A stretch of 64,000 nucleotides of DNA from Clostridia bacterium (GCA_017626145.1 JAGAJK010000095.1:1-64000), one strand, 5' to 3'. Positions 1 to 64,000 are shown, numbered from the stretch's first letter. The notes: a model not told the origin generated them from the sequence alone. Program-made: numbers and translations.

Positions 1-2
1 CA

Positions 3-107
3 GAAAAAATGCTGGATTGTGCATATGGATATCAGATGTCGGATGCCGATTTTTACTTATTTCATCTGGTACATCTGCAGAAACATTTTGGCGGAAGCGG
101 TATCTAA
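3..107 (+). pseudogene. C-terminal remnant of a nucleotidyltransferase-like protein
   Basis: An open frame enters from the left edge and stops at 105-107. The visible end carries a His-rich pattern (FHLVHLQKHFGGSGI) resembling the NTP_transf_5 nucleotidyltransferase family. In that family, as I recall it, the chain continues well past this motif. Here it stops directly after GSGI and no other frame resumes it, so the gene looks truncated, though a short variant cannot be excluded because the 5' part lies outside the window. Confidence 0.35.
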
Positions 108-218
108 AACTTCAAATTCATTGTTTGTGTAAATTAATTACTTAACGAGAACCTTTGCTGGTTGCTATATAATTTTCAAAGTCCAATGTGTGCTGCCCTT
201 TTGGGCGACAACTCGTAT

Positions 219-247
219 ATTCTACCACAATACAAATACTTTGTCAA
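219..247 (-). promoter_or_regulatory. Leftward promoter followed by an rRNA-leader-like stretch
   Basis: On the minus strand TTGACA (242-247) and TAGAAT (219-224) are separated by 17 nt. The predicted transcript runs left through a sequence containing TTTGAAAATTATATAG, which resembles spacers near clostridial rRNA genes, but no rRNA follows inside the window. Apart from this and the promoter at 291, I see nothing in 108-386. Confidence 0.4.
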
Positions 248-290
248 TACCTTTTTTGAAATTTTTTTAAAATTTTTCACAGATTAGGTA

Positions 291-319
291 TTGAATTTTG
301 TCAGGTTTTGTAGTATCAT
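291..319 (+). promoter_or_regulatory. Promoter of the dehydratase-activase operon
   Basis: TTGAAT (291-296) and TATCAT (314-319) are separated by 17 nt, about 65 nt upstream of the first start codon. It is a moderate sigma-A-type match. Confidence 0.45.
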
Positions 320-386
320 TAGATACGGACGCTATTAAATATGTAGAAACTCATACCAAAACTTTATATTTTTCAGGACGGATACC

Positions 387-3332
387 ATGATAAAGCTTAA
401 TTTTGACAAAACTAAACATACTGCTGTTGGAATAGATATTGGTTCAACAACTGTTAAGATTGCCGTAATTAAAGACGGTAGTCTTGTTTTTGAATGCTAT
501 GAAAGACATCATTCACAGGTGCGCCAGAAGACACTTGAGATTTTAAAAAGCCTTGAAGAGCTTTTAAAAGATGACTCTTTGGCGGTTACCATATCAGGTT
601 CTGCCGGCCTTGGCCTTGCAAATGCTGCCCATATTGACTTTATTCAGGAGGTTTACGCTACAGGAAAAACCGTTAAATACTTTGCACCTGATACTGACGT
701 AACCATTGAGCTTGGCGGAGAAGATGCAAAGGTTATATTCTTCCGCGGCATTCCCGATTCAAGGATGAACGGAACCTGTGCAGGCGGAACAGGAGCTTTT
801 ATTGACCAGGTTGCATCATTGTTAAATGTAGATAATGAAACTCTTGACAAGCTAAGTTTAAACCACACAAAAATTTATCCCATTGCATCACGTTGCGGCG
901 TTTTTGCAAAGACAGATATTCAGCCACTTATAAATCAGGGTGCAAAAAAAGAAGACCTGGCGGCAAGCGTATATCAGGCTGTTGTTAATCAGACCATTTC
1001 AGGACTGGTACAGGGATATGAAATCAAAGGTAAGGTTATGTTCCTCGGCGGACCTTTATATCATTGTCTGGGTCTGCGTGAGCGTTTTACAGAAACACTT
1101 AATTTATCAGAGGAAAATGCACTTTTCCCCGAATACGGACTTGTTGCCGTTGCCCTGGGTTGTGCCCTTAACTCATTAAAATCAAGAAACTTACGTTCGT
1201 ACAATGACCTTATAAGCGGAATTGAAGCTTCTCTTTCAAGTGCAAGTGAGGTAAAGCAGTTACCCGCTCTTTTCGAAAGCGAAGATGAATATGAAAGCTT
1301 TTGTCGGAGACATAAAATTGCTGACGTTAAACGTATTGACCCGAAGGATTACGAGGGTGTTGCTTATCTCGGTATTGACTGCGGAAGCACTACAACAAAA
1401 ATAGTTCTTATTACCGAAGAAAACGAGATGCTTTACAGCTATTACGGCTCTAACAAGGGTAACCCTGTTGAAATTATAAAGAATGAGCTTGAGAAAATTT
1501 ACAATCTGTGCGGTGATAAAATAAAAATCAAATCAGGAGCTGTTACCGGGTACGGTGAGGAGCTCATTAAATGTGCTTTTAAGCTTGAAGGCGGTATTGT
1601 TGAAACAATGGCACACTTTTATGCCGCACGTCATTTCAATCCTGAGGTTGATTTTATTTTAGATATTGGCGGTCAGGATATAAAGTGCTTTAAAATAAGA
1701 AATAATGCCATTGATAACATAATGCTTAACGAAGCCTGTTCTTCAGGGTGCGGTTCTTTTATTGAAACCTTTGCCCATCTTGCAGGCTACGATGTTAAGG
1801 ACTTTGCCCGTCTTGCAGTTAAGGCGGATGCACCTGTGGATTTAGGCTCAAGATGTACTGTGTTTATGAACTCATCCGTTAAGCAGGCTCAGAAAGACGG
1901 TATTTCAGTTGAAAATATCTCAGCAGGTCTTTCAATAAGTGTTGTTAAAAATGCACTTTACAAGGTTATCCGTGCAGGCAAGGCAACAGAATTGGGACAG
2001 AATATTGTTGTTCAGGGCGGTACCTTTTTAAACGATTCCGTTTTAAGAAGCTTTGAAAAAGAGCTTGGCAGAACTGTTACCAGACCCTCCATTGCAGGTT
2101 TAATGGGTGCTTTCGGTGCAGCCTTGTATGCTCACAGAATCGCAAATGAAAGCTCCTGCGTTATATCATATGATGAGCTTAAAGAATTTTCCCACTCCGT
2201 TAAGGCGATAAACTGTAACGGATGTGAAAATCATTGTAATCTTACCATAAACACATTCAAAGACGGACAAAAATATATTTCGGGTAATAAGTGTGAAAAG
2301 GGTGCCTTTTCGGAAAACAAGTATAAAAACCTCCCCAACCTTTACGAATTCAAAAGAAGTCTTTTTGATTCGCTAAAGAGCGAAGACGGCACAAAAGGTA
2401 CTATTGGTCTGCCGAGAGCGTTGGGAATGTATGAGCTTGCGCCTTTGTGGCACGGAATTTTCACCGAGCTTGGTTATAAGGTAATTTTCTCAGACTTTTC
2501 TACTTATCAGACATATACAAAGGGTCAGCACACCATTCCTTCCGATACTGTTTGCTATCCTGCCAAGCTGATGCACGGTCATATTATGGAACTGATAGAA
2601 AAGGGTGCTGATACAATTTTCTATCCCAGCCTTACTTACAACATGGATGAAAATACCGGCGATAACTGCTACAACTGTCCGGTTGTTGCATATTATTCCG
2701 AGCTGCTTTATGCGAATATGAAGGACCTTAAAAAGGTAAATTTCCTGTTCCCGTACATCAACATAAACAACAAAAAGGAATTTGCTTCAAAGCTTTCTGA
2801 GGTGTTCAATATTCCACGAAACAAGACAAGAAAAGCCGTGGAAAAAGGTTATAAGGCTTACAACGAATGGATGGATAAAATCCGCAAGGAAGGCAAAAAG
2901 GCTATTGAATTTGCAAAAGATAACAATATGACTGCTTTGATTCTTGCAGGCAGACCTTATCATATTGACCCGGAAATCTGCCATCTTATAGATAAGCTTG
3001 CAAACTCACTTGGTTTTGTTGTTCTTAGTGAGGACTCGGTTTCGCAAACAAACAAAAAAGCAGCGGTTAACGTTCTTAATCAATGGACTTATCACAGCAG
3101 AATGTACAATGCTGCTGAATTCACAGCCGAAAACAGCTTTGTTCAGCTTGTACAGTTAGTTTCGTTCGGGTGCGGAATTGATGCTATCACTACCGATGAA
3201 ATTAAGTCAATTATCGAAAAGAGCGGAAAAATTTATACTCAGCTCAAAATTGACGAAATCAGCAATCTGGGTGCTGTTAAAATCAGGCTCAGAAGTCTTA
3301 TTGCGGCTCTAAGCGAAAGGAGTGCATTATAA
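387..3332 (+). CDS. Double-domain acyl-CoA dehydratase activase (BcrAD/BadFG ATPase plus DUF2229)
   Basis: This 981-residue protein belongs to the family activating 2-hydroxyacyl-CoA dehydratases: ATP-driven single-electron donors of the ASKHA fold. Two ATPase domains are visible, starting with GIDIGSTTVKIAV near residue 15 and GIDCGSTTTKIVLI near 330. Each has the paired cysteines that in HgdC hold a [4Fe-4S] cluster between subunits (GTCAGGTGAF and SRCGVF; EACSSGCGSF and SRCTVF). Residues from about 640 form a DUF2229-type region. HgdC is a homodimer, so this fusion may form the cluster site within one chain. The next gene encodes a dehydratase-component-like partner. The physiological substrate is not known from sequence. 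Confidence 0.85.
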   Translation: MIKLNFDKTKHTAVGIDIGSTTVKIAVIKDGSLVFECYERHHSQVRQKTLEILKSLEELLKDDSLAVTISGSAGLGLANAAHIDFIQEVYATGKTVKYFAPDTDVTIELGGEDAKVIFFRGIPDSRMNGTCAGGTGAFIDQVASLLNVDNETLDKLSLNHTKIYPIASRCGVFAKTDIQPLINQGAKKEDLAASVYQAVVNQTISGLVQGYEIKGKVMFLGGPLYHCLGLRERFTETLNLSEENALFPEYGLVAVALGCALNSLKSRNLRSYNDLISGIEASLSSASEVKQLPALFESEDEYESFCRRHKIADVKRIDPKDYEGVAYLGIDCGSTTTKIVLITEENEMLYSYYGSNKGNPVEIIKNELEKIYNLCGDKIKIKSGAVTGYGEELIKCAFKLEGGIVETMAHFYAARHFNPEVDFILDIGGQDIKCFKIRNNAIDNIMLNEACSSGCGSFIETFAHLAGYDVKDFARLAVKADAPVDLGSRCTVFMNSSVKQAQKDGISVENISAGLSISVVKNALYKVIRAGKATELGQNIVVQGGTFLNDSVLRSFEKELGRTVTRPSIAGLMGAFGAALYAHRIANESSCVISYDELKEFSHSVKAINCNGCENHCNLTINTFKDGQKYISGNKCEKGAFSENKYKNLPNLYEFKRSLFDSLKSEDGTKGTIGLPRALGMYELAPLWHGIFTELGYKVIFSDFSTYQTYTKGQHTIPSDTVCYPAKLMHGHIMELIEKGADTIFYPSLTYNMDENTGDNCYNCPVVAYYSELLYANMKDLKKVNFLFPYININNKKEFASKLSEVFNIPRNKTRKAVEKGYKAYNEWMDKIRKEGKKAIEFAKDNNMTALILAGRPYHIDPEICHLIDKLANSLGFVVLSEDSVSQTNKKAAVNVLNQWTYHSRMYNAAEFTAENSFVQLVQLVSFGCGIDAITTDEIKSIIEKSGKIYTQLKIDEISNLGAVKIRLRSLIAALSERSAL

Positions 3333-3358
3333 TAGAATACACTAAATTTACAGACGAA

Positions 3359-4558
3359 ATGAAAAAGGATTATACAATTCTTGTTCCTACAATGCTTCCT
3401 ATGCATTTTGAAATTTTAATATCGGTTTTCAGAAAAAGCGGCTACAACTGCAAGCTTCTTAAAAATGAAGGCGATGAAGTTAAGGAATATGGGCTTAAAT
3501 ATGTACATAACGATACCTGTTACCCTGCTCAGGTTGTTATAGGTCAGCTTATAGATGCTATTGAAAACGGCGGTTACGATAAAAACAAAATCGCTCTTAT
3601 GATAACACAGACAGGTGGCGGATGCAGAGCCTCAAATTACATTTCACTTTTAAGAAAGGCTTTGTTCAACGCTGGTTACAGCCACATTCCCGTAATTTCC
3701 CTTAATTTTGCCGGTCTTGACGACTCATCGGTAAAATTTGATGTTCCCATGGTTTTAAAAGCTGTTCCCTCCATTATGATAGGTGATTTACTTATGCACC
3801 TGAGAAACCAATGTGCTCCTTACGAGCAAAATGGAGAAAGTGAAAAGCTTTGCCGGAAATATATTGACAAAGCTTCGGAAATTCTTACGCAAAACGGATT
3901 GCAGAACAAAAAAATCCAAAAGCTTTACAAAGAAATCATACAGGATTTCAGCAAAATAAAACGTGACGGCAAAGAAAAGACGAGGGTTGGAATTGTCGGG
4001 GAAATTTTTGTTAAATTTTCTCCTCTCGGCAACAATGATCTGGAAAGCTTCCTCGCCTCTCAGGGGGCTGAGGTTTATATGGGCGGACTGATGGATTTCG
4101 TGCTTTACTGCGTTTACAATTCAATTGCAGATGCAAAGCTTTACGGAATGAGAAAGACGAAAGCCCGTCTTTATAAAATCGTTTACAACTACCTTTTGAA
4201 AAAGCAAAGAGCCATAATAAAGCTCATTGAAGAAAACAGTGATTTTGTTCCGCCGGCATATTTTGACGAAACGAGAAAGCTTGCAGACGGATATATCAGC
4301 ATTGGAATGAAAATGGGCGAAGGTTGGCTTCTTACCTGCGAAATGCTTGAATTAATCCACAGCGGTGTTAAAAATATAGTATGCGCACAGCCTTTCGGAT
4401 GTCTTCCTAACCACATTGCAGGAAAGGGTATGATGAAGGTTTTAAAGGAAAATTTCAATGATGTAAATATAGTTGCTATAGACTATGATGCAAGTGCATC
4501 GAGAGTTAATCAGGAAAACAGAATCAAGCTTATGCTTGCAAATTCAAACGAAGATTAA
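3359..4558 (+). CDS. 2-hydroxyacyl-CoA dehydratase component-like protein (COG3581 type)
   Basis: The protein of about 400 residues follows the activase and resembles the HgdB/DUF2229-related proteins that accompany fused activases in Clostridia. Cysteines in the N-terminal half (NDTCYPAQ, GGGCRASNY) and near the C-terminus (CAQPFGCLPNH) could ligate an iron-sulfur cluster. The given ATG at 3359 has no ribosome binding site. An AAAGGAG at 3316-3322 sits just before in-frame ATT (3326) and ATA (3329) codons overlapping the upstream stop, so translation may begin there, adding about 11 residues. Its function is probably radical or reductive acyl-CoA chemistry, unassigned. Confidence 0.75.
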   Translation: MKKDYTILVPTMLPMHFEILISVFRKSGYNCKLLKNEGDEVKEYGLKYVHNDTCYPAQVVIGQLIDAIENGGYDKNKIALMITQTGGGCRASNYISLLRKALFNAGYSHIPVISLNFAGLDDSSVKFDVPMVLKAVPSIMIGDLLMHLRNQCAPYEQNGESEKLCRKYIDKASEILTQNGLQNKKIQKLYKEIIQDFSKIKRDGKEKTRVGIVGEIFVKFSPLGNNDLESFLASQGAEVYMGGLMDFVLYCVYNSIADAKLYGMRKTKARLYKIVYNYLLKKQRAIIKLIEENSDFVPPAYFDETRKLADGYISIGMKMGEGWLLTCEMLELIHSGVKNIVCAQPFGCLPNHIAGKGMMKVLKENFNDVNIVAIDYDASASRVNQENRIKLMLANSNED

Positions 4559-4563
4559 AATAA

Positions 4564-4601
4564 AAATTTGCGGAGTGTCCTTTAGAACACTCCGCAAATT
4601 T
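4564..4601. terminator. Bidirectional intrinsic terminator
   Basis: A perfect 15-bp stem (4564-4578 with 4587-4601) with an 8-nt loop lies between converging genes. T-rich sequence follows on the plus side and a T-rich stretch on the minus side. Confidence 0.75.
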
Positions 4602-4611
4602 CTGCTGTTTT

Positions 4612-5631
4612 TTATTGCTGTGCAGCCTGAATAGGTGTTACACCTGTTGAAAGAGCTTCAACAGCACTTTTATTCCATTCAACCTTTGCTTTGCTTTCTG
4701 CATCTGTCATAAACTGTGTAAATTTCATATTTGAAACAACACCCTTGATTGTTGCTTTATACTGTTCGAAATCATCATCGGTAAGTTCGAGTCTCTTTAT
4801 AATGTGGTGACCAAAGTTACTTGTGATAACACCTGATACTTCACCCGGTTTAAGCGCTGCCGCTCCTGCTTCAAATGGTTCTACCATAGCAAGACCTGCC
4901 TGCTGAACTGTAGCAACTACAATTTCATCCGTAATTAATGATGTATTTGCAAATACATATCCTCCGGGCATACTCTCTGCACCGGGATCTTCATTAAGAT
5001 TTGCAAAGCTGTCAAAATCAGCACCGTCTTTTATAAGCTTTGCTGTTTCTTCTGCTTTTGCAAGCTTTGCTTTTGCTGTTTCGTCATCAACAGGAGTCTG
5101 TCCATCCTCTGATACTGTTGAGAAAAGAATGTGCTGTGCTTTAAGACAGTATTTGTCAAAGAATTCTCTTGCTTCTTCATCAGTAGCATCCTTAACAACG
5201 CCAAGCTCTATAATCTTATCAACTGCTGACTGAGTAATTAATGCTTCCTTGTAAAGTGAAGTATACTGGTCAAGAGTTACACCAGCTTCCATAACAGCCT
5301 GCTCCAATGCTTCTTTTGAACCCATCTGAGTTGTCTGAGATTCTATAAATGAATCTATCTGAGCCTGCATATCATCGTTAAATTCAACACCGTTTTCTGC
5401 CGCAAGGTTTAACAATACCTTGTTCTGAACAATAGCATCCTGAACTTCCTGAGCACCCATACCCTGCTTAAGATAGAAAATCATTTCATACGCATGTATG
5501 TCCTGACCATCTACACTACCGATTACCATGTTTGTATCCTTTAAAATATCATCCATAGTCACTTTTCCGCAACCTGTAAGCATACCCATTGCAAGTACGC
5601 ATACCAATATTGCACTAATTATTTTTTTCAC
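4612..5631 (-). CDS. PrsA-like parvulin peptidyl-prolyl isomerase lipoprotein
   Basis: A secreted foldase of 339 residues. It begins with a lipoprotein signal (hydrophobic stretch ending in LTGC, lipidated Cys near residue 21). A SurA-type N-terminal chaperone region follows, then a parvulin rotamase domain from about residue 165 to 285 (KAQHILFS, GGYVF, GHHIIK motifs). It would sit on the outer face of the membrane and assist folding of exported proteins. The start is GTG at 5631, supported by AAAAAAGGAG 9 nt upstream. It is monocistronic, with a converging terminator at its 3' end. The homologous rotamase at 30.5 kb is not a lipoprotein. Confidence 0.85.
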   Translation of the reverse strand: MKKIISAILVCVLAMGMLTGCGKVTMDDILKDTNMVIGSVDGQDIHAYEMIFYLKQGMGAQEVQDAIVQNKVLLNLAAENGVEFNDDMQAQIDSFIESQTTQMGSKEALEQAVMEAGVTLDQYTSLYKEALITQSAVDKIIELGVVKDATDEEAREFFDKYCLKAQHILFSTVSEDGQTPVDDETAKAKLAKAEETAKLIKDGADFDSFANLNEDPGAESMPGGYVFANTSLITDEIVVATVQQAGLAMVEPFEAGAAALKPGEVSGVITSNFGHHIIKRLELTDDDFEQYKATIKGVVSNMKFTQFMTDAESKAKVEWNKSAVEALSTGVTPIQAAQQ

Positions 5632-5696
5632 TTCTGTACACTCCTTTTTTATTTTTACTATATAATTATAAACGCAATTTATATTTTAGTCAACAG

Positions 5697-6128
5697 TTAT
5701 TTAATAATAAATTGTGTAAGTTTTGCGACAAATTCATTAAAATGCCTGAAAGGTGTATTAATTTTTTTACCGATAGCTATAATCACACTTAGTCCAATCC
5801 AGTAAATTGCACCGTACAGAACCATATATTTGATAAGTGAGCCGATATCGATTGGCAACTGGAAAATAGTCATATAGCTGATTGATGCGAGCATAAACCA
5901 GATTATTCCGTGAAGTAAAGCGGTAACTGCAATTTTTGAATTAAAATGATAGATGAAACTGCACATCCACCCGATAAACAATGTAATAAGCAGAAACGTA
6001 ACCATTTTACGGTCATACTGTGTATTCTGTGCCGCACTTATACAAAGATATATAACGCTTACAAAACCAAAGCTGAAAAAGGTGCCTGTAATACAATTAA
6101 CCAACCATAATATAATTTTTTTATTCAC
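5697..6128 (-). CDS. Small four-helix membrane protein, DUF3021-like
   Basis: A 143-residue protein with four predicted membrane segments (about 8-30, 43-60, 66-88 and 100-122) separated by short loops. Size and topology recall DUF3021 proteins, which often lie beside LytTR regulators, but no such regulator is adjacent and I cannot confirm the family. It is divergent from rfbC across a 108-bp gap and ends 65 nt from the parvulin gene. Function unknown. Confidence 0.6.
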   Translation of the reverse strand: MNKKIILWLVNCITGTFFSFGFVSVIYLCISAAQNTQYDRKMVTFLLITLFIGWMCSFIYHFNSKIAVTALLHGIIWFMLASISYMTIFQLPIDIGSLIKYMVLYGAIYWIGLSVIIAIGKKINTPFRHFNEFVAKLTQFIIK

Positions 6129-6201
6129 AAGAAAGCTCTCCCATATATGAAAATTTATCGTCTTTAAGTATATCAGTATTTTTAAATAATGTCAAATAGA
6201 A

Positions 6202-6230
6202 TTGATTTTAGACTTCTTTTATGTTATAAT
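6202..6230 (+). promoter_or_regulatory. Promoter abutting the rfbC start codon
   Basis: TTGATT (6202-6207), 17 nt, perfect TATAAT (6225-6230). Only six bases separate the -10 box from the ATG at 6237, so transcription should begin at or next to the start codon. Confidence 0.7.
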
Positions 6231-6236
6231 TAATTT

Positions 6237-6797
6237 ATGGATAAATTTATTTTTACTGAAACAGACATAGACGGTGTTATTATTGTTCAGCCACACATTT
6301 TTGAAGACAACCGCGGTTACTTTTATGAAACCTATAACAAGCAGAATTTCGAAATGGGAGGAATAACCGATGTTTTTGTTCAGGATAATGAATCAGTATC
6401 GTCCAAAGGCGTTTTAAGAGGACTTCATTATCAGGAAAAGCATCCGCAAAGCAAGCTTGTAAGAGTAACCGAAGGTAAGGTTTTTGATGTGGCGGTTGAT
6501 ATACGCTTCGGCAGTCCTACCTTTGGGAAATGGGTAGGTGTTGTTCTGTCGGATGAAAACAAAAAACAGTTATATATACCAAAGGGACTGGCACACGGCT
6601 TTCTTGTGCTTAGCGAAAAAGCAAAATTCAACTATAAATGCGGCGACTTTTATTATGCAGATGACCAGAGGGGTATTATGTATAATGACAAGGATATTAA
6701 TATTAACTGGGAGGATTACTGTGAGGGTGAATTTATTTTAAGTCAGAAAGATACACAAAACCCCACCTTCAAACAGTATATTGAAAATGGCAGATAA
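6237..6797 (+). CDS. rfbC: dTDP-4-dehydrorhamnose 3,5-epimerase
   Basis: A cupin-fold epimerase acting in dTDP-L-rhamnose synthesis, 186 residues, the usual length. Visible family motifs are FEDNRGYF near residue 25, RGLHYQ (catalytic His, near 62), and the LYIPKGLAHGFLVL strand near 115. No rfbA, rfbB or rfbD lies nearby, so the other steps are encoded elsewhere. The start is fixed by family alignment, yet there is no Shine-Dalgarno sequence and the promoter lies immediately upstream, implying a leaderless mRNA. The 3' end overlaps the next gene by 11 nt. Confidence 0.9.
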   Translation: MDKFIFTETDIDGVIIVQPHIFEDNRGYFYETYNKQNFEMGGITDVFVQDNESVSSKGVLRGLHYQEKHPQSKLVRVTEGKVFDVAVDIRFGSPTFGKWVGVVLSDENKKQLYIPKGLAHGFLVLSEKAKFNYKCGDFYYADDQRGIMYNDKDININWEDYCEGEFILSQKDTQNPTFKQYIENGR

Positions 6798-7266
6798 GCT
6801 TAAAACCAACGCAATGCGTATTCTGGACAAGGAAAAAATAGCATACAAAACTCATTCTTACAATCACGATGACGGACTAATTGACGGAATATCAATTGCC
6901 GACAAAATGAAGCTGCCCTATGAAAAGGTTTTTAAAACTCTTGTAACAATCGGTCACAGCAAAAATTATTTCGTTTTTGTAATTCCGGTAAATAAAGAGC
7001 TCAACCTTAAGGCGGCGGCTAAATCGGTAGGCGAAAAAAGTGTTGAAATGATTGCAGTTAAGGACATTAATAAGGTAACAGGGTACATCCGTGGCGGTTG
7101 TTCACCTATAGGAATGAAAAAACAGTTTTCTACCGTTATCGACAGCTCCTGTACCAATCAGGAAACGATTATATTCAGCGCAGGGAAAATAGGCCATCAG
7201 ATTGAAATGAAGCCTCTTGAGCTTCTAACTCTTATAAATGGCAAAACCGACGATATTATTTTTTAA
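6787..7266 (+). CDS. ybaK: YbaK/EbsC-type Cys-tRNA(Pro) deacylase
   Basis: A trans-editing enzyme that hydrolyses Cys-tRNA(Pro) mischarged by prolyl-tRNA synthetase, cytoplasmic, about 159 residues. The family pattern is clear: YEKVFKTLV carries the catalytic Lys, followed by the strand-rich YbaK core and the Gly-rich GGCSPIGMKK segment. I chose ATG 6787; an alternative TTG lies two codons upstream at 6781. Neither has an obvious ribosome binding site, so translation is probably coupled to rfbC, with which it overlaps. Confidence 0.88.
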   Translation: MADKLKTNAMRILDKEKIAYKTHSYNHDDGLIDGISIADKMKLPYEKVFKTLVTIGHSKNYFVFVIPVNKELNLKAAAKSVGEKSVEMIAVKDINKVTGYIRGGCSPIGMKKQFSTVIDSSCTNQETIIFSAGKIGHQIEMKPLELLTLINGKTDDIIF

Positions 7267-7282
7267 GTGAGGTGTATCCAAA

Positions 7283-7846
7283 ATGGACAAAATTTCAAAG
7301 CTTATTTATACCGTAAAAAACAATCCTGTTTATTTATCGGCATTTTTTATTGCTTTCGGTCTTATTCTTTTGCTGTTCCCGGGTGCTACGCTTGATATTT
7401 TATGTGCTGTTTTCGGAATCATTATTACCATAAAGGGTATTTTAAACATTGTAGAATACTCAAGAGCAAAAACACAGAATCAGTCAAAATTGATTTTCGG
7501 AATTATCGAGATTATTGCAGGTCTGAATTTTGTAATGATTTCTTACCTTATAGTTTCATTTATTTCCTCTGTTTTTGGTATATACGTTATGTACAATGGT
7601 TCAAAACAGTTTCAAAAAGCTATGGAAAGTAAAAAATACAACGACAAAAACTGGGTATGGATGGCAGTTTTAAGTGTCATTACAATAATTTTCGGATTTG
7701 TTATGATATTTATAAAAATGTTTTTGCCAACCCTTATTATTAAAATTATAGGTCTTTGCCTTATTTATAACGGAATTACAAATTTTATCATTGCAAGCCA
7801 TATGAAAAAAGAGCAGGACAGTCTTATCGACGATGACGAAATCTGA
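7283..7846 (+). CDS. HdeD/DUF308-family membrane protein
   Basis: A 187-residue integral membrane protein with about six hydrophobic helices in the HdeD/DUF308 arrangement of repeated helix pairs (for example residues 15-35, 36-55, 68-85, 87-105, 125-145, 150-170). The tail is acidic (SLIDDDEI). Family members are linked to acid or envelope stress in some bacteria, but no role can be assigned here. It lies 16 nt after ybaK, probably in the same transcript, and ends before a strong bidirectional terminator. Confidence 0.75.
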   Translation: MDKISKLIYTVKNNPVYLSAFFIAFGLILLLFPGATLDILCAVFGIIITIKGILNIVEYSRAKTQNQSKLIFGIIEIIAGLNFVMISYLIVSFISSVFGIYVMYNGSKQFQKAMESKKYNDKNWVWMAVLSVITIIFGFVMIFIKMFLPTLIIKIIGLCLIYNGITNFIIASHMKKEQDSLIDDDEI

Positions 7847-7864
7847 TAACTGATCAAAGAAATT

Positions 7865-7897
7865 AAAAAAGAGATGTGAACGCCACATCTCTTTTTT
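7865..7897. terminator. Bidirectional terminator between the HdeD-like gene and hisS
   Basis: GAGATGTG (7871-7878) pairs with CACATCTC (7884-7891), flanked by A6 on the left and T6 on the right, so it works in both directions. Confidence 0.85.
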
Positions 7898-7898
7898 G

Positions 7899-9251
7899 TT
7901 AGTCAAGTTTAATTGGCTTTAGATTTTCAGGAAGAGCTGACTTTATAAGACTTGAAATTAACTTAATTGAATCCGTTGTCTGTTCTCCCGTGTTGAAGTT
8001 TTTAAGTGTTACTGTTTTTGAATTGATTTCATCCTCACCGATAAATATAACAAAAGGAACACCAAGCTTATTTGCATAATTCATTTTAGCCTTGAATTTT
8101 TTATTTTCAAGGTAAATCTGTGTCTTTATACCGCTTTCACGAAGTCTGTCCGTTACTGTAAGTGCATATGTCATATCCTCGCACATAGGAATAACCAATA
8201 CATCACAGGCAGATGAGCCTTCTGTATTAAGATACTCTTTATCACTTAAAATAAAGAATAATCTTGTAAGACCAATGGAAATACCTACACCCGGAAGCTT
8301 TTTATCTGTATAAAAGCCTGCCAGATTATCGTATCTTCCGCCTGAACAGATTGAGCCTATTTCAGGATGTCTGTTAAATGTCGTTTCATAAACTGTGCCG
8401 GTATAATAGTCAAGTCCTCTTGCAATAGACAAATCAATTTTAAAGTTTTCTTCCGGAACACCAAGTGCTTTGGATGCTGAGCTTACATACTCAATTTCCT
8501 TAACACCTTCATCAAAGGCTTCGTTTCCATCAGAAAATTCCTTAAGCTTACTTATCATTTCTTCATTTGTTCCCTTTACGGAAATAAATTCAATGATTTT
8601 TTCAGCTGCATCATTGCTTGCACCAATTTCAACAAGCTCTTCAACTACTTTTTCTTTACCGATTTTTTCAACCTTATCGATAGTTCTCATTACATCGGCA
8701 GCTTTATCGCTCAAGCCGAGCATTGCGAAAAATCCGTTTAAAAGCTTTCTGTTATTTATTCTTATAGTAAAATCGTCAAGACCTAATTTTCTGAAAATAT
8801 TATAAATAACCGAAGGTATTTCGGCGTCATTCATAAGACCTAATTCGCCGTCTCCTATTATATCAATATCCGACTGGTAAAATTCACGGAATCTTCCTCT
8901 CTGTGAACGTTCACCACGGTATACCTTACCTATCTGATAACGTCTGAACGGGAAGGTCAGCTCTCCGTAATTTTTTGCTACATATTTTGCAAGAGGAACC
9001 GTAAGGTCAAAACGCATACTGATATCGGTATCACCCTTGGAAAATCTGTAAATCTGCTTTTCAGTTTCTCCCCCTGCTTTTGCAAGAAGTATTTCAGAAA
9101 GCTCCAGAACAGGAGTATCCAGAGGCATAAAGCCGTAAAGACGGTATGTTTCCTCTAAAGTATTTTTAATTTTGTTGAACACAAGCTGGTCAAATGGGCT
9201 GAGCTCCATAAAGCCCGGCAGGGTTCTCGGTTTAACTAAATTTTCTTTCAA
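7899..9251 (-). CDS. hisS: Histidine--tRNA ligase
   Basis: Class II aminoacyl-tRNA synthetase charging tRNA-His, 450 residues. Motif 2 (FRRYQIGKVYRGE) lies near residue 103, the histidine-specific ARGLDYYTGTVYE near 285, motif 3 (GVGISIGLTRL) near 320, then a C-terminal anticodon-binding domain. The start is TTG at 9251 with AAGGAG 8 nt upstream. It is a single gene with its own promoter and no T-box-like leader. Its 5' end faces the phage-like cluster. Confidence 0.95.
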   Translation of the reverse strand: MKENLVKPRTLPGFMELSPFDQLVFNKIKNTLEETYRLYGFMPLDTPVLELSEILLAKAGGETEKQIYRFSKGDTDISMRFDLTVPLAKYVAKNYGELTFPFRRYQIGKVYRGERSQRGRFREFYQSDIDIIGDGELGLMNDAEIPSVIYNIFRKLGLDDFTIRINNRKLLNGFFAMLGLSDKAADVMRTIDKVEKIGKEKVVEELVEIGASNDAAEKIIEFISVKGTNEEMISKLKEFSDGNEAFDEGVKEIEYVSSASKALGVPEENFKIDLSIARGLDYYTGTVYETTFNRHPEIGSICSGGRYDNLAGFYTDKKLPGVGISIGLTRLFFILSDKEYLNTEGSSACDVLVIPMCEDMTYALTVTDRLRESGIKTQIYLENKKFKAKMNYANKLGVPFVIFIGEDEINSKTVTLKNFNTGEQTTDSIKLISSLIKSALPENLKPIKLD

Positions 9252-9307
9252 AATGTTTTCTCCTTAAAAGTTTTTTGTAAAAATTTTCAGGCTTTTTCCA
9301 AATATTT

Positions 9308-9337
9308 ATTATATACCACAAATGGCGGTTTAGTCAA
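9308..9337 (-). promoter_or_regulatory. hisS promoter
   Basis: On the minus strand TTGACT (9332-9337) and TATAAT (9308-9313) are separated by 18 nt. Confidence 0.6.
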
Positions 9338-9355
9338 GTAAAATCGCCTTTTTTT
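9324..9355 (+). terminator. Terminator-like hairpin upstream of the phage-like cluster
   Basis: An 8-bp stem (9324-9331 with 9341-9348, one G-U pair) with a 9-nt loop is followed by T7. It overlaps the hisS -35 region and would stop rightward transcription before it enters the cluster regulatory region. Confidence 0.55.
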
Positions 9356-9362
9356 AATCAAA

Positions 9363-9430
9363 TGTCATTAATTGTCATTCAGGTTTATGAAAACATGTCA
9401 TTGAATGTCATGTGGACTCTTTTGTATACT
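9363..9430 (+). promoter_or_regulatory. Cluster promoter with two TGTCA-N5-TGTCA direct-repeat sites
   Basis: Two copies of a direct repeat, TGTCATTAATTGTCA (9363-9377) and TGTCATTGAATGTCA (9396-9410), lie 33 bp apart. The second ends 14 nt before a TATACT -10 box (9425-9430) and replaces a good -35 hexamer (only TTGAAT at 9401). This looks like an activator or alternative-sigma site. The same arrangement stands before the barnase fusion at 35 kb. Confidence 0.65.
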
Positions 9431-9475
9431 TAACACCGGAAAGCAAAACCACTCATTTGCTTTCTTGTATACAAA
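9421..9475 (+). promoter_or_regulatory. Paired TTGTATAC operator-like sites flanking an inner hairpin
   Basis: TTTGTATAC (9421-9429) and GTATACAAA (9467-9475) form an inverted repeat; the second contains the perfect palindrome TTGTATACAA (9465-9474). Inside, AAAGCAAA (9440-9447) pairs with TTTGCTTT (9456-9463). The left arm covers the -10 box, so the outer repeat probably acts as a DNA operator, while the inner stem can form in the RNA leader. Confidence 0.45.
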
Positions 9476-9496
9476 GGACAGAGAAAGGAGTAAACC

Positions 9497-9682
9497 ATGG
9501 AAAAAAACATCTTATGCAAAAGTGAAATTCTTCACCAGCTGTCACGTCTTGCGGTTAACGAAGAGGTTGCGGCAAATTACCGTATTAAGGCGCTTGAGCT
9601 TCTGGGAAAAGAAAAAGGTATGTTTGGTGAAAAAGAGCATTCGGTTATAGGCACTGTTAAAATCGTGGATGATATCAGATGA
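9497..9682 (+). CDS. Truncated small terminase subunit (C-terminal half only)
   Basis: A 61-residue protein whose sequence (RIKALELLGKEKGMF near 29-43, then VKIVDDI near the end) matches, from my knowledge of the family, the C-terminal part of phage small terminases. The N-terminal helix-turn-helix that recognises phage DNA is missing, and the ATG at 9497 with AAAGGAG 6 nt upstream leaves no room for it. It overlaps the large subunit by 4 nt, the usual TerS-TerL arrangement. In a functional particle this would suggest packaging without sequence recognition. The family call rests on pattern and position. Confidence 0.65.
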   Translation: MEKNILCKSEILHQLSRLAVNEEVAANYRIKALELLGKEKGMFGEKEHSVIGTVKIVDDIR

Positions 9683-10872
9683 ATTTAAAAGAATGTATCG
9701 CCCCCTCCTTTTTTGAAGTTCACTCAAGCATAAAAAAAGGCCTTCATACCCATTACTGGTTAAAAGGCGGAAGAGGTTCCTGTAAATCATCCTTTGTATC
9801 AATCGAAATTATACTCGGTCTTATGAAAGAGGAAAATGTCGGCTGTGTTGCCGTGAGGCGTGTGGCAGGCTGTATCAGAGACAGCATCTTCGCACAGCTT
9901 CGGTGGGCAATAGAAAAGCTTAAGGTTTCACACTTATGGCAGGTTAAAAGCTCTGTTCCCGAGCTGATTTATACACCTAACGGAAACCGTATACTTTTCA
10001 GGGGTGCTGATGATGTTACAAAAATCAAATCCACAAAGCTTTCAAAGGGATACATAAAATACGTCTGGTTTGAAGAATGTGATGAATTTAAAAGCTACGA
10101 CGATATTTTATCAATTAATCAGTCTCTTTTAAGAGGCGGTGAGGAATTTCGGGTGTTCTATACATTTAACCCACCGAAGCTTCATTCACACTGGATTAAT
10201 AAGATTTCCCTTACGGAAAATGATGATAAGCTTATTCACCATTCCGACTACACCTCCGTACCCATTGACTGGTTGGGAAAGCAATTCTTCAAAGAAGCAG
10301 AATCGCTCAGGGCGAGTAACAAAAGGCTTTACGACAACCAGTATCTGGGAATTGTTACCGGCGGTGAAGGGCTTATTCTCCCTCATTTCAAGATTGAAGA
10401 GCTGAAAAAGGATTTTGAGGTCAGGTTTCTGGGTCAGGATTTCGGCTTTAATCACGCCAATGCGATTTTAGAGCTGTGCTTTTTCGAAAACACAATTTAT
10501 ATTTCAAAGGAATTGTACGTCCGTGAAATGGACACCCGTGAAATAATTGAATTAGCAGAAGGAATGTTTGATAAAAAGCTTATTATGTGGTGCGACAGTG
10601 CTGAGCCTGACCGCATACGCTCCTGGCGCAAGGCGGGCTACCGTGCTTCTCCCGTTTCAAAGGAAGCTAATTCAGTTAATGCCCAGATTGATTTTTTAAA
10701 ATCAAGGGAGCTGATAATTAATCCCGCCTGTGCTAACACCATTTCGGAAATTTCCTCCTGGAACTGGATAAAGGACAAGGTAACAGGCGAATATACCGAC
10801 AGACCCACCCCCTTTAAGGATGATGCTATGGCAGCACTCAGATACGGCATCGAGTATATGAGAAAAATTTAG
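9679..10872 (+). CDS. terL: Terminase large subunit (PBSX/SPP1 type)
   Basis: DNA-packaging motor, 397 residues. The N-terminal ATPase shows Walker A GGRGSCKSSF (near 32) and Walker B YVWFEECDEF (near 124). The C-terminal RNase H-like nuclease keeps acidic residues in GQDFGFNH (near 255), WCDSAEPD (near 305) and KDDAMAALRYG (near 382). Both activities therefore look intact. It starts inside the TerS stop codon (ATGA overlap), and the portal follows after 31 nt. Confidence 0.92.
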   Translation: MNLKECIAPSFFEVHSSIKKGLHTHYWLKGGRGSCKSSFVSIEIILGLMKEENVGCVAVRRVAGCIRDSIFAQLRWAIEKLKVSHLWQVKSSVPELIYTPNGNRILFRGADDVTKIKSTKLSKGYIKYVWFEECDEFKSYDDILSINQSLLRGGEEFRVFYTFNPPKLHSHWINKISLTENDDKLIHHSDYTSVPIDWLGKQFFKEAESLRASNKRLYDNQYLGIVTGGEGLILPHFKIEELKKDFEVRFLGQDFGFNHANAILELCFFENTIYISKELYVREMDTREIIELAEGMFDKKLIMWCDSAEPDRIRSWRKAGYRASPVSKEANSVNAQIDFLKSRELIINPACANTISEISSWNWIKDKVTGEYTDRPTPFKDDAMAALRYGIEYMRKI

Positions 10873-10903
10873 GGCATACGCCCTGACACAAGGAGTTGAT
10901 TTA

Positions 10904-12235
10904 ATGAATATTGCCGCAATTTGTGATTATCTGAGTAACAAGCTCGGATTTCGTATTGAGTCGGGATTTCACCAGTATATAAATCAATGGGCAGACTGGT
11001 ACAAAGGCTATCACAAGCCTTTTCACCACTACTGTGAGTACAACGGAAAAGACACGGTAGAGCTTGACAGATATTCGCTTAAAATGGCAAAAAAAGTTTG
11101 TGAGGACTGGGCTAATATGCTTTTAAATGAAAACACCCGGATTTGTGCAGAGGACCCCAATGCAGATTCATTCCTGAAAGAGGTTCTTGATAAAAACAAT
11201 TTCCGTGTTAATGCCAATGCACTTATTGAAAAAACCTTTGCGTTGGGAACGGGAGCATTTGCCCTGAGACTTGAGGGCTATAAAATTAGTCTTGATTACA
11301 TTACCGCCGACTGTATTATTCCAATCAATTACAGAAACGGTGAAATAACGGAGGTTGCCTTTGTTTCCGATGTGATTCACAAGGGAAAGCATTACACCTA
11401 CATTGAATCACATCTTACCGATGAATATGGCTATTACGTTATTAACAATGAATATCTCGACAGTACTATGAGTCCTGTATTTATCGACAACAAGGTTGTG
11501 AGAAAATACGAAACCAACAGTAAAACACCCTGGTTTGTCATAATCAGACCAAACATCACAAACAACATATGTTTTTCCTCACCTATGGGAATTTCGGTTT
11601 ATGCAAACGCCATTGACGTATTAAAGGGTATAGACCTTGCCTACGACAATCTTTGCACCGACTTTTTCTTAGGAGGAAAAATGATTATGATGAACGAAGC
11701 GGTCATAGGTAGAGAAGAAAACGGCAGACGTGTCGCTCCGCAGTTTTCCAAGAGACGGCTTTTTATGTCGGTGGGTGACAGTATTATAGACGGTGCAATG
11801 TACCGCGAATACAATCCTCTTTTAAGAGTTGATGAAAACACAGCAGGCATAAATGCACAGCTTAATTTTCTGTCTTCAAAATGCGGTCTGGGTGAAAGAT
11901 ACTATAATTTTGACAAGTACGACATCAATACTGCAACTCAGGTAATGTCGGAAAACTCGACGCTGTTCAGAACAGTTAAAAAGCACGAGCTTGTTTTAGA
12001 GCGTGCATTAATTAACCTTTGCAAGGTCATTTTAGAAGCAGGTGGCTTTAAGGACAGCGAAATTTCAGTTATCTTTGACGACAGCATCATTGAAGATACT
12101 GCTACGCTCAAAGCTCAGGACCGCAACGACGTTTCCATGGGTATTATGCAGAAATACGAATACCGTATGAAATATTACGGTGAAAATGAAGAAACTGCAA
12201 GAAAGAAGGTTACCGACACAGTTGAAAACACTTAA
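10904..12235 (+). CDS. Phage portal protein (SPP1 gp6-like)
   Basis: A 443-residue portal, the dodecameric ring at the capsid vertex through which DNA passes and to which the tail attaches. It follows TerL, begins after AAGGAG and a short AGGGCATACGCCCT hairpin, and has the mixed alpha/beta wing-stem layout of this family by length and position. In SPP1-like phages a minor head protein (gp7) gene follows the portal; none is present here. Instead the scaffold gene overlaps the portal's last codons. Confidence 0.85.
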   Translation: MNIAAICDYLSNKLGFRIESGFHQYINQWADWYKGYHKPFHHYCEYNGKDTVELDRYSLKMAKKVCEDWANMLLNENTRICAEDPNADSFLKEVLDKNNFRVNANALIEKTFALGTGAFALRLEGYKISLDYITADCIIPINYRNGEITEVAFVSDVIHKGKHYTYIESHLTDEYGYYVINNEYLDSTMSPVFIDNKVVRKYETNSKTPWFVIIRPNITNNICFSSPMGISVYANAIDVLKGIDLAYDNLCTDFFLGGKMIMMNEAVIGREENGRRVAPQFSKRRLFMSVGDSIIDGAMYREYNPLLRVDENTAGINAQLNFLSSKCGLGERYYNFDKYDINTATQVMSENSTLFRTVKKHELVLERALINLCKVILEAGGFKDSEISVIFDDSIIEDTATLKAQDRNDVSMGIMQKYEYRMKYYGENEETARKKVTDTVENT

Positions 12236-12635
12236 AGCACTGTTAGCTGAGCTTGGTGCAGGCGAAGAATTAATTAATTCCTGCACCGATTGTGAGCTCT
12301 ATTTTAAAGATGAGCTCAGTCAGCTTAAGGAAGATTACGAAAACAAGCTTGCTCAAAGTGAAATTGACAAAATCGTTGAAACAACACTTGTCAGCTTCGG
12401 AGCAAAAAACAATCTTGCGGTCAAGGCTCTTTTAAACCTTGAAAATGCACAGCTCGAAAACGGAACAGTTAAGGGGCTTAACGAACAGCTTGGAAAAATC
12501 AAAGCTGAAAACGGCTATTTGTTCAAATCCGAGCAAAGCATTACCGCAGGAAGCCACAACTCATTTTCGTCAAATGATTTTGATGGTATGAGTGATGAAC
12601 AATATTATTCTATTAAATACGGAAAGGAAAATTAA
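12222..12635 (+). CDS. Capsid scaffold protein (GP20-like)
   Basis: A charged, helical protein of about 137 residues. Its central AKNNLAVKALLNLENAQ segment and following GLNEQLGKIKAE resemble the phage minor structural GP20 scaffold family. A scaffold guides coat assembly and leaves the head before packaging. I place the start at TTG 12222, overlapping the portal by 14 nt, with AAGAAGG about 11 nt upstream; the frame stays open upstream but that part lies inside the portal gene. The coat gene follows after 2 nt. Confidence 0.7.
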   Translation: MKTLKALLAELGAGEELINSCTDCELYFKDELSQLKEDYENKLAQSEIDKIVETTLVSFGAKNNLAVKALLNLENAQLENGTVKGLNEQLGKIKAENGYLFKSEQSITAGSHNSFSSNDFDGMSDEQYYSIKYGKEN

Positions 12636-12637
12636 TT

Positions 12638-13747
12638 ATGAACGAATTTATTACTATTAAAGAAATTGCCAGACAGGCACTCCCAAGACTTATTGAAAAT
12701 CTTGTATTCCCTAATCTCATTCACAGAGATTTCTCAAATGACTTTGCTTTAGGCAAAGGTGACAAAATTCAGGTAAGAAAGCCTGTTATTCTCTCAGCAG
12801 AGGAATTTGATGCAGAAACAGGTACAAATGCTCAGGATATCAACGAAACAAGCGTTGAGGTTACTTTGGACAAGCTTGCAACTGTAGATGCTGAATTTTC
12901 TTCACTTCAGGCGGCAACAAGCATTGACGACCTTAACAGAATCTTCATTGAGCCTGCTGCTGCAGCTCTTGCGGCAAAGATTAACTCAGACGGTCTTAAC
13001 CTTTACGCAGATATTCCTTATGTTACAGGTGAGGCAGGCACAACACCTTCAAGCCTTAATTCCCTTGCAGGCGTAAGAAAGGCTCTTAACGAAAATAAGG
13101 TTCCTGTTTCTCCGAGAGTTGCAGTATGGGATACTGAAGCCGATGCGGCATTTACCACAGTTGATGCTATTGTAAATGCTGAAAAGAGCGGTTCAACAGC
13201 GGCACTTCGTGACGGCTCAATCGGAAGAATTTTCGGTCTTGACAATTATATGTCTCAGGCTGTTAAAAAGCACACATCAGGCATTACAAAGGCAACAAGT
13301 GTTAAGGTAGATGCTGCCGTAAACGAGGGTGATACAACACTTTCTGTTAAGGCAACAGCTCTCACAGGAAAGCTTGTTAAGGGTGATATTCTCACCATTG
13401 AAGGTAAGAATTATACAGTTACGGCTGACACCGAGGAAGCTGCAAGCAATGCAATTGCAGGTATTTGTGTTTACCCTGCTCTTGATGCTTATGCGTCTGA
13501 TACAGCAGTTACAATTGCTGCATCACACACAGCAAATCTCGCCTTCAACCCTATGGCATTTGCCTTCGTTACAAGACCTCTTGCGGCACCTTCAGGTGTT
13601 GAAAGCTACGTTACAAGCTACAACGGCATCACACTTCGTGTTGTTAAGGGCTACGATATGAAATTCAAGAAGGAAATGATTTCTATGGATGTCCTTTACG
13701 GCTACAAGACTATGTATCCGGAGCTTGCAGTAAGAGTATTAGGATAG
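12638..13747 (+). CDS. Major capsid protein, P22 coat family
   Basis: A 369-residue coat protein. The N-terminus (IAREA-like opening, ENLVFPNLIHRDF, GDKIQVRKPV) follows the pattern of P22 gp5-type coats, which have the HK97 fold. A Gly/Thr-rich, strand-forming insertion around residues 215-295 could be an extra surface or insertion domain as in P22. It is preceded by the scaffold and followed by connector genes. P22-type coats are usually seen with short-tailed phages, but this cluster encodes a siphovirus-like tail. Confidence 0.85.
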   Translation: MNEFITIKEIARQALPRLIENLVFPNLIHRDFSNDFALGKGDKIQVRKPVILSAEEFDAETGTNAQDINETSVEVTLDKLATVDAEFSSLQAATSIDDLNRIFIEPAAAALAAKINSDGLNLYADIPYVTGEAGTTPSSLNSLAGVRKALNENKVPVSPRVAVWDTEADAAFTTVDAIVNAEKSGSTAALRDGSIGRIFGLDNYMSQAVKKHTSGITKATSVKVDAAVNEGDTTLSVKATALTGKLVKGDILTIEGKNYTVTADTEEAASNAIAGICVYPALDAYASDTAVTIAASHTANLAFNPMAFAFVTRPLAAPSGVESYVTSYNGITLRVVKGYDMKFKKEMISMDVLYGYKTMYPELAVRVLG

Positions 13748-13756
13748 GTGATTTAA

Positions 13757-14086
13757 TTGAAATACGTTTCTTATCCATATTATATGGAAGAATATTTAGG
13801 CAGAAGTATCCCCAACTCCAACGAATTTTTCAGTATATGCATCCGTGCCGAGGCTTACATAGACAAGCTTACCGACGGTCATATAACAGAGGTTACCGAC
13901 GATATTAAAAATGCAGTTTGCGCAGTATGTGACGTTATATACCGTGCAGACAGACAAAAGGGTATCAAAAGTGAAAGTGTTGACGGTTATTCTGTAACAC
14001 TTGACAGCGAAGCCTGCTCACAGAAAACACTTTACGATACTGCCTGTTTGTTTCTGCCGTCATACCTTTTGTACCGGGGGATTTAA
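13757..14086 (+). CDS. Head-tail connector protein
   Basis: A 109-residue mostly helical protein in the position of the first head-tail adaptor (HK97 gp6/SPP1 gp15 type), which docks under the portal. The pattern of a short N-terminal stretch, helices around AEAYIDKLTDG and IKNAVCAVCDVIYR, and a terminal helix fits that class. The start is TTG with AGGTGA 6 nt upstream. Assigned mainly from position and size. Confidence 0.65.
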   Translation: MKYVSYPYYMEEYLGRSIPNSNEFFSICIRAEAYIDKLTDGHITEVTDDIKNAVCAVCDVIYRADRQKGIKSESVDGYSVTLDSEACSQKTLYDTACLFLPSYLLYRGI

Positions 14087-14359
14087 ATGGACTTTACGCA
14101 ATCAGTTAAAATCATAAACCCCGACAAAAGTGAACTTAGCTATTCTAACGCATATATTTACGATGACAACAGCATAGCTACATACCGTGGAGATTTTTTG
14201 CCTAATAAAAAACACATTGCTATAATACCAACTCAAAGCTGCGATGTACAGACAGGGGCTGTAGCAATGTACGAAAATAAAACTCGGACCGTTACCGCCG
14301 TTTGCGACAACACGGTTCGCTCAAGGGTTTTACCTCATATAAGGCTCACCCTGGAATAA
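14087..14359 (+). CDS. Head-closure (stopper)-like protein
   Basis: A 90-residue beta-rich protein starting one base after the previous stop. Size, strand-rich composition and position between connector and tail terminator match SPP1 gp16-type head-closure proteins that seal the portal after packaging. The sequence itself is not decisive. Confidence 0.55.
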   Translation: MDFTQSVKIINPDKSELSYSNAYIYDDNSIATYRGDFLPNKKHIAIIPTQSCDVQTGAVAMYENKTRTVTAVCDNTVRSRVLPHIRLTLE

Positions 14360-14366
14360 CTATCTC

Positions 14367-14392
14367 GCCTGCAAAGCATATGCTTTGCAGGC
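14367..14392 (+). other. Perfect 26-bp intercistronic palindrome
   Basis: GCCTGCAAAGCAT and its exact complement form a 13-bp inverted repeat, followed by AAAGGA and the next start. No T-run follows, so it is more likely a processing or stability hairpin than a terminator. Confidence 0.6.
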
Positions 14393-14409
14393 AGAAAGGA
14401 ATTTATCAT

Positions 14410-14805
14410 ATGTTAAAAGAGCTGATTGAAATTTTCAGTGAATGCCAACAGATGAAAGCAATCACCCCCTGCTCAAGTGCAGTTGATTGTGATTCTGTTG
14501 CACTTATGCCGAAAAGCTCGGGAATAATAAAAAAATACACCGACGGAAAAACACTTGAATATGTTCGTTTAAAGCTATTGTACAAGGCTCAGTATTCTCC
14601 CGACGGAGACAAGAATTTTATTGCTGATTCTTTTTTCGAGAATGTAAGCACCTGGCTGCGTGAACGCTTTGAAAAATCTTCGGCGGATAACGGCAAATAC
14701 AGCTTTAATCTTTCAGATATTTCACCGTCATATACTGTGGAAAAGAAAACACCGTCGGTTGCTATTTATTCACTTGAGCTTACGGTTAATTATTTAAATT
14801 TATAA
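14410..14805 (+). CDS. Tail terminator / minor tail-completion protein
   Basis: A 131-residue protein with alternating helices and strands, placed between head-closure and tail tube, the place of gp17/tail-terminator proteins. The start is ATG 14410 with AAAGGA upstream; the longer open frame extends into the preceding hairpin and is not used. Assignment is by gene order. Confidence 0.55.
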   Translation: MLKELIEIFSECQQMKAITPCSSAVDCDSVALMPKSSGIIKKYTDGKTLEYVRLKLLYKAQYSPDGDKNFIADSFFENVSTWLRERFEKSSADNGKYSFNLSDISPSYTVEKKTPSVAIYSLELTVNYLNL

Positions 14806-14823
14806 ACAAGAAAGGATTTTACA

Positions 14824-15312
14824 ATGGGAAAGCTTATTAAAAGAAGTGACAAGCTTGCCTTTTACGGTGTTGACGACGTAAATGGTACTGTTTATCACAG
14901 AATGAAGGGATTTACCGAAATATCGGTTTCCAAAAATCCCCAGGAATATGCCAGAAAATACATTGATGAAGACTTTGAGCAGTCTGACGTAGTAGGCTTC
15001 TCGCCTCAGATTTCTTTTGCTTTTGACTGTTTCAGTGACAATCCTGTACATACAGACATTGTTTCAATTACAGACAACGAGCTTTTAGGTACTGATGCAG
15101 TAAGAAGCATAATTGTCGTGGACCTTACACGTGGAAATGAAACTGACGGTTTTTATGCAATCAAGCGTGACTACTCAGTTATTCCCGACACAGAAGGTGC
15201 AGAAAAGGAAGCTTACACCTATAGCGGTCACTTCAAGGTCAATTCACAAAAGATATTCGGAACGGCTGTCTCCGATAACGATTTTGAAACTATAACCTTT
15301 ACAGAAGAATAA
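14824..15312 (+). CDS. Major tail tube protein
   Basis: A 162-residue protein in the position of the tail tube subunit, with the strand-rich make-up and an N-terminal SDKLAFYGV-like opening typical of small siphovirus tube proteins. It polymerises in hexameric rings around the tape measure. A strong ribosome binding site precedes it and a 12-bp hairpin follows, consistent with high expression of a major structural protein. Confidence 0.7.
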   Translation: MGKLIKRSDKLAFYGVDDVNGTVYHRMKGFTEISVSKNPQEYARKYIDEDFEQSDVVGFSPQISFAFDCFSDNPVHTDIVSITDNELLGTDAVRSIIVVDLTRGNETDGFYAIKRDYSVIPDTEGAEKEAYTYSGHFKVNSQKIFGTAVSDNDFETITFTEE

Positions 15313-15317
15313 TTTGT

Positions 15318-15343
15318 ACAGGCAGCGGAAATCCGCTGCCTGT
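15318..15343 (+). other. Intercistronic hairpin after the tail tube gene
   Basis: ACAGGCAGCGGA and its exact complement form a 12-bp stem with a 2-nt loop. There is no poly-T tail; the next gene's AAGGAG follows 10 nt later. Confidence 0.65.
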
Positions 15344-15363
15344 CTTAAGAAAGGAGATTTTAT

Positions 15364-15894
15364 ATGAAGTTTACCGTACCTCTGCCCGAGGGGGTTTATC
15401 ATAACGATAAATTTTATCCCATTAATACAGATTTTAAAACGTGGATTAAAATTGATGAGCTTATGAACAGCAGTATTGTAAATGAAACAGAAAAGACGGC
15501 AACAATTCTGTCCCTTGCATACAAATCATCGTTCCCTGAAAATATTGACTCCGCTCTGGCAGGTATTCTTGATTTTTATACTATGTATTCACCTGAAGCA
15601 AAAGTCGGTTTTAAAAAGGTATACTCTTTTGAAAAAGATGCATCCTTTATATTCAGCGCATTTTTTACACAGTACGGGATTGACCTTTTTGAAACAGATA
15701 TGCACTGGTGGAAGTTCAGAGCTTTGTTCGATGCAATTGATGAGAACACTCTGTTCGGAAAAATTGTCCGTTACAGGGCAGTAAATTTAGAAGACATAAA
15801 AGATAAAAGCAAAAAAAGATTTATAAGGAAAATGAAGCAGATATATTCTCTCGGTCAGCAGGAAAACATTGCGGAGGCTTTATTTGCACTGTAA
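15364..15894 (+). CDS. Gp15-family tail assembly chaperone
   Basis: A 176-residue protein that matches the bacteriophage Gp15 type by layout: an N-terminal FYPINTDFKTWIKIDELM segment and a Trp/Phe-rich middle (DMHWWKFRALFDAI). In that family the protein binds the tape measure during tail assembly. It sits directly upstream of the tape measure. In many phages a frameshift extends this protein; I see no clear slippery site, and the next gene has its own AAAGGAGG. Confidence 0.75.
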   Translation: MKFTVPLPEGVYHNDKFYPINTDFKTWIKIDELMNSSIVNETEKTATILSLAYKSSFPENIDSALAGILDFYTMYSPEAKVGFKKVYSFEKDASFIFSAFFTQYGIDLFETDMHWWKFRALFDAIDENTLFGKIVRYRAVNLEDIKDKSKKRFIRKMKQIYSLGQQENIAEALFAL

Positions 15895-15924
15895 TAAGTA
15901 CAACTGCTTAAGAAAGGAGGAATT

Positions 15925-17067
15925 ATGAACTATATTGAATCGGCTTTAAACAGCAATATGGTTGATGTTAACTCAAAGCTTAAAAACGATGCAACCAGGA
16001 ATGCTGAAGAAGTACAAAAGGAAATTGATAAGCTAAATGACCTTATCAGTATAAGTAACGAAAAAATACAACGTTGGCAGAATGCCAAGCTTACTGCCGA
16101 CAAATATCAGAAAAAGACATTAAGTGCCTTGATTCAGGGTGAAAAAGAGATTCTTATAACAAACAAGCTTTTACTTGCCGATGAGAAAGAAAAGCAAAAG
16201 GAATATCTTGCAACCGCAAAGGCATATGTAGAGGCAAGTGAAATTATTAAAGATAGCTACAAGGAATGTATCGGAAATTTAAACGAAGATATGGAAATTC
16301 TTGACACAAGCTACGATATATGGCTTCAGAATACAGGAAAAACCGCCTCGGGAGCCGATTTGCTGGAAAAAGAAACCGGCATACTAAACGAAAAACTGAA
16401 AATTCAGACCGATATAGTAAATAACACTAAAATAGCATACGACGAAATGGTGGAAAAATACGGTGCGGCACATTCTGAAAGTAAGGCTCTTTATTCTGTG
16501 CTTCTTGACGAGGTTTACGCTTACAACAAAATAACTGAAGCTATTGAAGGCGTTAATATGGCACAGCAAGCTTCAAAAAATGACAGTATTTTTGCTATGA
16601 AGAATTACCTTGACACTTACAAGGATGTTCTTTCAAAAGAAGGCTTCAGCGATGAAGATATATATAAAGTGGCACGCAGGGTAAGCGGCTACGACAAAAT
16701 TTCAGAGCAGGAAAAAATAGAAATTCCCGTAAAGCTTACCGTTGATAACGGAGATGTAAAGGAAGTGGCAGAAGATATTTCACTTACTGTCAATACCCAT
16801 CTTGAAGCAGATGAAGCATATAAAAACACAGGTTCACAATTTGCACAGGCACTGGGTGACGGATTTATCGAAAAATTTGAATCAGTAGCCGGACTTATGC
16901 TTGCAGCTGTAGAAAGTACAGCTCGTGATGCTGCACATTCTATGCAGAGTGCTGTTAATAACAACACGACAAATTACACCTTCACCTCTACTGCTCAGAC
17001 TATTTATCAGCAGATTGAAGATGCCAAAAGAATGGAAGAAATGAACAAAGCGAGGGGGATTACATAA
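15925..17067 (+). CDS. Short tape measure protein
   Basis: A 380-residue protein, mostly charged coiled coil over residues 5-260, in the tape-measure position between tail chaperone and distal tail protein. Tape measures set tail length at roughly 0.15 nm per residue, so this one would specify about 57 nm, far shorter than most siphoviruses. No clear membrane segments, peptidase or lytic transglycosylase domain is visible. The 3' end overlaps the next start by one base (TAATG). Confidence 0.7.
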   Translation: MNYIESALNSNMVDVNSKLKNDATRNAEEVQKEIDKLNDLISISNEKIQRWQNAKLTADKYQKKTLSALIQGEKEILITNKLLLADEKEKQKEYLATAKAYVEASEIIKDSYKECIGNLNEDMEILDTSYDIWLQNTGKTASGADLLEKETGILNEKLKIQTDIVNNTKIAYDEMVEKYGAAHSESKALYSVLLDEVYAYNKITEAIEGVNMAQQASKNDSIFAMKNYLDTYKDVLSKEGFSDEDIYKVARRVSGYDKISEQEKIEIPVKLTVDNGDVKEVAEDISLTVNTHLEADEAYKNTGSQFAQALGDGFIEKFESVAGLMLAAVESTARDAAHSMQSAVNNNTTNYTFTSTAQTIYQQIEDAKRMEEMNKARGIT

Positions 17068-17897
17068 TGAGATTAATTTTTAAAACAGATGCCGGAGTCA
17101 TTACTATGAGCGGCAAATCCGACACGGACTATGTTATAAAATCGGTAAGCGGTCTTTCTGTTCCGGAAAGAAACTACGAATGTATCAGCTATTACGGTGC
17201 AGACGGAAAAACAACTCTTAACTCCTTTTTTTCCTCAAGAATTATCACACTTAGTGCAGATATTTACAACTGCAATAAAACGCTTATGAGAAGAACCTCA
17301 AAAATTCTCTTCAATGAAGGTACTCTTACCGTAACAGAGGGACATATTAAAAAAATGATTTCCTACAAGCCTCTTAAGCTTGATTTTGGAGAAAGACACG
17401 GTTTAATTCAGAGCTTTGCTTTCCAGATTGAATGCGACAATCCTTACTTTTACGATGTTTTTAATACAACAAGAGCTATTTACACGAGAAAAAATAATAT
17501 CACCTCCCCTTTTACCCTGCCGACGGTATTTTCTACACGTGTTTCAGAAACGGTAATTGTAAACAACGGCGATGTTAAGGTTTATCCTACTGTGGTTATA
17601 AGCCCTGCATCAAGCTCCGATGCATCGGGAACATATACCATCTCGAACCTTACTACAGGAGCATCAATTATGTTTAGTCTTACGTGCCAGAGCGGTGAAA
17701 AAATCACAGCGGATTTCGCTAAAAGAACTATCACAAGCAGTTTAAAGGGTAGTATTGCCAACAGCTTAAAAAAAGGAAATATGAGTGACTTTTTCCTGAG
17801 CAAGGGAGAAAATATAATTACCTGCACCTGCAGTAACACCTCCGTTTCACCCAACAGCATATTAATATTTAAAAATCATTATACGGAGGCAATATAA
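17067..17897 (+). CDS. Distal tail protein (Dit-like)
   Basis: A 276-residue beta-rich protein after the tape measure, fitting the siphovirus distal-tail family, whose hexamer caps the tube and carries the baseplate. The N-terminal part (about 1-130) would be the ring domain and the rest a strand-rich accessory domain. The assignment combines order, length and strand pattern. Confidence 0.7.
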   Translation: MRLIFKTDAGVITMSGKSDTDYVIKSVSGLSVPERNYECISYYGADGKTTLNSFFSSRIITLSADIYNCNKTLMRRTSKILFNEGTLTVTEGHIKKMISYKPLKLDFGERHGLIQSFAFQIECDNPYFYDVFNTTRAIYTRKNNITSPFTLPTVFSTRVSETVIVNNGDVKVYPTVVISPASSSDASGTYTISNLTTGASIMFSLTCQSGEKITADFAKRTITSSLKGSIANSLKKGNMSDFFLSKGENIITCTCSNTSVSPNSILIFKNHYTEAI

Positions 17898-19022
17898 ATG
17901 CAGGATTTAAGATTTTACAATTTTGATTTTACTCTTCTTCATATCGAACACGACTTCTCATCCGTATACTGGAACTTAAAATATAATGCCGTAGGAAGCT
18001 TTGAGGCTGAATTTGCATGTAAGGATGAGCTTAATAAGCTTTGCTCGGAAGAAAAATATCTGGTTGTCTGCCAGGGTGACCGTCAGGCAATAATCACAGG
18101 AAGGCAGATAAAAAACAATAAACTTAAGCTATTCGGCAGAACCGTAAATTTTCTTCTTGAAAAAAGAGTTCTTATGCCATTTTCCACAGAAAATCTTGAT
18201 TCAAAAAAAGGCAGTGCAAGTCTTGCGCAATATATAGTGTCAGAAACCTGTGCAGACTTTGCAGTTCTTGGTTCTACAGTAATTTCTGATAACGATATTT
18301 CTTTTGAAAGAAGCGTTATGACTACTGTAGAAAATGCCGTACGTGACTGTCTTGAATCAGATGGGCTCGGTCACAGACTTGTCTTTGATACTGAGAACAA
18401 AAAATGGGTTTTTGACATCATACAGGGGCGTAAAAGCGACCTTGTTGTAAGCGAAGATATGCTCAATGCTTTTGAAAGTGAGTACACTCATTCGCTTCTT
18501 GATTTCTGCACCTCAGGCTATTACCGCCGTGATTACAATTTCAAAGGTGACTGGAACCCTGTATCAAACTCCCCTGCTTTAAGCAACAATACTTCAGAAA
18601 ATTATGCTTCAGCTTACCGTGCTACGGCAGATGCAGAAATATTTAACCTCAGTATAAATAAGGGTGATTATATTATATGTAACACACCCGACGGGAAATG
18701 GCAGAAAAGTGACAAAGCCGACGGATTTGACGTTTATATTCCCGGCACTTACAAAGGTGCAAAGTGCTGGGATGCAATTTTCAATTCGGACACCGAAAGT
18801 GAAGCTCTTGAAATTCTTGAAAAAAACAAGCTTACAGAAAAATGCTCTGCCAATATGAGAAATCTTGAATTTGGAAAGGATTTCAAATTAGGCGACATTG
18901 TTACCTTTAATCAGAAAATCGGCAAAGACTTAATTTCGCTTAATTTAAAAATCACATCGGTTACACTATGGTTTGAGCAAGGCTCTGCTATGGGTGTAAA
19001 GCCCGAATTTACTCAAATATAA
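17898..19022 (+). CDS. Tail tip protein (Gp37/Tal N-domain-like)
   Basis: A 374-residue protein with the beta-rich pattern of ReqiPepy6 Gp37-like or Tal N-terminal tail proteins (opening FDFTLLHIEHDFSSVYW, GSFEAEF). It would form the tail hub beneath the distal ring. No hydrolase or lysin domain is attached at the C-terminus, unlike many prophage Tal proteins. It begins directly after the Dit stop. Confidence 0.7.
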   Translation: MQDLRFYNFDFTLLHIEHDFSSVYWNLKYNAVGSFEAEFACKDELNKLCSEEKYLVVCQGDRQAIITGRQIKNNKLKLFGRTVNFLLEKRVLMPFSTENLDSKKGSASLAQYIVSETCADFAVLGSTVISDNDISFERSVMTTVENAVRDCLESDGLGHRLVFDTENKKWVFDIIQGRKSDLVVSEDMLNAFESEYTHSLLDFCTSGYYRRDYNFKGDWNPVSNSPALSNNTSENYASAYRATADAEIFNLSINKGDYIICNTPDGKWQKSDKADGFDVYIPGTYKGAKCWDAIFNSDTESEALEILEKNKLTEKCSANMRNLEFGKDFKLGDIVTFNQKIGKDLISLNLKITSVTLWFEQGSAMGVKPEFTQI

Positions 19023-19078
19023 TATTTCGTCCGCCACAGCGAATACATAAAATTTTTGTGGCAGAAAGGATATAATTT

Positions 19079-19957
19079 ATGGGTTATACGTACAGTTTTT
19101 TTGATAATCAGACAATAGGTGCACAGGAGCTTAATAACCTTGCCAAAAGATTTGTCACCGAGGGAGTTGCAGATATTTTTACAGACGGACTTCCTCATAA
19201 TATATCGGACTTGAATTCGATTGTTACCGCAAATGCAACAGACGGTGTTGTTCCCGATACCGTAAATTCGCTTAAGGTCTACGCCTCAGGCTCTGTTGCA
19301 ACCATTTCCGCAGGAACTGCATTTTTTGCCGACGGCACAATAATGGAGGTTGATTCTGATGGAATTTCGCTGACATTTACCAAAGGTGTTTTAAATTACA
19401 TTTATCTTATTTCTGATACCACTACCAATTCCTGCCGTGCTGAATGTTCTAAAACATTGTTAAGCGGTAACAACGTTTTACTTGCAGTAATTGAAAAGGA
19501 CGGAAGTGTTACAGACAAGAGAAAATATGCAAAAGGTAAAATTCCTTCCGCATATTCATCAGCGCTGGGGCTTATCACCAAAAAGGAAATATACTGGAAT
19601 CAGGCAGACCTTAAGAATATGACACCAAAGGAAATTCCGCTTTCCACAGGAACTGCACGAGGTATGTTTATGTATATGGGAGAATCTCTCTCCAAAACCA
19701 AAACATTTGGCTTTGTAACATTTAATGCAAAGGGTGAAGCGGACTTTTACATAAGCGGATGCCTTATGGGAAGCCTTAACGGCTACGCATCTGCACCCTC
19801 TCTGTCAAGCTCTGAGCTTATCATTCAGAACGGAACGGATGTAAGAATTTCACTCCGCGCAACCGCTTCTGTTTCCGACGGAAAAGTTATAATAACTCCC
19901 TTTGCAACAGTGTCTGGCGGCGAACACGAAGTACACGCAGATTTCTACGTTTTTTAA
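19079..19957 (+). CDS. Baseplate / receptor-binding-type tail protein
   Basis: The last gene of the cluster, 292 residues. The first 60 residues begin with an aromatic YTYSFFDNQTIGAQELN segment seen in phage upper baseplate proteins. The remainder is strand-rich (SGSVATISAGTAFFADG, a jelly-roll-like C-terminus), suitable for a host-binding tip. No chaperone, depolymerase or lysis gene follows, and no terminator separates it from the downstream sugar-acid genes, which have their own promoter. Confidence 0.65.
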   Translation: MGYTYSFFDNQTIGAQELNNLAKRFVTEGVADIFTDGLPHNISDLNSIVTANATDGVVPDTVNSLKVYASGSVATISAGTAFFADGTIMEVDSDGISLTFTKGVLNYIYLISDTTTNSCRAECSKTLLSGNNVLLAVIEKDGSVTDKRKYAKGKIPSAYSSALGLITKKEIYWNQADLKNMTPKEIPLSTGTARGMFMYMGESLSKTKTFGFVTFNAKGEADFYISGCLMGSLNGYASAPSLSSSELIIQNGTDVRISLRATASVSDGKVIITPFATVSGGEHEVHADFYVF

Positions 19958-19968
19958 GTGCTTTAATA

Positions 19969-19997
19969 TTGACTTTTCCAATAATTAGTGCTATATT
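19969..19997 (+). promoter_or_regulatory. Promoter of the KDPG aldolase - KDG kinase genes
   Basis: TTGACT (19969-19974) and TATATT (19992-19997) with 17-nt spacing lie just downstream of the last phage-like stop codon. Confidence 0.6.
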
Positions 19998-20049
19998 ATA
20001 TCTTGAGGTAAATTGTAGTAAATCTAATAACAGAAAGGTTATGAAAAAT

Positions 20050-21009
20050 ATGAACATTACAGAAGAAATCTACAAAATTGGTATTGTACCTGTAATCAAA
20101 ATCAATGATGTTGAAAAGGCTGTTCCTCTTGCAAAAGCATTAATTGACGGCGGTCTTCCGATTGCTGAAATCACTTTCAGAACCGAGGCAGCAGAAGAAG
20201 CTATAAAGAGAGTATCAAAGGCTTATCCTGAAATGCTTGTTGGTGCAGGAACTGTTCTTACAATTGAACAGGCTCAGCGTGCTAAAAATGCAGGTGCTAA
20301 GTTTATCGTAAGCCCCGGCTTTAACCCTAAGGTTGTTCAGTGGTGTCTTGATAACGATATCGTTCCTACACCGGGTTGCACAACACCTACAGAAATTGAA
20401 CAGGCTCTTGAGCTTGGCTTAAATCTTGTTAAATTCTTCCCTGCAGAACAGAGCGGCGGTCTTGATAAGATTAAGGCTCTTTGTGCTCCTTACGGAAATC
20501 TTAAGTTCATTCCAACCGGCGGAATTAACCTTGATAACCTTAAAGAATATATTTCATTCAAGAAGATTTTAGCTTGCGGCGGAAGCTTTATGGTTAAGGA
20601 AGATTACATAAACAACGAAGAATGGGATAAAATTACAGAGCTTACAAGAAAATCTGTTGATGCTATGCTTGACCTCAAGATTGCACATATCGGTATTAAT
20701 TCAAATGATGAATCAGCTGCAAAGGCTACATCAGACGTATTCAATACAATTATGGGTACAGAAATCACAAAGGAAAGTGACAAGAGCATTTTCGCAGGTA
20801 CACTTTTTGAAGTTATGAAATTCAACGGCGTTGGCGACAACGGTCATATTGCAATTAAAACATCAAACGTTGACAGAGCTGTTTACCACCTTTCAAAGAG
20901 AGGTATTGAATTTGATCCGTTCACAGCAATGTACAATGATGACGGTTCAATGAAATTTATCTATATTAAAGACCAGATAGGCGGCTTCGGTGTTCATCTT
21001 GTATCTTAA
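20050..21009 (+). CDS. eda: KDPG/KHG aldolase fused to a VOC domain
   Basis: The N-terminal 205 or so residues are a 2-dehydro-3-deoxy-6-phosphogluconate / 4-hydroxy-2-oxoglutarate aldolase. Visible parts are AEITFRT with the catalytic Glu, GAGTVLT, and NLVKFFPAE with the Schiff-base Lys. It cleaves KDPG to pyruvate and glyceraldehyde-3-phosphate. A C-terminal domain of about 115 residues (from KIAHIGINS) has the vicinal-oxygen-chelate/glyoxalase fold pattern; its role is unknown. I chose ATG 20050 (AAAGG 11 nt upstream); ATG 20041 is possible. It works with the next gene in hexuronate breakdown. Confidence 0.9.
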   Translation: MNITEEIYKIGIVPVIKINDVEKAVPLAKALIDGGLPIAEITFRTEAAEEAIKRVSKAYPEMLVGAGTVLTIEQAQRAKNAGAKFIVSPGFNPKVVQWCLDNDIVPTPGCTTPTEIEQALELGLNLVKFFPAEQSGGLDKIKALCAPYGNLKFIPTGGINLDNLKEYISFKKILACGGSFMVKEDYINNEEWDKITELTRKSVDAMLDLKIAHIGINSNDESAAKATSDVFNTIMGTEITKESDKSIFAGTLFEVMKFNGVGDNGHIAIKTSNVDRAVYHLSKRGIEFDPFTAMYNDDGSMKFIYIKDQIGGFGVHLVS

Positions 21010-21020
21010 TAAGTAAATTG

Positions 21021-21048
21021 TTATGCGAACCGCAAGCGGTTCGCATAA
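21021..21048 (+). other. Intercistronic hairpin between eda and kdgK
   Basis: A perfect 13-bp stem (21021-21033 with 21036-21048) with a 2-nt loop and no poly-T. It probably tunes or stabilises the two-gene mRNA. Confidence 0.6.
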
Positions 21049-21073
21049 ACTTAAATAAAAGGAGAAAATGATT

Positions 21074-22099
21074 ATGAAAATTGTTACTTTAGGCGAATTA
21101 ATGCTCAGATTAAAATCACCCGGACTCGAAAGATTCTTTCAGTCTCCTTCATTTGAAGCAACCTTCGGCGGCGGTGAAGCAAACGTTGCTGTATCTCTTG
21201 CAAACTACGGTATGGATGCTAAGTTCGTTACTGCTCTTCCTGACAATGCAATCGCTCAGGCTGCTGAAAGAGAATTAAGAGGTCTTGGTGTTGATATTTC
21301 AGGAATTAAGCATACTGAAGGAAGAATGGGAATATACTACCTTGAGTCAGGTACAAATCAGCGTCCATCAAAGGTTGTTTACGACAGAAGCTATTCTTCA
21401 ATCGCTCTTGCAACTCCCGAAACCTTTGATTTTAAGGAAATTTTTATTGATGCACAATGGTTCCATATTACAGGTATCACTCCTGCTCTCAGCCAATCTG
21501 CTGCAGACCTTACCTTAGCTGCTGTTAAAGCTGCTAAAGAAATGGGCGTAACTGTTTCTATGGACCTTAACTTCAGAAAGAATCTCTGGAAGTACGGTAA
21601 AAAAGCAAGCGAGGTTATGTGTGAGGTTGTTAAGTTTGTTGATGTTGTAATTGCAAACGAAGAAGACTGTCAGAAGTCACTTGGTATTGAATGCGGTTCA
21701 GAGGTTGAGTCAGGTGAGCTTGATACAGCTAAATATGAAACTTTAGCTAAAACAGTTCTTGCAACATATCCTAACGTTTCAAAAATTGCCATTACTCTTC
21801 GTGAAAGCAAGAGTGCAACTCACAATGACTGGTCTGCTTGTATTTATGACGGAGAAGAATTCTACGTTTCAAAGAAATACGAAATCAAGAATATTTTAGA
21901 CCGTGTTGGCGGCGGCGACAGCTTCGGCGGCGGACTTATTTACGGTCTTTTAAACTACGATAATCAGAGAGATGCTTTGGAATTTGCTGTTGCAGCAAGC
22001 TGCCTTAAGCATTCAATTTCAGGTGACTACAACAGAGTTACTGCAGATGAAGTTAAAAGCTTAATGGGCGGAGACGGCTCAGGAAGAGTACAGAGATAA
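21074..22099 (+). CDS. kdgK: 2-dehydro-3-deoxygluconokinase
   Basis: A PfkB-family sugar kinase that phosphorylates KDG to KDPG, the substrate of the preceding aldolase. The opening [13 protein letters not shown], the [13 protein letters not shown] glycine motif near residue 36 and the C-terminal [17 protein letters not shown] anion hole with the catalytic Asp are all present. ATG 21074 lies 9 nt after AAAGGAG and fits the family; ATG 21068 is too close. No hexuronate isomerase or lyase gene is adjacent. Confidence 0.92.
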
Positions 22100-22115
22100 T
22101 CGGAGGGTGATTGTT

Positions 22116-22670
22116 TTGCAGGTAACAGAGCTTATTTTAATAGGTATAGGTCTTGCGATGGATGCCTTTGCCGTTACTCTGTCAAATCTGTTCGCCTTCA
22201 AAGGCTCAAATAGCAAAATATTCTGGCTTTTGCCTGTGTTTTTCGGACTTTTTCAGGCCATTATGCCCATAACAGGATTCTTTGCAGGAAGTATTTTCGT
22301 TGAGTTTCTTACAAAGTATGCCGGTCTTGTAACCTTGCTTGTTTTAGGCTTTATAGGTATACGAACCATTATAGATGCTTTTAAAGACGACAGTGACGAA
22401 AATCCGAAACAGAAGAATCTTACCGTTACACTTATTATTCTTCAGGCTGTAACAACAAGCATTGATGCTTTAATGGTAGGCGTAAGCTTTTGTGCAGAAT
22501 GTGTAAACATATGGTATGCGGCCCTGGTTATCGGAATTGTTACCTTTATAATCATTGCTCTTGCAATTCCGTTAGGCAAAAAGTTCGGAAATCTGCTCGG
22601 TTCAAAAGCCCAGATTTTAGGCGGCGCTATTCTTTGTGCTATAGGAATTAAGTCGTTCCTCAGTAAATAA
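22116..22670 (+). CDS. mntP: MntP/YtaF-type manganese efflux protein
   Basis: A membrane protein of 184 residues with six helices arranged as two three-helix repeats. The family signatures GLAMDAFAVTLS (residues 12-23) and TTSIDALMVGVSF (near 115) carry the membrane aspartates of the Mn2+ efflux family. The start is TTG 22116, 8 nt after GGAGGG; an upstream GTG overlaps the ribosome binding site. It is 16 nt from kdgK. No Mn riboswitch (yybP-ykoY) is visible, so it is simply part of the preceding transcript. Confidence 0.82.
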   Translation: MQVTELILIGIGLAMDAFAVTLSNLFAFKGSNSKIFWLLPVFFGLFQAIMPITGFFAGSIFVEFLTKYAGLVTLLVLGFIGIRTIIDAFKDDSDENPKQKNLTVTLIILQAVTTSIDALMVGVSFCAECVNIWYAALVIGIVTFIIIALAIPLGKKFGNLLGSKAQILGGAILCAIGIKSFLSK

Positions 22671-22679
22671 ATAAAATTA

Positions 22680-22723
22680 AACCTCTCAGACAACCTTAGT
22701 TGTTTCTGAGAGGTTATTTTTTT
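22680..22723. terminator. Intrinsic terminator after mntP
   Basis: AACCTCTCAGA (22680-22690) pairs with TCTGAGAGGTT (22705-22715), with an inner CAAC/GTTG extension and a T7 tract. The PBP gene ends just to the right on the other strand. Confidence 0.85.
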
Positions 22724-22727
22724 GTTT

Positions 22728-24896
22728 TTAATGCTGGTCGCAGTAAACTCCGTTAACTGCCTGAATTCTTGTTACAACAGCACTCATCGGGCAGTTGCTC
22801 GTGGCAAGCATTCCTGTTGTGGAGTCAATCTGTGCATACTGATGCATTGTACAATACTCCGTAGGTGCTTCCCCGTCAGCAAACTCCTTCTCAACAACTC
22901 TTGAGCCCTGATAATCCTGCTGACACATACTTGTAGCAAGCATTCCGCTGTCTATACAAACTTCAACCTTAGCAATAGCCGGAGGTGAATCGTTCTTCTG
23001 AACTACACCTTCAAGCATTTCAAACTGTTTTACGGGAAGTCCTTCATGAGCTTTCTGCATAACTGCTTTCCACAGAACTATTGCCGGATTTGTTCCATAG
23101 CCTGTAATCTGCTTAGGCTGGTCGTAGCCGACCCACACACCTGCAGTATAGTACGGAGAGAAGCCCATAAACCATCTGTCCTTATCGTCATCGGTAGTAC
23201 CCGTCTTTCCGCCAAGAGGCATATTACCGAAGTTTGCAGGTGTACCTGTACCTGCGGATGTAACACTTCTTAAACAGCTGAGTATTGTATTTGCCGCAAT
23301 TGGCTTCATAGCATCAAAGCTTTCGACTTCATTTTCAAGTATTACCTTTCCATCCTGATCCTCTACCCTTACATAGGTAACAGGTGTATGATACGTTCCG
23401 TTTGAAGCGATAACAGCATATGCTGCCGTCATTTCCTTTACGGATACGCCATTTGTAAGACCGCCTAAAGCAAGAGGTGACACATTCATATCCGATTCGT
23501 TGAGAGTTGTAAATCTCAGGTTCTGCGTCATAAAGTTATATGAACGGCTTATTCCAAGCTTCTGCAGGGCTTCAACCGCAACGGTATTAACAGACTGCTG
23601 AATTGCATATCTGACCGAAATAGGACCCTTGTAGCCGGAATAGTAATTCTTTATTGTGTGACTTCCTATTGTGATAGCTTTGTCGTTAAAAATAGTGTCC
23701 GGAGTAAATGTTCCGTATTCAAATCCGGGGCCGTAAACACTAAGAGGCTTTATTGTACTTCCCGGCTGACGAAGTGAACTGGTAGCACGGTTAAGTGTTC
23801 TTCTTCCGCTTCTTTCACCTAAACTTCCGACAACTGCCTTTACATGTCCGTTATGCTGATCCATTACAAATATTGCACCCTGAATCGGGTTGTCTGTATT
23901 GTATGGGATATAGTCGGCAGGATTTTCAAAAACCTTTTCTGCCGCATCCTGTATTTTCGGGTCAACGGTAGCATATATTTTAAGACCGCCGCTGTATACC
24001 ATTCTTGTCGCTATTGTTTTGCTTACGGAAAGCTCGTGCTGAATATCCTCAATCAGAGTTTCGATAAGCATTTCCGTATAGTAAGATTCATAATTATTTG
24101 CTTCAACATCGTTATTCTGAAAAACAAGCTTTTCGCTCATTGCACCGTCATATTCTTCCTTGCTTATCATTTTCAGTTCAAGCATTTTTCCGAGAATCAA
24201 TTCTTTCTTTGCATTGTTATTCTCCGGGTTTAAAATCGGATCATAACGTGTCGGATACTGAGTTATACCTGCAATTGAAGCACATTCAGCCAAAGTAAGC
24301 TCCGAAACGTCCTTACCGAAATATTTGTCGGCAGCTGTCTTTACACCGTTACAGCCCTGACTTAAGTATATGGTATTAAGATACATCTCAAGAATCTGTT
24401 CCTTTGACATTTTTCTGTCCATATCAAAGGCACGAATCATTTCTATTACCTTTCGCTTAGGCGAACGGTCCGAATCTCCTGTAATATTCTTTACCAGCTG
24501 CTGATTTATCGTACTTCCGCCAAAGGAGCTGTCGCCCTTGAAAACATAATTAAGCGTTGCTCTTGCGGTACGCTTTATATCAATTCCTGAATGGGAATAA
24601 AAACGCTCGTCCTCAATCGCAACAAAAGCATCCTGCAGATACTTTGGTATATCCTCTATATCACACCAGAGTCTGTTTTCCTTTCCTGCAATCTGCTCAT
24701 ACTCAATTTCGTTACCATTCTCATCGGTATAATAAATAACGCTGGAAAGTTCAAGTCCGAAGGAATTATAGTCAAAATCCTCCGACACAGCTATATTGTA
24801 AATAACGATACCTGTTATAACTATTCCGATAGTTCCGGATATCAACAGGCACAGTAAAAAAAGCTTGAGAAAACGCATATTTAAAATCTTTTTCAT
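22728..24896 (-). CDS. Class A penicillin-binding protein (PBP1A)
   Basis: A bifunctional peptidoglycan synthase, 722 residues, anchored by one N-terminal helix (about 10-32) and acting outside the membrane. The GT51 glycosyltransferase shows EDERFYSHSGID near residue 93 and GGSTINQQL near 122. The transpeptidase has SxxK (GSTIKP, near 380), SxN (SVN, near 440) and KTG (GGKTGTTDD, near 575). The C-terminal 100 residues contain several Cys (CIDSGMLATSMC, NCPMS) and a short repeat-like MLATS. It is monocistronic. Confidence 0.93.
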   Translation of the reverse strand: MKKILNMRFLKLFLLCLLISGTIGIVITGIVIYNIAVSEDFDYNSFGLELSSVIYYTDENGNEIEYEQIAGKENRLWCDIEDIPKYLQDAFVAIEDERFYSHSGIDIKRTARATLNYVFKGDSSFGGSTINQQLVKNITGDSDRSPKRKVIEMIRAFDMDRKMSKEQILEMYLNTIYLSQGCNGVKTAADKYFGKDVSELTLAECASIAGITQYPTRYDPILNPENNNAKKELILGKMLELKMISKEEYDGAMSEKLVFQNNDVEANNYESYYTEMLIETLIEDIQHELSVSKTIATRMVYSGGLKIYATVDPKIQDAAEKVFENPADYIPYNTDNPIQGAIFVMDQHNGHVKAVVGSLGERSGRRTLNRATSSLRQPGSTIKPLSVYGPGFEYGTFTPDTIFNDKAITIGSHTIKNYYSGYKGPISVRYAIQQSVNTVAVEALQKLGISRSYNFMTQNLRFTTLNESDMNVSPLALGGLTNGVSVKEMTAAYAVIASNGTYHTPVTYVRVEDQDGKVILENEVESFDAMKPIAANTILSCLRSVTSAGTGTPANFGNMPLGGKTGTTDDDKDRWFMGFSPYYTAGVWVGYDQPKQITGYGTNPAIVLWKAVMQKAHEGLPVKQFEMLEGVVQKNDSPPAIAKVEVCIDSGMLATSMCQQDYQGSRVVEKEFADGEAPTEYCTMHQYAQIDSTTGMLATSNCPMSAVVTRIQAVNGVYCDQH

Positions 24897-25034
24897 ACCT
24901 CTGCCTCCCTTCGGAAACGATATGTTTCCATCAGAAATTTAGTTTCTGATATTAAAAAGTTTATACCCATACTTTATTACGCATACATTATAACAGATTT
25001 TTCCTGAAAAGTAAACCAAAAATATGTATATTAG

Positions 25035-25064
25035 TTGACAAACACATTACAATGGTGTTAAAAT
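25035..25064 (+). promoter_or_regulatory. Promoter of the LUD-domain gene
   Basis: TTGACA (25035-25040), 18 nt, TAAAAT (25059-25064), leaving a leader of about 145 nt. Confidence 0.6.
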
Positions 25065-25130
25065 TAAAGGTGGCAGTTACAAAGGAATGTTTAACGTGAA
25101 AGCTCCTTTCCCGTTATTACCTCCGGCGTA

Positions 25131-25175
25131 TTAATCTCTTATCATTCAGATATCTGCAGATAAGAGAAATTAATT
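25131..25175 (+). other. Structured leader hairpin before the LUD gene
   Basis: TCTCTTATC pairs with GATAAGAGA, extended by ATTAAT on each side, around a CAGATATCTG palindrome. A second small stem AAAGGA/TCCTTT lies further 5'. There is no poly-T. It matches no riboswitch I recognise. The rest of the 24897-25215 gap holds only the promoter and the upstream region of the PBP gene. Confidence 0.4.
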
Positions 25176-25215
25176 ACTGTTTGTGCCTGTCTATGGCATC
25201 GGAATGGAGATTAAT

Positions 25216-25863
25216 ATGAAAGAATTGTTCGAAAAGGTTATAAAAAGTCTCGAAAAAAACAATATGCAGGGATTCTATGCAGAAAATTCAGCTCAGGCTG
25301 TTGAACTTGTAAAGCAGCTTATTAAAAAAGGCGATACGGTAACTATGGGTGGAAGTATGTCGGTTATCGAAAGCGGCGTAAAAGACCTTATAACCAACGG
25401 AGATTATAATTTTCTTGACAGAGGAAAAGAAGGTATTACTCCGGAGGAGATTGAAGAGGTATACAGAAAAACCTTTTATGCAGATGCTTACTTTTGCAGC
25501 AGTAATGCCGTAACCGAAAATGGTGAGCTTTACAACGTTGACGGTAATTCAAACCGTGTTGCGGCAATTCTTTACGGTCCGAAAAGTGTTATAATGATTG
25601 TCGGAAAGAATAAAATAGTTAAAGATACGGATGCGGCAATTAACCGTGTTAAAACAATAGCCGCTCCCAAAAACACGAAAAGACTTAACAAGCAGACCTA
25701 TTGCAATCTTAAGGGAAGCTGTGTTTCCCTTAACGGCGATTCATATATATGTGACGGTTGCGGCGGCAGTGACAGAATTTGCAGAAATTACGTATTCTGC
25801 GGGCCGCAGGCTAAAAAGAACAGAATTAAAGTAATTCTTGTTAACGAAAATTTAGGCTATTAA
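25216..25863 (+). CDS. LUD-domain protein (LutC/YkgG-like)
   Basis: A 215-residue protein of the lactate-utilisation (LUD, DUF162) family. The N-terminal helix region with AENSAQAVELVKQLI, the Gly-rich TVTMGGSMSVIES segment and the central strand LYGPKSVIMIVGKNKIV follow the family. The end carries four to five Cys (ICDGCGGSDRICRNYVFC), possibly a metal or Fe-S site. In Clostridia such solitary LUD proteins occur widely without lutA/lutB, and no such genes lie here. The start is ATG 25216 with GGAG upstream; the longer GTG frame at 25183 is not supported. Confidence 0.8.
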   Translation: MKELFEKVIKSLEKNNMQGFYAENSAQAVELVKQLIKKGDTVTMGGSMSVIESGVKDLITNGDYNFLDRGKEGITPEEIEEVYRKTFYADAYFCSSNAVTENGELYNVDGNSNRVAAILYGPKSVIMIVGKNKIVKDTDAAINRVKTIAAPKNTKRLNKQTYCNLKGSCVSLNGDSYICDGCGGSDRICRNYVFCGPQAKKNRIKVILVNENLGY

Positions 25864-25877
25864 GAAAGGCGATTAAA

Positions 25878-27659
25878 ATGGCGAAGGAAATTGATGTAAA
25901 CAAAATGCGACAGGCTCGCGCTCAGAAAAAGAAAAATAAAAAGTTCACTGTGCTTATTGCAGGAATCTGTATTCTTGTTTTCTTTCTTGCTGCGGCATTT
26001 GCCGCACCGCTGACTTATGATAAAATCTACAAAAATGTTTCGGTAGCAGGAATAAAAACCGGCGGTATGACATATGACGAAGCTTTAAGCGCACTTACTG
26101 AAAAATTCGGTGAATTCGTTCCACAAATCAAGTTATCAGCTCTTGACACAACAACAAATCTTGATTTTAACATAATTTGCGAATACAATCTTGAAGAAAC
26201 AGCGAAAAATGCGTTTAATTACGGTAAAGGAAATATTTTCACAAAATTCTTCTTTTACTACTTCGGCAAAGCTGATTTACCTCTTGTCATATCAGCAAAC
26301 ACCGAAGCACTTACAAATGAGCTTATTAATTTTCAGAACTCTCTTCCAAACGGCTTTGTTGATACAAGCTACAAAATTGAAGACGATGCTTTGATTGTAA
26401 CTGCAGGAAAAAGCGGAAATGCACTTGATATTGAAGCTATAAGCAAGGAAATTATCAAAGCTGTTGAAAAGGGAACAGATGTTTCAATTGACGCAAAAAC
26501 CACTATAAAAAATTATGAAGGTGTAGATGTAGATAAGCTTTATGAGCAGGTATACTGTGAACCGCAGGATGCATATCTTGATGAGGAAAGCTCGAAAATT
26601 ATACCTCACAAGGTTGGCTATTCCTTTGACAAGGAAAAAGCAAAGACTATCCTTGCAAATGCATCAAACGGCGAAGAATACAAAATACAGCTTTCTTTAA
26701 CATATCCCGAGGTTACCGAAGATACCCTCACAGGTGAAATGTTCGGTGATACCCTGGCATCTTATTCAACAAAATACAACCCTGGTGAAGTGAACAGAAC
26801 GCATAATATGTATCTGGCTTCATCAAAGGTTAACGGAACCGTTATTAACCCGGGTGAAGTATTTTCATACAATGGTGTTGTAGGTGAAAGAACCGTTGCC
26901 AAGGGTTACAGAAATGCTAAAGTATTTGAAAACGGTCAGGTCGTTGATGGTCTTGCAGGCGGTATATGTCAGGTTTCAACAACAATTTACAATGCCGCAC
27001 TTTATGCAAATCTTGAAATCGTAGAACGTAAAAATCATTCCTTCCCTGTCTCCTATGCTCCTATGGGTCAGGATGCAACAGTTGCTATGGGCTCAATAGA
27101 TTTCCGCTTCAGAAATAATACCAAGTATCCCATAAAGGTTGTAAGCTCTGTTAGCGGTGGTATTTGTACGGTAACGATACTCGGTACAGACAAAGACCAT
27201 TACAAGGTCGAAATTCAGAATTCAATTACCGCAACACGTCCGCGTCCCGTTGAGTATGAAAATGACCCGACACTCGAAAAGGGTGTAGAAAAGGTAAAAC
27301 AATCCGGTTCTGACGGTTATACCATTTCAAGCCGCAGAATTGTTTCCAAAAACGGAGAAATTGTTAAAAATGAAGCAATTCATTCAAGCTACTATATCCC
27401 GCTTAAAAAGATAATTTTAAGAAACGAAGAAGAGGATGCTCCTGCAGAAGAACCACAGACACCGGAAGGTGAAGCTCCTCCTGCCGAGGGGGAAGCTCCC
27501 GGAGAAGCAGTTGAACCTACGGAGCCTGTTACAAACCCTGATACTCCTGCTGTAACAGAGCCTGTACAGCCATCCGATATTCCAAACGAACCAAACACAA
27601 CTCCATCCGCTCCGATTCCCGGCATAACTCCTGAAGCCGATCCTAATACCGGAGTTTAA
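25878..27659 (+). CDS. VanW/G5-domain envelope protein
   Basis: A 593-residue envelope protein with one N-terminal membrane anchor (about 24-46). A peptidoglycan-binding-type region with two repeats follows (about 55-270), then a VanW domain (about 290-425, with PGEVFSYN, GGICQVSTTIYNA and NHSFPVSYAP), a G5-like domain (about 440-515), and a Pro/Glu-rich tail after 525. The layout resembles the YoaR/VanW family of Gram-positive bacteria, thought to act at the cell wall; the exact function is unknown. The tail probably spans the wall. It is 14 nt after the LUD gene. Confidence 0.85.
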   Translation: MAKEIDVNKMRQARAQKKKNKKFTVLIAGICILVFFLAAAFAAPLTYDKIYKNVSVAGIKTGGMTYDEALSALTEKFGEFVPQIKLSALDTTTNLDFNIICEYNLEETAKNAFNYGKGNIFTKFFFYYFGKADLPLVISANTEALTNELINFQNSLPNGFVDTSYKIEDDALIVTAGKSGNALDIEAISKEIIKAVEKGTDVSIDAKTTIKNYEGVDVDKLYEQVYCEPQDAYLDEESSKIIPHKVGYSFDKEKAKTILANASNGEEYKIQLSLTYPEVTEDTLTGEMFGDTLASYSTKYNPGEVNRTHNMYLASSKVNGTVINPGEVFSYNGVVGERTVAKGYRNAKVFENGQVVDGLAGGICQVSTTIYNAALYANLEIVERKNHSFPVSYAPMGQDATVAMGSIDFRFRNNTKYPIKVVSSVSGGICTVTILGTDKDHYKVEIQNSITATRPRPVEYENDPTLEKGVEKVKQSGSDGYTISSRRIVSKNGEIVKNEAIHSSYYIPLKKIILRNEEEDAPAEEPQTPEGEAPPAEGEAPGEAVEPTEPVTNPDTPAVTEPVQPSDIPNEPNTTPSAPIPGITPEADPNTGV

Positions 27660-27667
27660 TACAATAT

Positions 27668-27721
27668 AAAAGGGCATGTCTCAATAAGTGATTTTTCACT
27701 CAATTGAGGCAACGCCCTTTT
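27668..27721 (+). terminator. Nested terminator hairpin
   Basis: AAAAGGGC (27668-27675) pairs with GCCCTTTT (27714-27721), enclosing CTCAAT/ATTGAG and AGTGA/TCACT stems. Confidence 0.75.
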
Positions 27722-27777
27722 CTTATAAGAATAAATTATTTTTATGTTGGAATAAATTAAAAAACTTTAAGATTTTG

Positions 27778-27806
27778 TTGACAGAAAATGCATCTTTGTT
27801 TATACT
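27778..27806 (+). promoter_or_regulatory. Strong promoter of the PHP phosphoesterase gene
   Basis: TTGACA (27778-27783), 17 nt, TATACT (27801-27806). Confidence 0.75.
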
Positions 27807-27836
27807 GTAATCACAAAAAAATTGAGGTGATAAATT

Positions 27837-29570
27837 ATGTTGAAACTTTCTAAAAGTGAGGTTAATACCTTTTGCGGAGATATTGTACCCTTAAGAGCTG
27901 AAAGTGATAGCGATATAATTTTATGTCAGTCGGGTGATAATAAAATTGCCCGTATAAAAGAGCTTGGAAAAGGTAAATTTCTTGTAATCCTTGAAGGTGT
28001 AGGTAATACAAAAATAACTGTAAAAGCAGGAAATGAAGAAGCATTTTGCGAGGTTGCAGTCCGTGAAATGGTAAAATCAGACCCTGACGGAAAATTTAAA
28101 ATATATGTAGGCGACACTCACGCACACACCTCCTATTCCGATGGACTTTCAACCCCTTTTGATGTGTTTAAAAAGGTTTCTGAGGAAGAATATTTTAAAT
28201 TTTATGCGGTGACGGACCATACCGAGCTTTTAGATGATGATGAATTTTTCAAAACATTTGAAGCGGCGGATATGTATACAAGTAAGGATTTTATCGCTTT
28301 TGCGGGAAGTGAGTCAAGACTTGATGAGTTTTATACTTCAAATATAGGTGATGAGCGTTCCCATGCAGGTGAAATGGTAGTTATCAACAAAGAGGGATAT
28401 GCTATTGTTGATTGTTCAAGAGATGAGTATTTTGAAAAGCTCGGCACAAACAAATGCAGTGTAGGTGTTATAGCACATCCGCAGCTTCAGGCTTTTCGTG
28501 GTGCACAAGCTTTGCTTAATTCCTGGGACCCTGAACACCGCACAGATAAAAATGCCCTTGAACTTGTTCACGGTGTCGAGGTATTTAACAGTGCAGATGA
28601 CAGTAACCTTATAAATGACAGAGTTTATTCATTGTACCTTGACTGCGGATACAGAATTTCACCTTACGGCGCAAGCGATCATCACGGACCTTATTGGGGA
28701 AGAATTGCACAAACTTCCAGAACATTTATGTATGCGCAGGGAGATACAAAGGAGCATTTTCTTGATGCTATGATAAATGCCCGTACATATGCTTGCGAAA
28801 ATGGCAATGTCAAGCTTTTTTACACAGTAAACGGAAAAAATCCGTCAACTGTACTTCCTCTTACCGATACTTATAAATTCAGAATTTCCGCCGAACCTTT
28901 TTATGCAAGAAAAAACGATGATGATACAACTTTTGTTGAAATTATTTCTGACTATGGCGAGGTTGTTGCATCTTATGAGGTAGGGGACTTTGAATTTGCC
29001 TTTGACATAACTGTAAAATCGGATACTGCAAGATATTTTTATCTTAAGCTATACAGCAGAATAGGCGAAACAACGATATCCTCTCCTGTATGGACGGGCA
29101 GAAGCTTTGATAAATATCCTGTGCCTGAATTTAACAAGACCGAAATCAACGACAGTGATTTCAAGGTAAAATTCAATACAAGCGGAGTATGTCCTTGGCC
29201 TCTGTTGAGTTCCGATACTTCAGAATATTTTCAGTTTGATAAACCAAGCGGTGAAATTGTAATAAATATGGGAAAAACGCGCACCTTAAGTGCGATAGGT
29301 TATTATCCGAATATTCCAACACGATATGTCCCGGAAACAATGGCTTGCTTTATGAGTAAGTATGAATATTTTGTAAGTAAGGATTGTATTAACTTTACCA
29401 AGGTTGCACAAGGAAGAATAAGACTTTACGGAAGTGAGCATATCGCAGAGTTTGAACCGATTGAAGCACGGTATGTGAAAATAAGAGCTTTATCAACAGT
29501 AGGAAGCGAGTCAAGAATTGAAGAACTTAAAAATGTCGGTGTTGCTTTTGGGACACTTAGATTCTATTAA
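27837..29570 (+). CDS. PHP-domain phosphoesterase with Ig-like and F5/8-type domains
   Basis: A 577-residue protein. Residues 1-78 look like a bacterial Ig-like domain. The PHP metal-dependent hydrolase core follows (about 87-320): GDTHAHTSYSDG, AVTDHTE, IAHPQ and ASDHHGPY supply the metal-binding His and Asp. The last 150 residues (from about 425) are discoidin-like (F5/8 type C) and could bind glycans. There is no signal peptide, odd for such appended domains, so it may act inside the cell on imported sugars or use another export route. Substrate unknown. It stands alone with its own promoter. Confidence 0.75.
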   Translation: MLKLSKSEVNTFCGDIVPLRAESDSDIILCQSGDNKIARIKELGKGKFLVILEGVGNTKITVKAGNEEAFCEVAVREMVKSDPDGKFKIYVGDTHAHTSYSDGLSTPFDVFKKVSEEEYFKFYAVTDHTELLDDDEFFKTFEAADMYTSKDFIAFAGSESRLDEFYTSNIGDERSHAGEMVVINKEGYAIVDCSRDEYFEKLGTNKCSVGVIAHPQLQAFRGAQALLNSWDPEHRTDKNALELVHGVEVFNSADDSNLINDRVYSLYLDCGYRISPYGASDHHGPYWGRIAQTSRTFMYAQGDTKEHFLDAMINARTYACENGNVKLFYTVNGKNPSTVLPLTDTYKFRISAEPFYARKNDDDTTFVEIISDYGEVVASYEVGDFEFAFDITVKSDTARYFYLKLYSRIGETTISSPVWTGRSFDKYPVPEFNKTEINDSDFKVKFNTSGVCPWPLLSSDTSEYFQFDKPSGEIVINMGKTRTLSAIGYYPNIPTRYVPETMACFMSKYEYFVSKDCINFTKVAQGRIRLYGSEHIAEFEPIEARYVKIRALSTVGSESRIEELKNVGVAFGTLRFY

Positions 29571-29640
29571 ATAGGAAAAATCATATCACTTAGTGACAGA
29601 AATTATTTTTTTAAACGATTTTTACTATACACAAAACCAA

Positions 29641-29667
29641 GGGCTGTAAAAATGCAGCCCCTTTTTT
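29641..29667 (+). terminator. Intrinsic terminator
   Basis: GGGCTG (29641-29646) pairs with CAGCCC (29655-29660), followed by a C and T6. Confidence 0.7.
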
Positions 29668-30445
29668 ATACATAATATTCTATTCTTTTTATAAGAAGCG
29701 TATCTCCGGTATATTCCATTTCAGCTTGTATATTACAAAGAACAATATTACTTTCCTTTGCAATAAGCTGTTGTGTAAATACAAGATTACTTCCAAAATC
29801 GTGCTCTTTAACCGAAATTTGCGTTATAGGTGAAATAACTGGCGTACCGCAAACAAAAGTGCCGTTTGGGTCAAATACGCCACTCTCACAAAGCTTTTGT
29901 GCTGATTGGGAAACATTCACCGAAAATATCTGTCCGTTTTCAAGCTCTGCAGAAACTGCAAATCCATCGGTAAACGCAAGCTTCATTTCAAGGCCTTTTA
30001 AGTCCTTTGGTGTAATAATATTCTTTGGCATTGAATGAGCAAAATCCCCTATCATACAGGTTTTCTCATTGCCTTTTGATAAAATCACCAGAATATCCTT
30101 TATTCCATCCGAATTAAAATCACTTATATGTACCTCCTGATTACTGCCGCTTACCCCACTATGATTTGTACGGCGAAGCAAGCCATCCTGTGTAACAACA
30201 GCAATATTTGTATCTTCACAAATATCCGACTCATCATTTTCCTTACGTGCATATACATAAACTGTTTCTGTTTTTGAATCGGAATTTATGTCACATTCTC
30301 CCCTGAAGGTTACGTAACACCCTTCCGGCAATGAAATACCGTTTGATGTTGCAACTATATGTGTCTGAGCTGAAATTATAGAGGAGGATACTATACTAAT
30401 AACCATCAATGTATTTAGCCATATTACCATAAAAAATCTGTTCAT
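29666..30445 (-). CDS. Secreted protein with VCBS/FG-GAP-like calcium motifs
   Basis: A 259-residue protein with an N-terminal signal peptide (hydrophobic to about residue 26, cleavage near ISA-QT). Two acidic loops, DINSDSKTETVYV and DFNSDGIKDILVI, have the Asp-x-Asn/Asp-Ser-Asp pattern of calcium-binding FG-GAP/VCBS repeats. The rest is strand-rich with no catalytic motif that I recognise. ATG is preceded by AAGGAGG. It lies downstream of the parvulin-like gene on the same strand and may be one of its clients, but that is only inference. Confidence 0.65.
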   Translation of the reverse strand: MNRFFMVIWLNTLMVISIVSSSIISAQTHIVATSNGISLPEGCYVTFRGECDINSDSKTETVYVYARKENDESDICEDTNIAVVTQDGLLRRTNHSGVSGSNQEVHISDFNSDGIKDILVILSKGNEKTCMIGDFAHSMPKNIITPKDLKGLEMKLAFTDGFAVSAELENGQIFSVNVSQSAQKLCESGVFDPNGTFVCGTPVISPITQISVKEHDFGSNLVFTQQLIAKESNIVLCNIQAEMEYTGDTLLIKRIEYYV

Positions 30446-30503
30446 AAAAAACCTCCTTATACATTGTATAAAGAGGTTTTAAATTAAATTCGTTTTTTAT
30501 GAA

Positions 30504-31871
30504 TTATTTTCTCCAGCCAAATTCACATTCAGTATCTTTTTCCCATGCTGTATAAAGCTGGTCAAACATCTGATTTATCTGTATTCTGAAATCGCTCTGG
30601 AAGAATTCGTCAAATGGCATCTGATAAATATAATCGTCAAGTGCCTTAATAATGTGATAACCGTAGCCTGTTTCAACGATACCGCTTATCTCGCCTTTTT
30701 TAAGCTTAAGTGCGGCATCCTCAAATTCTTCAACAAAACCGCATCCGATATAAACTTCATATCCCTGTGAACCCTGACCGGGGTCATTATTGTTCTGTGA
30801 AAGCAACAAATCAAAATCTTCGCCTTTTTCAAGAAGCTTTAATATCGCTTCTGCCTTTGCCTTTTCTGCTGTATTGTCACCATCATTATCAAAAGGAATC
30901 AGAATGTGCTTTACAACAACTGTAGGTCTCTTAAGCTCTTCTGTCTGCTTTTCATATTCAGGCTTTGCAATTGATTTTAATTCAACAAAGCCGGGATCAT
31001 TTTCATAGATGTAATTTGTAAGCTTTCCTGCAAGTATCTGTGTTTCCCAGTATGCTTTAAGTTCCTTTTCACAATCCTCTAAAGAAACATAACCGAGTGA
31101 TGTAACAAAAGAGTTTAATGCTTCGTCGCTGTTTGCATTGCTAAGCCATGACTTATAAGTGTCCTCAACAATTTTTTTCTCGTCTTCTGTCAATGTTATT
31201 CCAAGTCTTTTTGCTTCGTCTGCATAATATGCATATCTTTTGCAGTTTGACTCCAATTCTGCAAATAGCTGCTCTTCAGTATAATTCAAAGGTATCTGCT
31301 GGTACACTTCATGAAGCCATACCTTAGGTACGTTTATGCCGTTTACCTTTGCATTTAATTTCTCAATATCAAGCTGTACAACAGTTTCGTTAATATATTC
31401 CTGTGAAAGTAAAATTGCAGTAGAAGAAGCCTCGTCCCAGCCTACCTGATAACCTGTTGCATTTCCGATATCACGAAGTGCAAGATATGTTGTATCATTG
31501 TAAAGGAAGTTTCTTGCATTAACGGGATTGCCATCAACAACAACATTTACATCATTCACAAGAACAGAAATTGTTTCTGTGCTCTGTGCACCCTTTTCAA
31601 AATCTGTTTTCTTTTCTGCACCTGATGTAAGACTTGCAGTATTTGTTTCGCCGTCCCAGCCTACCTCATAGCCTAAAACATTTCCCATATCACGAAGTGA
31701 AAGGTAAGTTGTTCCTTCGTGAACAAAGTTTCTTGCATTAACAAAATTACCGTCAACATTAATATTAATTTCGTTAATAGTTACGTAGATGTTCTGCCAT
31801 TCGGATGCAAAAACTCCTGCTGACGAAAGTACTATGCATAAAGCAAGTAAAATTAAAGTTAGTCTTTTCAT
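30504..31871 (-). CDS. Secreted parvulin isomerase with two copper-amine-oxidase-N-like domains
   Basis: About 455 residues. A signal peptide (MKRLTLILLALCIVLSS) is followed by two repeated segments (FVNARNFVHEGTTYLSLRDMG and NPVNARNFLYNDTTYLALRDIG) of the copper amine oxidase N-terminal domain type, a wall-associated module in Clostridia. A SurA-like helical region and a PpiC rotamase follow (about 325-425, VVKHILIPF, GYGYHII). I chose ATG 31871, 7 nt after AGGAG, over an upstream start at 31910 that would bury the signal peptide. It is a foldase tethered differently from the lipoprotein at 4.6 kb. Confidence 0.85.
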   Translation of the reverse strand: MKRLTLILLALCIVLSSAGVFASEWQNIYVTINEININVDGNFVNARNFVHEGTTYLSLRDMGNVLGYEVGWDGETNTASLTSGAEKKTDFEKGAQSTETISVLVNDVNVVVDGNPVNARNFLYNDTTYLALRDIGNATGYQVGWDEASSTAILLSQEYINETVVQLDIEKLNAKVNGINVPKVWLHEVYQQIPLNYTEEQLFAELESNCKRYAYYADEAKRLGITLTEDEKKIVEDTYKSWLSNANSDEALNSFVTSLGYVSLEDCEKELKAYWETQILAGKLTNYIYENDPGFVELKSIAKPEYEKQTEELKRPTVVVKHILIPFDNDGDNTAEKAKAEAILKLLEKGEDFDLLLSQNNNDPGQGSQGYEVYIGCGFVEEFEDAALKLKKGEISGIVETGYGYHIIKALDDYIYQMPFDEFFQSDFRIQINQMFDQLYTAWEKDTECEFGWRK

Positions 31872-31933
31872 ATTTTCTCTCCTGTCGTAATTTTCAGTAT
31901 ATTTTACCATATATATGTGTAAAAATCAAGAAA

Positions 31934-32653
31934 TTATAGGTTAAAGAAATCCAAAATATATTTTATCTGTTCATTCCAGCAATCCCAGTTATGGTCACCT
32001 TCCGATTCTTTGTATGTATAATCAAAATCCATATCCTTGATAAAATCACGGAATTTAACATTATCCTGATACAAAAAGTCAGATGTGCCGCACCATTGAT
32101 ACAATTTCGGCTTTTTATCTGCTTTTTCAGCCTGCTTTGCAAGGCAGAACAAATCTCCCTTAGGACCTATTTCACCGTCTTTAATGCCCGAGTGGTCGAA
32201 GGTTGCGTTTTCCATTCTTTCGATTACATCCATAACACCCGAAAAGGAAGCCGCACCTGCATACCTTTCAGGGAATGAAAGAGCAAATTTAAACGCTCCG
32301 TAACCGCCCATGGAAAGACCTGCAATATAGCGGTCTTCATCCTTGCCCGAAAACGGAAGAAGCTTTTCAATGTAATCGGGAAGCTCCTTTGATATGTAAT
32401 CAAAATAATTGTAATTACCCTTCATATTGGAATAAAAGCTCTTGCCGCCATCAGGGCAAACTACTATTAAATTTCTCGCCCCTATTGCACGAAGAAGCTG
32501 TGTGTTGTTAAACCAGTCATCGTTATTATCCGAAAGACCATGCAATAGATAAAGTATCTTTGCACCTTCCTGCACCTGATCGGGTACATAAATATTAATA
32601 TGAGTGCGTTTTCCAAGACTTGCCGAGCCACGCACCATTCTTATTACTGCCAT
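31934..32653 (-). CDS. Alpha/beta-hydrolase esterase (EstA/esterase D-like)
   Basis: A 239-residue cytoplasmic esterase of the putative-esterase family, which includes tributyrin and feruloyl esterases. The nucleophile elbow GLSMGG lies near residue 113, the acid in CGTSDF near 190 and the His in EGDHNWDCW near 222, with the oxyanion strand LYLLHGLSDN near 33. There is no signal peptide, so it would act on small imported esters such as acylated sugars. RBS and ATG are normal. The gene is monocistronic between a terminator and the parvulin gene. Confidence 0.85.
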   Translation of the reverse strand: MAVIRMVRGSASLGKRTHINIYVPDQVQEGAKILYLLHGLSDNNDDWFNNTQLLRAIGARNLIVVCPDGGKSFYSNMKGNYNYFDYISKELPDYIEKLLPFSGKDEDRYIAGLSMGGYGAFKFALSFPERYAGAASFSGVMDVIERMENATFDHSGIKDGEIGPKGDLFCLAKQAEKADKKPKLYQWCGTSDFLYQDNVKFRDFIKDMDFDYTYKESEGDHNWDCWNEQIKYILDFFNL

Positions 32654-32728
32654 AAAAATCTCTCCTTTCCGTTACTTATTCATTATACCATAAACGAGCA
32701 GATAAGTAAATACTAAAAAATATGCCAT

Positions 32729-32773
32729 AATGAAACAAGGCTGCAAAAAAGTTTTTTGCAGCCTTGTTTCATT
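32729..32773. terminator. 22-bp bidirectional terminator
   Basis: A perfect 22-bp inverted repeat (32729-32750 with 32752-32773) with A6/T6 at the tip. It overlaps the last codons of the SLOG gene. Confidence 0.75.
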
Positions 32774-33284
32774 CATATAAATTTATAATTGTTTTTCCTT
32801 TTTTTATCGCATAGTCATACGCCCGTTGCGTTCCGCTTGCAGGTTGATGTTCCATTATGTCTTTTGAGGAGGTTTTTCCTCTTGGCGGTTTGTATTCTTC
32901 ATTATAATACACTACACAAATATCTGATTTATCTATCATTTCATAATTTCTTTGTACATATACCGCCCTGCCGCCATTTACTGCACGGGACGAATAATAA
33001 GTTTCGTCGCATGATGACAATAAATACCTTTCATACTCCTTACTGATAAAACGATACTCAGCACGAATGTATATACGATGTATGTATGGATACTTTTCTT
33101 TAATGTGTCCGACTATTTCACGACACAAGCTATCAAACTCACTACGACTGCCAAATATAAATGTATTTACATTATCTTCCGTAATCAAAATTTCAAGTAT
33201 TGAATATATTTTACTTCTTAATTGCTCGGTTTCTTCTATTTTTCTGTGTCCAAAAAAACAACAAACCTTCCTTTCGTTTTCCAT
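32769..33284 (-). CDS. SLOG-fold protein (YpsA/DUF1273-like)
   Basis: A 171-residue protein with the Rossmann-like pattern of the SLOG superfamily: CCFFGHRKI at the N-terminus, a FIFGSRSEFD segment near 43, and a C-terminal SDICVVYYNE strand followed by SGTQRAYDYAIKKGKTIINL, the nucleotide-binding Gly-Thr and terminal strand. SLOG proteins bind nucleotides or their derivatives; some belong to conflict systems, others are housekeeping. No partner gene lies next to it, so the role is open. The repeat-rich gap begins just upstream. Confidence 0.75.
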   Translation of the reverse strand: MENERKVCCFFGHRKIEETEQLRSKIYSILEILITEDNVNTFIFGSRSEFDSLCREIVGHIKEKYPYIHRIYIRAEYRFISKEYERYLLSSCDETYYSSRAVNGGRAVYVQRNYEMIDKSDICVVYYNEEYKPPRGKTSSKDIMEHQPASGTQRAYDYAIKKGKTIINLYE

Positions 33285-33359
33285 TGAATCCTCCGTAAAT
33301 AAAAAAGTGCGTAACCCTTCGCAGAGCCACGCACCAAAAAACGCAGCTTTCTCGAAAAG

Positions 33360-33508
33360 TCACCACAACTTATTACCATATGCATAAGAACACAAGGGTA
33401 ACGAGATGAAGCATACGCTTTTTACATAGCGTACACCTTGCGTTCTTTATTATGCATAATATGTAATTATACTTTTACATATTTAATTGTTGTAATAAGT
33501 TGTGGTGA
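33360..33508. repeat. 149-bp nested palindrome (MITE-like)
   Basis: Outer 17-bp perfect inverted repeats (33360-33376 and 33492-33508, TCACCACAACTTATTAC and complement) enclose two further paired arms: ATGCATAA (33380-33387, with 33450-33457) and GAACACAAGG/CCTTGCGTTC (33388-33397 with 33436-33445, one mismatch). No ORF fits and no clear target duplication is seen. It may be a non-autonomous element or a structured RNA. Confidence 0.55.
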
Positions 33509-33568
33509 GTATATTATATCACGTATCAATGAAATATTCAAGTTTTAGCAGTTAAAATTCTTATGTGC

Positions 33569-33732
33569 AAAAACAAGCAAAACCGTTTTGTGGTTTTGCT
33601 TGTGTTAGAACGAGTTTTTTGACGTCCAAGGCAACTAAAATGACGTCATATTTGCTTAATCGTGTTGTCTGACTATAAAAAACGAAGTTATATTTTTCGT
33701 TTGGGAGTGCAGACAGTACAAAGGTACGGCAA
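33569..33732. repeat. Structured direct repeat, copy 1
   Basis: A 164-bp unit repeated 177 bp further on with only about ten differences. It contains three potential hairpins: ACAAGCAAAACC/GGTTTTGCTTGT, AACGAA/TTCGTT, and GTAC-AAAG-GTAC within GCAGACAGTACAAAGGTAC. The last core is shared with the repeats at 55.4 kb. Confidence 0.65.
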
Positions 33733-33745
33733 ACGACCGAACGTA

Positions 33746-33909
33746 AAAAACAAGCAAAACCGTTTTGTGGTTTTGCCTGTGTCAGAACGAGTTTTTTGAC
33801 GTCACCGGCAACTAAAATGATGCTGTATTTGCTTAATCGAGTTGTCTGACTATAAAAAACGAAGTTATATTTTTCGTTTGGGAGTGCAGACAGTACAAAG
33901 GTACGGCAA
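33746..33909. repeat. Structured direct repeat, copy 2
   Basis: Second 164-bp copy. After it, AACACGATTAAG (33911-33922) can pair with CTTAATCGAGTT inside this unit (33832-33843, one mismatch), closing the structure. No coding frame was found. Together with copy 1 and the palindrome it accounts for most of the 33285-33986 gap. Confidence 0.65.
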
Positions 33910-33929
33910 TAACACGATTAAGTAAAAAT

Positions 33930-33957
33930 AAAAAGAACACTTTGAAGTGTTCTTTTT
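33930..33957. terminator. Terminator downstream of fba
   Basis: AAAAAGAACACTT (33930-33942) pairs with its complement (33945-33957) over a 2-nt loop; the A/T ends serve both directions. Confidence 0.75.
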
Positions 33958-33986
33958 ATGCTATGACTGATTTTTCTAAGCCGAAA

Positions 33987-34850
33987 TTAGGCTTTGTTAA
34001 CGGAACCGAATAATTCCATCTTTTCCTTTACTGTTTCTTTAATTGCTTCAACACCGGGAGCAAGTAACTTTCTTGGGTCAAAGCCTTTGCCCTCTAAATC
34101 CTTACCTGCTTCAACATACTTTCTTGTTGCAGCAGCAAATGAAAGCTGACATTCTGTATTTACGTTGATTTTAGCAACACCTAAAGAAATAGCCTTTTTA
34201 ATCATATCTGCAGGAATACCTGTACCGCCATGAAGAACAAGTGGCATTGGGCTTGTAACTTTTTCGATTTCAGCAAGAACATCGAAATTAAGACCCTTCC
34301 AGTTTGCAGGATATTTACCGTGAATGTTACCGATACCTGCTGCTAAGAAGTCAACACCTAAATCTGCAATCATTTTGCATTCTGCAGGGTCAGCAACTTC
34401 GCCGCCACCTACAACGCCGTCTTCTTCGCCACCGATTGAACCTACTTCTGCTTCAACCGAAATACCCTTTGAATGAGCGATACTTATGATTTCCTTTGTC
34501 TTTTCTATATTTTCGTCAATTGGATAGTGTGAACCGTCAAACATTACTGAAGAGAAGCCTGCTTCAATAACCTTTAATGCGTGTTCATAGCTACCGTGGT
34601 CAAGGTGAATAGCAACGGGAACTGTGATACCCAATTCATTAATCATACCCTTTACCATTCCCACAACTGTTGTATATCCGCACATATACTTACCTGCGCC
34701 TTCGGATACACCCAAAATAACGGGAGAATTACATTCCTGAGCGGTTAATAAAATAGCCTTAGCCCATTCAAGATTATTAATATTGAACTGACCTACCGCA
34801 TATTTACCCTCTTTTGCTTTTTTGAGCATTTCTGCTGCTGATACTAACAT
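33987..34850 (-). CDS. fba: Class II fructose-1,6-bisphosphate aldolase
   Basis: A zinc-dependent glycolytic/gluconeogenic aldolase of 287 residues. Zinc and catalytic motifs are visible: HLDHG near residue 82 (His and Asp), EAEVGSIGGEEDG near 132, a GIGNIHGKYP His near 178, and HGGTGIP near 207 with VAKINVNTE for phosphate binding. It has its own promoter (TTGACA-N17-TATACT). It could also accept tagatose bisphosphate, but no such pathway is nearby. It is divergent from the barnase gene. Confidence 0.93.
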   Translation of the reverse strand: MLVSAAEMLKKAKEGKYAVGQFNINNLEWAKAILLTAQECNSPVILGVSEGAGKYMCGYTTVVGMVKGMINELGITVPVAIHLDHGSYEHALKVIEAGFSSVMFDGSHYPIDENIEKTKEIISIAHSKGISVEAEVGSIGGEEDGVVGGGEVADPAECKMIADLGVDFLAAGIGNIHGKYPANWKGLNFDVLAEIEKVTSPMPLVLHGGTGIPADMIKKAISLGVAKINVNTECQLSFAAATRKYVEAGKDLEGKGFDPRKLLAPGVEAIKETVKEKMELFGSVNKA

Positions 34851-34890
34851 AACCGTTTCCTCCTGTGCTTAAACATTATTTAACTATTAT

Positions 34891-34919
34891 AGTATACAAC
34901 TTTATCGTTTTTATGTCAA
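34891..34919 (-). promoter_or_regulatory. fba promoter
   Basis: On the minus strand TTGACA (34914-34919), 17 nt, TATACT (34891-34896). Confidence 0.8.
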
Positions 34920-34949
34920 TATCTTACGAAATTTTTGTCTTTGAAAACG

Positions 34950-34984
34950 TGTCATTTAATGTCACATAGCTTATTTGCTAAAAT
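34950..34984 (+). promoter_or_regulatory. TGTCA-N5-TGTCA promoter of the minor-head/barnase gene
   Basis: TGTCATTTAATGTCA (34950-34964) ends exactly 14 nt before TAAAAT (34979-34984). Sequence and spacing match the phage-like cluster promoter (9396-9430); over 25 nt starting at GAAAAC the two agree at 21 positions. Confidence 0.65.
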
Positions 34985-35009
34985 ACCATTGACAAAGGAG
35001 GTGATAGCA

Positions 35010-35525
35010 ATTTTAAATACAACTAAAAGTACAAAATGGAAAATGTGGTCATCAATAAATGACTTCCGCAGATGTTTGACTTGCGAGGGAAACCATGGTA
35101 AAATATACGAAAAGTACGAAACACCAAATCCAAAGCCACCCGCTCATTTTAACTGCCGCTGCACAATAGAAGCCTTAAAAGCTTTACTTGCAGGCACAGC
35201 AACAAATAACGGCAGTAACGGCGCAGACTGGTACCTGAAATATTTTTCAAAGCTGCCTGATTATTATATTTCGATAAATGATGCAATGGTAGTAGGTTGG
35301 AAACGCAAAAAAACTTTAAATTACTTTTGTCCCGGGAAAATGATGTTTGGCGGAACTTATAAAAACAAAAACAAACATTTGCCCGAATCACCGGGAAGAA
35401 TATGGTATGAAGCCGATATTAATTACACTTCAGGAAAACGAAACACTTCACGAATTGTCTTTTCAAACGACGGTCTGATTTTCGTTACTTACGACCACTA
35501 CCATACATTCTACGAAATTATTTAA
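35010..35525 (+). CDS. Phage minor-head (Mu-F) fragment fused to a barnase-type RNase
   Basis: About 171 residues. Residues 1-55 match the C-terminal zinc motif of SPP1 gp7/Mu F minor head proteins: DFRRCLTC, then PPAHFNCRC. After a Gly/Asn linker, residues 70-171 are a barnase-type ribonuclease. EADINYTSG (Glu73), KRNTSRI (Arg83, Arg87) and DHYHTF (His102) keep barnase's catalytic residues, while Lys27 is replaced by Ile. There is no signal peptide. No ATG/GTG/TTG follows the AAAGGAGGTGA at 34994-35004 at normal spacing; ATT at 35010 does. Two barstar genes follow. I infer a particle-associated toxin. Confidence 0.8.
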   Translation: MLNTTKSTKWKMWSSINDFRRCLTCEGNHGKIYEKYETPNPKPPAHFNCRCTIEALKALLAGTATNNGSNGADWYLKYFSKLPDYYISINDAMVVGWKRKKTLNYFCPGKMMFGGTYKNKNKHLPESPGRIWYEADINYTSGKRNTSRIVFSNDGLIFVTYDHYHTFYEII

Positions 35526-35536
35526 GGAGGATATTG

Positions 35537-35872
35537 ATGAATTACAATAATAATTCTATAAATTTTAACGATGAAAATGAAACTATAGGTGATCATATTG
35601 TTTTAGATTTCACAAACTGTAATCATTGGCATAAAATTCATACAGTTTTAAAAGAAGCTTTTGATTTCCCCGACTATTACGGAGAAAACTGGAGTGCACT
35701 TTGGGATTGCCTGCGTGAACTATTTTTCTTCGATGAAACACCGCGCACAGTAGAAATTTACGGAATAAGTTCTTTAAACGAAGAATACCAAAATTACTGT
35801 AAAACTATGCTTGAGATTTTCGATGAAGCGCAAAAGGAATTCCCTCATATGACAATAAAACATATATATTAA
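35537..35872 (+). CDS. Barstar-family RNase inhibitor 1
   Basis: A 111-residue immunity protein for the preceding barnase. The helix-2 motif FPDYYGENWSALWDCL matches barstar's inhibitory helix; Trp38 and Asp39 are kept, while Asp35, a main barnase contact, is Ser. The N-terminal 20 residues are an Asn-rich addition. ATG 35537 is 6 nt after AAGGAGG; a TTG directly upstream is less likely. It is 11 nt after the toxin stop, so it is co-translated in operon with it. Confidence 0.9.
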   Translation: MNYNNNSINFNDENETIGDHIVLDFTNCNHWHKIHTVLKEAFDFPDYYGENWSALWDCLRELFFFDETPRTVEIYGISSLNEEYQNYCKTMLEIFDEAQKEFPHMTIKHIY

Positions 35873-35897
35873 TTTTTGTTTAAATGGAGGTTTAGCT

Positions 35898-36224
35898 ATG
35901 AACGACAAGAATTACGATGAAAATGCCTTTAAGGATATTACTGAGAATCCTATTATTTTAGACTTTACCGACTGTAACCACTATGATAAAATTCACACAA
36001 TTTTAAAGGATAAGTTCGGTCTGCCCGATTATTACGGAAGAAATTGGGCTGCTTTATGGGACTGTTTAAGATACTTATTTTATGACGAGGGTGAGATTAT
36101 TGTTGAAATTTACGGTCTTAATACCTTAACAGAAGAATATCAGAACTACTGCAAAATAATGCTTGAAGTCTTTGAAGATGTGCATGAGAACACACCAAAT
36201 GTGATTTTTAAAGTAATGTCTTAA
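35898..36224 (+). CDS. Barstar-family RNase inhibitor 2
   Basis: A second barstar, 108 residues, clearly a paralogue of the first (shared ILDFTDCNHYDKIHT-type and EEYQNYCKIMLE segments). Its inhibitory helix reads LPDYYGRNWAALWDCL, with Ala at barstar position 35. It has its own TGGAGG site. Two different inhibitors beside one toxin suggest protection against related toxin variants, or gene accumulation after toxin exchange. A weak hairpin follows. Confidence 0.9.
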   Translation: MNDKNYDENAFKDITENPIILDFTDCNHYDKIHTILKDKFGLPDYYGRNWAALWDCLRYLFYDEGEIIVEIYGLNTLTEEYQNYCKIMLEVFEDVHENTPNVIFKVMS

Positions 36225-36232
36225 ACAAAAGT

Positions 36233-36257
36233 ATGCGATTGATAAACTCAATCGCAT
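36233..36257. terminator. Hairpin between converging genes
   Basis: ATGCGATTGA pairs with TCAATCGCAT over a 5-nt loop. The T-run is better on the minus side (TTTTGTTT), so it mainly serves the leftward gene. Confidence 0.5.
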
Positions 36258-36264
36258 CAGACTA

Positions 36265-38154
36265 TTATTTAAACGTTTCCTTTTTAACAACTGTCATAAA
36301 TTGTAATCCCATAAGTATCTCTGCAACCGTCCAACCGCTTTCCATACAGCATGGTGCCCAGCCAACATCGTGGGGTACTCCGTAAATTTCCATTCTGTTC
36401 ATATCAAGGGCTCTTGCCCATGCACCGTTTAGTAATATATCATTACTGCTTATTTGTGCAGAAACCATAAACGTTGCAATTTCCTGCCACTTTTTATAAA
36501 ACATTTCATCCTTCGTTACCATATAAGCATAGGAAAAAGCCATTGGAAGCCAGTTGTTTGAATATAAAAGGTCTGCAACGGGGTCGTTGTTATTAGCAAG
36601 AAGAGCACATTCACCTTTATCATTTCTTGCGCAAACTGCTTTGTAGCCTGTATCCCATTCTGCATAGCCAAATGACTTATGCTGTAATCTTTCCATGTCT
36701 TTTACAACCTTGTATAACCAGGATTTATGCTCATCGTCTTTCGTATATTCATACAGCACAGATAAAGGTAAAACAAGTCTGCACATTTCCTCTGTTTCAC
36801 TTGTTTCCCGCTTAGTTTCAGGATACTTATTCATAATAGAAGTAAGCCCTTTTACTCCTATATTTGCATACTTTTCACCCAAGCCTGCACGGGTTGCAAG
36901 AATCAACACCATATGATAATACGCATTGTAGTGAGCGCACGGTGTTCCTGCTCCGGCTTTTTTTATTTTATTTTCCCGCTCTTCGGTAAGAGTTATGCAC
37001 TCGGTTCTTGCTACTCTTAAGCCATCCTCATCTGTTGTTTCGACTAAATAATCAAGAGCTTGCTTTACATCTTCGGAATACTTACTTTCAATTCCAAAAT
37101 TCATAGCCAGCAACGTGGGTAAAATCGCTCTTGCAACGTCATCCTGATAACACACTTCCCAGGCACCTTCGGTCCAGCGAACCATACCTTTATGTTCGCC
37201 TTCTTTAATCTGCATATATTCAAAAATAAATGCTTCGGTATTTTTGAATATTTCATAACTTTCCTTATTACCGGTCACCATATAATCAAGTAAATACGCA
37301 CCGCCTACTTCACCAGTACAATCTGCACGAACTTTTTCCAAAAACTCCTGCTTACCGTTCTCGGCAGAAACAAAGTGAGAAAATCCTTCGTATACACCAT
37401 TTTCACCGTTATCAATCAATATATTTGCATTTTTAAACCACTCAAGACCTTTTTTTACAGACCGATTTACATCTTCAGGATTTTCAACCTTTTCACCTGC
37501 TGACAGTGTACAAACAGGCTTTGGGAAATCAAATTCAACTTTTTCCCCTGCTATAAACTCTATTACGCTTTTTAATATTTCTTTCCAGTTTTCCATAGGT
37601 GCAAAACGTGCACGATTAAAATTACATATACGAAAAGCTGATATTAAAATATTGTTCTTTAAAAAGAATAATGCCGGTTTACCTGAATTAAAGGTAGCAA
37701 AATCCATATCTATATGGTCGTGAGCGCAAATGTAATCATGATATGTAAGTACATTCTTACCGTTTTCAAGAAAAAGATATGTTATAAGTTCGTTATAGTG
37801 TCCATCCAAAATATCTCCTTTGGCGAGATTTGCAAATTCCACCTGTTCGTTTGAATAAACTAAACGATGATGTGTCGTTTTAGTTATATCTGCCTGATGT
37901 ATGCAATCAATTGACGCAACAAATTCGTAAAAAACTCTTTTGCCTTGCTTTGCCATTTTTTCAATTTTTACACGGTTTTTTGCCGGAAGCGTAAGAGGTT
38001 TCTTCTCCGTTCCTCCAAGGACACATACTGAATCAAATTTTTCAAAGGGAATGTTATAGTCTTTGTATGAATATACCTTAGCTCCACAGCAATATTTCAA
38101 AATAATATTTGTTAAATCGTTTTCCTTTTCTGAAATAATAAGTATCTTATTCAT
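36265..38154 (-). CDS. Six-hairpin (alpha/alpha)6 protein with an amidotransferase-like N-domain
   Basis: A 629-residue protein without signal peptide. Residues 1-210 show the strand order and a DSVCVLGG segment reminiscent of ThuA/class I glutamine-amidotransferase-like folds, but no clear catalytic Cys triad. Residues 230-629 are repeated helices with aromatic, acidic loops (GGAYLLDYMVTGN, RWTEGAWEVCYQDDVARAIL, GVPHDVGWAPCCMESGW), typical of six-hairpin glycosidase-like or lyase proteins. It is probably involved in glycan or uronide metabolism; I cannot name the family. It is monocistronic. Confidence 0.6.
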   Translation of the reverse strand: MNKILIISEKENDLTNIILKYCCGAKVYSYKDYNIPFEKFDSVCVLGGTEKKPLTLPAKNRVKIEKMAKQGKRVFYEFVASIDCIHQADITKTTHHRLVYSNEQVEFANLAKGDILDGHYNELITYLFLENGKNVLTYHDYICAHDHIDMDFATFNSGKPALFFLKNNILISAFRICNFNRARFAPMENWKEILKSVIEFIAGEKVEFDFPKPVCTLSAGEKVENPEDVNRSVKKGLEWFKNANILIDNGENGVYEGFSHFVSAENGKQEFLEKVRADCTGEVGGAYLLDYMVTGNKESYEIFKNTEAFIFEYMQIKEGEHKGMVRWTEGAWEVCYQDDVARAILPTLLAMNFGIESKYSEDVKQALDYLVETTDEDGLRVARTECITLTEERENKIKKAGAGTPCAHYNAYYHMVLILATRAGLGEKYANIGVKGLTSIMNKYPETKRETSETEEMCRLVLPLSVLYEYTKDDEHKSWLYKVVKDMERLQHKSFGYAEWDTGYKAVCARNDKGECALLANNNDPVADLLYSNNWLPMAFSYAYMVTKDEMFYKKWQEIATFMVSAQISSNDILLNGAWARALDMNRMEIYGVPHDVGWAPCCMESGWTVAEILMGLQFMTVVKKETFK

Positions 38155-38274
38155 ATTCTATTCTCCTTTTTACAACACACTACCAATCCTTTAACTTAAT
38201 TATTCCATATATCTTTTTATTTTTCTATAACATACTTGATTATTTTTAATAACATATTGACTTTTACAATATAA

Positions 38275-38307
38275 AAAAATCTCAAAGTCTTAACCTTTGA
38301 GATTTTT
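38275..38307. terminator. Terminator of the microcompartment/DeoR transcript
   Basis: AAAAATCTCAAAG (38275-38287) pairs with its complement (38295-38307), with A/T runs on both sides. Confidence 0.8.
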
Positions 38308-38311
38308 ACAT

Positions 38312-39076
38312 TTATATGATTTCATATTTGGTTTTATTTTCTTTAAACACTTTTTTAAGTCCTGCAGGGATGTCGGGGGCATCTGTTATAAAGCAACTGA
38401 TTGCGTCTAAGGGAGCAAGCTTTGCAAAGCCGACTCTTCCGATTTTACTCTTGTCACAAAGATAAAACTTTTCTTTGGAATTTGCAATCATTCTCTGCTT
38501 TATTCCGCATTCAAGCTCGTTACTTTCAAGAACGCCTTTATCTTCAGAAATACCCTTACTGCTGAAAAACACCTTACTTGCAAAGTAGCATTTTTCAATA
38601 GTATCTTCTGCAACGGAGCCGATAAATGACTGATTGTCACTTACTTTGCCACCAATTGCAATTAACTTTATTCCCTCACAGCCCGAAAGCTCGTTTATAA
38701 CTCTTATAGAATTGGTTATAACGGTTATATTGCTCATCTTCTTAAGTAGCTTTGCAATATAAAAGGTGGTGGTTGAAGCATCCAAAAATACCGTATCGCC
38801 GGGAACAATATGTTCAACTGCCGCACGTGCAACCTTTTCCTTTGATTCGGAATTTGTGTGCTTTCTTTTTTCGAGAGAAAGCTCCACGTTGTTTTCATCA
38901 ATGGGAACTGCACCGCCGTGAGTTCTTACAAGCACTTCTTGTTTTTCAAGCTTTTCAAGGTCACGTCTTACCGTTTCCTCTGCAACTGAAAACTCTGTAC
39001 TCAGCTTACTGACCCACACCGCACCGTCACGGTCCAGAATCTCTAATATCTTTTTTTGTCTTTCAAGTGCAAACAT
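38312..39076 (-). CDS. DeoR-family transcriptional regulator
   Basis: A 254-residue repressor. An N-terminal DeoR winged helix (FALERQKKILEILDRDGAVWVSKLSTEFSV-like, with EETVRRDLEKLEK as recognition region) precedes a sugar-phosphate-sensing domain (LDASTTTFYIAKLL, FIGSVAEDTIEK). It is the last gene of the microcompartment operon, 14 nt after pduL, and is the obvious local regulator. DeoR proteins usually respond to phosphorylated sugars; fuculose- or rhamnulose-1-phosphate would fit the aldolase in the same operon, but that is inference. Confidence 0.88.
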   Translation of the reverse strand: MFALERQKKILEILDRDGAVWVSKLSTEFSVAEETVRRDLEKLEKQEVLVRTHGGAVPIDENNVELSLEKRKHTNSESKEKVARAAVEHIVPGDTVFLDASTTTFYIAKLLKKMSNITVITNSIRVINELSGCEGIKLIAIGGKVSDNQSFIGSVAEDTIEKCYFASKVFFSSKGISEDKGVLESNELECGIKQRMIANSKEKFYLCDKSKIGRVGFAKLAPLDAISCFITDAPDIPAGLKKVFKENKTKYEII

Positions 39077-39090
39077 ACTTACACTCCTGT

Positions 39091-39735
39091 TTATTTTTTA
39101 ATAATGGTAACCATTGTACCGTTCTTGATTCCTGCCGAGTTGGCATCATCGGTATCGATATGCATTTCATTTCTGAAATCGTCTCTTACTCTTACCTGAA
39201 CATCGTAGAATTTTGTAGGCTTAACGGAATCAACCAAAACATCAACATAATCGTTATCCTTAATGCCGTTTTCCTCTGCAAATTTAGGTTCTAAATGAAT
39301 GTGGCGGTTTGCAATAATAACACCCTCGTTAAGATATACAACGCCTTTAGGACCTACAATTACCATCTTTTCGGAGCCTTCAATTTTACCTGAAGGACGA
39401 ACAGGAGGACTTACCTTTAAGATAAATGTATCTGTTTTTGAAATTTCAACCTGTGTGTTTGCTCTTACAGGACCAAGTACTCTTACCTTTTCAATGGATT
39501 TAAGTGAAGGACCAACTAAAGTAACACATTCTTCAGATGCATATTCTCTGCCCATAAGATACTTCTTAATTGTAAGCTCGTAGCCTTTACCGAAAAGGAT
39601 ATCAAGATGCTCACGGGAAAGATGTATATGACGCTGAGATACGCCTACTACAACTTTATCTTTATTATCTATTTTTTCCTGAACCGAAGAAATTGCTTTT
39701 CTTACGGCTTCGCGGATTACATTTTCGTCAAACAT
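39091..39735 (-). CDS. pduL: PduL-type phosphate propanoyltransferase
   Basis: Converts propionyl-CoA and phosphate to propionyl-phosphate and regenerates CoA within the microcompartment. About 214 residues with two His-rich zinc motifs, SQRHIHLS near 36 and NRHIHLEP near 145, the hallmark of the family. The first 20 residues form an amphipathic helix (ENVIREAVRKAISS), a typical encapsulation peptide. ATG 39735 is 10 nt from AAAGG; TTG 39741 is 4 nt away and also possible. No propionate kinase lies in the locus. Confidence 0.92.
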   Translation of the reverse strand: MFDENVIREAVRKAISSVQEKIDNKDKVVVGVSQRHIHLSREHLDILFGKGYELTIKKYLMGREYASEECVTLVGPSLKSIEKVRVLGPVRANTQVEISKTDTFILKVSPPVRPSGKIEGSEKMVIVGPKGVVYLNEGVIIANRHIHLEPKFAEENGIKDNDYVDVLVDSVKPTKFYDVQVRVRDDFRNEMHIDTDDANSAGIKNGTMVTIIKK

Positions 39736-39751
39736 AGCCAATCAGCCTTTC

Positions 39752-40390
39752 TTAACTTTCTGTATCAAAAAACTTCATTACTTCAGCATGAGGGTTAGCA
39801 ATAACAGCGTCACCGAACTTTTCGCCTAAAGCTGTTGCTGACTTAATACCTGCTTCAATTGCAGCCTTAACTGCTGAAACGTGACCCATTATAACAAAGG
39901 TAACAAGTCGTCCGCCAAGTCTTTTTTCAGTATGGATAACCTTAACGTCAGCCGCCTTTAACATATCGTCAAGACCTGCGATAGCTGCAACAAGACCCTG
40001 AATTTCCAGAAGTCCGATTGCTTCGTACTGCTTTATTGGTGTTTCAACTCCGATAAAACTCTTTGGAAGCTTTTTGTTATACTTATCCTTGTTGATATCA
40101 AGCTTGTAACCCATTAATTCAACCATATCGCCGGGATTTGCGATTACGTGTGAAATAATGTACTTACCTTCATTTTTAGCATATTCAACGCCTGCATCAA
40201 CTGCCGCTCTTACTGCGGCAACCTCACCTTCGATTTTAACAATCATAACCAAAGGAGCAGGAGCTGTTGCACTTTTAGGTCTGTTTCTGTCCATTGCAAC
40301 AACGGCTACATCAGCAGTTTTTGCCGCTAAATCCGCAACACAAACAGCTGTCGTGAAACTGTAAACCTCAATCATTCCTAATGCTTTCAT
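39752..40390 (-). CDS. Tandem-domain BMC-T shell protein
   Basis: A 212-residue protein with two BMC domains, residues 1-95 (ALGMIEVYSFTTAVCVADLA) and about 120-205 (AIGLLEIQGLVAAIAGLDDML). Such proteins form pseudohexameric trimers that tile the facets. The first domain has a longer insert (residues 34-45, RNRPKSATAPAP) that could shape the pore. No Fe-S cysteine is seen near the pore, unlike the PduT-like protein upstream. The role is probably in gated transport of larger metabolites. Confidence 0.88.
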   Translation of the reverse strand: MKALGMIEVYSFTTAVCVADLAAKTADVAVVAMDRNRPKSATAPAPLVMIVKIEGEVAAVRAAVDAGVEYAKNEGKYIISHVIANPGDMVELMGYKLDINKDKYNKKLPKSFIGVETPIKQYEAIGLLEIQGLVAAIAGLDDMLKAADVKVIHTEKRLGGRLVTFVIMGHVSAVKAAIEAGIKSATALGEKFGDAVIANPHAEVMKFFDTES

Positions 40391-40425
40391 TTATTTTCAC
40401 CTTTCGTAAGTTGCGTTTAGTAAAA

Positions 40426-41826
40426 TCACACAATGTGTAAGCCGTCAGCCATTACACATCTTCTCTGACGTGTAAACGAACGTGCAGATGTCAATCCTTC
40501 ACCTGTAGGACCTGCGATTGTAAAGGTTGTATGACCCTCGCCGCCTGCACCGATACCTGCATATGAAGGAGCGTTCTTAACAAAAATTGTTGTTTCAACC
40601 GCTCTTGCGAATGCTGTTAAATGGTCAACATTCTTTGAATGAATGTGAGCTGAATGTCTGTTTCCGTGTTCTGCCTGACAAGCAAGGTCAATTGCTTCTT
40701 CAATATCGTTTACTCTTACGATAGGAAGAACAGGCATCATCATTTCAACCTGAACGAATGGGTGGCTAAACTGTGTTTCACAGATAACAAGTTTTGCATC
40801 TGCATCAATACCGATAGCCTTTAAGAACTTTTTAGCATCTCTGCCTACCCAGTCTTTGTTTATTCCCCACTTACCGTTTTTCTGAACAAGACAAACCTTC
40901 ATAAGCTGTTCAATCTGTTCGCCCTTAATAAGGTAAGCGCCGTTCTTTGTCATATTATCAATAAGCTCGTCTGCAATGTTCTTAAGAGCAAAGCACTCTT
41001 TTTCTGCAATACATGGGAGGTTATTGTCAAAGCTTGCACCGTTTACGATATCTTTAGCAGCTTTAGCAATATCTGCTGAATCGTCAACAATTACAGGTGG
41101 ATTACCTGCACCTGCACCGATTGCTTTCTTACCTGAAGAAAGAAGAGCCTTAACAACGCCGGGACCGCCTGTTGCAACAAGCATTTTAACATCAGGACAA
41201 GCCATCATTTCGTCCGAGCTTTCCTTGGTAGGATTCTTAACTGTAACAACTAAGTTCTCCGGGCCGCCTGCTTCCTGAATTGCTCTGTTTACTAAGTCAA
41301 CAGCGTAGTTTGCTGTTTTCTTTGCATTTGGATGTGGGTTGAATACAACCGCATTACCGCCTGCAATCATACCGATTGTGTTACAGATAACTGTTTCAGA
41401 TGGGTTTGTTGAAGGTGTGATACTTCCGATAACACCAAATGGTGCCATTTCGATTAAAGTAAGACCGTCATCACCTGTTTTAACTCTTGGTTCCAAATCT
41501 TCTGTACCGGGAGTTTTCTTTGCAACAAGCTGATGCTTGATAATCTTATCAGCAACGTTACCCATACCTGTTTCTTCAACGCCTAAAACAGCCATATTTT
41601 CAGCTTCTTCGAGAGTAAGCTTTCTGATTATTGAAATCATTTCCTCTCTCTGTGCTACTGTATAACTTCTGAATTCTTTGTAAGCCTTTTTAACTGCTTC
41701 CAATGCTTCACTCATAGTGTCAAAAACACCCTTCTGCTTGCCGGCAGTATCAAGTGCTCCGCTTGCAGTTACGTCGCCTACAACCTTTTCAACTATTTCT
41801 CTGATGTACTTTTCGTTAAGTTCCAT
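40426..41826 (-). CDS. pduP: CoA-acylating aldehyde dehydrogenase (PduP-like)
   Basis: Oxidises propanal to propionyl-CoA with NAD+ inside the microcompartment, 466 residues. An N-terminal encapsulation helix (NEKYIREIVEKVVGDV) and linker precede the ALDH fold. The catalytic Cys lies in DNNLPCIAEKE near residue 270, the NAD-binding SITPSTNP near 135 and VATGGPGVV near 215. Partners are the glycyl-radical diol dehydratase, pduL and the alcohol dehydrogenase. Upstream the operon is interrupted by an oppositely oriented small gene. Confidence 0.93.
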   Translation of the reverse strand: MELNEKYIREIVEKVVGDVTASGALDTAGKQKGVFDTMSEALEAVKKAYKEFRSYTVAQREEMISIIRKLTLEEAENMAVLGVEETGMGNVADKIIKHQLVAKKTPGTEDLEPRVKTGDDGLTLIEMAPFGVIGSITPSTNPSETVICNTIGMIAGGNAVVFNPHPNAKKTANYAVDLVNRAIQEAGGPENLVVTVKNPTKESSDEMMACPDVKMLVATGGPGVVKALLSSGKKAIGAGAGNPPVIVDDSADIAKAAKDIVNGASFDNNLPCIAEKECFALKNIADELIDNMTKNGAYLIKGEQIEQLMKVCLVQKNGKWGINKDWVGRDAKKFLKAIGIDADAKLVICETQFSHPFVQVEMMMPVLPIVRVNDIEEAIDLACQAEHGNRHSAHIHSKNVDHLTAFARAVETTIFVKNAPSYAGIGAGGEGHTTFTIAGPTGEGLTSARSFTRQRRCVMADGLHIV

Positions 41827-41884
41827 TTTCCATCATACCTTTCCGCCCCACGAGGCTAAAATTTAAGAAAATTCATTTTAGGTA

Positions 41885-41913
41885 TTGCGCAAGATAAATT
41901 TGTGTGGTATACT
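41885..41913 (+). promoter_or_regulatory. Promoter of the ribbon-helix-helix gene
   Basis: TTGCGC (41885-41890), 17 nt, TATACT (41908-41913), 37 nt before the start codon. Confidence 0.55.
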
Positions 41914-41949
41914 TAAATCATAAAATCAATTCCGAAAGGTGATGATTAA

Positions 41950-42171
41950 ATGTCAAAATCAACCGATTATAAAAACAAATTTATCGCACAGAAGTACGAC
42001 CGAATCAACTTAACCGTTCCAAAGGGCCTCAAGGAAGAAATTTCCCAGCGTGCCGAAGAGCTTGGTTTAAGTGTCAACGGTTACCTGAACGCTCTTGTAA
42101 AGAAGGATTTTGAAAGCCATATTCTTCGTTCAAATGACAGAAGACGTGAAATGGACGTTTTCCTTCTCTAA
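41950..42171 (+). CDS. Small ribbon-helix-helix-like DNA-binding protein
   Basis: A 73-residue basic protein. YDRINLTVPKGLKEEISQRAEELGLSVNGYLNALV has the beta-strand/helix/helix order of Arc/CopG proteins, as in many antitoxins. It lies on the plus strand between the two halves of the leftward microcompartment operon, with its own promoter, an AAAGGTGATG-type ribosome binding site and terminator. No toxin gene is adjacent, so it is more likely a solitary regulator or a relic. It may control the flanking operon. Confidence 0.75.
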   Translation: MSKSTDYKNKFIAQKYDRINLTVPKGLKEEISQRAEELGLSVNGYLNALVKKDFESHILRSNDRRREMDVFLL

Positions 42172-42187
42172 AAGAATCTATTCTTAT

Positions 42188-42216
42188 GCTGTGTTCTTAC
42201 GGGCACAGCTTTTTTT
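42188..42216 (+). terminator. Terminator of the ribbon-helix-helix gene
   Basis: GCTGTG (42188-42193) pairs with CACAGC, followed by T7. There is no matching T-run for leftward transcripts, so the microcompartment mRNA could read through. Confidence 0.75.
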
Positions 42217-42221
42217 CTTAT

Positions 42222-42770
42222 TTAAAGAATTGTGCTCCAAAGCTTGCTGTCAGGATTTGCGATAACGGTGCTGTCAAGGAACATTCCACCGTCTCCCGAT
42301 GTCTTTTTGGCTTTTTCAATTGCCGCAGTAACTGCCGCAACCTCACCTGTTAACATCATATAAGACTTACCGCACATACCCTTTGCAATACGAAGCTCAA
42401 TTAATTTAACATCAGCAGTTTTTGCCGCTGCATCAGCTGCAACAATTATTGCCGCTGCGTTAAATGTTTCCAGAACGCCTAAAGCATTTGGATTGTCAAT
42501 AACAGTTGTACCGTAAATTGCAGGGAAAATATCTTCTGCAGGATTACCAAGTACAAAGCTGTCAATCAATTTAGTTCCGAAACGTGTTTTAGATGCATCA
42601 ACAGATGCTCTTACCGCACTTAATTCGCCTGTAATAATTACGATATACTTACCCGGACAAACTGTCTGGGCTTCAATAATTTCGACATCAGAGGTCTTAA
42701 CAAGAAGGTCCGCTGCTGCCACACCGGTTGATACGGTATTATATTCAACCATTCCGATTGCCTTGCTCAT
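42222..42770 (-). CDS. pduT: PduT-like BMC-T shell protein with probable pore Fe-S site
   Basis: Two BMC domains in 182 residues (AIGMVEYNTVSTGVAAADLL and ALGVLETFNAAAIIVAADAAA). The length and the TVCPGKY segment near residue 38 match PduT, whose equivalent Cys binds a [4Fe-4S] cluster at the threefold pore. Next to the pduS-like gene this suggests electron transfer across the shell. It overlaps no gene; pduS ends 5 nt upstream. Confidence 0.92.
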   Translation of the reverse strand: MSKAIGMVEYNTVSTGVAAADLLVKTSDVEIIEAQTVCPGKYIVIITGELSAVRASVDASKTRFGTKLIDSFVLGNPAEDIFPAIYGTTVIDNPNALGVLETFNAAAIIVAADAAAKTADVKLIELRIAKGMCGKSYMMLTGEVAAVTAAIEKAKKTSGDGGMFLDSTVIANPDSKLWSTIL

Positions 42771-42775
42771 TTACT

Positions 42776-44104
42776 TTACCCCCTGATTACTGTAATAAAT
42801 GTGTCATTAATATCTCTTACTGTTCCATCCATAGGACAATGGATGTTAAGACCTAATTTATCCGCATCACTTGCGGCTAAAATCTGTCCTTTTGTTACTT
42901 TATCGCCCTTACTAACAAGTGCCTTTGCAGGTGCACCTATGTGCTGTGAAAGTTTTATTTTAAGTATTTCCGGTAAAACTTCCTTTTCATCCAACGGAGC
43001 CGGCTTGTTATAAGGCTTAAGACCAATACGTGAAATAAGTCGTCCCATAGGAACTATTCTGTACGGTCTGTCGGCTGATACGTTTTCGTATTCCATATCG
43101 GCAGGCATCGTAACGCCGTTTGCACGAAGTCCTGCTTTATATGAAGCAATCAAGCTTCTCGGACTTAATTCCTGACGGCAGGCGTATAATTCGCATACAC
43201 CGCAGGAACAGCACGAAAATGTATCTAAGAATGTTTTTATATCCTTTGCATTGCCCGACGAAGCACTTTTCATAAAGTTTGCCGGGTCAATTGGGTGTCC
43301 CAAAAGATTTCTCGGGCAAAGGTCTGTGCAGGTTCTGCACTGACAGCAGGATGCCATCGCTCTTTTAAGACTTATCGAATCACGTGTTTTGCGTTTTTCT
43401 ACTATGTAGTGGTCGCTCGGCAGAACTATTACGGCATTTGAGGTCTTTGTTACAAGCTCAAATTTGCCTGCAAGTCCACCTGTCATAGGTCCTCCGTTAA
43501 TAATTGCATAATCTTCAATTGTTGCACCACCGGCAAGCTCTATTAACGTATTGAAATCTGTTCCCAAAGGTACTTTCACGGTAACGGGATTTTTAACCGC
43601 ACCCGTAACTGTTACATACTTTTCGGTAACAGGTATATTACTAAGGGCATTATATGTATTATACATAGTTTCTACGTTAAATACGATAACGCCTTCCGTA
43701 ATAGGTAATTTACCGGGCTTTATAACTCTGCCGGTTGTTTCATAAATAGTAACAACCTCATCACCTGACGGATATGCTTCGGGGAGATAACCTATTCTTG
43801 CTTTTTTAAAGGATGCTAAATTTGACTCTACCGATGCTATTGCGTCCTTATAGGAACGTTTAACTGCAATAACAATATTATCCGCACCTACTGCTTCTGC
43901 CACCGTATCAAGTGCTGTTAAAATTTCATAAGAATATTTTTCAAGCATCTGACGGTGAAGCCTTAAAAGCGGTTCACATTCTGCGCAGTTCAAAATAATA
44001 GTGTCTGCCTTGTCATTTAATTTTGCATATGATGGGAAACCTGCACCGCCTGCACCGCAAACGCCGTTTTCTCTCATAATTTTTGCAAGGTCTTGTAAAG
44101 TCAT
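42776..44104 (-). CDS. pduS: PduS/RnfC-like electron-transfer flavoprotein
   Basis: A 442-residue protein of the RnfC/PduS family. The N-terminal Gly-rich GVCGAGGAGFPSYAK opens the NADH/FMN domain (Complex1_51K-like). A SLBB region follows near residue 165-215. Two [4Fe-4S] motifs lie near 255-310: CCQCRTCTDLCP and CCSCGVCELYACRQ. A lipoyl-like C-terminal module is visible. In B12-dependent loci PduS reduces cobalamin; here the diol dehydratase is a glycyl-radical enzyme, so PduS probably supplies electrons to the activase or exports reducing power through PduT. Confidence 0.92.
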   Translation of the reverse strand: MTLQDLAKIMRENGVCGAGGAGFPSYAKLNDKADTIILNCAECEPLLRLHRQMLEKYSYEILTALDTVAEAVGADNIVIAVKRSYKDAIASVESNLASFKKARIGYLPEAYPSGDEVVTIYETTGRVIKPGKLPITEGVIVFNVETMYNTYNALSNIPVTEKYVTVTGAVKNPVTVKVPLGTDFNTLIELAGGATIEDYAIINGGPMTGGLAGKFELVTKTSNAVIVLPSDHYIVEKRKTRDSISLKRAMASCCQCRTCTDLCPRNLLGHPIDPANFMKSASSGNAKDIKTFLDTFSCCSCGVCELYACRQELSPRSLIASYKAGLRANGVTMPADMEYENVSADRPYRIVPMGRLISRIGLKPYNKPAPLDEKEVLPEILKIKLSQHIGAPAKALVSKGDKVTKGQILAASDADKLGLNIHCPMDGTVRDINDTFITVIRG

Positions 44105-44121
44105 TTTTGCATATTCCTTTC

Positions 44122-44385
44122 TTAAAATTCGCTTCCTTCATCAATGATGCCCACAACTGCCGCATCAACGGGAGCATTGTCCATATCACAACCGATTCTT
44201 GCCGCACTTCCGAAAGCTACAAGCACTGTTTCACCAATACCCGCACCAACGTTATCTACTGCAACAAAGCGGTCACCTGATCCGGACATATCGCTGATTG
44301 GAGAAATAATAAGAAATTTGCTACCCACCAGCTTTTCGTTCTTTCTTGTAGAAAATACATTTCCTACTACTTTTCCGATAATCAT
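44122..44385 (-). CDS. eutN: EutN/CcmL-type vertex protein (BMC-P)
   Basis: An 87-residue pentameric vertex protein that closes the icosahedral shell. MIIGKVVGNVFSTRKN, the LIISPI strand, FVAVDNVGAGIGETVLV and the ARIGCD / VDAAVVGIID end are classic for the family. A single copy in the locus is enough to cap twelve vertices. Confidence 0.93.
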   Translation of the reverse strand: MIIGKVVGNVFSTRKNEKLVGSKFLIISPISDMSGSGDRFVAVDNVGAGIGETVLVAFGSAARIGCDMDNAPVDAAVVGIIDEGSEF

Positions 44386-44436
44386 AACGTTATCCTATTC
44401 CCTTTCAGTTGATAATTTTCAAAAAACTGTCACCTG

Positions 44437-44460
44437 CCGTAACGGAAAAATCCGTTACGG
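44437..44460 (-). other. Intercistronic hairpin downstream of the BMC-H genes
   Basis: CCGTAACGGA pairs with TCCGTTACGG over an AAAA loop. In the transcript direction a T6 run follows only about 10 nt later, so it may act as a partial terminator giving more shell hexamer than vertex protein. Confidence 0.55.
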
Positions 44461-44483
44461 CAAAGACAATTTATTTGGTTAAA

Positions 44484-44897
44484 TTACTTTAAGATAGGGA
44501 GAATCTTTTCAACGTCATTGTGTGGTCTTGGGATTACGTGTGTTGCAACTAATTCGCCAAGGCTTGATGCATTTGCAGCACCTGCTTCAACAGCAGCTTT
44601 AACTGCTCCTACATCACCTCTAACCATAACGCTTACGAGGCCAGAACCGATTTTTTCAGTTCCTACTAATACTACGTTTGCTGCTTTGAGCATTGAATCT
44701 GCTGCTTCAATTGCTGCTACCAAACCTCTTGTTTCTACCATACCTAATGCTTCCTGTGCCATTTTTATTTCCTCCTTAAATTCTTTTACAATTTTTGTTT
44801 CTTTTATTGTTTCCTGAACCACCGGTTCAGTTTTAACCGTTTTCTTTGCAGCTGTCTTTGTTGTTGACTTTGCTGCACTCTTTTTTGGTGCTGCCAT
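44484..44897 (-). CDS. BMC-H shell protein with Lys/Ala-rich N-terminal extension (two starts)
   Basis: The long form has 137 residues: about 45 basic, Ala-rich residues ([21 protein letters not shown], about 1-22, then a charged stretch) before a normal 92-residue BMC domain beginning [14 protein letters not shown]. Both starts have good sites: GAGGAG before 44897 and AAGGAGG 8 nt before an internal ATG at 44762. The internal start equals the N-terminus of the neighbouring BMC-H. The gene could thus make tailed and plain hexamer subunits. The tail resembles histone H1 tails in composition and would be on the concave face where BMC-H termini lie. Confidence 0.88.
44762..44777 (-). promoter_or_regulatory. 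Internal ribosome binding site for the short BMC-H form
   Basis: AAGGAGG (minus strand, 44771-44777), 8 nt, then in-frame ATG (44760-44762) opening a 92-residue standard BMC-H. Confidence 0.65.
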
Positions 44898-44912
44898 TAA
44901 AATCCACTCCTC

Positions 44913-45188
44913 TTAGAATTTTGGCAATATTTTTTCAATATCGCTGTGAGGTCTTGGAATTACATGAACTGCAACCAATTCACCAAGCTTTGATGCTCTG
45001 TCTGCGCCAACTTCAGCTGCTGCCTTAACTGCACCAACATCGCCTCTTACCATAACACTAACAAGACCTGAACCGATTTTTTCGGTACCGATTAAAACAA
45101 CTTCTGCTGCTTTAACCATAGCATCTGCAGCCTCAATAGCAGCTGTAAGACCTCTTGTTTCGATCATGCCTAATGCTTCCTGTGCCAT
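44913..45188 (-). CDS. BMC-H hexameric shell protein
   Basis: A 91-residue canonical single-domain shell protein ([54 protein letters not shown]). It is a close paralogue of the next downstream gene's BMC domain, implying tandem duplication. It should be the most abundant facet component. The ribosome binding site is strong (GGAGG). Confidence 0.95.
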
Positions 45189-45218
45189 TTTAAATTCCTC
45201 CTACCAAAAAATAATAAA

Positions 45219-46424
45219 TTACTCATTTATGATTGCAATCTTCAAGCCTTCCATACGAAGGTTTGTCTGATGTGCTTCATTAATCTGATCCAATGGGAAC
45301 TTATGAGTAATAAGCTCTTTCATTGGAATACCAATTGCTTTTGCTCTCTTAAGGAAATCAAAGGTTGTAGCATAGTCACGAAGTGTATAAACCCATGAAC
45401 CAACTGTGGTAATTTCCTTTGCGCAAATATCAAAGTGTGGGTTGATTGTAGCATCTCCGCCGTTAATGAAGAAACCAAGCTCGCAAAGACCGCCGCCGCT
45501 TCTTATAAACTTGTAGATGTTGCTGTGTGCCACAGGTGAGCCTGTGCACTGGAAACCAAAGTCTGCTTCGTATCCGCCAAATGCATCCTTAACTGCCTGA
45601 GCAAGTGCTTCGATGCCCTGATGATTCTTGAAGTTTACAGACTTATCTGCACCCATCTTCTTAGCAAACTCAAGTCTCTTATCTTCGCCGTCAACAGCTA
45701 CGATATTTTCAACACCCATTGTTCTTAAGATTGCGATACAAATCAAACCGATAGGTCCGCATCCCTGAACAACAACTCTGCTGTTGAATCTTAAAATACC
45801 TGTTGTTTTAGCTCTTTCAACTGCGTGAATAAGAACTGCACTTGGTTCTATAAGAATTCTTGATTCTAAATCAAGGTCACTTACGTTAAATACTGTTGAA
45901 CCGCCACGGATTACCATGTAATCTGCAAACCAGCCGTTTAAGTGAATATCGTCATCGGGAAGAAGTCCGTAAACATCTGCACCGCCAACGTTCTGCTTGT
46001 TAAGGTCAAACATTGTGATATCAGGGTTATCCTTGAAAATCATACATGTTACTACCTTGTCGCCAATACCAAGTGGCTTTCCTGCACTGTCCTTTTTAAC
46101 GTTTTTACCCATCTTTACGATTTCGCCTGTGCCTTCGTGACCTAATACTACAGGTATTAAGCCGAATGGGTCACGCTTGAATTCGTGAGCATCTGTACCG
46201 CAAACGCCGCAGCCTTCAACCTTAACGAGAATATCATCATCGCCAAGCTCGGGAATAGGAAATTCTTTGATTTCATATTTTTCTATAGCTGTAAGCATTG
46301 CAGCCTTACTTGTTGCAGGAACAGTACCGGATGATGCTTTTGGTGCCGCAGGAGCAGCTGAGCCACCGAGGTTGTTTATTACCTGCTTGATTATTTCTTC
46401 AAGCTGTGTTGAATTAACATCCAT
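45219..46424 (-). CDS. Zinc-dependent alcohol dehydrogenase with encapsulation peptide
   Basis: A 401-residue medium-chain dehydrogenase. Residues 1-20 (TQLEEIIKQVINNL) form an encapsulation helix followed by an Ala/Pro/Ser linker (to about 40). Catalytic zinc ligands are seen in GCGVCGTDAHEF (Cys, near 75) and GHEGTGE; the NAD-binding motif is VVQGCGPIGLI near 225. The structural-zinc four-Cys loop is absent. It would recycle NADH by reducing propanal to propanol, or reduce lactaldehyde. Many such loci use an iron-type PduQ or FucO instead. Confidence 0.9.
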   Translation of the reverse strand: MDVNSTQLEEIIKQVINNLGGSAAPAAPKASSGTVPATSKAAMLTAIEKYEIKEFPIPELGDDDILVKVEGCGVCGTDAHEFKRDPFGLIPVVLGHEGTGEIVKMGKNVKKDSAGKPLGIGDKVVTCMIFKDNPDITMFDLNKQNVGGADVYGLLPDDDIHLNGWFADYMVIRGGSTVFNVSDLDLESRILIEPSAVLIHAVERAKTTGILRFNSRVVVQGCGPIGLICIAILRTMGVENIVAVDGEDKRLEFAKKMGADKSVNFKNHQGIEALAQAVKDAFGGYEADFGFQCTGSPVAHSNIYKFIRSGGGLCELGFFINGGDATINPHFDICAKEITTVGSWVYTLRDYATTFDFLKRAKAIGIPMKELITHKFPLDQINEAHQTNLRMEGLKIAIINE

Positions 46425-46439
46425 TTTCCGTTACTCCTT

Positions 46440-46964
46440 TTACTTAAATTCTTTTATAACTTCGGCAAGAACAGATGCACCGTAGGAAGCAAGGAACGTA
46501 TCCTGTTCTTCACTGCCTCCGCTTACTCCGAGACCGCCGATTATACGGCCATTGTACTTAAGTGGCTCACCGCCGCCGAAGATTACTATCTGACCGTTAT
46601 TTGTAAACTGTATTCCGTATAGCGGACCGCCGGGCTGACTTAATTCTTTAAGCTGCGATGTTGTCATTTTAAGAGATACAACTGTGTATGCCTTATTTAA
46701 AGCCACATCGTAGCTTGCTATGTAAGAATCGTCCATACATTCAACCAAAACAGGTCTTGCTCCCGTATTGGAAATTGCAACAACCGCATTAACTCCAATT
46801 TCCTTTGCCTTTGCTTCAATCTTCAAGGCAAGCTTTTTTGCCATATCAAGACTGATATCACGAAGGCAGGTGCATTTATGATGCTTCTCGGCATTGCAAT
46901 CGGATGCAGAACTGATGCTACCCATTACGGACTCCACTAAACGTGAAATGTCCTGTTCGTTCAA
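46440..46964 (-). CDS. GlcG/PduO C-terminal-like protein with encapsulation peptide
   Basis: A 174-residue protein. Its N-terminal helix (EQDISRLVESVMGSIS) is an encapsulation-type peptide, followed by a short Cys/His stretch (HHKCTC) and a HbpS/GlcG fold (about 45-174, AVVAISNTGARPVLVECMD, GGLGVSGGSEEQD). Related domains bind haem or cobalamin, as in PduO's C-terminus. In this B12-independent locus the role is unclear; an accessory cofactor or redox function is possible. It lies between the aldolase and the alcohol dehydrogenase. Confidence 0.82.
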   Translation of the reverse strand: MNEQDISRLVESVMGSISSASDCNAEKHHKCTCLRDISLDMAKKLALKIEAKAKEIGVNAVVAISNTGARPVLVECMDDSYIASYDVALNKAYTVVSLKMTTSQLKELSQPGGPLYGIQFTNNGQIVIFGGGEPLKYNGRIIGGLGVSGGSEEQDTFLASYGASVLAEVIKEFK

Positions 46965-46984
46965 GATAAATACCTCCCAAACGA

Positions 46985-47785
46985 TTATTTGTTAAGCTGT
47001 TCTAAAACTTTCTTTGTGATTTCTGCAACTAAATCAACGCTGCCCTTTGCTTCAGCTTCAATTGTAGCCTGGCATGAACCGCAGCTGTGGCAGTTTACAC
47101 CACCCTTGTTTACGCAGATATCAGCAGGGTGCTTACCCTTTAAGCCAAACTGTGCACGGATTTCATAAAGCTTCTTAACCTGATCCTGTGAAAGCTCCTT
47201 AGGACCGCCAAGCTGTCTTGACTGGAAGAGAAGCTGTGCATAGAATTCAAGTGATTCCATCTTGTGATATGCAGCAAGAAGTGAATCTGAATATGCAAGT
47301 GCACCGTGGTTTTCAAGAAGTACTGCATCAAAGTGCTGTAAGTACTTTGAAACAGCATCAGGAATTTCGTTTGTTGAAGGTGTGCCGTATTCAGCGATGG
47401 GCACACAACCGAGAGCGATTACCGCTTCAGGCATAATAGGCTGTGTAAGCGGAATACCTGCAATAGCAAAGCTTGTTGCATAAACAGGATGAGCGTGAAC
47501 AACTGACTTAACGTCAGGTCTTTCCTTATAAACTCTCATATGCATTTTGATTTCTGATGATGGCTTGAAACCGGCATTTGCCTGGATTACATTACCGTTT
47601 GCATCCACCTTACAGATGTATTCAGGAGTCATAAAGCCCTTACTTACGCCTGTTGGTGTGCAAAGAAATGTGTTATCGTCAAGCTTTACTGAGATGTTAC
47701 CGTCGTTTGCAGCAACCATGCCTCTGTTGTAAATTCTTTTTCCGATTTCGCAAATCTCTTTTTTGATTTCGAATTCTGATACCAT
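46985..47785 (-). CDS. Class II sugar-phosphate aldolase with C-terminal targeting tail
   Basis: A zinc aldolase of the fuculose-/rhamnulose-1-phosphate type, making lactaldehyde and DHAP. Motifs are ANDGNISVK near 27, SSEIKMH with the catalytic Glu near 76, VHAHP near 96 and LENHGAL near 157. After the aldolase core (about 215) there is a Cys-rich linker (CVNKGGVNCHSCGSC) and a final amphipathic helix (VAEITKKVLEQLNK), a C-terminal encapsulation peptide. Its presence places this locus in the fucose/rhamnose type of glycyl-radical microcompartment. Confidence 0.92.
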   Translation of the reverse strand: MVSEFEIKKEICEIGKRIYNRGMVAANDGNISVKLDDNTFLCTPTGVSKGFMTPEYICKVDANGNVIQANAGFKPSSEIKMHMRVYKERPDVKSVVHAHPVYATSFAIAGIPLTQPIMPEAVIALGCVPIAEYGTPSTNEIPDAVSKYLQHFDAVLLENHGALAYSDSLLAAYHKMESLEFYAQLLFQSRQLGGPKELSQDQVKKLYEIRAQFGLKGKHPADICVNKGGVNCHSCGSCQATIEAEAKGSVDLVAEITKKVLEQLNK

Positions 47786-47876
47786 AATTACATTTCTCCT
47801 TTATTTAGATTCTTTTATTACCTTTATTATATAATTGAAAAAGCCCGCAAACTTTCCCAATTTTTATCACATTATA

Positions 47877-47905
47877 ACTATACCACATATTTGTGGGTTT
47901 GTCAA
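47877..47905 (-). promoter_or_regulatory. Internal operon promoter before the aldolase gene
   Basis: On the minus strand TTGACA (47900-47905), 17 nt, TATAGT (47877-47882). The spacer holds an inverted repeat CCACA-N4-TGTGG (47883-47896), a possible repressor site. Confidence 0.75.
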
Positions 47906-47908
47906 CGG

Positions 47909-47952
47909 TTTTTTCTGTTTTTTTGTGGTTTTTTGTGGTTTTTTGTTTTTTT
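47909..47952 (-). promoter_or_regulatory. Phased A-tracts upstream of the aldolase promoter
   Basis: Five A-runs on the transcribed-strand side (47909-47914, 47918-47924, 47929-47934, 47939-47944, 47946-47952); the first four are centred close to 10 bp apart. They lie directly upstream of the -35 box, as expected for curved DNA or an UP element. Confidence 0.6.
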
Positions 47953-48377
47953 CATTCTTTCAGATAGTCAAGGATTTCCTTTACTCCCGTTCCGTCCTTT
48001 GAATTTACCCAAAAAACCTTTTCACAGCCTGAAAGACGAAGCCATCTTTCAGCTCTTTCGGGATTGGCATCTTCCTTATCTATCTGTGTCACTATCCCTA
48101 TAACCTCACGGTTTGCCATACAGGTTATATTGGGTGGAAACAGTGAATACGGCTCCGTTGCACTCAGAAGCAAACCAACAACATCCGCTTCGTAGGAGTA
48201 AACTGCAAGTGCCGCTCCTAAATTCTTTGTTTGTATGTACTCACCGGGTGTATCAATTATCGCATCGTAATAATTTACGTACTGTGTTTTATGATACTTT
48301 ATCTTCTCACCCTTAAGTGCCTGGGTAAGAGTTGATTTTCCGGCTTCACTTCGTCCCATTAATATAAGCTTTTTCAT
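47952..48377 (-). CDS. EutP/PduV-like small GTPase
   Basis: A 141-residue Ras-like GTPase. Walker A GRSEAGKST lies near residue 8, the G3 motif DTPGEY near 43, TQID (G4) near 101 and NSKDGTG (G5) near 124. PduV/EutP proteins associate with microcompartments and may link them to filaments. The start is ATG 48377, overlapping the stop of the previous gene (TGATG); a longer frame upstream is not needed. Confidence 0.88.
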   Translation of the reverse strand: MKKLILMGRSEAGKSTLTQALKGEKIKYHKTQYVNYYDAIIDTPGEYIQTKNLGAALAVYSYEADVVGLLLSATEPYSLFPPNITCMANREVIGIVTQIDKEDANPERAERWLRLSGCEKVFWVNSKDGTGVKEILDYLKE

Positions 48378-48742
48378 CACGTTCTCGTTATTTCGCAAAC
48401 CGTGAAATTAAGCTTTGTTCTGCAATATTCACAGAGAGCATTAAGCGAAGATTCAACCTGTGACACGGTACCTGTTATAATTAAGGTACCGCTGAAACGG
48501 TCAACAAATCCCAATTCCGCTCCCGAGCTTTTAATTGCAATATCGCCTGCAATAATTGCTGTTTCCGCAGGTGACATAGTAACAATACCGATTGCCGCCT
48601 TTGAATAATCTATTGCAGGGTCAAGACCCAGCTTTTTATAAAGAATCGCATCAGGGTTTGCAATAATATGAGCAAGAGTTATCTGCTTACCGGGAACAAG
48701 CTCCTGTATTATTCGCATTTTATTTTCAAGCGTTTCGTTCAT
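48377..48742 (-). CDS. PduU/EutS-like circularly permuted BMC-H protein
   Basis: A 121-residue shell protein with the circular permutation of PduU/EutS: an N-terminal segment RIIQELVPGKQITLAHIIANP, normally at the C-end of the BMC fold, comes first, and ITGTVSQVESSLNALCEYC last. In these proteins a small beta barrel closes the pore. PduU is reported to bind PduV, and here the two genes overlap, in keeping with a working pair. Confidence 0.9.
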   Translation of the reverse strand: MNETLENKMRIIQELVPGKQITLAHIIANPDAILYKKLGLDPAIDYSKAAIGIVTMSPAETAIIAGDIAIKSSGAELGFVDRFSGTLIITGTVSQVESSLNALCEYCRTKLNFTVCEITRT

Positions 48743-48747
48743 TCCCT

Positions 48748-49539
48748 TTAGCCTCCAATCTCTACTTTAAGTCCATATTTTTCTGCCGCCTTTTTAAGCA
48801 TTAGCATATGCTCCTTTGTTGGCGGTGTTATGTGTTCAAGAGTGTACTCCCTGCCAAGTCCTTCATATTTATCCTTACCGAGTCTGTGATAAGGAAGAAG
48901 GTGTAATTCCGTTACATTTACAAGTGAGCTTGCAAATTCGGCAATTGCTTCGATTTCCTCAACGGTATCGTTAAATGTAGGAATAACAGGAACTCTTATA
49001 ATAAGCTTTTTTGCTTCCCGGGCAATCTTTCTTGCATTTTCTAAAATAAGCTCGTTAGGCTGACCGGTAAATTCTTTGTGCTTATCCGAATTTATATGTT
49101 TTATGTCCATAAGGAACAAATCAAGATAAGGTATGTATCTTTTAATGACTGTATCAAAGTCCGCAAAGCCGGTTGTTTCCATCGCTGTGTTTATTGCGTT
49201 TTCCTTGGCACCTCTTAAAAGTGCTACCGCAAAATCAGGCTGAAAAAGTGCCTCGCCACCGGAAAGAGTAAGTCCTCCACCGGAACGGCGGTAGTAAGGT
49301 CTGTCCTGCTTTACCTTTTCCAAAACCTCGCCTGCTGTTACGTCGTAACCGATTGTCTTTTCCTTTCCTGCCACAACCATGGTTTCAATCTTCTTGCTTT
49401 GGGATTCGGGGTTACAGCACCATTTACATCTTAAAAAACAACCCTTTAAGAAAACAATGGTTCTTACCCCCGGTCCGTCGTGCACGGAAAATCTCTGAAT
49501 GTCAAAAATCCGTCCTTTTGTGTCAAGATAATTTTCCAT
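48748..49539 (-). CDS. Glycyl-radical enzyme activating enzyme (radical SAM)
   Basis: Installs the glycyl radical on the neighbouring diol dehydratase using S-adenosylmethionine. Its 263 residues contain the radical-SAM triad in CFLRCKWCC near residue 34-42 and the GGEAL motif near 95. No further Cys-rich ferredoxin insert is present after the triad, so it is built like pyruvate-formate-lyase activase rather than the longer glycerol- or choline-type activases. No encapsulation peptide is obvious. It is 13 nt after the radical enzyme. Confidence 0.93.
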   Translation of the reverse strand: MENYLDTKGRIFDIQRFSVHDGPGVRTIVFLKGCFLRCKWCCNPESQSKKIETMVVAGKEKTIGYDVTAGEVLEKVKQDRPYYRRSGGGLTLSGGEALFQPDFAVALLRGAKENAINTAMETTGFADFDTVIKRYIPYLDLFLMDIKHINSDKHKEFTGQPNELILENARKIAREAKKLIIRVPVIPTFNDTVEEIEAIAEFASSLVNVTELHLLPYHRLGKDKYEGLGREYTLEHITPPTKEHMLMLKKAAEKYGLKVEIGG

Positions 49540-49552
49540 TTATATATTTCCT

Positions 49553-52087
49553 TTAAAATCCGCCCTGTTCGGTACGGTTAATGATATCATCCTGTAATGA
49601 TTTCGAAAGTGTTGTGAACAATGCACTGTAGCCTGCAACTCTTACAACAAGGCTTTGATACTTTTCAGGATGCTTCTGCGCATCAAGAAGTGTTTCCTTG
49701 CTTACAACGTTAAACTGCATATGGCTGCCCTTCTGGTCAAAGTAACCGAGAATAAGTGAAATAAATGATTCAATACCGCTTATTCCCTCAAGAGCAGATG
49801 GATGGAACTTCATATTAAAGAGTGTTCCGTTTGATGCAATGAAGTGGTCAAGCTTTGAAACAGAGTTTGCAGAAGCTGTAGGACCGCTTACATCCTTACC
49901 TGCTGATGGAGAAACACCGTCTGCAACAGGAGTGTATGCATATCTTCCGTCAGGTGTTGCGCCCGTCTGCGCACCTAAAGGTACGTTTGCAGAAACAGGA
50001 TAAAGACCAGCCTGATACTGACCGCCTCTTGGGTTTTTGTACTTTTCAAGAGGTCTTGTATATGTATATGCAACCTCACGGGCAAGTAAGTCAACCTCAG
50101 GAATATCGTTACCGAATTTCGGAACCTCGTCAATCATTTCTTTTACCTTTTTGTATTTAGCATTGTCACCGGTTGTAGGCACACTTACCTTTGACGCAAC
50201 CTGATTGTAAACCTCAGCAATCTGTGCTTCGGAGAGAACAGATGTTGTTTCCATAATCTTCTTGACAACCTTTGCCGCTAAATCCTTAGCATCTTCTGTT
50301 GCATTTCCTTCTTTACCGAAGTTATGAGCCATTGCGTCCTTAAGCTCGCAAAGCTTAAGCTTCTTTTCTTCATAAACAAGAGTTTTGATTGCCTGCATAG
50401 CATCAGCCATATTTGCAACACCGAAGCCCTGCGGACCTGTAAAGTTGTAAACAGCACCGCCCTCCTGGCTGCTCTTACCTCTGCCGATACAGTCTTCAAT
50501 CATTGAAGAAAGGAACGGAAGCGGACAACGTTCTCCGTGTGCCTGGTCAATTGCGTTATCCGCATTAACCATAAGCTCAATTAAATATTCCATCTGTGCC
50601 TTGTAAGCATCAAAGAATTTATCAAAGGTTGTAAGGTCAGTAAGCTTACCCGACTTAACGCCAACCTGAACGCCGTTTTCTTCACCGTTGGAGAAAACAA
50701 GCTCTAAAGGACGGCACATATTAAAGAATGCCGCATCGTGCCAGCCTTCGGTTTTACCCGATTTCTGAGGCTCAACACAACCAATTATATTGTAATCTCT
50801 TGCATCCTGAAGTGTAAGACCACGGCTTACCAAAGCAGGAATGATAACTTCGTCATTATAATAAGCAGGTAAACCTACGCCTGTTCTTGTAAGCTCTGCC
50901 GCCTTAACCATAAACTCGTGAGGAGTTTTGTTCCATACTCTTACAGAGAATGAAGGCTGCGGAAGAAGTACGTGCATTGTTGCCTGAATTGTCATAAATG
51001 ACAAATCGTTTGTTGCATCCATACCCTCAGGTGTCTGACCGCCTGCAATAAGGTTCTGGAAAACAGAATAACCTGCAAAGCCTTCAGCAGATGCTTCGTC
51101 ACGACACTTGTTAAGGTCATTTAATTTAACCCATACACAGTCAATTAATTCCTGACCGAATTCGGGAGTGATAACACCTGCTTCTAAATCCTTTTTAAAA
51201 TAAGGATACATATACTGGTCGAAACGTCCCGGTGAAATTGAGTGACCGCTTGATTCTGTCTGAATAAGCATCTGTACAAACCAGAAGCTCTGACAAGCTT
51301 CATAGAATGTTCTTGCTCCGTTTTCAGGAACGTTTGCACAGTTCTGTGCTATTAAAACAAGCTCCAATTTACGTTTTGCGTCAGCTTCCTCCTGTGCCAT
51401 TTCAAGAGCGAGTCTTGCATAACGCTTGGCATATGTAATTGCCGCTTCACAGCTTATGATAACAGCTTCTAAAAATGCCTTTCTGGTAACATAATCACTG
51501 TCTGAAATTCTGCACTTTTCAAGAGCGGCTTTCGCTTCCTCGATAATCCCCTTGTAACCAATTTTAAGAACCTTGCCGTAATTTACGGTTACATGGCCTA
51601 CGCCGTTGTAGAAGTAGTTACCGGGAGTGAAAATGTTATGCTCCATTGCAACAAGGGTTTCAGGCGACATATAGCTTGTAGCGAGCTCACTTGTTGTTCT
51701 GCCCTTCCAGTATTTGAATACTTCACGAAGCTCTGATTTTACTTCGCTTGAAATGCTGAACGGATCGGCACTTCTCGTTTCAACAGTTTCAAATTCCTTT
51801 TCAAGCCATTCAAATGAAAATTCAGGGAACACCTGACAGCTTCTTGGCTGAACGGTTGTGCTTCCTACAACAAGCTCATTGTCACGGATAACAATGGGGA
51901 TATTTTCCAAAATATGACGAAAAGCTTTAGCTCTTCTTATATTTGTAGGCTCTCCCTCTGTTGATTTATAAGATTCTGTTAAAAGAACCGCACGGGAAGA
52001 TTCAATTCTTGGCTTCTTTTCGTAAAGGGCTTTGATTAACTTCCCTATTCTCTCACTTTTGGGAGCATCGTAAATTGTATAGCTCAT
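49553..52087 (-). CDS. Glycyl-radical 1,2-propanediol dehydratase
   Basis: The signature enzyme of the locus, 844 residues. It converts 1,2-propanediol to propanal by radical chemistry without B12. The active-site Cys is in IIGCVEPQ near residue 440, followed by TEGWHDAAFFNM. The glycyl radical loop RVAGYSALF lies near 817. The VEPQ and WHDAAFFN patterns match glycerol/propanediol dehydratases, and the aldolase context argues for propanediol rather than choline. No N-terminal encapsulation extension is seen. It starts inside the HAD gene's stop (ATGA). Confidence 0.93.
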   Translation of the reverse strand: MSYTIYDAPKSERIGKLIKALYEKKPRIESSRAVLLTESYKSTEGEPTNIRRAKAFRHILENIPIVIRDNELVVGSTTVQPRSCQVFPEFSFEWLEKEFETVETRSADPFSISSEVKSELREVFKYWKGRTTSELATSYMSPETLVAMEHNIFTPGNYFYNGVGHVTVNYGKVLKIGYKGIIEEAKAALEKCRISDSDYVTRKAFLEAVIISCEAAITYAKRYARLALEMAQEEADAKRKLELVLIAQNCANVPENGARTFYEACQSFWFVQMLIQTESSGHSISPGRFDQYMYPYFKKDLEAGVITPEFGQELIDCVWVKLNDLNKCRDEASAEGFAGYSVFQNLIAGGQTPEGMDATNDLSFMTIQATMHVLLPQPSFSVRVWNKTPHEFMVKAAELTRTGVGLPAYYNDEVIIPALVSRGLTLQDARDYNIIGCVEPQKSGKTEGWHDAAFFNMCRPLELVFSNGEENGVQVGVKSGKLTDLTTFDKFFDAYKAQMEYLIELMVNADNAIDQAHGERCPLPFLSSMIEDCIGRGKSSQEGGAVYNFTGPQGFGVANMADAMQAIKTLVYEEKKLKLCELKDAMAHNFGKEGNATEDAKDLAAKVVKKIMETTSVLSEAQIAEVYNQVASKVSVPTTGDNAKYKKVKEMIDEVPKFGNDIPEVDLLAREVAYTYTRPLEKYKNPRGGQYQAGLYPVSANVPLGAQTGATPDGRYAYTPVADGVSPSAGKDVSGPTASANSVSKLDHFIASNGTLFNMKFHPSALEGISGIESFISLILGYFDQKGSHMQFNVVSKETLLDAQKHPEKYQSLVVRVAGYSALFTTLSKSLQDDIINRTEQGGF

Positions 52088-52845
52088 TTTCCTACCTCCG
52101 TAATACTTACTAATGTATTCAAAATATCTTCTGTTTTATACTTACACATTCTTTTGACTTCGTTTTTCGCATTAATAACTGCAAAGCTGTGACGAACTGC
52201 TTTAAGCATTTCCATATCGTTTATATTGTCGCCAAATGCCGCCGCATTCTTTTCACTTACATTAAGCTCCTTCATAAGTGCTTTAAGTGCCGTGCCTTTG
52301 TTTGTACCGTACAACACAAATTCCTTCCAGCCGTCGTTATTGTAAACACGCCACAGCTTTTTATTTACTACGGCATAACGTATGGCAGGGTCAGAATCGT
52401 TATCGGTAAAAAATGCAGTCTTATAAATACTTTCAACTATTTCTTCTCTGCTTTTTACCACTCTGAAATTCTTATACCTTTTTCTGTTTTCCGAAATAAA
52501 GCTTTCATCATCAGAAAAACAGTATACGTTAAATAGTGAATATAAAAGTAAAGAAGCTTTTGTTCTTGAAAAAATTTCGCCAAGAGTTTCTTTTGGAATT
52601 GCCTTTTCTGAAACAAAGTGCGTACCTTTCATACACAAAGCTCCGTCACAGGCAATGTAAAAGCAATCAAGATTTTCCGAAAGAGTGGTCATATCACTAA
52701 GATGCCTTCCGCTGGCAAGACAAAAATTTATTTTGTTCTGCATTACGCTTTTTGCGACAGAAAGCGCATTTTCGCTTATTCTTCCGTTCTCAAAAGGAAG
52801 AGTATTATCTATGTCGCAGGCAACAAGCTCAATCTTATCCGTCAC
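52084..52845 (-). CDS. Cof-type HAD phosphatase
   Basis: A 253-residue haloacid-dehalogenase phosphatase of the Cof/sugar-phosphate class. ACDIDNTL (nucleophile Asp) is near residue 9, LASGRHL near 44, a lysine in the cap, and FGDNINDMEML (metal-binding Asp) near 213. It is the first gene of the microcompartment operon, overlapping the dehydratase by 4 nt. It may dephosphorylate an intermediate or side product of fucose/rhamnose breakdown; the substrate is unknown. Confidence 0.85.
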   Translation of the reverse strand: MTDKIELVACDIDNTLPFENGRISENALSVAKSVMQNKINFCLASGRHLSDMTTLSENLDCFYIACDGALCMKGTHFVSEKAIPKETLGEIFSRTKASLLLYSLFNVYCFSDDESFISENRKRYKNFRVVKSREEIVESIYKTAFFTDNDSDPAIRYAVVNKKLWRVYNNDGWKEFVLYGTNKGTALKALMKELNVSEKNAAAFGDNINDMEMLKAVRHSFAVINAKNEVKRMCKYKTEDILNTLVSITEVGK

Positions 52846-52876
52846 ATTAACCCTCCGTGAAACTTATTCAATATAT

Positions 52877-52915
52877 ATGATACTACACATTTAACAGAAA
52901 GTCAAGTGAATTCAC
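52877..52915 (-). promoter_or_regulatory. Main microcompartment operon promoter with a palindrome upstream
   Basis: On the minus strand TTGACT (52900-52905), 17 nt, TATCAT (52877-52882). A perfect 10-bp palindrome GTGAATTCAC (52906-52915) abuts the -35 box and is a candidate regulator site. The stretch 52916-53146 otherwise holds only one arm of the 28-bp repeat. Confidence 0.65.
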
Positions 52916-52996
52916 ACATTTTCAATCAAAAAACCAACAAAAACCACATTTTCCTTATTTTTGCCTTTCTGTAAATAAAAAAATTTTTCTTCATTT

Positions 52997-53024
52997 ATAC
53001 CTATAACTCGATTTTCTGTGGAAT
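52997..53024 (-). repeat. 28-bp repeat, left copy (inverted)
   Basis: On the minus strand it begins ATTCCACAGAAAAT and continues AGTTATAGG after two variable bases. It matches 54516-54543 on the plus strand at 25 of 28 positions. Confidence 0.55.
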
Positions 53025-53146
53025 GGACTTTTCGCCTTAATCTCAAAGAGATTTTGAAGTTATATATAATCGATTGCAAAAAGTTGATTGTGTTGACTAA
53101 AACCATTAAAAATGATAATATAAATTGCAAGAAAGCACTATCAAGA

Positions 53147-53591
53147 GCCTCCCTTGTGTAAAGGGAGGTGGGGTGCGTAGCAACTCGGAGGGATTGTAAT
53201 GGACTATAGACACAATAAAGAGATTGTACCTCTTGCAAAAGCACTACGAAAGAATATGACAAAAGAAGAAAAACACCTTTGGTATGATTATTTGAGAGAA
53301 TACCCTATCAGGTTTATAAGACAGAAAGTTATAGGGAAATATATTGTCGATTTTTACTGTGCTAAAGCAAAGCTTGTTATTGAATTGGATGGCTCACAGC
53401 ATTATGATGATAAAGGAATGGAAAAAGATGCTTTGAGAACTGAGTTTTTAGAACAATATGGATTAAAAGTTATAAGAATATCAAATCTTGATATAAACAA
53501 AAACTTTGAGGGAGTATGTATGTTTATTGATAATGAAATCAAACAATCCCTCAGTCAACTCCGTTGACAGCTCCCTTTACACAAGGGAGCC
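53147..53591. mobile_element. DUF559 mini-element with terminal inverted repeats
   Basis: Imperfect terminal repeats of about 50 bp, each carrying CTCCCTTGTGTAAAGGGAG and a GAGGGATTG block, flank one 122-codon gene. Each end is itself a hairpin (CTCCCTT/AAGGGAG). No transposase is present, and no clear target duplication is visible. I believe such GGGATTGT-type repeats with DUF559 genes occur in many copies in Clostridia, so it is probably mobilised in trans. Confidence 0.65.
53199..53567 (+). CDS. DUF559 (Vsr-like) endonuclease-domain protein
   Basis: A 122-residue protein of the DUF559/COG2852 family, with the fold of very-short-patch-repair endonucleases. RKNMTKEEKHLWYDYLR, then RFIRQKVIGKYIVDFYC, KLVIELDGSQHYD (the likely metal site) and the terminal YGLKVIRISN follow the family. 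Its ribosome binding site (GGAGGG) lies inside the left terminal repeat, so repeat and gene form one unit. Role unproven; possibly repair or mobility. Confidence 0.88.
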   Translation: MDYRHNKEIVPLAKALRKNMTKEEKHLWYDYLREYPIRFIRQKVIGKYIVDFYCAKAKLVIELDGSQHYDDKGMEKDALRTEFLEQYGLKVIRISNLDINKNFEGVCMFIDNEIKQSLSQLR

Positions 53592-53802
53592 TTTTTTATA
53601 AGTGTCATTTATAAGTGTCGGAAAATTACGGAAGATTTTCTGACCACAATTTTTTTATTGATTTTACCCATTAAAAAGCATTGTTTTTTTAGAAAAATTA
53701 ATAGGCAAATATATATAAGTGTTGTTTTTTTCCTTCTTCAGGGATATCCACTAGAAGGAGATAACCACAGCAGGGCACTATGCTGAAAATGTTGAAAAAG
53801 GC

Positions 53803-53831
53803 TTGTAAAACTATACTATATATGTTATAAT
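53803..53831 (+). promoter_or_regulatory. Promoter of the zinc-ribbon membrane protein gene
   Basis: TTGTAA (53803-53808), 17 nt, TATAAT (53826-53831). The preceding 53592-53802 stretch is AT-rich and shows nothing else. Confidence 0.6.
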
Positions 53832-53862
53832 TAAATAGCATACAGAAAGAAGGTTATTATAT

Positions 53863-54420
53863 ATGAAATGTCCATTTTGCCATCAAGAAGTCTCTGACGG
53901 GAAGTTTTGTTCAAATTGTTCTAAACCATTGTATCCCAAATGGTATCAAAAGAACTCTCCCTTAACAATAACTATAATGATTGTTTCAATAATTTTCTTT
54001 ATAGGGTGTTTATGTTTTTCAATGTCTATCAGTAACAACAATAATGAAGGCATAGAAACAAACAACAACTCAATCACCACTGAAACAAGTCAAACAAAAG
54101 CTCAAAAAACATATAGTTCTATTTTAGAAGAATATAAAGTAAAACTTCAAGAGGCTACACCAGTACTTATTGAAGAATACAAGCAAGAAGCTACCCAAAA
54201 TACTAATGGCTTAAATGGTTTAGCGGAAATATCAAATAAAAAGATTTCAGAATTGGCAGAAATATCAACTTCTGGTATGTCTGAAATGGCAGAGCTAATG
54301 TATACAACTGGTTCTGGTAAATATTCAGAGTATGAAGAATGGGCTGGGAAGTTGCAAGATATATACACACAAGAAGCCGAAAAAATAATGGATGTATATA
54401 CGAGTTCAGCACTTAATTAA
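53863..54420 (+). CDS. Zinc-ribbon protein with one membrane helix
   Basis: A 185-residue protein. Residues 1-22 are a zinc ribbon (CPFCHQEV, FCSNC), a single membrane segment spans about 33-56, then an Asn/Thr/Ser-rich linker and a helical domain (85-180) with repeat-like AEIS / MAEL segments. The ribbon would be cytoplasmic and the helical part outside. Orphan proteins of this shape are common in Firmicutes and uncharacterised. Codon choice looks more AT-rich than its neighbours and it sits inside the 28-bp repeats, hinting at acquisition. Confidence 0.6.
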   Translation: MKCPFCHQEVSDGKFCSNCSKPLYPKWYQKNSPLTITIMIVSIIFFIGCLCFSMSISNNNNEGIETNNNSITTETSQTKAQKTYSSILEEYKVKLQEATPVLIEEYKQEATQNTNGLNGLAEISNKKISELAEISTSGMSEMAELMYTTGSGKYSEYEEWAGKLQDIYTQEAEKIMDVYTSSALN

Positions 54421-54458
54421 TATTTAAGAATAAAAGCGGAAATATATTAACATAAGTT

Positions 54459-54493
54459 AAAGGTCGCAACTTTTACAAGTTGCGACCTTTTTT
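54459..54493 (+). terminator. Intrinsic terminator
   Basis: AAAGGTCGCAACTT (54459-54472) pairs with its complement (54477-54490), followed by T's. Confidence 0.85.
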
Positions 54494-54515
54494 ATGCGAG
54501 ATTTCAACAAAAATT

Positions 54516-54543
54516 ATTCCACAGAAAATAAAGTTATAGGCAT
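54516..54543 (+). repeat. 28-bp repeat, right copy
   Basis: ATTCCACAGAAAAT, AA, AGTTATAGG, CAT; 25 of 28 positions match the inverted copy at 52997-53024. Confidence 0.55.
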
Positions 54544-54622
54544 TTATATTAAGTATTGCAAAATATGTCATTTTGTGTTATTATAATAAGATAATAAAAG
54601 TTTTGGAAGAAAGGATGCTAAA

Positions 54623-55405
54623 ATGCGCATTATTAATTTTCACACACATATATATCCGGAGCCTATTGCCGAAAAAGCTACTGCTGCCATCGGAAAGTTT
54701 TACACCATTGAAATGGACAGAATCGGCACAAGTGAGCACCTGATTAAGGAATGCCGTGAAAATGGTATTGATAAATGCGTAATTCACTCGGTTGCCACAA
54801 CCGCTCATCAGGTTCCTTCAATTAATAATTTCGTTATCGGTGAATGTAAAAAGCATAAAGAATTTTACGGCTTTGCGGCAATGCATCCTGATTTTACTGA
54901 TTTTGAGCCTGAGCTTGAAAGAGTTATAAAAGCAGGCTTAAAGGGGGTTAAAATTCACCCTGATACCCAACAGTTTGATATGGACGATGAAAGAATGTTC
55001 CCTTTCTATGAAGCAATATCGGGAAGACTTCCCATTTTAATACATTGCGGCGACTACCGCTACAAGTATTCGCATCCCGAAAAGCTTGCGAGAATTCTCG
55101 ACCTTTTCCCGAAGCTTACCGTTATAGGAGCTCATTTCGGCGGATGGTCGATGCCCGATTTAGCACTTGAATATTTAAAGGACAGAAACTGTTATATGGA
55201 TATATCAAGCTCATTTTTCGTAACGGGCAGAAAAAGAGCAGAGGAGCTTATCAAAATTTATGGTGCAGAAAGAATGGTTTTCGGCACGGACTTCCCTATG
55301 TGGGATACAAAGGCTGAGCTTGACAACTTTTTTGCTCTTAACCTTACAGATAAAGAAAAAGAGCTTATTTTGCACAAAAATGCAGAAAGAATCTTAAATA
55401 TATAA
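54623..55405 (+). CDS. Amidohydrolase-family TIM-barrel hydrolase (COG2159)
   Basis: A 260-residue metal-dependent hydrolase. NFHTHIYP near residue 5 gives the HxH metal ligands, GVKIHPD near 108, PILIHCGD near 136, VIGAHFGGW near 167 and VFGTDFPMW with the catalytic Asp near 220. Such proteins cover decarboxylases and hydrolases of small carbonyl or amide substrates; the substrate cannot be told. It stands alone, with GAAAGGA before the ATG. Confidence 0.85.
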   Translation: MRIINFHTHIYPEPIAEKATAAIGKFYTIEMDRIGTSEHLIKECRENGIDKCVIHSVATTAHQVPSINNFVIGECKKHKEFYGFAAMHPDFTDFEPELERVIKAGLKGVKIHPDTQQFDMDDERMFPFYEAISGRLPILIHCGDYRYKYSHPEKLARILDLFPKLTVIGAHFGGWSMPDLALEYLKDRNCYMDISSSFFVTGRKRAEELIKIYGAERMVFGTDFPMWDTKAELDNFFALNLTDKEKELILHKNAERILNI

Positions 55406-55431
55406 GACAAAGGAAACGAAATTTGCTTATG

Positions 55432-55495
55432 GAAATGGTTGCAGACAGTACGTTTTGTACGGCAATAACCGTTTCGTCGAAAGAGAACGACATTT
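55432..55495. repeat. 64-bp structured repeat, copy 1
   Basis: GAAATGGTT pairs with AACCGTTTC around GCAGACAGTAC-GTTTT-GTACGGC, followed by a second stem GTCG/CGAC. The core CAGACAGTAC...GTACGGCAA is shared with the 33.6-33.9 kb repeats. Confidence 0.65.
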
Positions 55496-55536
55496 CACTA
55501 TAAACCAGACGAAGAAAATGGAAGTTATATTTTGGT

Positions 55537-55600
55537 GAAATGGTTGAAGACAGTACGTTTTGTACGGCAATAACCGTTTCATCGAAAGAGAACGACATTT
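55537..55600. repeat. 64-bp structured repeat, copy 2
   Basis: Second copy, 62 of 64 positions identical, 105 bp downstream of the first. The spacer between them also carries GAAGTTATATTTT, found in the 33.6 kb units. No ORF fits. Confidence 0.65.
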
Positions 55601-55622
55601 TCAATGTCTGAAAAAATTTTTC

Positions 55623-55651
55623 TTGACAATTTTATAATTCTATACTATAAT
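55623..55651 (+). promoter_or_regulatory. Consensus promoter of the T-box operon
   Basis: Perfect TTGACA (55623-55628), 17 nt, perfect TATAAT (55646-55651). Confidence 0.9.
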
Positions 55652-55657
55652 ATTAGG

Positions 55658-55946
55658 AAATTGAATACAAAAAGCTGTGAAGAGAAGGAGTACTTATAAG
55701 GTAGCATTACAGAGAGAGGCGGACGGTGGAAGCGTCTTATGTGAAATATAAGGAAGTAGTCTTGGAGCTGCGAACCGAACGGGATTTTCCTTAGTAGACT
55801 TCGACGGTAATTCCTGCCGTATAAATGGAAGCGGCATCGATTTAATTGTTAAATCCGTGTTGATTAAGGTGCGACTGTAACACTTTCGCATGAAATTAGG
55901 TGGTATCACGAGCTATTCGTCCTAATATGGTCGGATAGCTTTTTTG
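55658..55946 (+). ncRNA. T-box riboswitch leader
   Basis: A tRNA-sensing leader of about 290 nt. Stem I contains the basal AGCU/AGCU helix, an AGUA loop-E strand at 55690-55693 opposite GAAGUAG (55752-55758), and a distal GGUGGAAGC loop. The conserved antiterminator segment AGGTGGTATCACG lies at 55898-55910; its UGGU bulge would pair with an ACCA tRNA end. The terminator hairpin (55911-55940) and T6 follow. The specifier loop reads best as GUA (Val). Uncharged tRNA would prevent termination. Confidence 0.9.
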
Positions 55947-56008
55947 TATCCGGCGCAAGAAAAATTATATTTTCAGCACCCGGCTGAACAAAGGAAGGAT
56001 AAAACACT

Positions 56009-57649
56009 ATGGAATTGATAAAAAATTACCTTGAAAGAACAGAATTTGAAAGCTACGAGGACTTTAAGAAGAATTTTAAATTAACCGTCCCTGCAGATTT
56101 TGATTTTGCCCGTGACATTGTTGACAAATGGGCAGAAATTGAACCTGATAAAAGAGCGTTAGTTTACTGTGACGATTCTGACTTTCACCGTGATTTTACC
56201 TTTACGGAAATCTCACACTATTCAAAAAAAGCGGCTTCTTATTTCAAAAGTCTCGGCATAAAGAAAGGTCAGAGAGTTTTAACTCTTCTTCGCCGTCGTT
56301 GGGAATACTGGATTATTGCAGTTGCACTCCACAGAATCGGTGCCGTTTTAGTTCCTGCATCGATTCAGCTTACAACAAAGGATATTGCATACCGTGTTAA
56401 CGAAGCAAAGGTCAAAATGGTTATTGCAATTGATGACGATTTCGTAATTTCACAGGTTTCACCATTAAAGGAAAAATGTGAGGGACTCAGACATATAATT
56501 ACCGTAGGCGATAAAAAGGTTGACGGTTTTGATTGGTTTGATGAAAAGTTCGAAGCCTTTGAAGAGGACAACACCTATTCAGGACTTAAGAATACCGATG
56601 AAATGGTTATTTACTTTACATCAGGCACATCAGGTTATCCTAAAATGGCTATTCATAACAGAACCTATCCCCTTGGTCATATAGTAACAGCAAAATATAT
56701 GCAGTGCGTTTTAAATAACGGACTTCACTTAACCCAGGCAGACAGCGGCTGGGCAAAATTCGGTTGGGGTAACATTTACGGTCAGTGGATTTGCGGAAGC
56801 GCAATCCTCGGCTACGACCCTGTTCGTTTCAGCCCCGAGGGTCTTATGAAGGCAATGGAAATTTATAAGCCTACAAGCCTTTGCATACCTCCTACAATGT
56901 ACCGTTTCCTTCTTCACAACGGTCTTGAAAAGAAGCACGTTGAGTCAATCAAATGGTTTGCAACAGCAGGTGAGCCCTTATCAGGTGAGGTTAACAAGGA
57001 ATTTTACAATATAAGCGGTCATTACATTCACGAGGGCTACGGTCAAAGTGAAGGTACTCCCATTACCTGTTCGTTCCAGTGGTTTGATATTTGTCCGTCA
57101 TCGATGGGCAAGCCAAGTCCTCTTTACGATGTTGCCATTATCAACGCAGACGGAAAACGTTGTACCGTTGGTGAGCACGGCGAGGTTGTTATGTTTGTAA
57201 AGGGCGGAAAGCAGGTAGGTCTTCTGGACAAATACTGTCTTAACGGCAAAATGACAAATCCTGTGAAAGACGGTATTTACCATACAGGCGACGTTGCATA
57301 TGAAGACGAAAACGGTTACTACTGGTACGTTTCAAGAAATGACGATATGATTAAATGCTCCGGCTACCGTATCGGACCTTTTGAAATTGAAAGTGTTTTA
57401 AACACTCATCCTGCAGTAAAGGAAAGTGCAGTAGTAGGCAGACCCGACCCACTTCGCGGTCAGGTAGTATGTGCAGTTATAAGGCTGACCGACGGATTTA
57501 AACAGTCGGAGGAGCTTACAAAAGAATTACAGCAGTACGTTAAAAAGAATACTGCTCCCTATAAATACCCGAGAATTATTGAGTACGTTGATGAATTACC
57601 CAAAACTACTTCGGGCAAGATTATAAGAAATGCATTAAAGGTAGACTAA
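56009..57649 (+). CDS. AMP-forming acyl-CoA synthetase (ACSM/medium- or branched-chain type)
   Basis: A 546-residue adenylate-forming ligase activating a carboxylic acid to its CoA ester. Signature motifs are YFTSGTSGYPK near 202 (P-loop), GYGQSEGTP near 346, YHTGDVAYEDENGYYWYVSR near 425 and the catalytic Lys in PKTTSGKIIR near 533. Overall it resembles the ACSM/propionate-isobutyrate type rather than acetyl-CoA synthetase. It heads an operon that ends in BCAT and VOR, so isobutyrate, 2-methylbutyrate or isovalerate are likely substrates. Confidence 0.88.
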   Translation: MELIKNYLERTEFESYEDFKKNFKLTVPADFDFARDIVDKWAEIEPDKRALVYCDDSDFHRDFTFTEISHYSKKAASYFKSLGIKKGQRVLTLLRRRWEYWIIAVALHRIGAVLVPASIQLTTKDIAYRVNEAKVKMVIAIDDDFVISQVSPLKEKCEGLRHIITVGDKKVDGFDWFDEKFEAFEEDNTYSGLKNTDEMVIYFTSGTSGYPKMAIHNRTYPLGHIVTAKYMQCVLNNGLHLTQADSGWAKFGWGNIYGQWICGSAILGYDPVRFSPEGLMKAMEIYKPTSLCIPPTMYRFLLHNGLEKKHVESIKWFATAGEPLSGEVNKEFYNISGHYIHEGYGQSEGTPITCSFQWFDICPSSMGKPSPLYDVAIINADGKRCTVGEHGEVVMFVKGGKQVGLLDKYCLNGKMTNPVKDGIYHTGDVAYEDENGYYWYVSRNDDMIKCSGYRIGPFEIESVLNTHPAVKESAVVGRPDPLRGQVVCAVIRLTDGFKQSEELTKELQQYVKKNTAPYKYPRIIEYVDELPKTTSGKIIRNALKVD

Positions 57650-57689
57650 AAATTTATTTAAACACTTCGGTGCGGAAAGGCGGTTAATT

Positions 57690-58970
57690 ATGAAAGAATA
57701 TTCAATTGACACAAAATGCATTCAGTCGGGCTACACTCCCGGCAACGGTGAACCAAGACAGATTCCAATTATCCAGAGCACAACATTCAAATACGACACA
57801 AGCGAAGAAATGGGCAAGCTTTTCGACCTTGAAGCAAGCGGATATTTTTATTCAAGACTTCAGAACCCAACCTGCGACAATGTTGCTGCAAGAATCTGTG
57901 ACCTTGAAGGCGGAACAGCCGCAATGCTTACATCATCGGGTCAGGCTGCAAACCTTTTTGCCATATTTAATATTGCATCCTGCGGTGACCACGTTATTGC
58001 ATCATCGGGTATTTACGGCGGAACATTTAACCTCTTTAACGTAACAATGAGAAAGATGGGTATTGATTTTACTTTTGTTTCTCCCGACTGTACCGATGAA
58101 GAGCTTGAAAAGGCTATAAAGCCTAACACAAAGGCAATTTTCGGTGAAACAATCGCAAATCCCGCACTTATGATTTTCGATATTGAAAGAGTGGCAAACT
58201 TTGCTCACGCACACGGTGTGCCTCTTATTATTGATAACACCTTTGCAACTCCCGTTAACTGCCGTCCTATTGAATGGGGTGCTGATATTGTAACTCATTC
58301 AACAACAAAGTATATGGACGGTCACGCATCCTGCGTTGGCGGATGTATTGTTGATTCAGGTAAATTTGACTGGAACAAGTATGCAGATAAATTCCCCGGT
58401 CTTACAACTCCCGATGACAGCTATCACGGCATTACCTACACAGAGCGTTTCGGTTTAGAGGGTGCATTTATTACAAAGGCAACAGCACAGCTTATGCGTG
58501 ATTTTGGTTCATCACAGTCACCATTTAGCGCATACCTTCTTAATTTAGGTCTTGAAAGCCTTCCTCTGAGAATGAAAAAGCATTGCGAAAATGCACAGAA
58601 GGTTGCCGAATTCTTAAATACAAACGATAAAATTGAGTGGGTAAATTATTGCTCACTTCCCGGCAACAAATACTTTGACCTTGCGAAAAAGTATTTACCA
58701 AACGGCTCCTGCGGTGTTGTAAGCTTTGGTGTTAAGGGCGGAAGAGCGGCAGCAGAAAAGTTTATGAAAAACTTAAAGCTTGCATCTATCGAAACCCACG
58801 TTGCAGATTCAAAAACCTGCTGTCTGCACCCTGCAAGTGCAACCCACAGACAGATGACCGACGAGGAATTAATCTCCTGCGGAATTTCTGCAGACCTTAT
58901 TCGTTTCTCCTGCGGTCTTGAAAGTGCCGATGATATTATTGACGATATCAAGCAGGCACTTGAAGCTTAA
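57690..58970 (+). CDS. metY: O-acetylhomoserine aminocarboxypropyltransferase (sulfhydrylase)
   Basis: A PLP enzyme of 426 residues forming homocysteine from O-acetylhomoserine and sulfide. TKCIQSGYTP opens the family fold; the PLP lysine lies in HSTTKYMDGHA near 208, with DNTFATP near 185 and the C-terminal SIETHVADSKT. The full length and the insert near residue 240 are typical of MetY rather than cystathionine synthase. It is 40 nt after the ligase, with AAAGG before the ATG. Confidence 0.93.
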   Translation: MKEYSIDTKCIQSGYTPGNGEPRQIPIIQSTTFKYDTSEEMGKLFDLEASGYFYSRLQNPTCDNVAARICDLEGGTAAMLTSSGQAANLFAIFNIASCGDHVIASSGIYGGTFNLFNVTMRKMGIDFTFVSPDCTDEELEKAIKPNTKAIFGETIANPALMIFDIERVANFAHAHGVPLIIDNTFATPVNCRPIEWGADIVTHSTTKYMDGHASCVGGCIVDSGKFDWNKYADKFPGLTTPDDSYHGITYTERFGLEGAFITKATAQLMRDFGSSQSPFSAYLLNLGLESLPLRMKKHCENAQKVAEFLNTNDKIEWVNYCSLPGNKYFDLAKKYLPNGSCGVVSFGVKGGRAAAEKFMKNLKLASIETHVADSKTCCLHPASATHRQMTDEELISCGISADLIRFSCGLESADDIIDDIKQALEA

Positions 58971-59010
58971 TAATATATATTAAATATGTAAGAAAGGTGG
59001 CGAATAAATT

Positions 59011-59937
59011 ATGCCTATTAAAATTCCTAACGAATTACCTGCAGTAAAAACCCTTGAAAGTGAAAATATTTTCGTTATGACCGAAACAAGAGCCATAACG
59101 CAGGACATACGACCTCTTAAAATTCTGGTGCTTAATTTAATGCCACTTAAGATAGATACCGAAACACAACTGGCAAGAGTTTTAGGAAACACTCCGTTGC
59201 AGATTGAAATGGAGCTTATTCACACCAAAAGCCACAAATCAAAGAACACATCAGAGGAGCACCTTCTCTCCTTTTACAAGGTTTTTGACGATATAAAGGA
59301 ACAGTATTTTGACGGTATGATAATTACCGGTGCTCCCGTTGAACTGATGGAATTTGAAGAGGTTTCATACTGGGATGAGCTTTGTGAAATTATGGAGTGG
59401 ACAAAAACTCACGTTCACAGCACATTCCACATTTGCTGGGGTGCTCAGGCTGCCCTTTACTATCATTTCGGTATTAAAAAATATGTCCTCGACAAAAAGC
59501 TTTCGGGAGTTTACGAGCACGTTGCCGACAAGAAAAAGGCTATTCTTTTCCGTGGTTTTGATGACAGATTTATGGTTCCTCACTCAAGAAATACAACCGT
59601 AAAAAGGGAGGATATAGAAAAAATTCCCGAACTTAAAATACTTTCCTCTTCACAAGAGGCAGGTGTTTATGCTATAATGACAAAAAAGGGCAGACAGATT
59701 TTCGTAACGGGACATTCCGAATACGACCCCGATACTCTTAAGAAAGAGTACTTAAGAGACATAAACGCAGGTCTCAACCCCGAGGTTCCGGAAAATTATT
59801 TCCCCGGCGACAATCCGAAAAAGGAACCGGTTTGTACCTGGCGTTCATCGGCAAATCTGCTGTTTTCAAATTGGCTTAACTACATTGTTTATCAGACGAC
59901 ACCTTATGACGTAAGCAAAATTAAAAAAAGAAAATAA
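59011..59937 (+). CDS. metAA: Homoserine O-acetyltransferase (MetA family)
   Basis: A 308-residue MetA-type acyltransferase providing the MetY substrate. The catalytic Cys lies in [10 protein letters not shown] near 142, with HSRN near 193 and the His/Glu pair of TGHSEYD near 235. The segment ITGAPVE near residue 105-111 has Glu where acetyl-CoA-specific MetA enzymes have it and succinyl-specific ones have Gly, so acetyl-CoA use is likely. This agrees with the acetylhomoserine sulfhydrylase upstream. Confidence 0.92.
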
Positions 59938-59966
59938 TTATTATCAATGGAAAGGATTGATTTAAA

Positions 59967-61034
59967 ATGTTAGACATTAAAGTAACCAGAACAACAGCCC
60001 CAAAGGAAAAACCTAAAAAGGGCGAAAAGCTTGGATTCGGTCATATTTTTACCGACCATATGTTTGTTATGAATTACACAGAGGGTAAAGGCTGGCACGA
60101 TGCACGAATCGTACCTTACGGCGACCTTTCACTTGCTCCCTCATCAATGGTGTTCCACTACGGTCAGGAAATGTTTGAAGGTCTTAAGGCATACAAGGAT
60201 GCTGACGGCAATGCAAGACTTTTCCGTCCTGATATGAACGCAAAAAGAGCAAACGAATCAAATAAGAGACTTTGCATCCCTGAAATTCCCGAAGAGGATT
60301 TCGTTCAGGCAGTAAGCGAAGTTGTTAAGATTGATAAAGACTGGATTCCCGAAGAAGAAGGCACAAGCCTTTACATCCGTCCTTTCGTTATTGCAACAGA
60401 CTCATTCTTAGGTGTTGCACCTTCTAAAACATATCTCTTTATAGTTATTCTTTCACCAAGTGGTGCTTACTATGAAAGCGGACTTGCTCCTGTAGGTATC
60501 TGGATTGAAGATGAATATGTAAGAGCCGTTAAAGGCGGTATGGGCTTTGCTAAAACAGGCGGTAACTATGCAGCAAGCTTAATTGCTCAGGTTAAGGCTC
60601 ACGATGACGGTTATTCACAGGTTCTGTGGCTTGACGGTGTTGAAAGAAAATACATCGAAGAAGTTGGTGCAATGAATATCTTCTTTAAGATTGACGGTAA
60701 AATCGTAACACCTATGCTTAACGGAAGCATTCTGCCCGGTATCACAAGAAACTCAGTTATTCAGATTTGCAAGAGCTGGGGACTTGAGGTTGAAGAAAGA
60801 AGAATTTCTGTTGACGAATTAATTGCCGCTCAGAAGGAAGGCAGACTTGAAGAATGCTTCGGTACAGGTACTGCTGCTGTTATTTCTCCTGTTGGTAAGC
60901 TCCGTTACGAGAATGACGTTATGGTTATCAACGGCGGCGAAATCGGCGAAATCAGTCAGAAGCTCTACGATACCATTACAGGTATTCAGTGGGGTAAATG
61001 TAAGGATGAGTTCAATTGGTCAATAGTTCTTTAA
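59967..61034 (+). CDS. ilvE: Branched-chain amino acid aminotransferase
   Basis: A fold-type IV PLP aminotransferase of 355 residues interconverting Val/Leu/Ile with their 2-oxo acids. FEGLKAYK near 71, RPFVIA near 138, the PLP Lys in GFAKTGGNYAASL near 193 and EEVGAMNIFF near 230 are diagnostic. It connects the 2-oxo acids produced by the VOR genes downstream to amino acids. The start is ATG with GAAAGGA upstream. Confidence 0.94.
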   Translation: MLDIKVTRTTAPKEKPKKGEKLGFGHIFTDHMFVMNYTEGKGWHDARIVPYGDLSLAPSSMVFHYGQEMFEGLKAYKDADGNARLFRPDMNAKRANESNKRLCIPEIPEEDFVQAVSEVVKIDKDWIPEEEGTSLYIRPFVIATDSFLGVAPSKTYLFIVILSPSGAYYESGLAPVGIWIEDEYVRAVKGGMGFAKTGGNYAASLIAQVKAHDDGYSQVLWLDGVERKYIEEVGAMNIFFKIDGKIVTPMLNGSILPGITRNSVIQICKSWGLEVEERRISVDELIAAQKEGRLEECFGTGTAAVISPVGKLRYENDVMVINGGEIGEISQKLYDTITGIQWGKCKDEFNWSIVL

Positions 61035-61702
61035 TAAATAAACGTCTTACAATATTTGCAGGCCACTACGGAAGCGGCAAAACCAACATCGCAGTTAACT
61101 GGGCAATTTATCTTGCACAAGATAACAAAAATGTTGCAATTGCCGACCTTGATATTGTAAATCCTTATTTCAGAACAAAGGACAGTGCGGACATTTTAGA
61201 GGAAAAAGGAATACGCCTTATCTCCTCCCCCTTTGCCAACACAAACGTTGACACACCTGCACTTCCTGCAGAAGCTTATGCTGTTCTTGAAAAGGATGTA
61301 ACGGGTATCATTGACGTGGGCGGTGACGACAGAGGTGCTCTGGCACTTGGTCGTTACACTCCTGCAATTTTAAAAGAAAATAATTACGAAATGCTTTTCG
61401 TTATAAACAAGTTCCGTCCTTTAACAAGAACAGCAGATGACTGTATTGCGGTTATGTCGGAAATTGAAGAAGCGGCAAAGATTAAATTTACAGGTATTGT
61501 GAATAATTCAAATCTTGGAGATATCACTACGGCAGAGGATATATTTTCATCCTTTGAATATGCCCGTGAGGTTTCGGAAAAAACAGGTCTTGAAATTAAA
61601 ATGACTACCGTTAAGGAATCAATCTTTGGTGAGGTTTCGGCAAAATGCGAAAATGCATTTCCAATAAAACTCTACGTTAAACAGTCGTGGAGCAGAGAAT
61701 AG
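61016..61702 (+). CDS. MinD/CobQ-like P-loop ATPase
   Basis: A 228-residue deviant-Walker-A ATPase: AGHYGSGKTN near residue 15, then IADLDIVNPYF near 42 and GVIDVGGDDRG-like switch near 98. Proteins like this commonly lie beside ferredoxin-dependent 2-oxoacid oxidoreductase genes in Clostridia, perhaps for cofactor or cluster delivery, though that role is unproven. TTG 61016 overlaps ilvE by 19 nt and has AAGGA 9 nt upstream. Confidence 0.75.
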   Translation: MVNSSLINKRLTIFAGHYGSGKTNIAVNWAIYLAQDNKNVAIADLDIVNPYFRTKDSADILEEKGIRLISSPFANTNVDTPALPAEAYAVLEKDVTGIIDVGGDDRGALALGRYTPAILKENNYEMLFVINKFRPLTRTADDCIAVMSEIEEAAKIKFTGIVNNSNLGDITTAEDIFSSFEYAREVSEKTGLEIKMTTVKESIFGEVSAKCENAFPIKLYVKQSWSRE

Positions 61703-61738
61703 TTTATACAGATGTCGTTTAAAAGGAGTTGAAAATAA

Positions 61739-61942
61739 ATGGCTAAAGTTACTTTTAATACAGAGCTTTGTAAGGGTTGCGGTCTTTGCGTGGGTGCTTG
61801 TCCCAAAAAAATCGTATGCCTTTCAGAATCGCTTAACGCTAAGGGTTATCACCCTGCAACAATCAGTGACCAGAGTGCCTGCATCGGCTGTGCATTCTGT
61901 GCAACAATGTGCCCTGATTGCGTTATTACAGTTGAAAAATAA
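61739..61942 (+). CDS. vorD: 2-oxoacid:ferredoxin oxidoreductase delta subunit (2[4Fe-4S])
   Basis: A 67-residue ferredoxin with two cluster motifs: CKGCGLCVGACPKK near residue 11 and CIGCAFCATMCPD near 47. It passes electrons from the TPP subunit to external ferredoxin. The gene order delta-alpha-beta-gamma fits VOR/KOR operons. AAAAGGAG precedes the ATG. Confidence 0.9.
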   Translation: MAKVTFNTELCKGCGLCVGACPKKIVCLSESLNAKGYHPATISDQSACIGCAFCATMCPDCVITVEK

Positions 61943-61989
61943 TTTCAAAAAGCAAATTTGTGCTTTTTAATTGAGAAAGGAAAATAGTT

Positions 61990-63060
61990 ATGTCAGATAA
62001 AGTTTTGATGAAGGGCAACGAAGCCCTTGCCGAAGCTGCCATTATGGCAGGCTGTCATCATTATTTCGGCTATCCTATAACACCGCAGACAGAAGTTGCG
62101 GCGTATATGTCAAAAAGACTTCCAAAGATTGACGGCGGTGTATTCTTACAGGCAGAAAGCGAAATTGCCGCAATTAATATGGTAATGGGTGTTGCTGCAA
62201 CAGGTAAAAGAGTTATGACCTCAAGCTCCAGCCCCGGAATTTCACTTAAGAGTGAAGGTATTTCATACATAGCAGGCTGTGACCTCCCTGCGTTAATCGT
62301 AAACGTTCAGCGTGGCGGTCCGGGTCTTGGCGGTATTCAGCCTTCACAGTCAGACTACTTCCAGGCAACAAAGGGCGGCGGACACGGTGACTTCCACCTT
62401 CTCGTTTTAGCTCCTAACTCTGTTCAGGAAATGGTTGACCTTGTATTTAAGGGCTTTGACCTTGCTGAGAAATACAGAATGCCTGCAATGCTCCTCTCTG
62501 ACGGTACAATGGGTCAGATGATGGAACCTGTAAGCCTTGATATGGGTGAAGTTAAAGAATACGACAAGTCATGGGCTGTTACAGGCACAAAGGGTGAAAG
62601 AAAGCCAAACATCGTAAACTCACTTTTCTTAAAGCCTGAAGAGCTTGAAGTTTTCAACTTCAACAGATTTGAAAGATATAAACAGATTGAAGAAAATGAA
62701 GTTATGTATGAAGAATACAGAATGGAAGACGCTGAAATCTGTATCGTAGCTTTCGGTGTTGCTTCCCGTGTATCACAGAACGCTATTGATAAAGCACGCC
62801 AGGAAGGTATCAAGGTTGGTATGATAAGACCTATCACACTCTGGCCATTCCCTAAAAAGGTATTAAACGAAGCTGCAGATAAGGTTAAAGCATTTATCTC
62901 CGTTGAACTTTCAATGGGTCAGATGATTGAAGACATTCAGCTTGCTACACAGTGCAAGAAGGACGTTCTTCTCTGCAACAGAGTTGGCGGTATGATTCCA
63001 ACAACAGAAGATGTATTAAACAAGATTTATGAAGCAAACAAGATTGGAGGCGTTAAATAA
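61990..63060 (+). CDS. vorB: 3-methyl-2-oxobutanoate:ferredoxin oxidoreductase alpha subunit
   Basis: A 356-residue alpha subunit (pyrimidine-binding and CoA-side domains). KGNEALAEAAIMAGCHHYFGYPITPQTE opens the fold (motif near residue 8-35), followed by a conserved Ser/Pro-rich SSSSPGISLKSEGI near 79. As in VOR and KOR, the enzyme oxidatively decarboxylates branched 2-oxo acids to acyl-CoA, or runs in reverse to carboxylate acyl-CoA. Whether the substrate is 2-oxoisovalerate or 2-oxoglutarate is not certain from sequence; ilvE and the acyl-CoA ligase favour branched chains. Confidence 0.85.
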   Translation: MSDKVLMKGNEALAEAAIMAGCHHYFGYPITPQTEVAAYMSKRLPKIDGGVFLQAESEIAAINMVMGVAATGKRVMTSSSSPGISLKSEGISYIAGCDLPALIVNVQRGGPGLGGIQPSQSDYFQATKGGGHGDFHLLVLAPNSVQEMVDLVFKGFDLAEKYRMPAMLLSDGTMGQMMEPVSLDMGEVKEYDKSWAVTGTKGERKPNIVNSLFLKPEELEVFNFNRFERYKQIEENEVMYEEYRMEDAEICIVAFGVASRVSQNAIDKARQEGIKVGMIRPITLWPFPKKVLNEAADKVKAFISVELSMGQMIEDIQLATQCKKDVLLCNRVGGMIPTTEDVLNKIYEANKIGGVK

Positions 63061-63809
63061 TGGTAGTTTTTGAAAAACCAAAGGCTCTTACAGATGCTCC
63101 CCTTCACTACTGCCCAGGCTGTACTCACGGTATTATTCACCGTCTTGTTGCTGAAGCACTCGATGAATTGGGTATTACAGGAAAAACAATAGGTGTTGCT
63201 CCTGTTGGTTGCTCTGTTTTTGCATATAATTATTTTAACTGCGATATGGTTCAGGCAGCTCACGGACGTGCTCCTGCTGTTGCAACAGGTGTTAAGCGTT
63301 CAGACCCCGAAAACATTGTTTTCACATATCAGGGTGATGGTGACTTAGCGGCTATCGGTACAGCAGAAACAGTTCATTCTGCTGCAAGAGGCGAAAATAT
63401 TACAGTTATCTTCGTTAACAACGCAATTTACGGTATGACAGGCGGTCAGATGGCGCCTACAACTCTTCCCGGTCAGGTTACACAGACATCACCTTACGGA
63501 AGAGATGTTAATACAGTAGGTTACCCCGTTAAGGTTTGTGAAATGCTTTCAAACGTTGACGGTGCAACATACCTTGAAAGAGTTGCAGTAAACAATGTAA
63601 AGAACGTTAAAAAAGCAAAAGAAGCTATCAAAAAGGCATTCCAGAATCAGGTAGAGGGCAAAGGCTTCTCATTAATCGAAGTTCTTTCAACCTGTCCTAC
63701 AAACTGGGGTCTTACTCCTGATAAAGCTTTAACATGGCTTGAAGAAAATATGCTTCCATACTATCCGTTGGGAGTTTATAAGGACAAATATGCAAAGGAG
63801 GAAAAATAA
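63060..63809 (+). CDS. vorA: 2-oxoacid:ferredoxin oxidoreductase beta (TPP) subunit
   Basis: A 249-residue TPP-binding subunit. The Cys pair region YCPGCTHG near residue 18, VGCSVFAYNYF near 49, and the TPP/Mg motif GDGDLAAIGTAETVHSAARG-type near 95, ending NNAIYGMTGGQMAPTT near 120, are all visible. It overlaps the alpha subunit by one base (TAATG), indicating coupled translation and equal subunit amounts. Confidence 0.9.
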   Translation: MVVFEKPKALTDAPLHYCPGCTHGIIHRLVAEALDELGITGKTIGVAPVGCSVFAYNYFNCDMVQAAHGRAPAVATGVKRSDPENIVFTYQGDGDLAAIGTAETVHSAARGENITVIFVNNAIYGMTGGQMAPTTLPGQVTQTSPYGRDVNTVGYPVKVCEMLSNVDGATYLERVAVNNVKNVKKAKEAIKKAFQNQVEGKGFSLIEVLSTCPTNWGLTPDKALTWLEENMLPYYPLGVYKDKYAKEEK

Positions 63810-64000
63810 ATGACAAAGCAGATTTTAATTGCAGGCTTCGGCGGTCAGGGAATTCTGTTTTCAGGTAAATTCCTCGCATATGAAGGTCTTTTAGAGGGTA
63901 AAGAGGTTAGCTGGCTTCCATCATACGGCCCTGAAATGAGAGGCGGTACCGCAAACTGCAGTATCATTTTAAGTGATACAAAAATCGGTTCACCTATCGT
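63810..64000 (+). CDS. vorC: 2-oxoacid:ferredoxin oxidoreductase gamma subunit (partial)
   Basis: Cut by the right edge after 63 codons. LIAGFGGQGILFSGKFLA near residue 6 and PSYGPEMRGGTANCSI near 38 are the conserved start of the POR/KOR/VOR gamma domain. ATG directly follows the beta stop codon, with AAGGAGG 8 nt upstream. Confidence 0.92.
   Translation, partial: MTKQILIAGFGGQGILFSGKFLAYEGLLEGKEVSWLPSYGPEMRGGTANCSIILSDTKIGSPI

What the first reader, a model, noticed from the sequence alone, without database searches (positions are those of the whole stretch)
9363..19957. A compact gene-transfer-agent-like particle locus in a Clostridia genome
Seen: packaging, head, connector, tail and baseplate genes only, all open, 10.6 kb, with no integrase, repressor, replication, holin or endolysin gene and housekeeping genes directly on both sides. 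Known: domesticated gene transfer agents such as that of Rhodobacter have such a trimmed gene set and depend on lysis genes elsewhere. Inference: this is a maintained particle-producing locus rather than a decaying prophage. A chromosomally fixed GTA in this group would be noteworthy.
Basis: partly seen in the sequence, partly recalled or inferred. Interest (0 to 1): 0.85.

Follow-up and report, generated by a model that had tools for sequence, protein, structure and literature searches.

The report
Clostridial gene-transfer-like particle with toxin regulon
A Clostridia genome keeps a trimmed, intact set of virus head-and-tail genes that shares one unusual on-switch with separately placed cell-bursting, receptor-binding and toxin-plus-antidote genes, so this looks like a domesticated virus-like particle that packages cell DNA and may also carry a poison.

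Summary
In detail: window 9497-19957 is an intact 14-gene packaging/head/tail set with no integrase, replication or lysis gene. The GTA reading is partly supported, mostly by evidence from outside the interval. (1) Two other genera of the order carry the same set, single copy and open; in trees the three group together, apart from phages, with dN/dS about 0.1-0.2 where measurable. (2) TerS is 61-78 aa and lacks the N-terminal part of phage TerS, as reported for FpGTA. (3) The promoter, TGTCATTGAATGTCAY-13 bp-TATAAT, recurs at unlinked loci: an amidase-holin lysis cassette, a tail/receptor-binding-type gene, a MuF-barnase toxin with two barstars (window 34950-36224) and a truncated barstar. In relative G001 all three perfect copies precede the cluster and two MuF-barnase/barstar pairs. 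So the minor-head (MuF) part missing from the cluster exists elsewhere, fused to an RNase, under the same switch. I read this as a dispersed, co-regulated GTA-like system that may load a toxin. Host-DNA packaging, transfer and toxin loading are inferred. FpGTA of Faecalibacterium (2026) is prior art for clostridial GTAs; homology to it is untested. The hisS-eda site itself is not conserved.

The parts
9363..9378 (+). first copy of the direct-repeat box TGTCATTAATTGTCAT
   Evidence: perfect pattern match; no -10 at 13 bp, so probably an extra regulator site
9396..9430 (+). cluster promoter: TGTCATTGAATGTCAT, 13 bp, TATACT (-10)
   Evidence: same architecture as eight other promoters in three genomes
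9497..9682 (+). terS, 61 aa, without the N-terminal DNA-binding part
   Evidence: phrog_51 positions 197-230 of 261, E 5e-4; 59-62% identical short forms in G005 and G001; relatives have no Terminase_2 match, phage TerS do
9679..10872 (+). terL, large terminase
   Evidence: Terminase_3 E 8e-38
10904..12235 (+). portal, SPP1 gp6 type
   Evidence: phrog_533 E 6e-101; SPP1_portal E 1e-11
12180..12635 (+). head scaffold
   Evidence: Phage_scaffold E 1e-17
12638..13747 (+). major coat protein, P22 type
   Evidence: P22_CoatProtein E 4e-45
13757..14086 (+). head-tail adaptor
   Evidence: phrog_541 E 3e-20
14087..14359 (+). head closure-like (by position)
   Evidence: weak profile only; positional counterparts in G001 and G005, 33% alike to each other
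14302..14805 (+). tail completion protein (true start probably downstream of 14302)
   Evidence: phrog_3266 E 1e-7
14824..15312 (+). tail tube-like protein
   Evidence: phrog_3099 E 2e-36; tube role inferred from position
15364..15894 (+). Gp15 tail assembly protein
   Evidence: Phage_Gp15 E 3e-39; missing in G001
15925..17067 (+). 380-aa protein in the tape-measure slot
   Evidence: position only; missing in G001
17067..17897 (+). Dit, distal tail
   Evidence: phrog_33 E 2e-18
17898..19022 (+). Tal/Gp37-like baseplate protein
   Evidence: Sipho_Gp37 E 1e-20
19079..19957 (+). distal tail/fibre protein of unknown family
   Evidence: no profile; 32% homologue at the same place in G001
34950..34984 (+). 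same promoter before the toxin unit: TGTCATTTAATGTCAC, 13 bp, TAAAAT
35010..35525 (+). MuF (end of minor head domain) fused to barnase-type RNase; start ATT at 35010 inferred from the ribosome-binding site, open frame from 34935
   Evidence: Ribonuclease E 2e-9, Phage_Mu_F E 7e-7 above cut-off; barnase in PDB E 4e-25 with Glu, two Arg and His kept
35534..35872 (+). barstar (RNase inhibitor) 1
   Evidence: Barstar E 3e-21
35898..36224 (+). barstar (RNase inhibitor) 2
   Evidence: Barstar E 7e-19

Best explanation
A domesticated, GTA-like particle system split over five transcription units that share one promoter design. An unknown regulator that binds direct repeats TGTCMT-N4-TGTCAY around the -35 position is proposed to switch all of them on in the same cell: the head/tail cluster, a receptor-binding-type tail protein, an amidase-holin lysis cassette, a MuF-barnase/barstar unit and a (truncated) barstar. 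A TerS without its N-terminal DNA-binding part would let packaging start without a specific site, so heads fill with host DNA. The lysis cassette frees the particles. The MuF piece, normally a portal-bound minor head protein, is proposed to dock the RNase in or on the particle, while barstars made at the same time protect producers and kin. Shown here: gene sets, conservation, monophyly, selection, trimmed TerS, shared promoters. Inferred: one regulator, host-DNA packaging, release, transfer, toxin loading. My odds: domesticated particle locus 0.85; packages host DNA 0.7; RNase carried by the particle 0.45.
For: Same gene set, single copy and open in three genera. Monophyly against phages: coat 99/94, portal 100/100, TerL 93/83. 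dN/dS 0.1-0.2 where dS is finite. Coat identity 76-78% is close to ribosomal protein L1, 77-84%. TerS lacks the N-terminal part that related phage TerS have. Exact promoter architecture at five loci of G000, three of G001, one of G005, always before particle, lysis or toxin/immunity genes. Lysis pair and barstars confirmed by profile. The unlinked tail gene of G000 is homologous to the gene next to the cluster in G001. RcGTA likewise has lysis, spike and fibre loci elsewhere under shared control (PMC9638019), and FpGTA has a second locus with baseplate, fibre, holin and endolysin (PMC12946183).
Against: No particle, packaged DNA or transfer was seen. The cluster's neighbourhood is not conserved between genera, and the fourth genus (three genomes) has no TerL or coat match. 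G001 has no holin match and no full-length match to the amidase. G001 lacks the Gp15 and tape-measure-slot genes, so its tail may be very short or unfinished. Only three members are known and G005 is a 65% complete assembly. Relatives of the coat (73-74%) exist in full phages, so the domestication is not far from free phages. No regulator was found.
Confidence: 0.72

Rival explanations
1. A domesticated killing particle (PBSX-like): it packs some DNA but serves to kill competitors, by its tail or by the RNase, and does not transfer genes.
For: A toxin-immunity pair shares the promoter. PBSX packages host DNA yet does not inject it (PMC12946183).
Against: TerL, portal, scaffold and coat are all under purifying selection, so filling heads with DNA still seems to matter; that also holds for PBSX, so sequence cannot decide.
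Confidence: 0.3
2. The MuF-barnase/barstar units are ordinary toxin-immunity cassettes that share the promoter, for example to stop or kill the producer cell, and are not particle cargo.
For: Only the last 45 residues or so of the MuF domain remain. Similar short pairs stand alone in about 20 of 391 class genomes, without this box.
Against: The cluster has no MuF gene of its own while its portal is of the SPP1 type, whose partner Gp7 is a MuF protein (PMC5576092). The cysteine motif and linker are kept in three copies of two genera. In other families the same pair lies next to holin and amidase genes (L194, L204).
Confidence: 0.4
3. A decaying prophage remnant that has lost early and lysis genes and happens to be open.
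For: Defective prophages often keep late genes; full phages with a 73-74% similar coat exist.
Against: No broken late gene; same trimmed set in three genera at 59-64% TerL/portal identity; dN/dS about 0.1-0.2; conserved promoters at unlinked loci.
Confidence: 0.08
4. A capsid-forming phage satellite or other mobile island that moves between strains.
For: Different neighbourhoods in the three genera.
Against: No integrase, no replication gene, no att repeats; tail genes present; lysis and toxin genes unlinked.
Confidence: 0.05

Closest known systems
FpGTA of Faecalibacterium (PMC12946183)
   Same: 10.5 kb main operon starting TerS-TerL-portal-scaffold-coat, TerS without obvious DNA-binding domain, second unlinked locus with tail/receptor and lysis genes, Clostridia host.
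   Different: Different order; about 14 genes with siphovirus-type Dit and Gp37 (FpGTA is read as probably podovirus-like, ten ORFs); lysis, receptor and toxin genes in separate places here; MuF-barnase and shared promoter not reported there. Sequence homology not tested.
RcGTA of Rhodobacter capsulatus (PMC9638019)
   Same: Trimmed structural cluster, lysis and tail-fibre genes elsewhere under shared regulation.
   Different: Other bacterial class and regulators (GafA, CtrA); no toxin-immunity pair that I know of.
PBSX of Bacillus subtilis
   Same: Fixed defective phage of a Gram-positive that packages random host DNA (PMC12946183).
   Different: Larger, with lysis genes in the same element (own knowledge); described as not injecting its DNA and killing like a tailocin.
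MuF polymorphic toxins of temperate phages (PMC5576092)
   Same: MuF domain, C-terminal toxin, small immunity gene behind it; Firmicutes.
   Different: There 96% of chromosomal muf genes lie in prophages or remnants and usually beside the portal gene; here the gene is separate, MuF is reduced to its end, and it is linked to the particle by its promoter.

Membership tests
Gene transfer agents | phage-derived structural and packaging genes without replication or integration genes | tested here: met
Gene transfer agents | vertical inheritance under purifying selection | tested here: inconclusive
   monophyly in three genera and dN/dS 0.1-0.2, but no shared site and absent from the fourth genus
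Gene transfer agents | small terminase without specific DNA binding | tested here: met
   N-terminal part missing; loss of binding itself inferred
Gene transfer agents | dispersed, co-regulated lysis and adhesion genes | tested here: met
   shared promoter at unlinked loci; co-expression not measured
Gene transfer agents | particles with random host DNA smaller than the gene set needs | not testable with these tools
   needs particle DNA sequencing
Gene transfer agents | delivery of DNA to recipients | not testable with these tools
   needs a transfer assay
FpGTA lineage | homologous coat and portal | not tested
   no named Faecalibacterium sequence could be fetched; coat profile matched only 6 of 391 class genomes, which are unnamed
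MuF polymorphic toxins | MuF domain plus C-terminal toxin plus immunity gene | tested here: met
   Phage_Mu_F above cut-off in the window copy, below it in the two G001 copies; Ribonuclease and Barstar above cut-off
MuF polymorphic toxins | gene in a prophage or beside portal/terminase | tested here: not met
   15 kb from the cluster here, about 27 and 71 kb away in G001
Complete temperate prophage | integrase, att sites, replication and lysis genes | tested here: not met

The most novel reading that the evidence does not exclude
A gene transfer agent whose particles also carry an RNase toxin, with kin protected by barstar: DNA exchange coupled to inhibition of non-kin, run by one regulon of dispersed chromosomal genes.
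Probability: 0.35. Interest if true: 0.92.

Novelty: new variant of a known kind. Interest (0 to 1): 0.78.

Why it matters
[quoted passage not shown] This adds one in a different order, gives its promoter code and dispersed parts list, and ties a toxin-immunity pair to a domesticated particle. Shared promoters plus a trimmed TerS offer a sequence test to tell such loci from prophage scraps. A second, separately derived case in another family (f11) suggests repeated domestication in Clostridia. If the RNase travels in the particle, gene exchange and killing of non-kin would be one process, which can be tested directly.

Tried and rejected
att-like repeats flanking the cluster: none convincing. 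TerL relatives as evidence for GTAs: most in the class sit in phages or clusters that share little else. hisS as vertical marker: no match in relatives, ribosomal L1 used instead. Box in G002-G004: background; the one perfect match in G002 lies inside a carB-like gene. Other one-mismatch boxes in G000 (C14, C37, C73, window 54566): no -10 at 13 bp or no fitting context. Same box before MuF-barnase genes of other families: absent. Papers linking GTAs with MuF or polymorphic toxins: none relevant found. Structure prediction was not used: it would not decide between the rivals.

Full report
OBSERVATION. The reading of 9363-19957 holds: 14 open genes on one strand between divergent hisS and eda. 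Profiles name a TerS remnant, TerL, SPP1-type portal, scaffold, P22-type coat, adaptor, tail completion, phrog_3099, Gp15, Dit and Gp37. No integration, replication, repressor or lysis gene is evident in the 64 kb by inspection, and no att-like repeats were seen. TerL and coat are single copy in this genome.

RELATIVES. The order holds only six genomes in four genera in the collection searched. G001 (JAFQRW010000020.1, goat colon) and G005 (JAGARF010000106.1, water deer colon) carry the same genes in the same order; G005 is cut by its contig end. Identities to the window are TerL 62/61%, portal 59/64%, coat 78/76%. G001 lacks the Gp15 and tape-measure-slot genes. Three genomes of a fourth genus have no TerL or coat match. 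Neighbourhoods differ, so the site is not fixed across genera. Ribosomal protein L1 differs by a similar amount (77/84%).

PHAGE COUSINS. Full phages with 73-74% similar coats exist, for example in Clostridium tertium and C. nigeriense, but their other head and packaging genes are much less alike (TerL 40-42%), and other relatives have a gap of one to two or more genes between portal and scaffold that the compact sets lack. Trees place the three compact sets together: coat 99/94 and portal 100/100 against phages, TerL 93/83. NG86 dN/dS is about 0.1-0.2 for TerL, portal and coat where dS is finite; elsewhere dS is saturated, so these values are rough.

TerS. Four of five phage TerS scanned match the whole Terminase_2 profile well; the fifth weakly matches its N-terminal half. 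The relatives' compact sets have 64-78 aa forms without a Terminase_2 match, and the window's 61-aa form had no Pfam match. Two of three f11 forms match only positions about 108-136 of 141 and the third only weakly at 99-135. FpGTA TerS was likewise reported without an obvious DNA-binding domain (PMC12946183).

THE REGULON. A 28-bp stretch upstream of the cluster turned up a second time when the cluster was searched against its own genome. Its core, TGTCATTNNNTGTCAT, has four perfect copies in 2.78 Mb (my rough expectation from base composition is 0.2): two before the cluster, one before a 574-aa gene on contig C61 (6961-8685), and one before an amidase-SLH and holin pair on C13 (82659-83698). 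Allowing C at the end adds window 34950, before MuF-barnase and two barstars, and C90:94254, before a truncated barstar. In all nine promoters of three genomes a -10-like hexamer follows exactly 13 bp after the second repeat, and in most a TTGAAT-like -35 lies between the repeats. The composite site occurs at five places of this genome and nowhere else of equal quality in the 158 kb of it that I could scan. In G001 the only three perfect copies precede the cluster and two MuF-barnase/barstar pairs. G005 has a one-mismatch copy before its TerS. Spacer sequences vary while spacing does not, so this is not a copied repeat element.

The unlinked 574-aa gene of G000 is homologous at its start (34% over 220 aa) to the tail-fibre-type gene just after the cluster in G001, which independently ties it to the particle. 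Its own profile hits are uninformative, so 'receptor-binding-type' rests on that homology.

THE TOXIN. The window ORF ending at 35525 joins the end of a Mu F-type minor head domain (positions 64-111 of 112) to a barnase-type RNase in which the residues aligned with barnase's catalytic Glu, two Arg and His are kept (assignment of those residues from own knowledge). The cluster itself has no MuF gene, and SPP1 Gp7, a MuF protein, binds the SPP1 portal in one or two copies per capsid (PMC5576092). Elsewhere in the class about 20 of 391 genomes have short MuF-barnase genes, mostly followed by barstar; in some the gene directly follows an amidase, or a holin and an amidase (L194, L204).

MECHANISM. 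See the best explanation. Shown: parts, conservation, shared promoters. Inferred: a single regulator, host-DNA packaging, lysis release, RNase as cargo, kin protection.

COMPARISON. It works like RcGTA and FpGTA: a main cluster plus dispersed, apparently co-controlled units. Membership in the FpGTA lineage was not tested. It differs from known MuF toxins by its placement outside a packaging module. I file it as a new variant of a known kind.

A SECOND CASE. In family f11, loci L036, L038, L039, L042 and L044 show another compact set with a 70-92 aa TerS, a 492-580 aa tape measure and nothing between portal and scaffold, next to an S24-type regulator; three of them (L036, L039, L044) share the M16 peptidase flank. 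Full phages in f11 and f17 have mostly longer TerS (155-250 aa) and tape measures of 1563-1814 aa. Its TerL forms its own clade (99/97). This looks like a separate domestication and deserves its own study.

Noticed in passing
L036, L038, L039, L042, L044 (family f11, same class): A second, unrelated compact head-tail set with TerS of 70-92 aa and a short tape measure, beside an S24-type regulator, and in three of five beside the same M16 peptidase; probably an independent GTA-like domestication.
   Followed up: partly
L194 (16907-19118), L204 (3639-5830): Short MuF-barnase plus barstar genes directly behind amidase, or holin and amidase, genes in other families; L194 lies among housekeeping and sugar-polymer genes. 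They may be second loci of further GTA-like systems.
   Followed up: partly
G000:C90:94254 (L125 8255-8544): The same promoter before a barstar that stops after 67 aa, probably a decaying immunity gene.
   Followed up: partly
G000:C64 (L203): A second holin and an amidase 62-63% identical to the one with the box, in what looks like a separate phage-like region with a very large protein.
   Followed up: no
window 7899-9251: This HisS has no match at E <= 1e-30 in any of five relatives of the same family, two of them at least 96% complete; they may use a different HisS type.
   Followed up: no
window 38312-52845: Looks like a glycyl-radical-enzyme bacterial microcompartment locus (shell proteins, aldehyde dehydrogenase, glycyl radical enzyme and activase), by reading of the translations only.
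   Followed up: no
L006 2762-4110 (G001): G001 has no Gp15 and no tape-measure-slot gene between the tube-like gene and Dit, although everything else is kept; its tail may be very short or these genes lie elsewhere.
   Followed up: no
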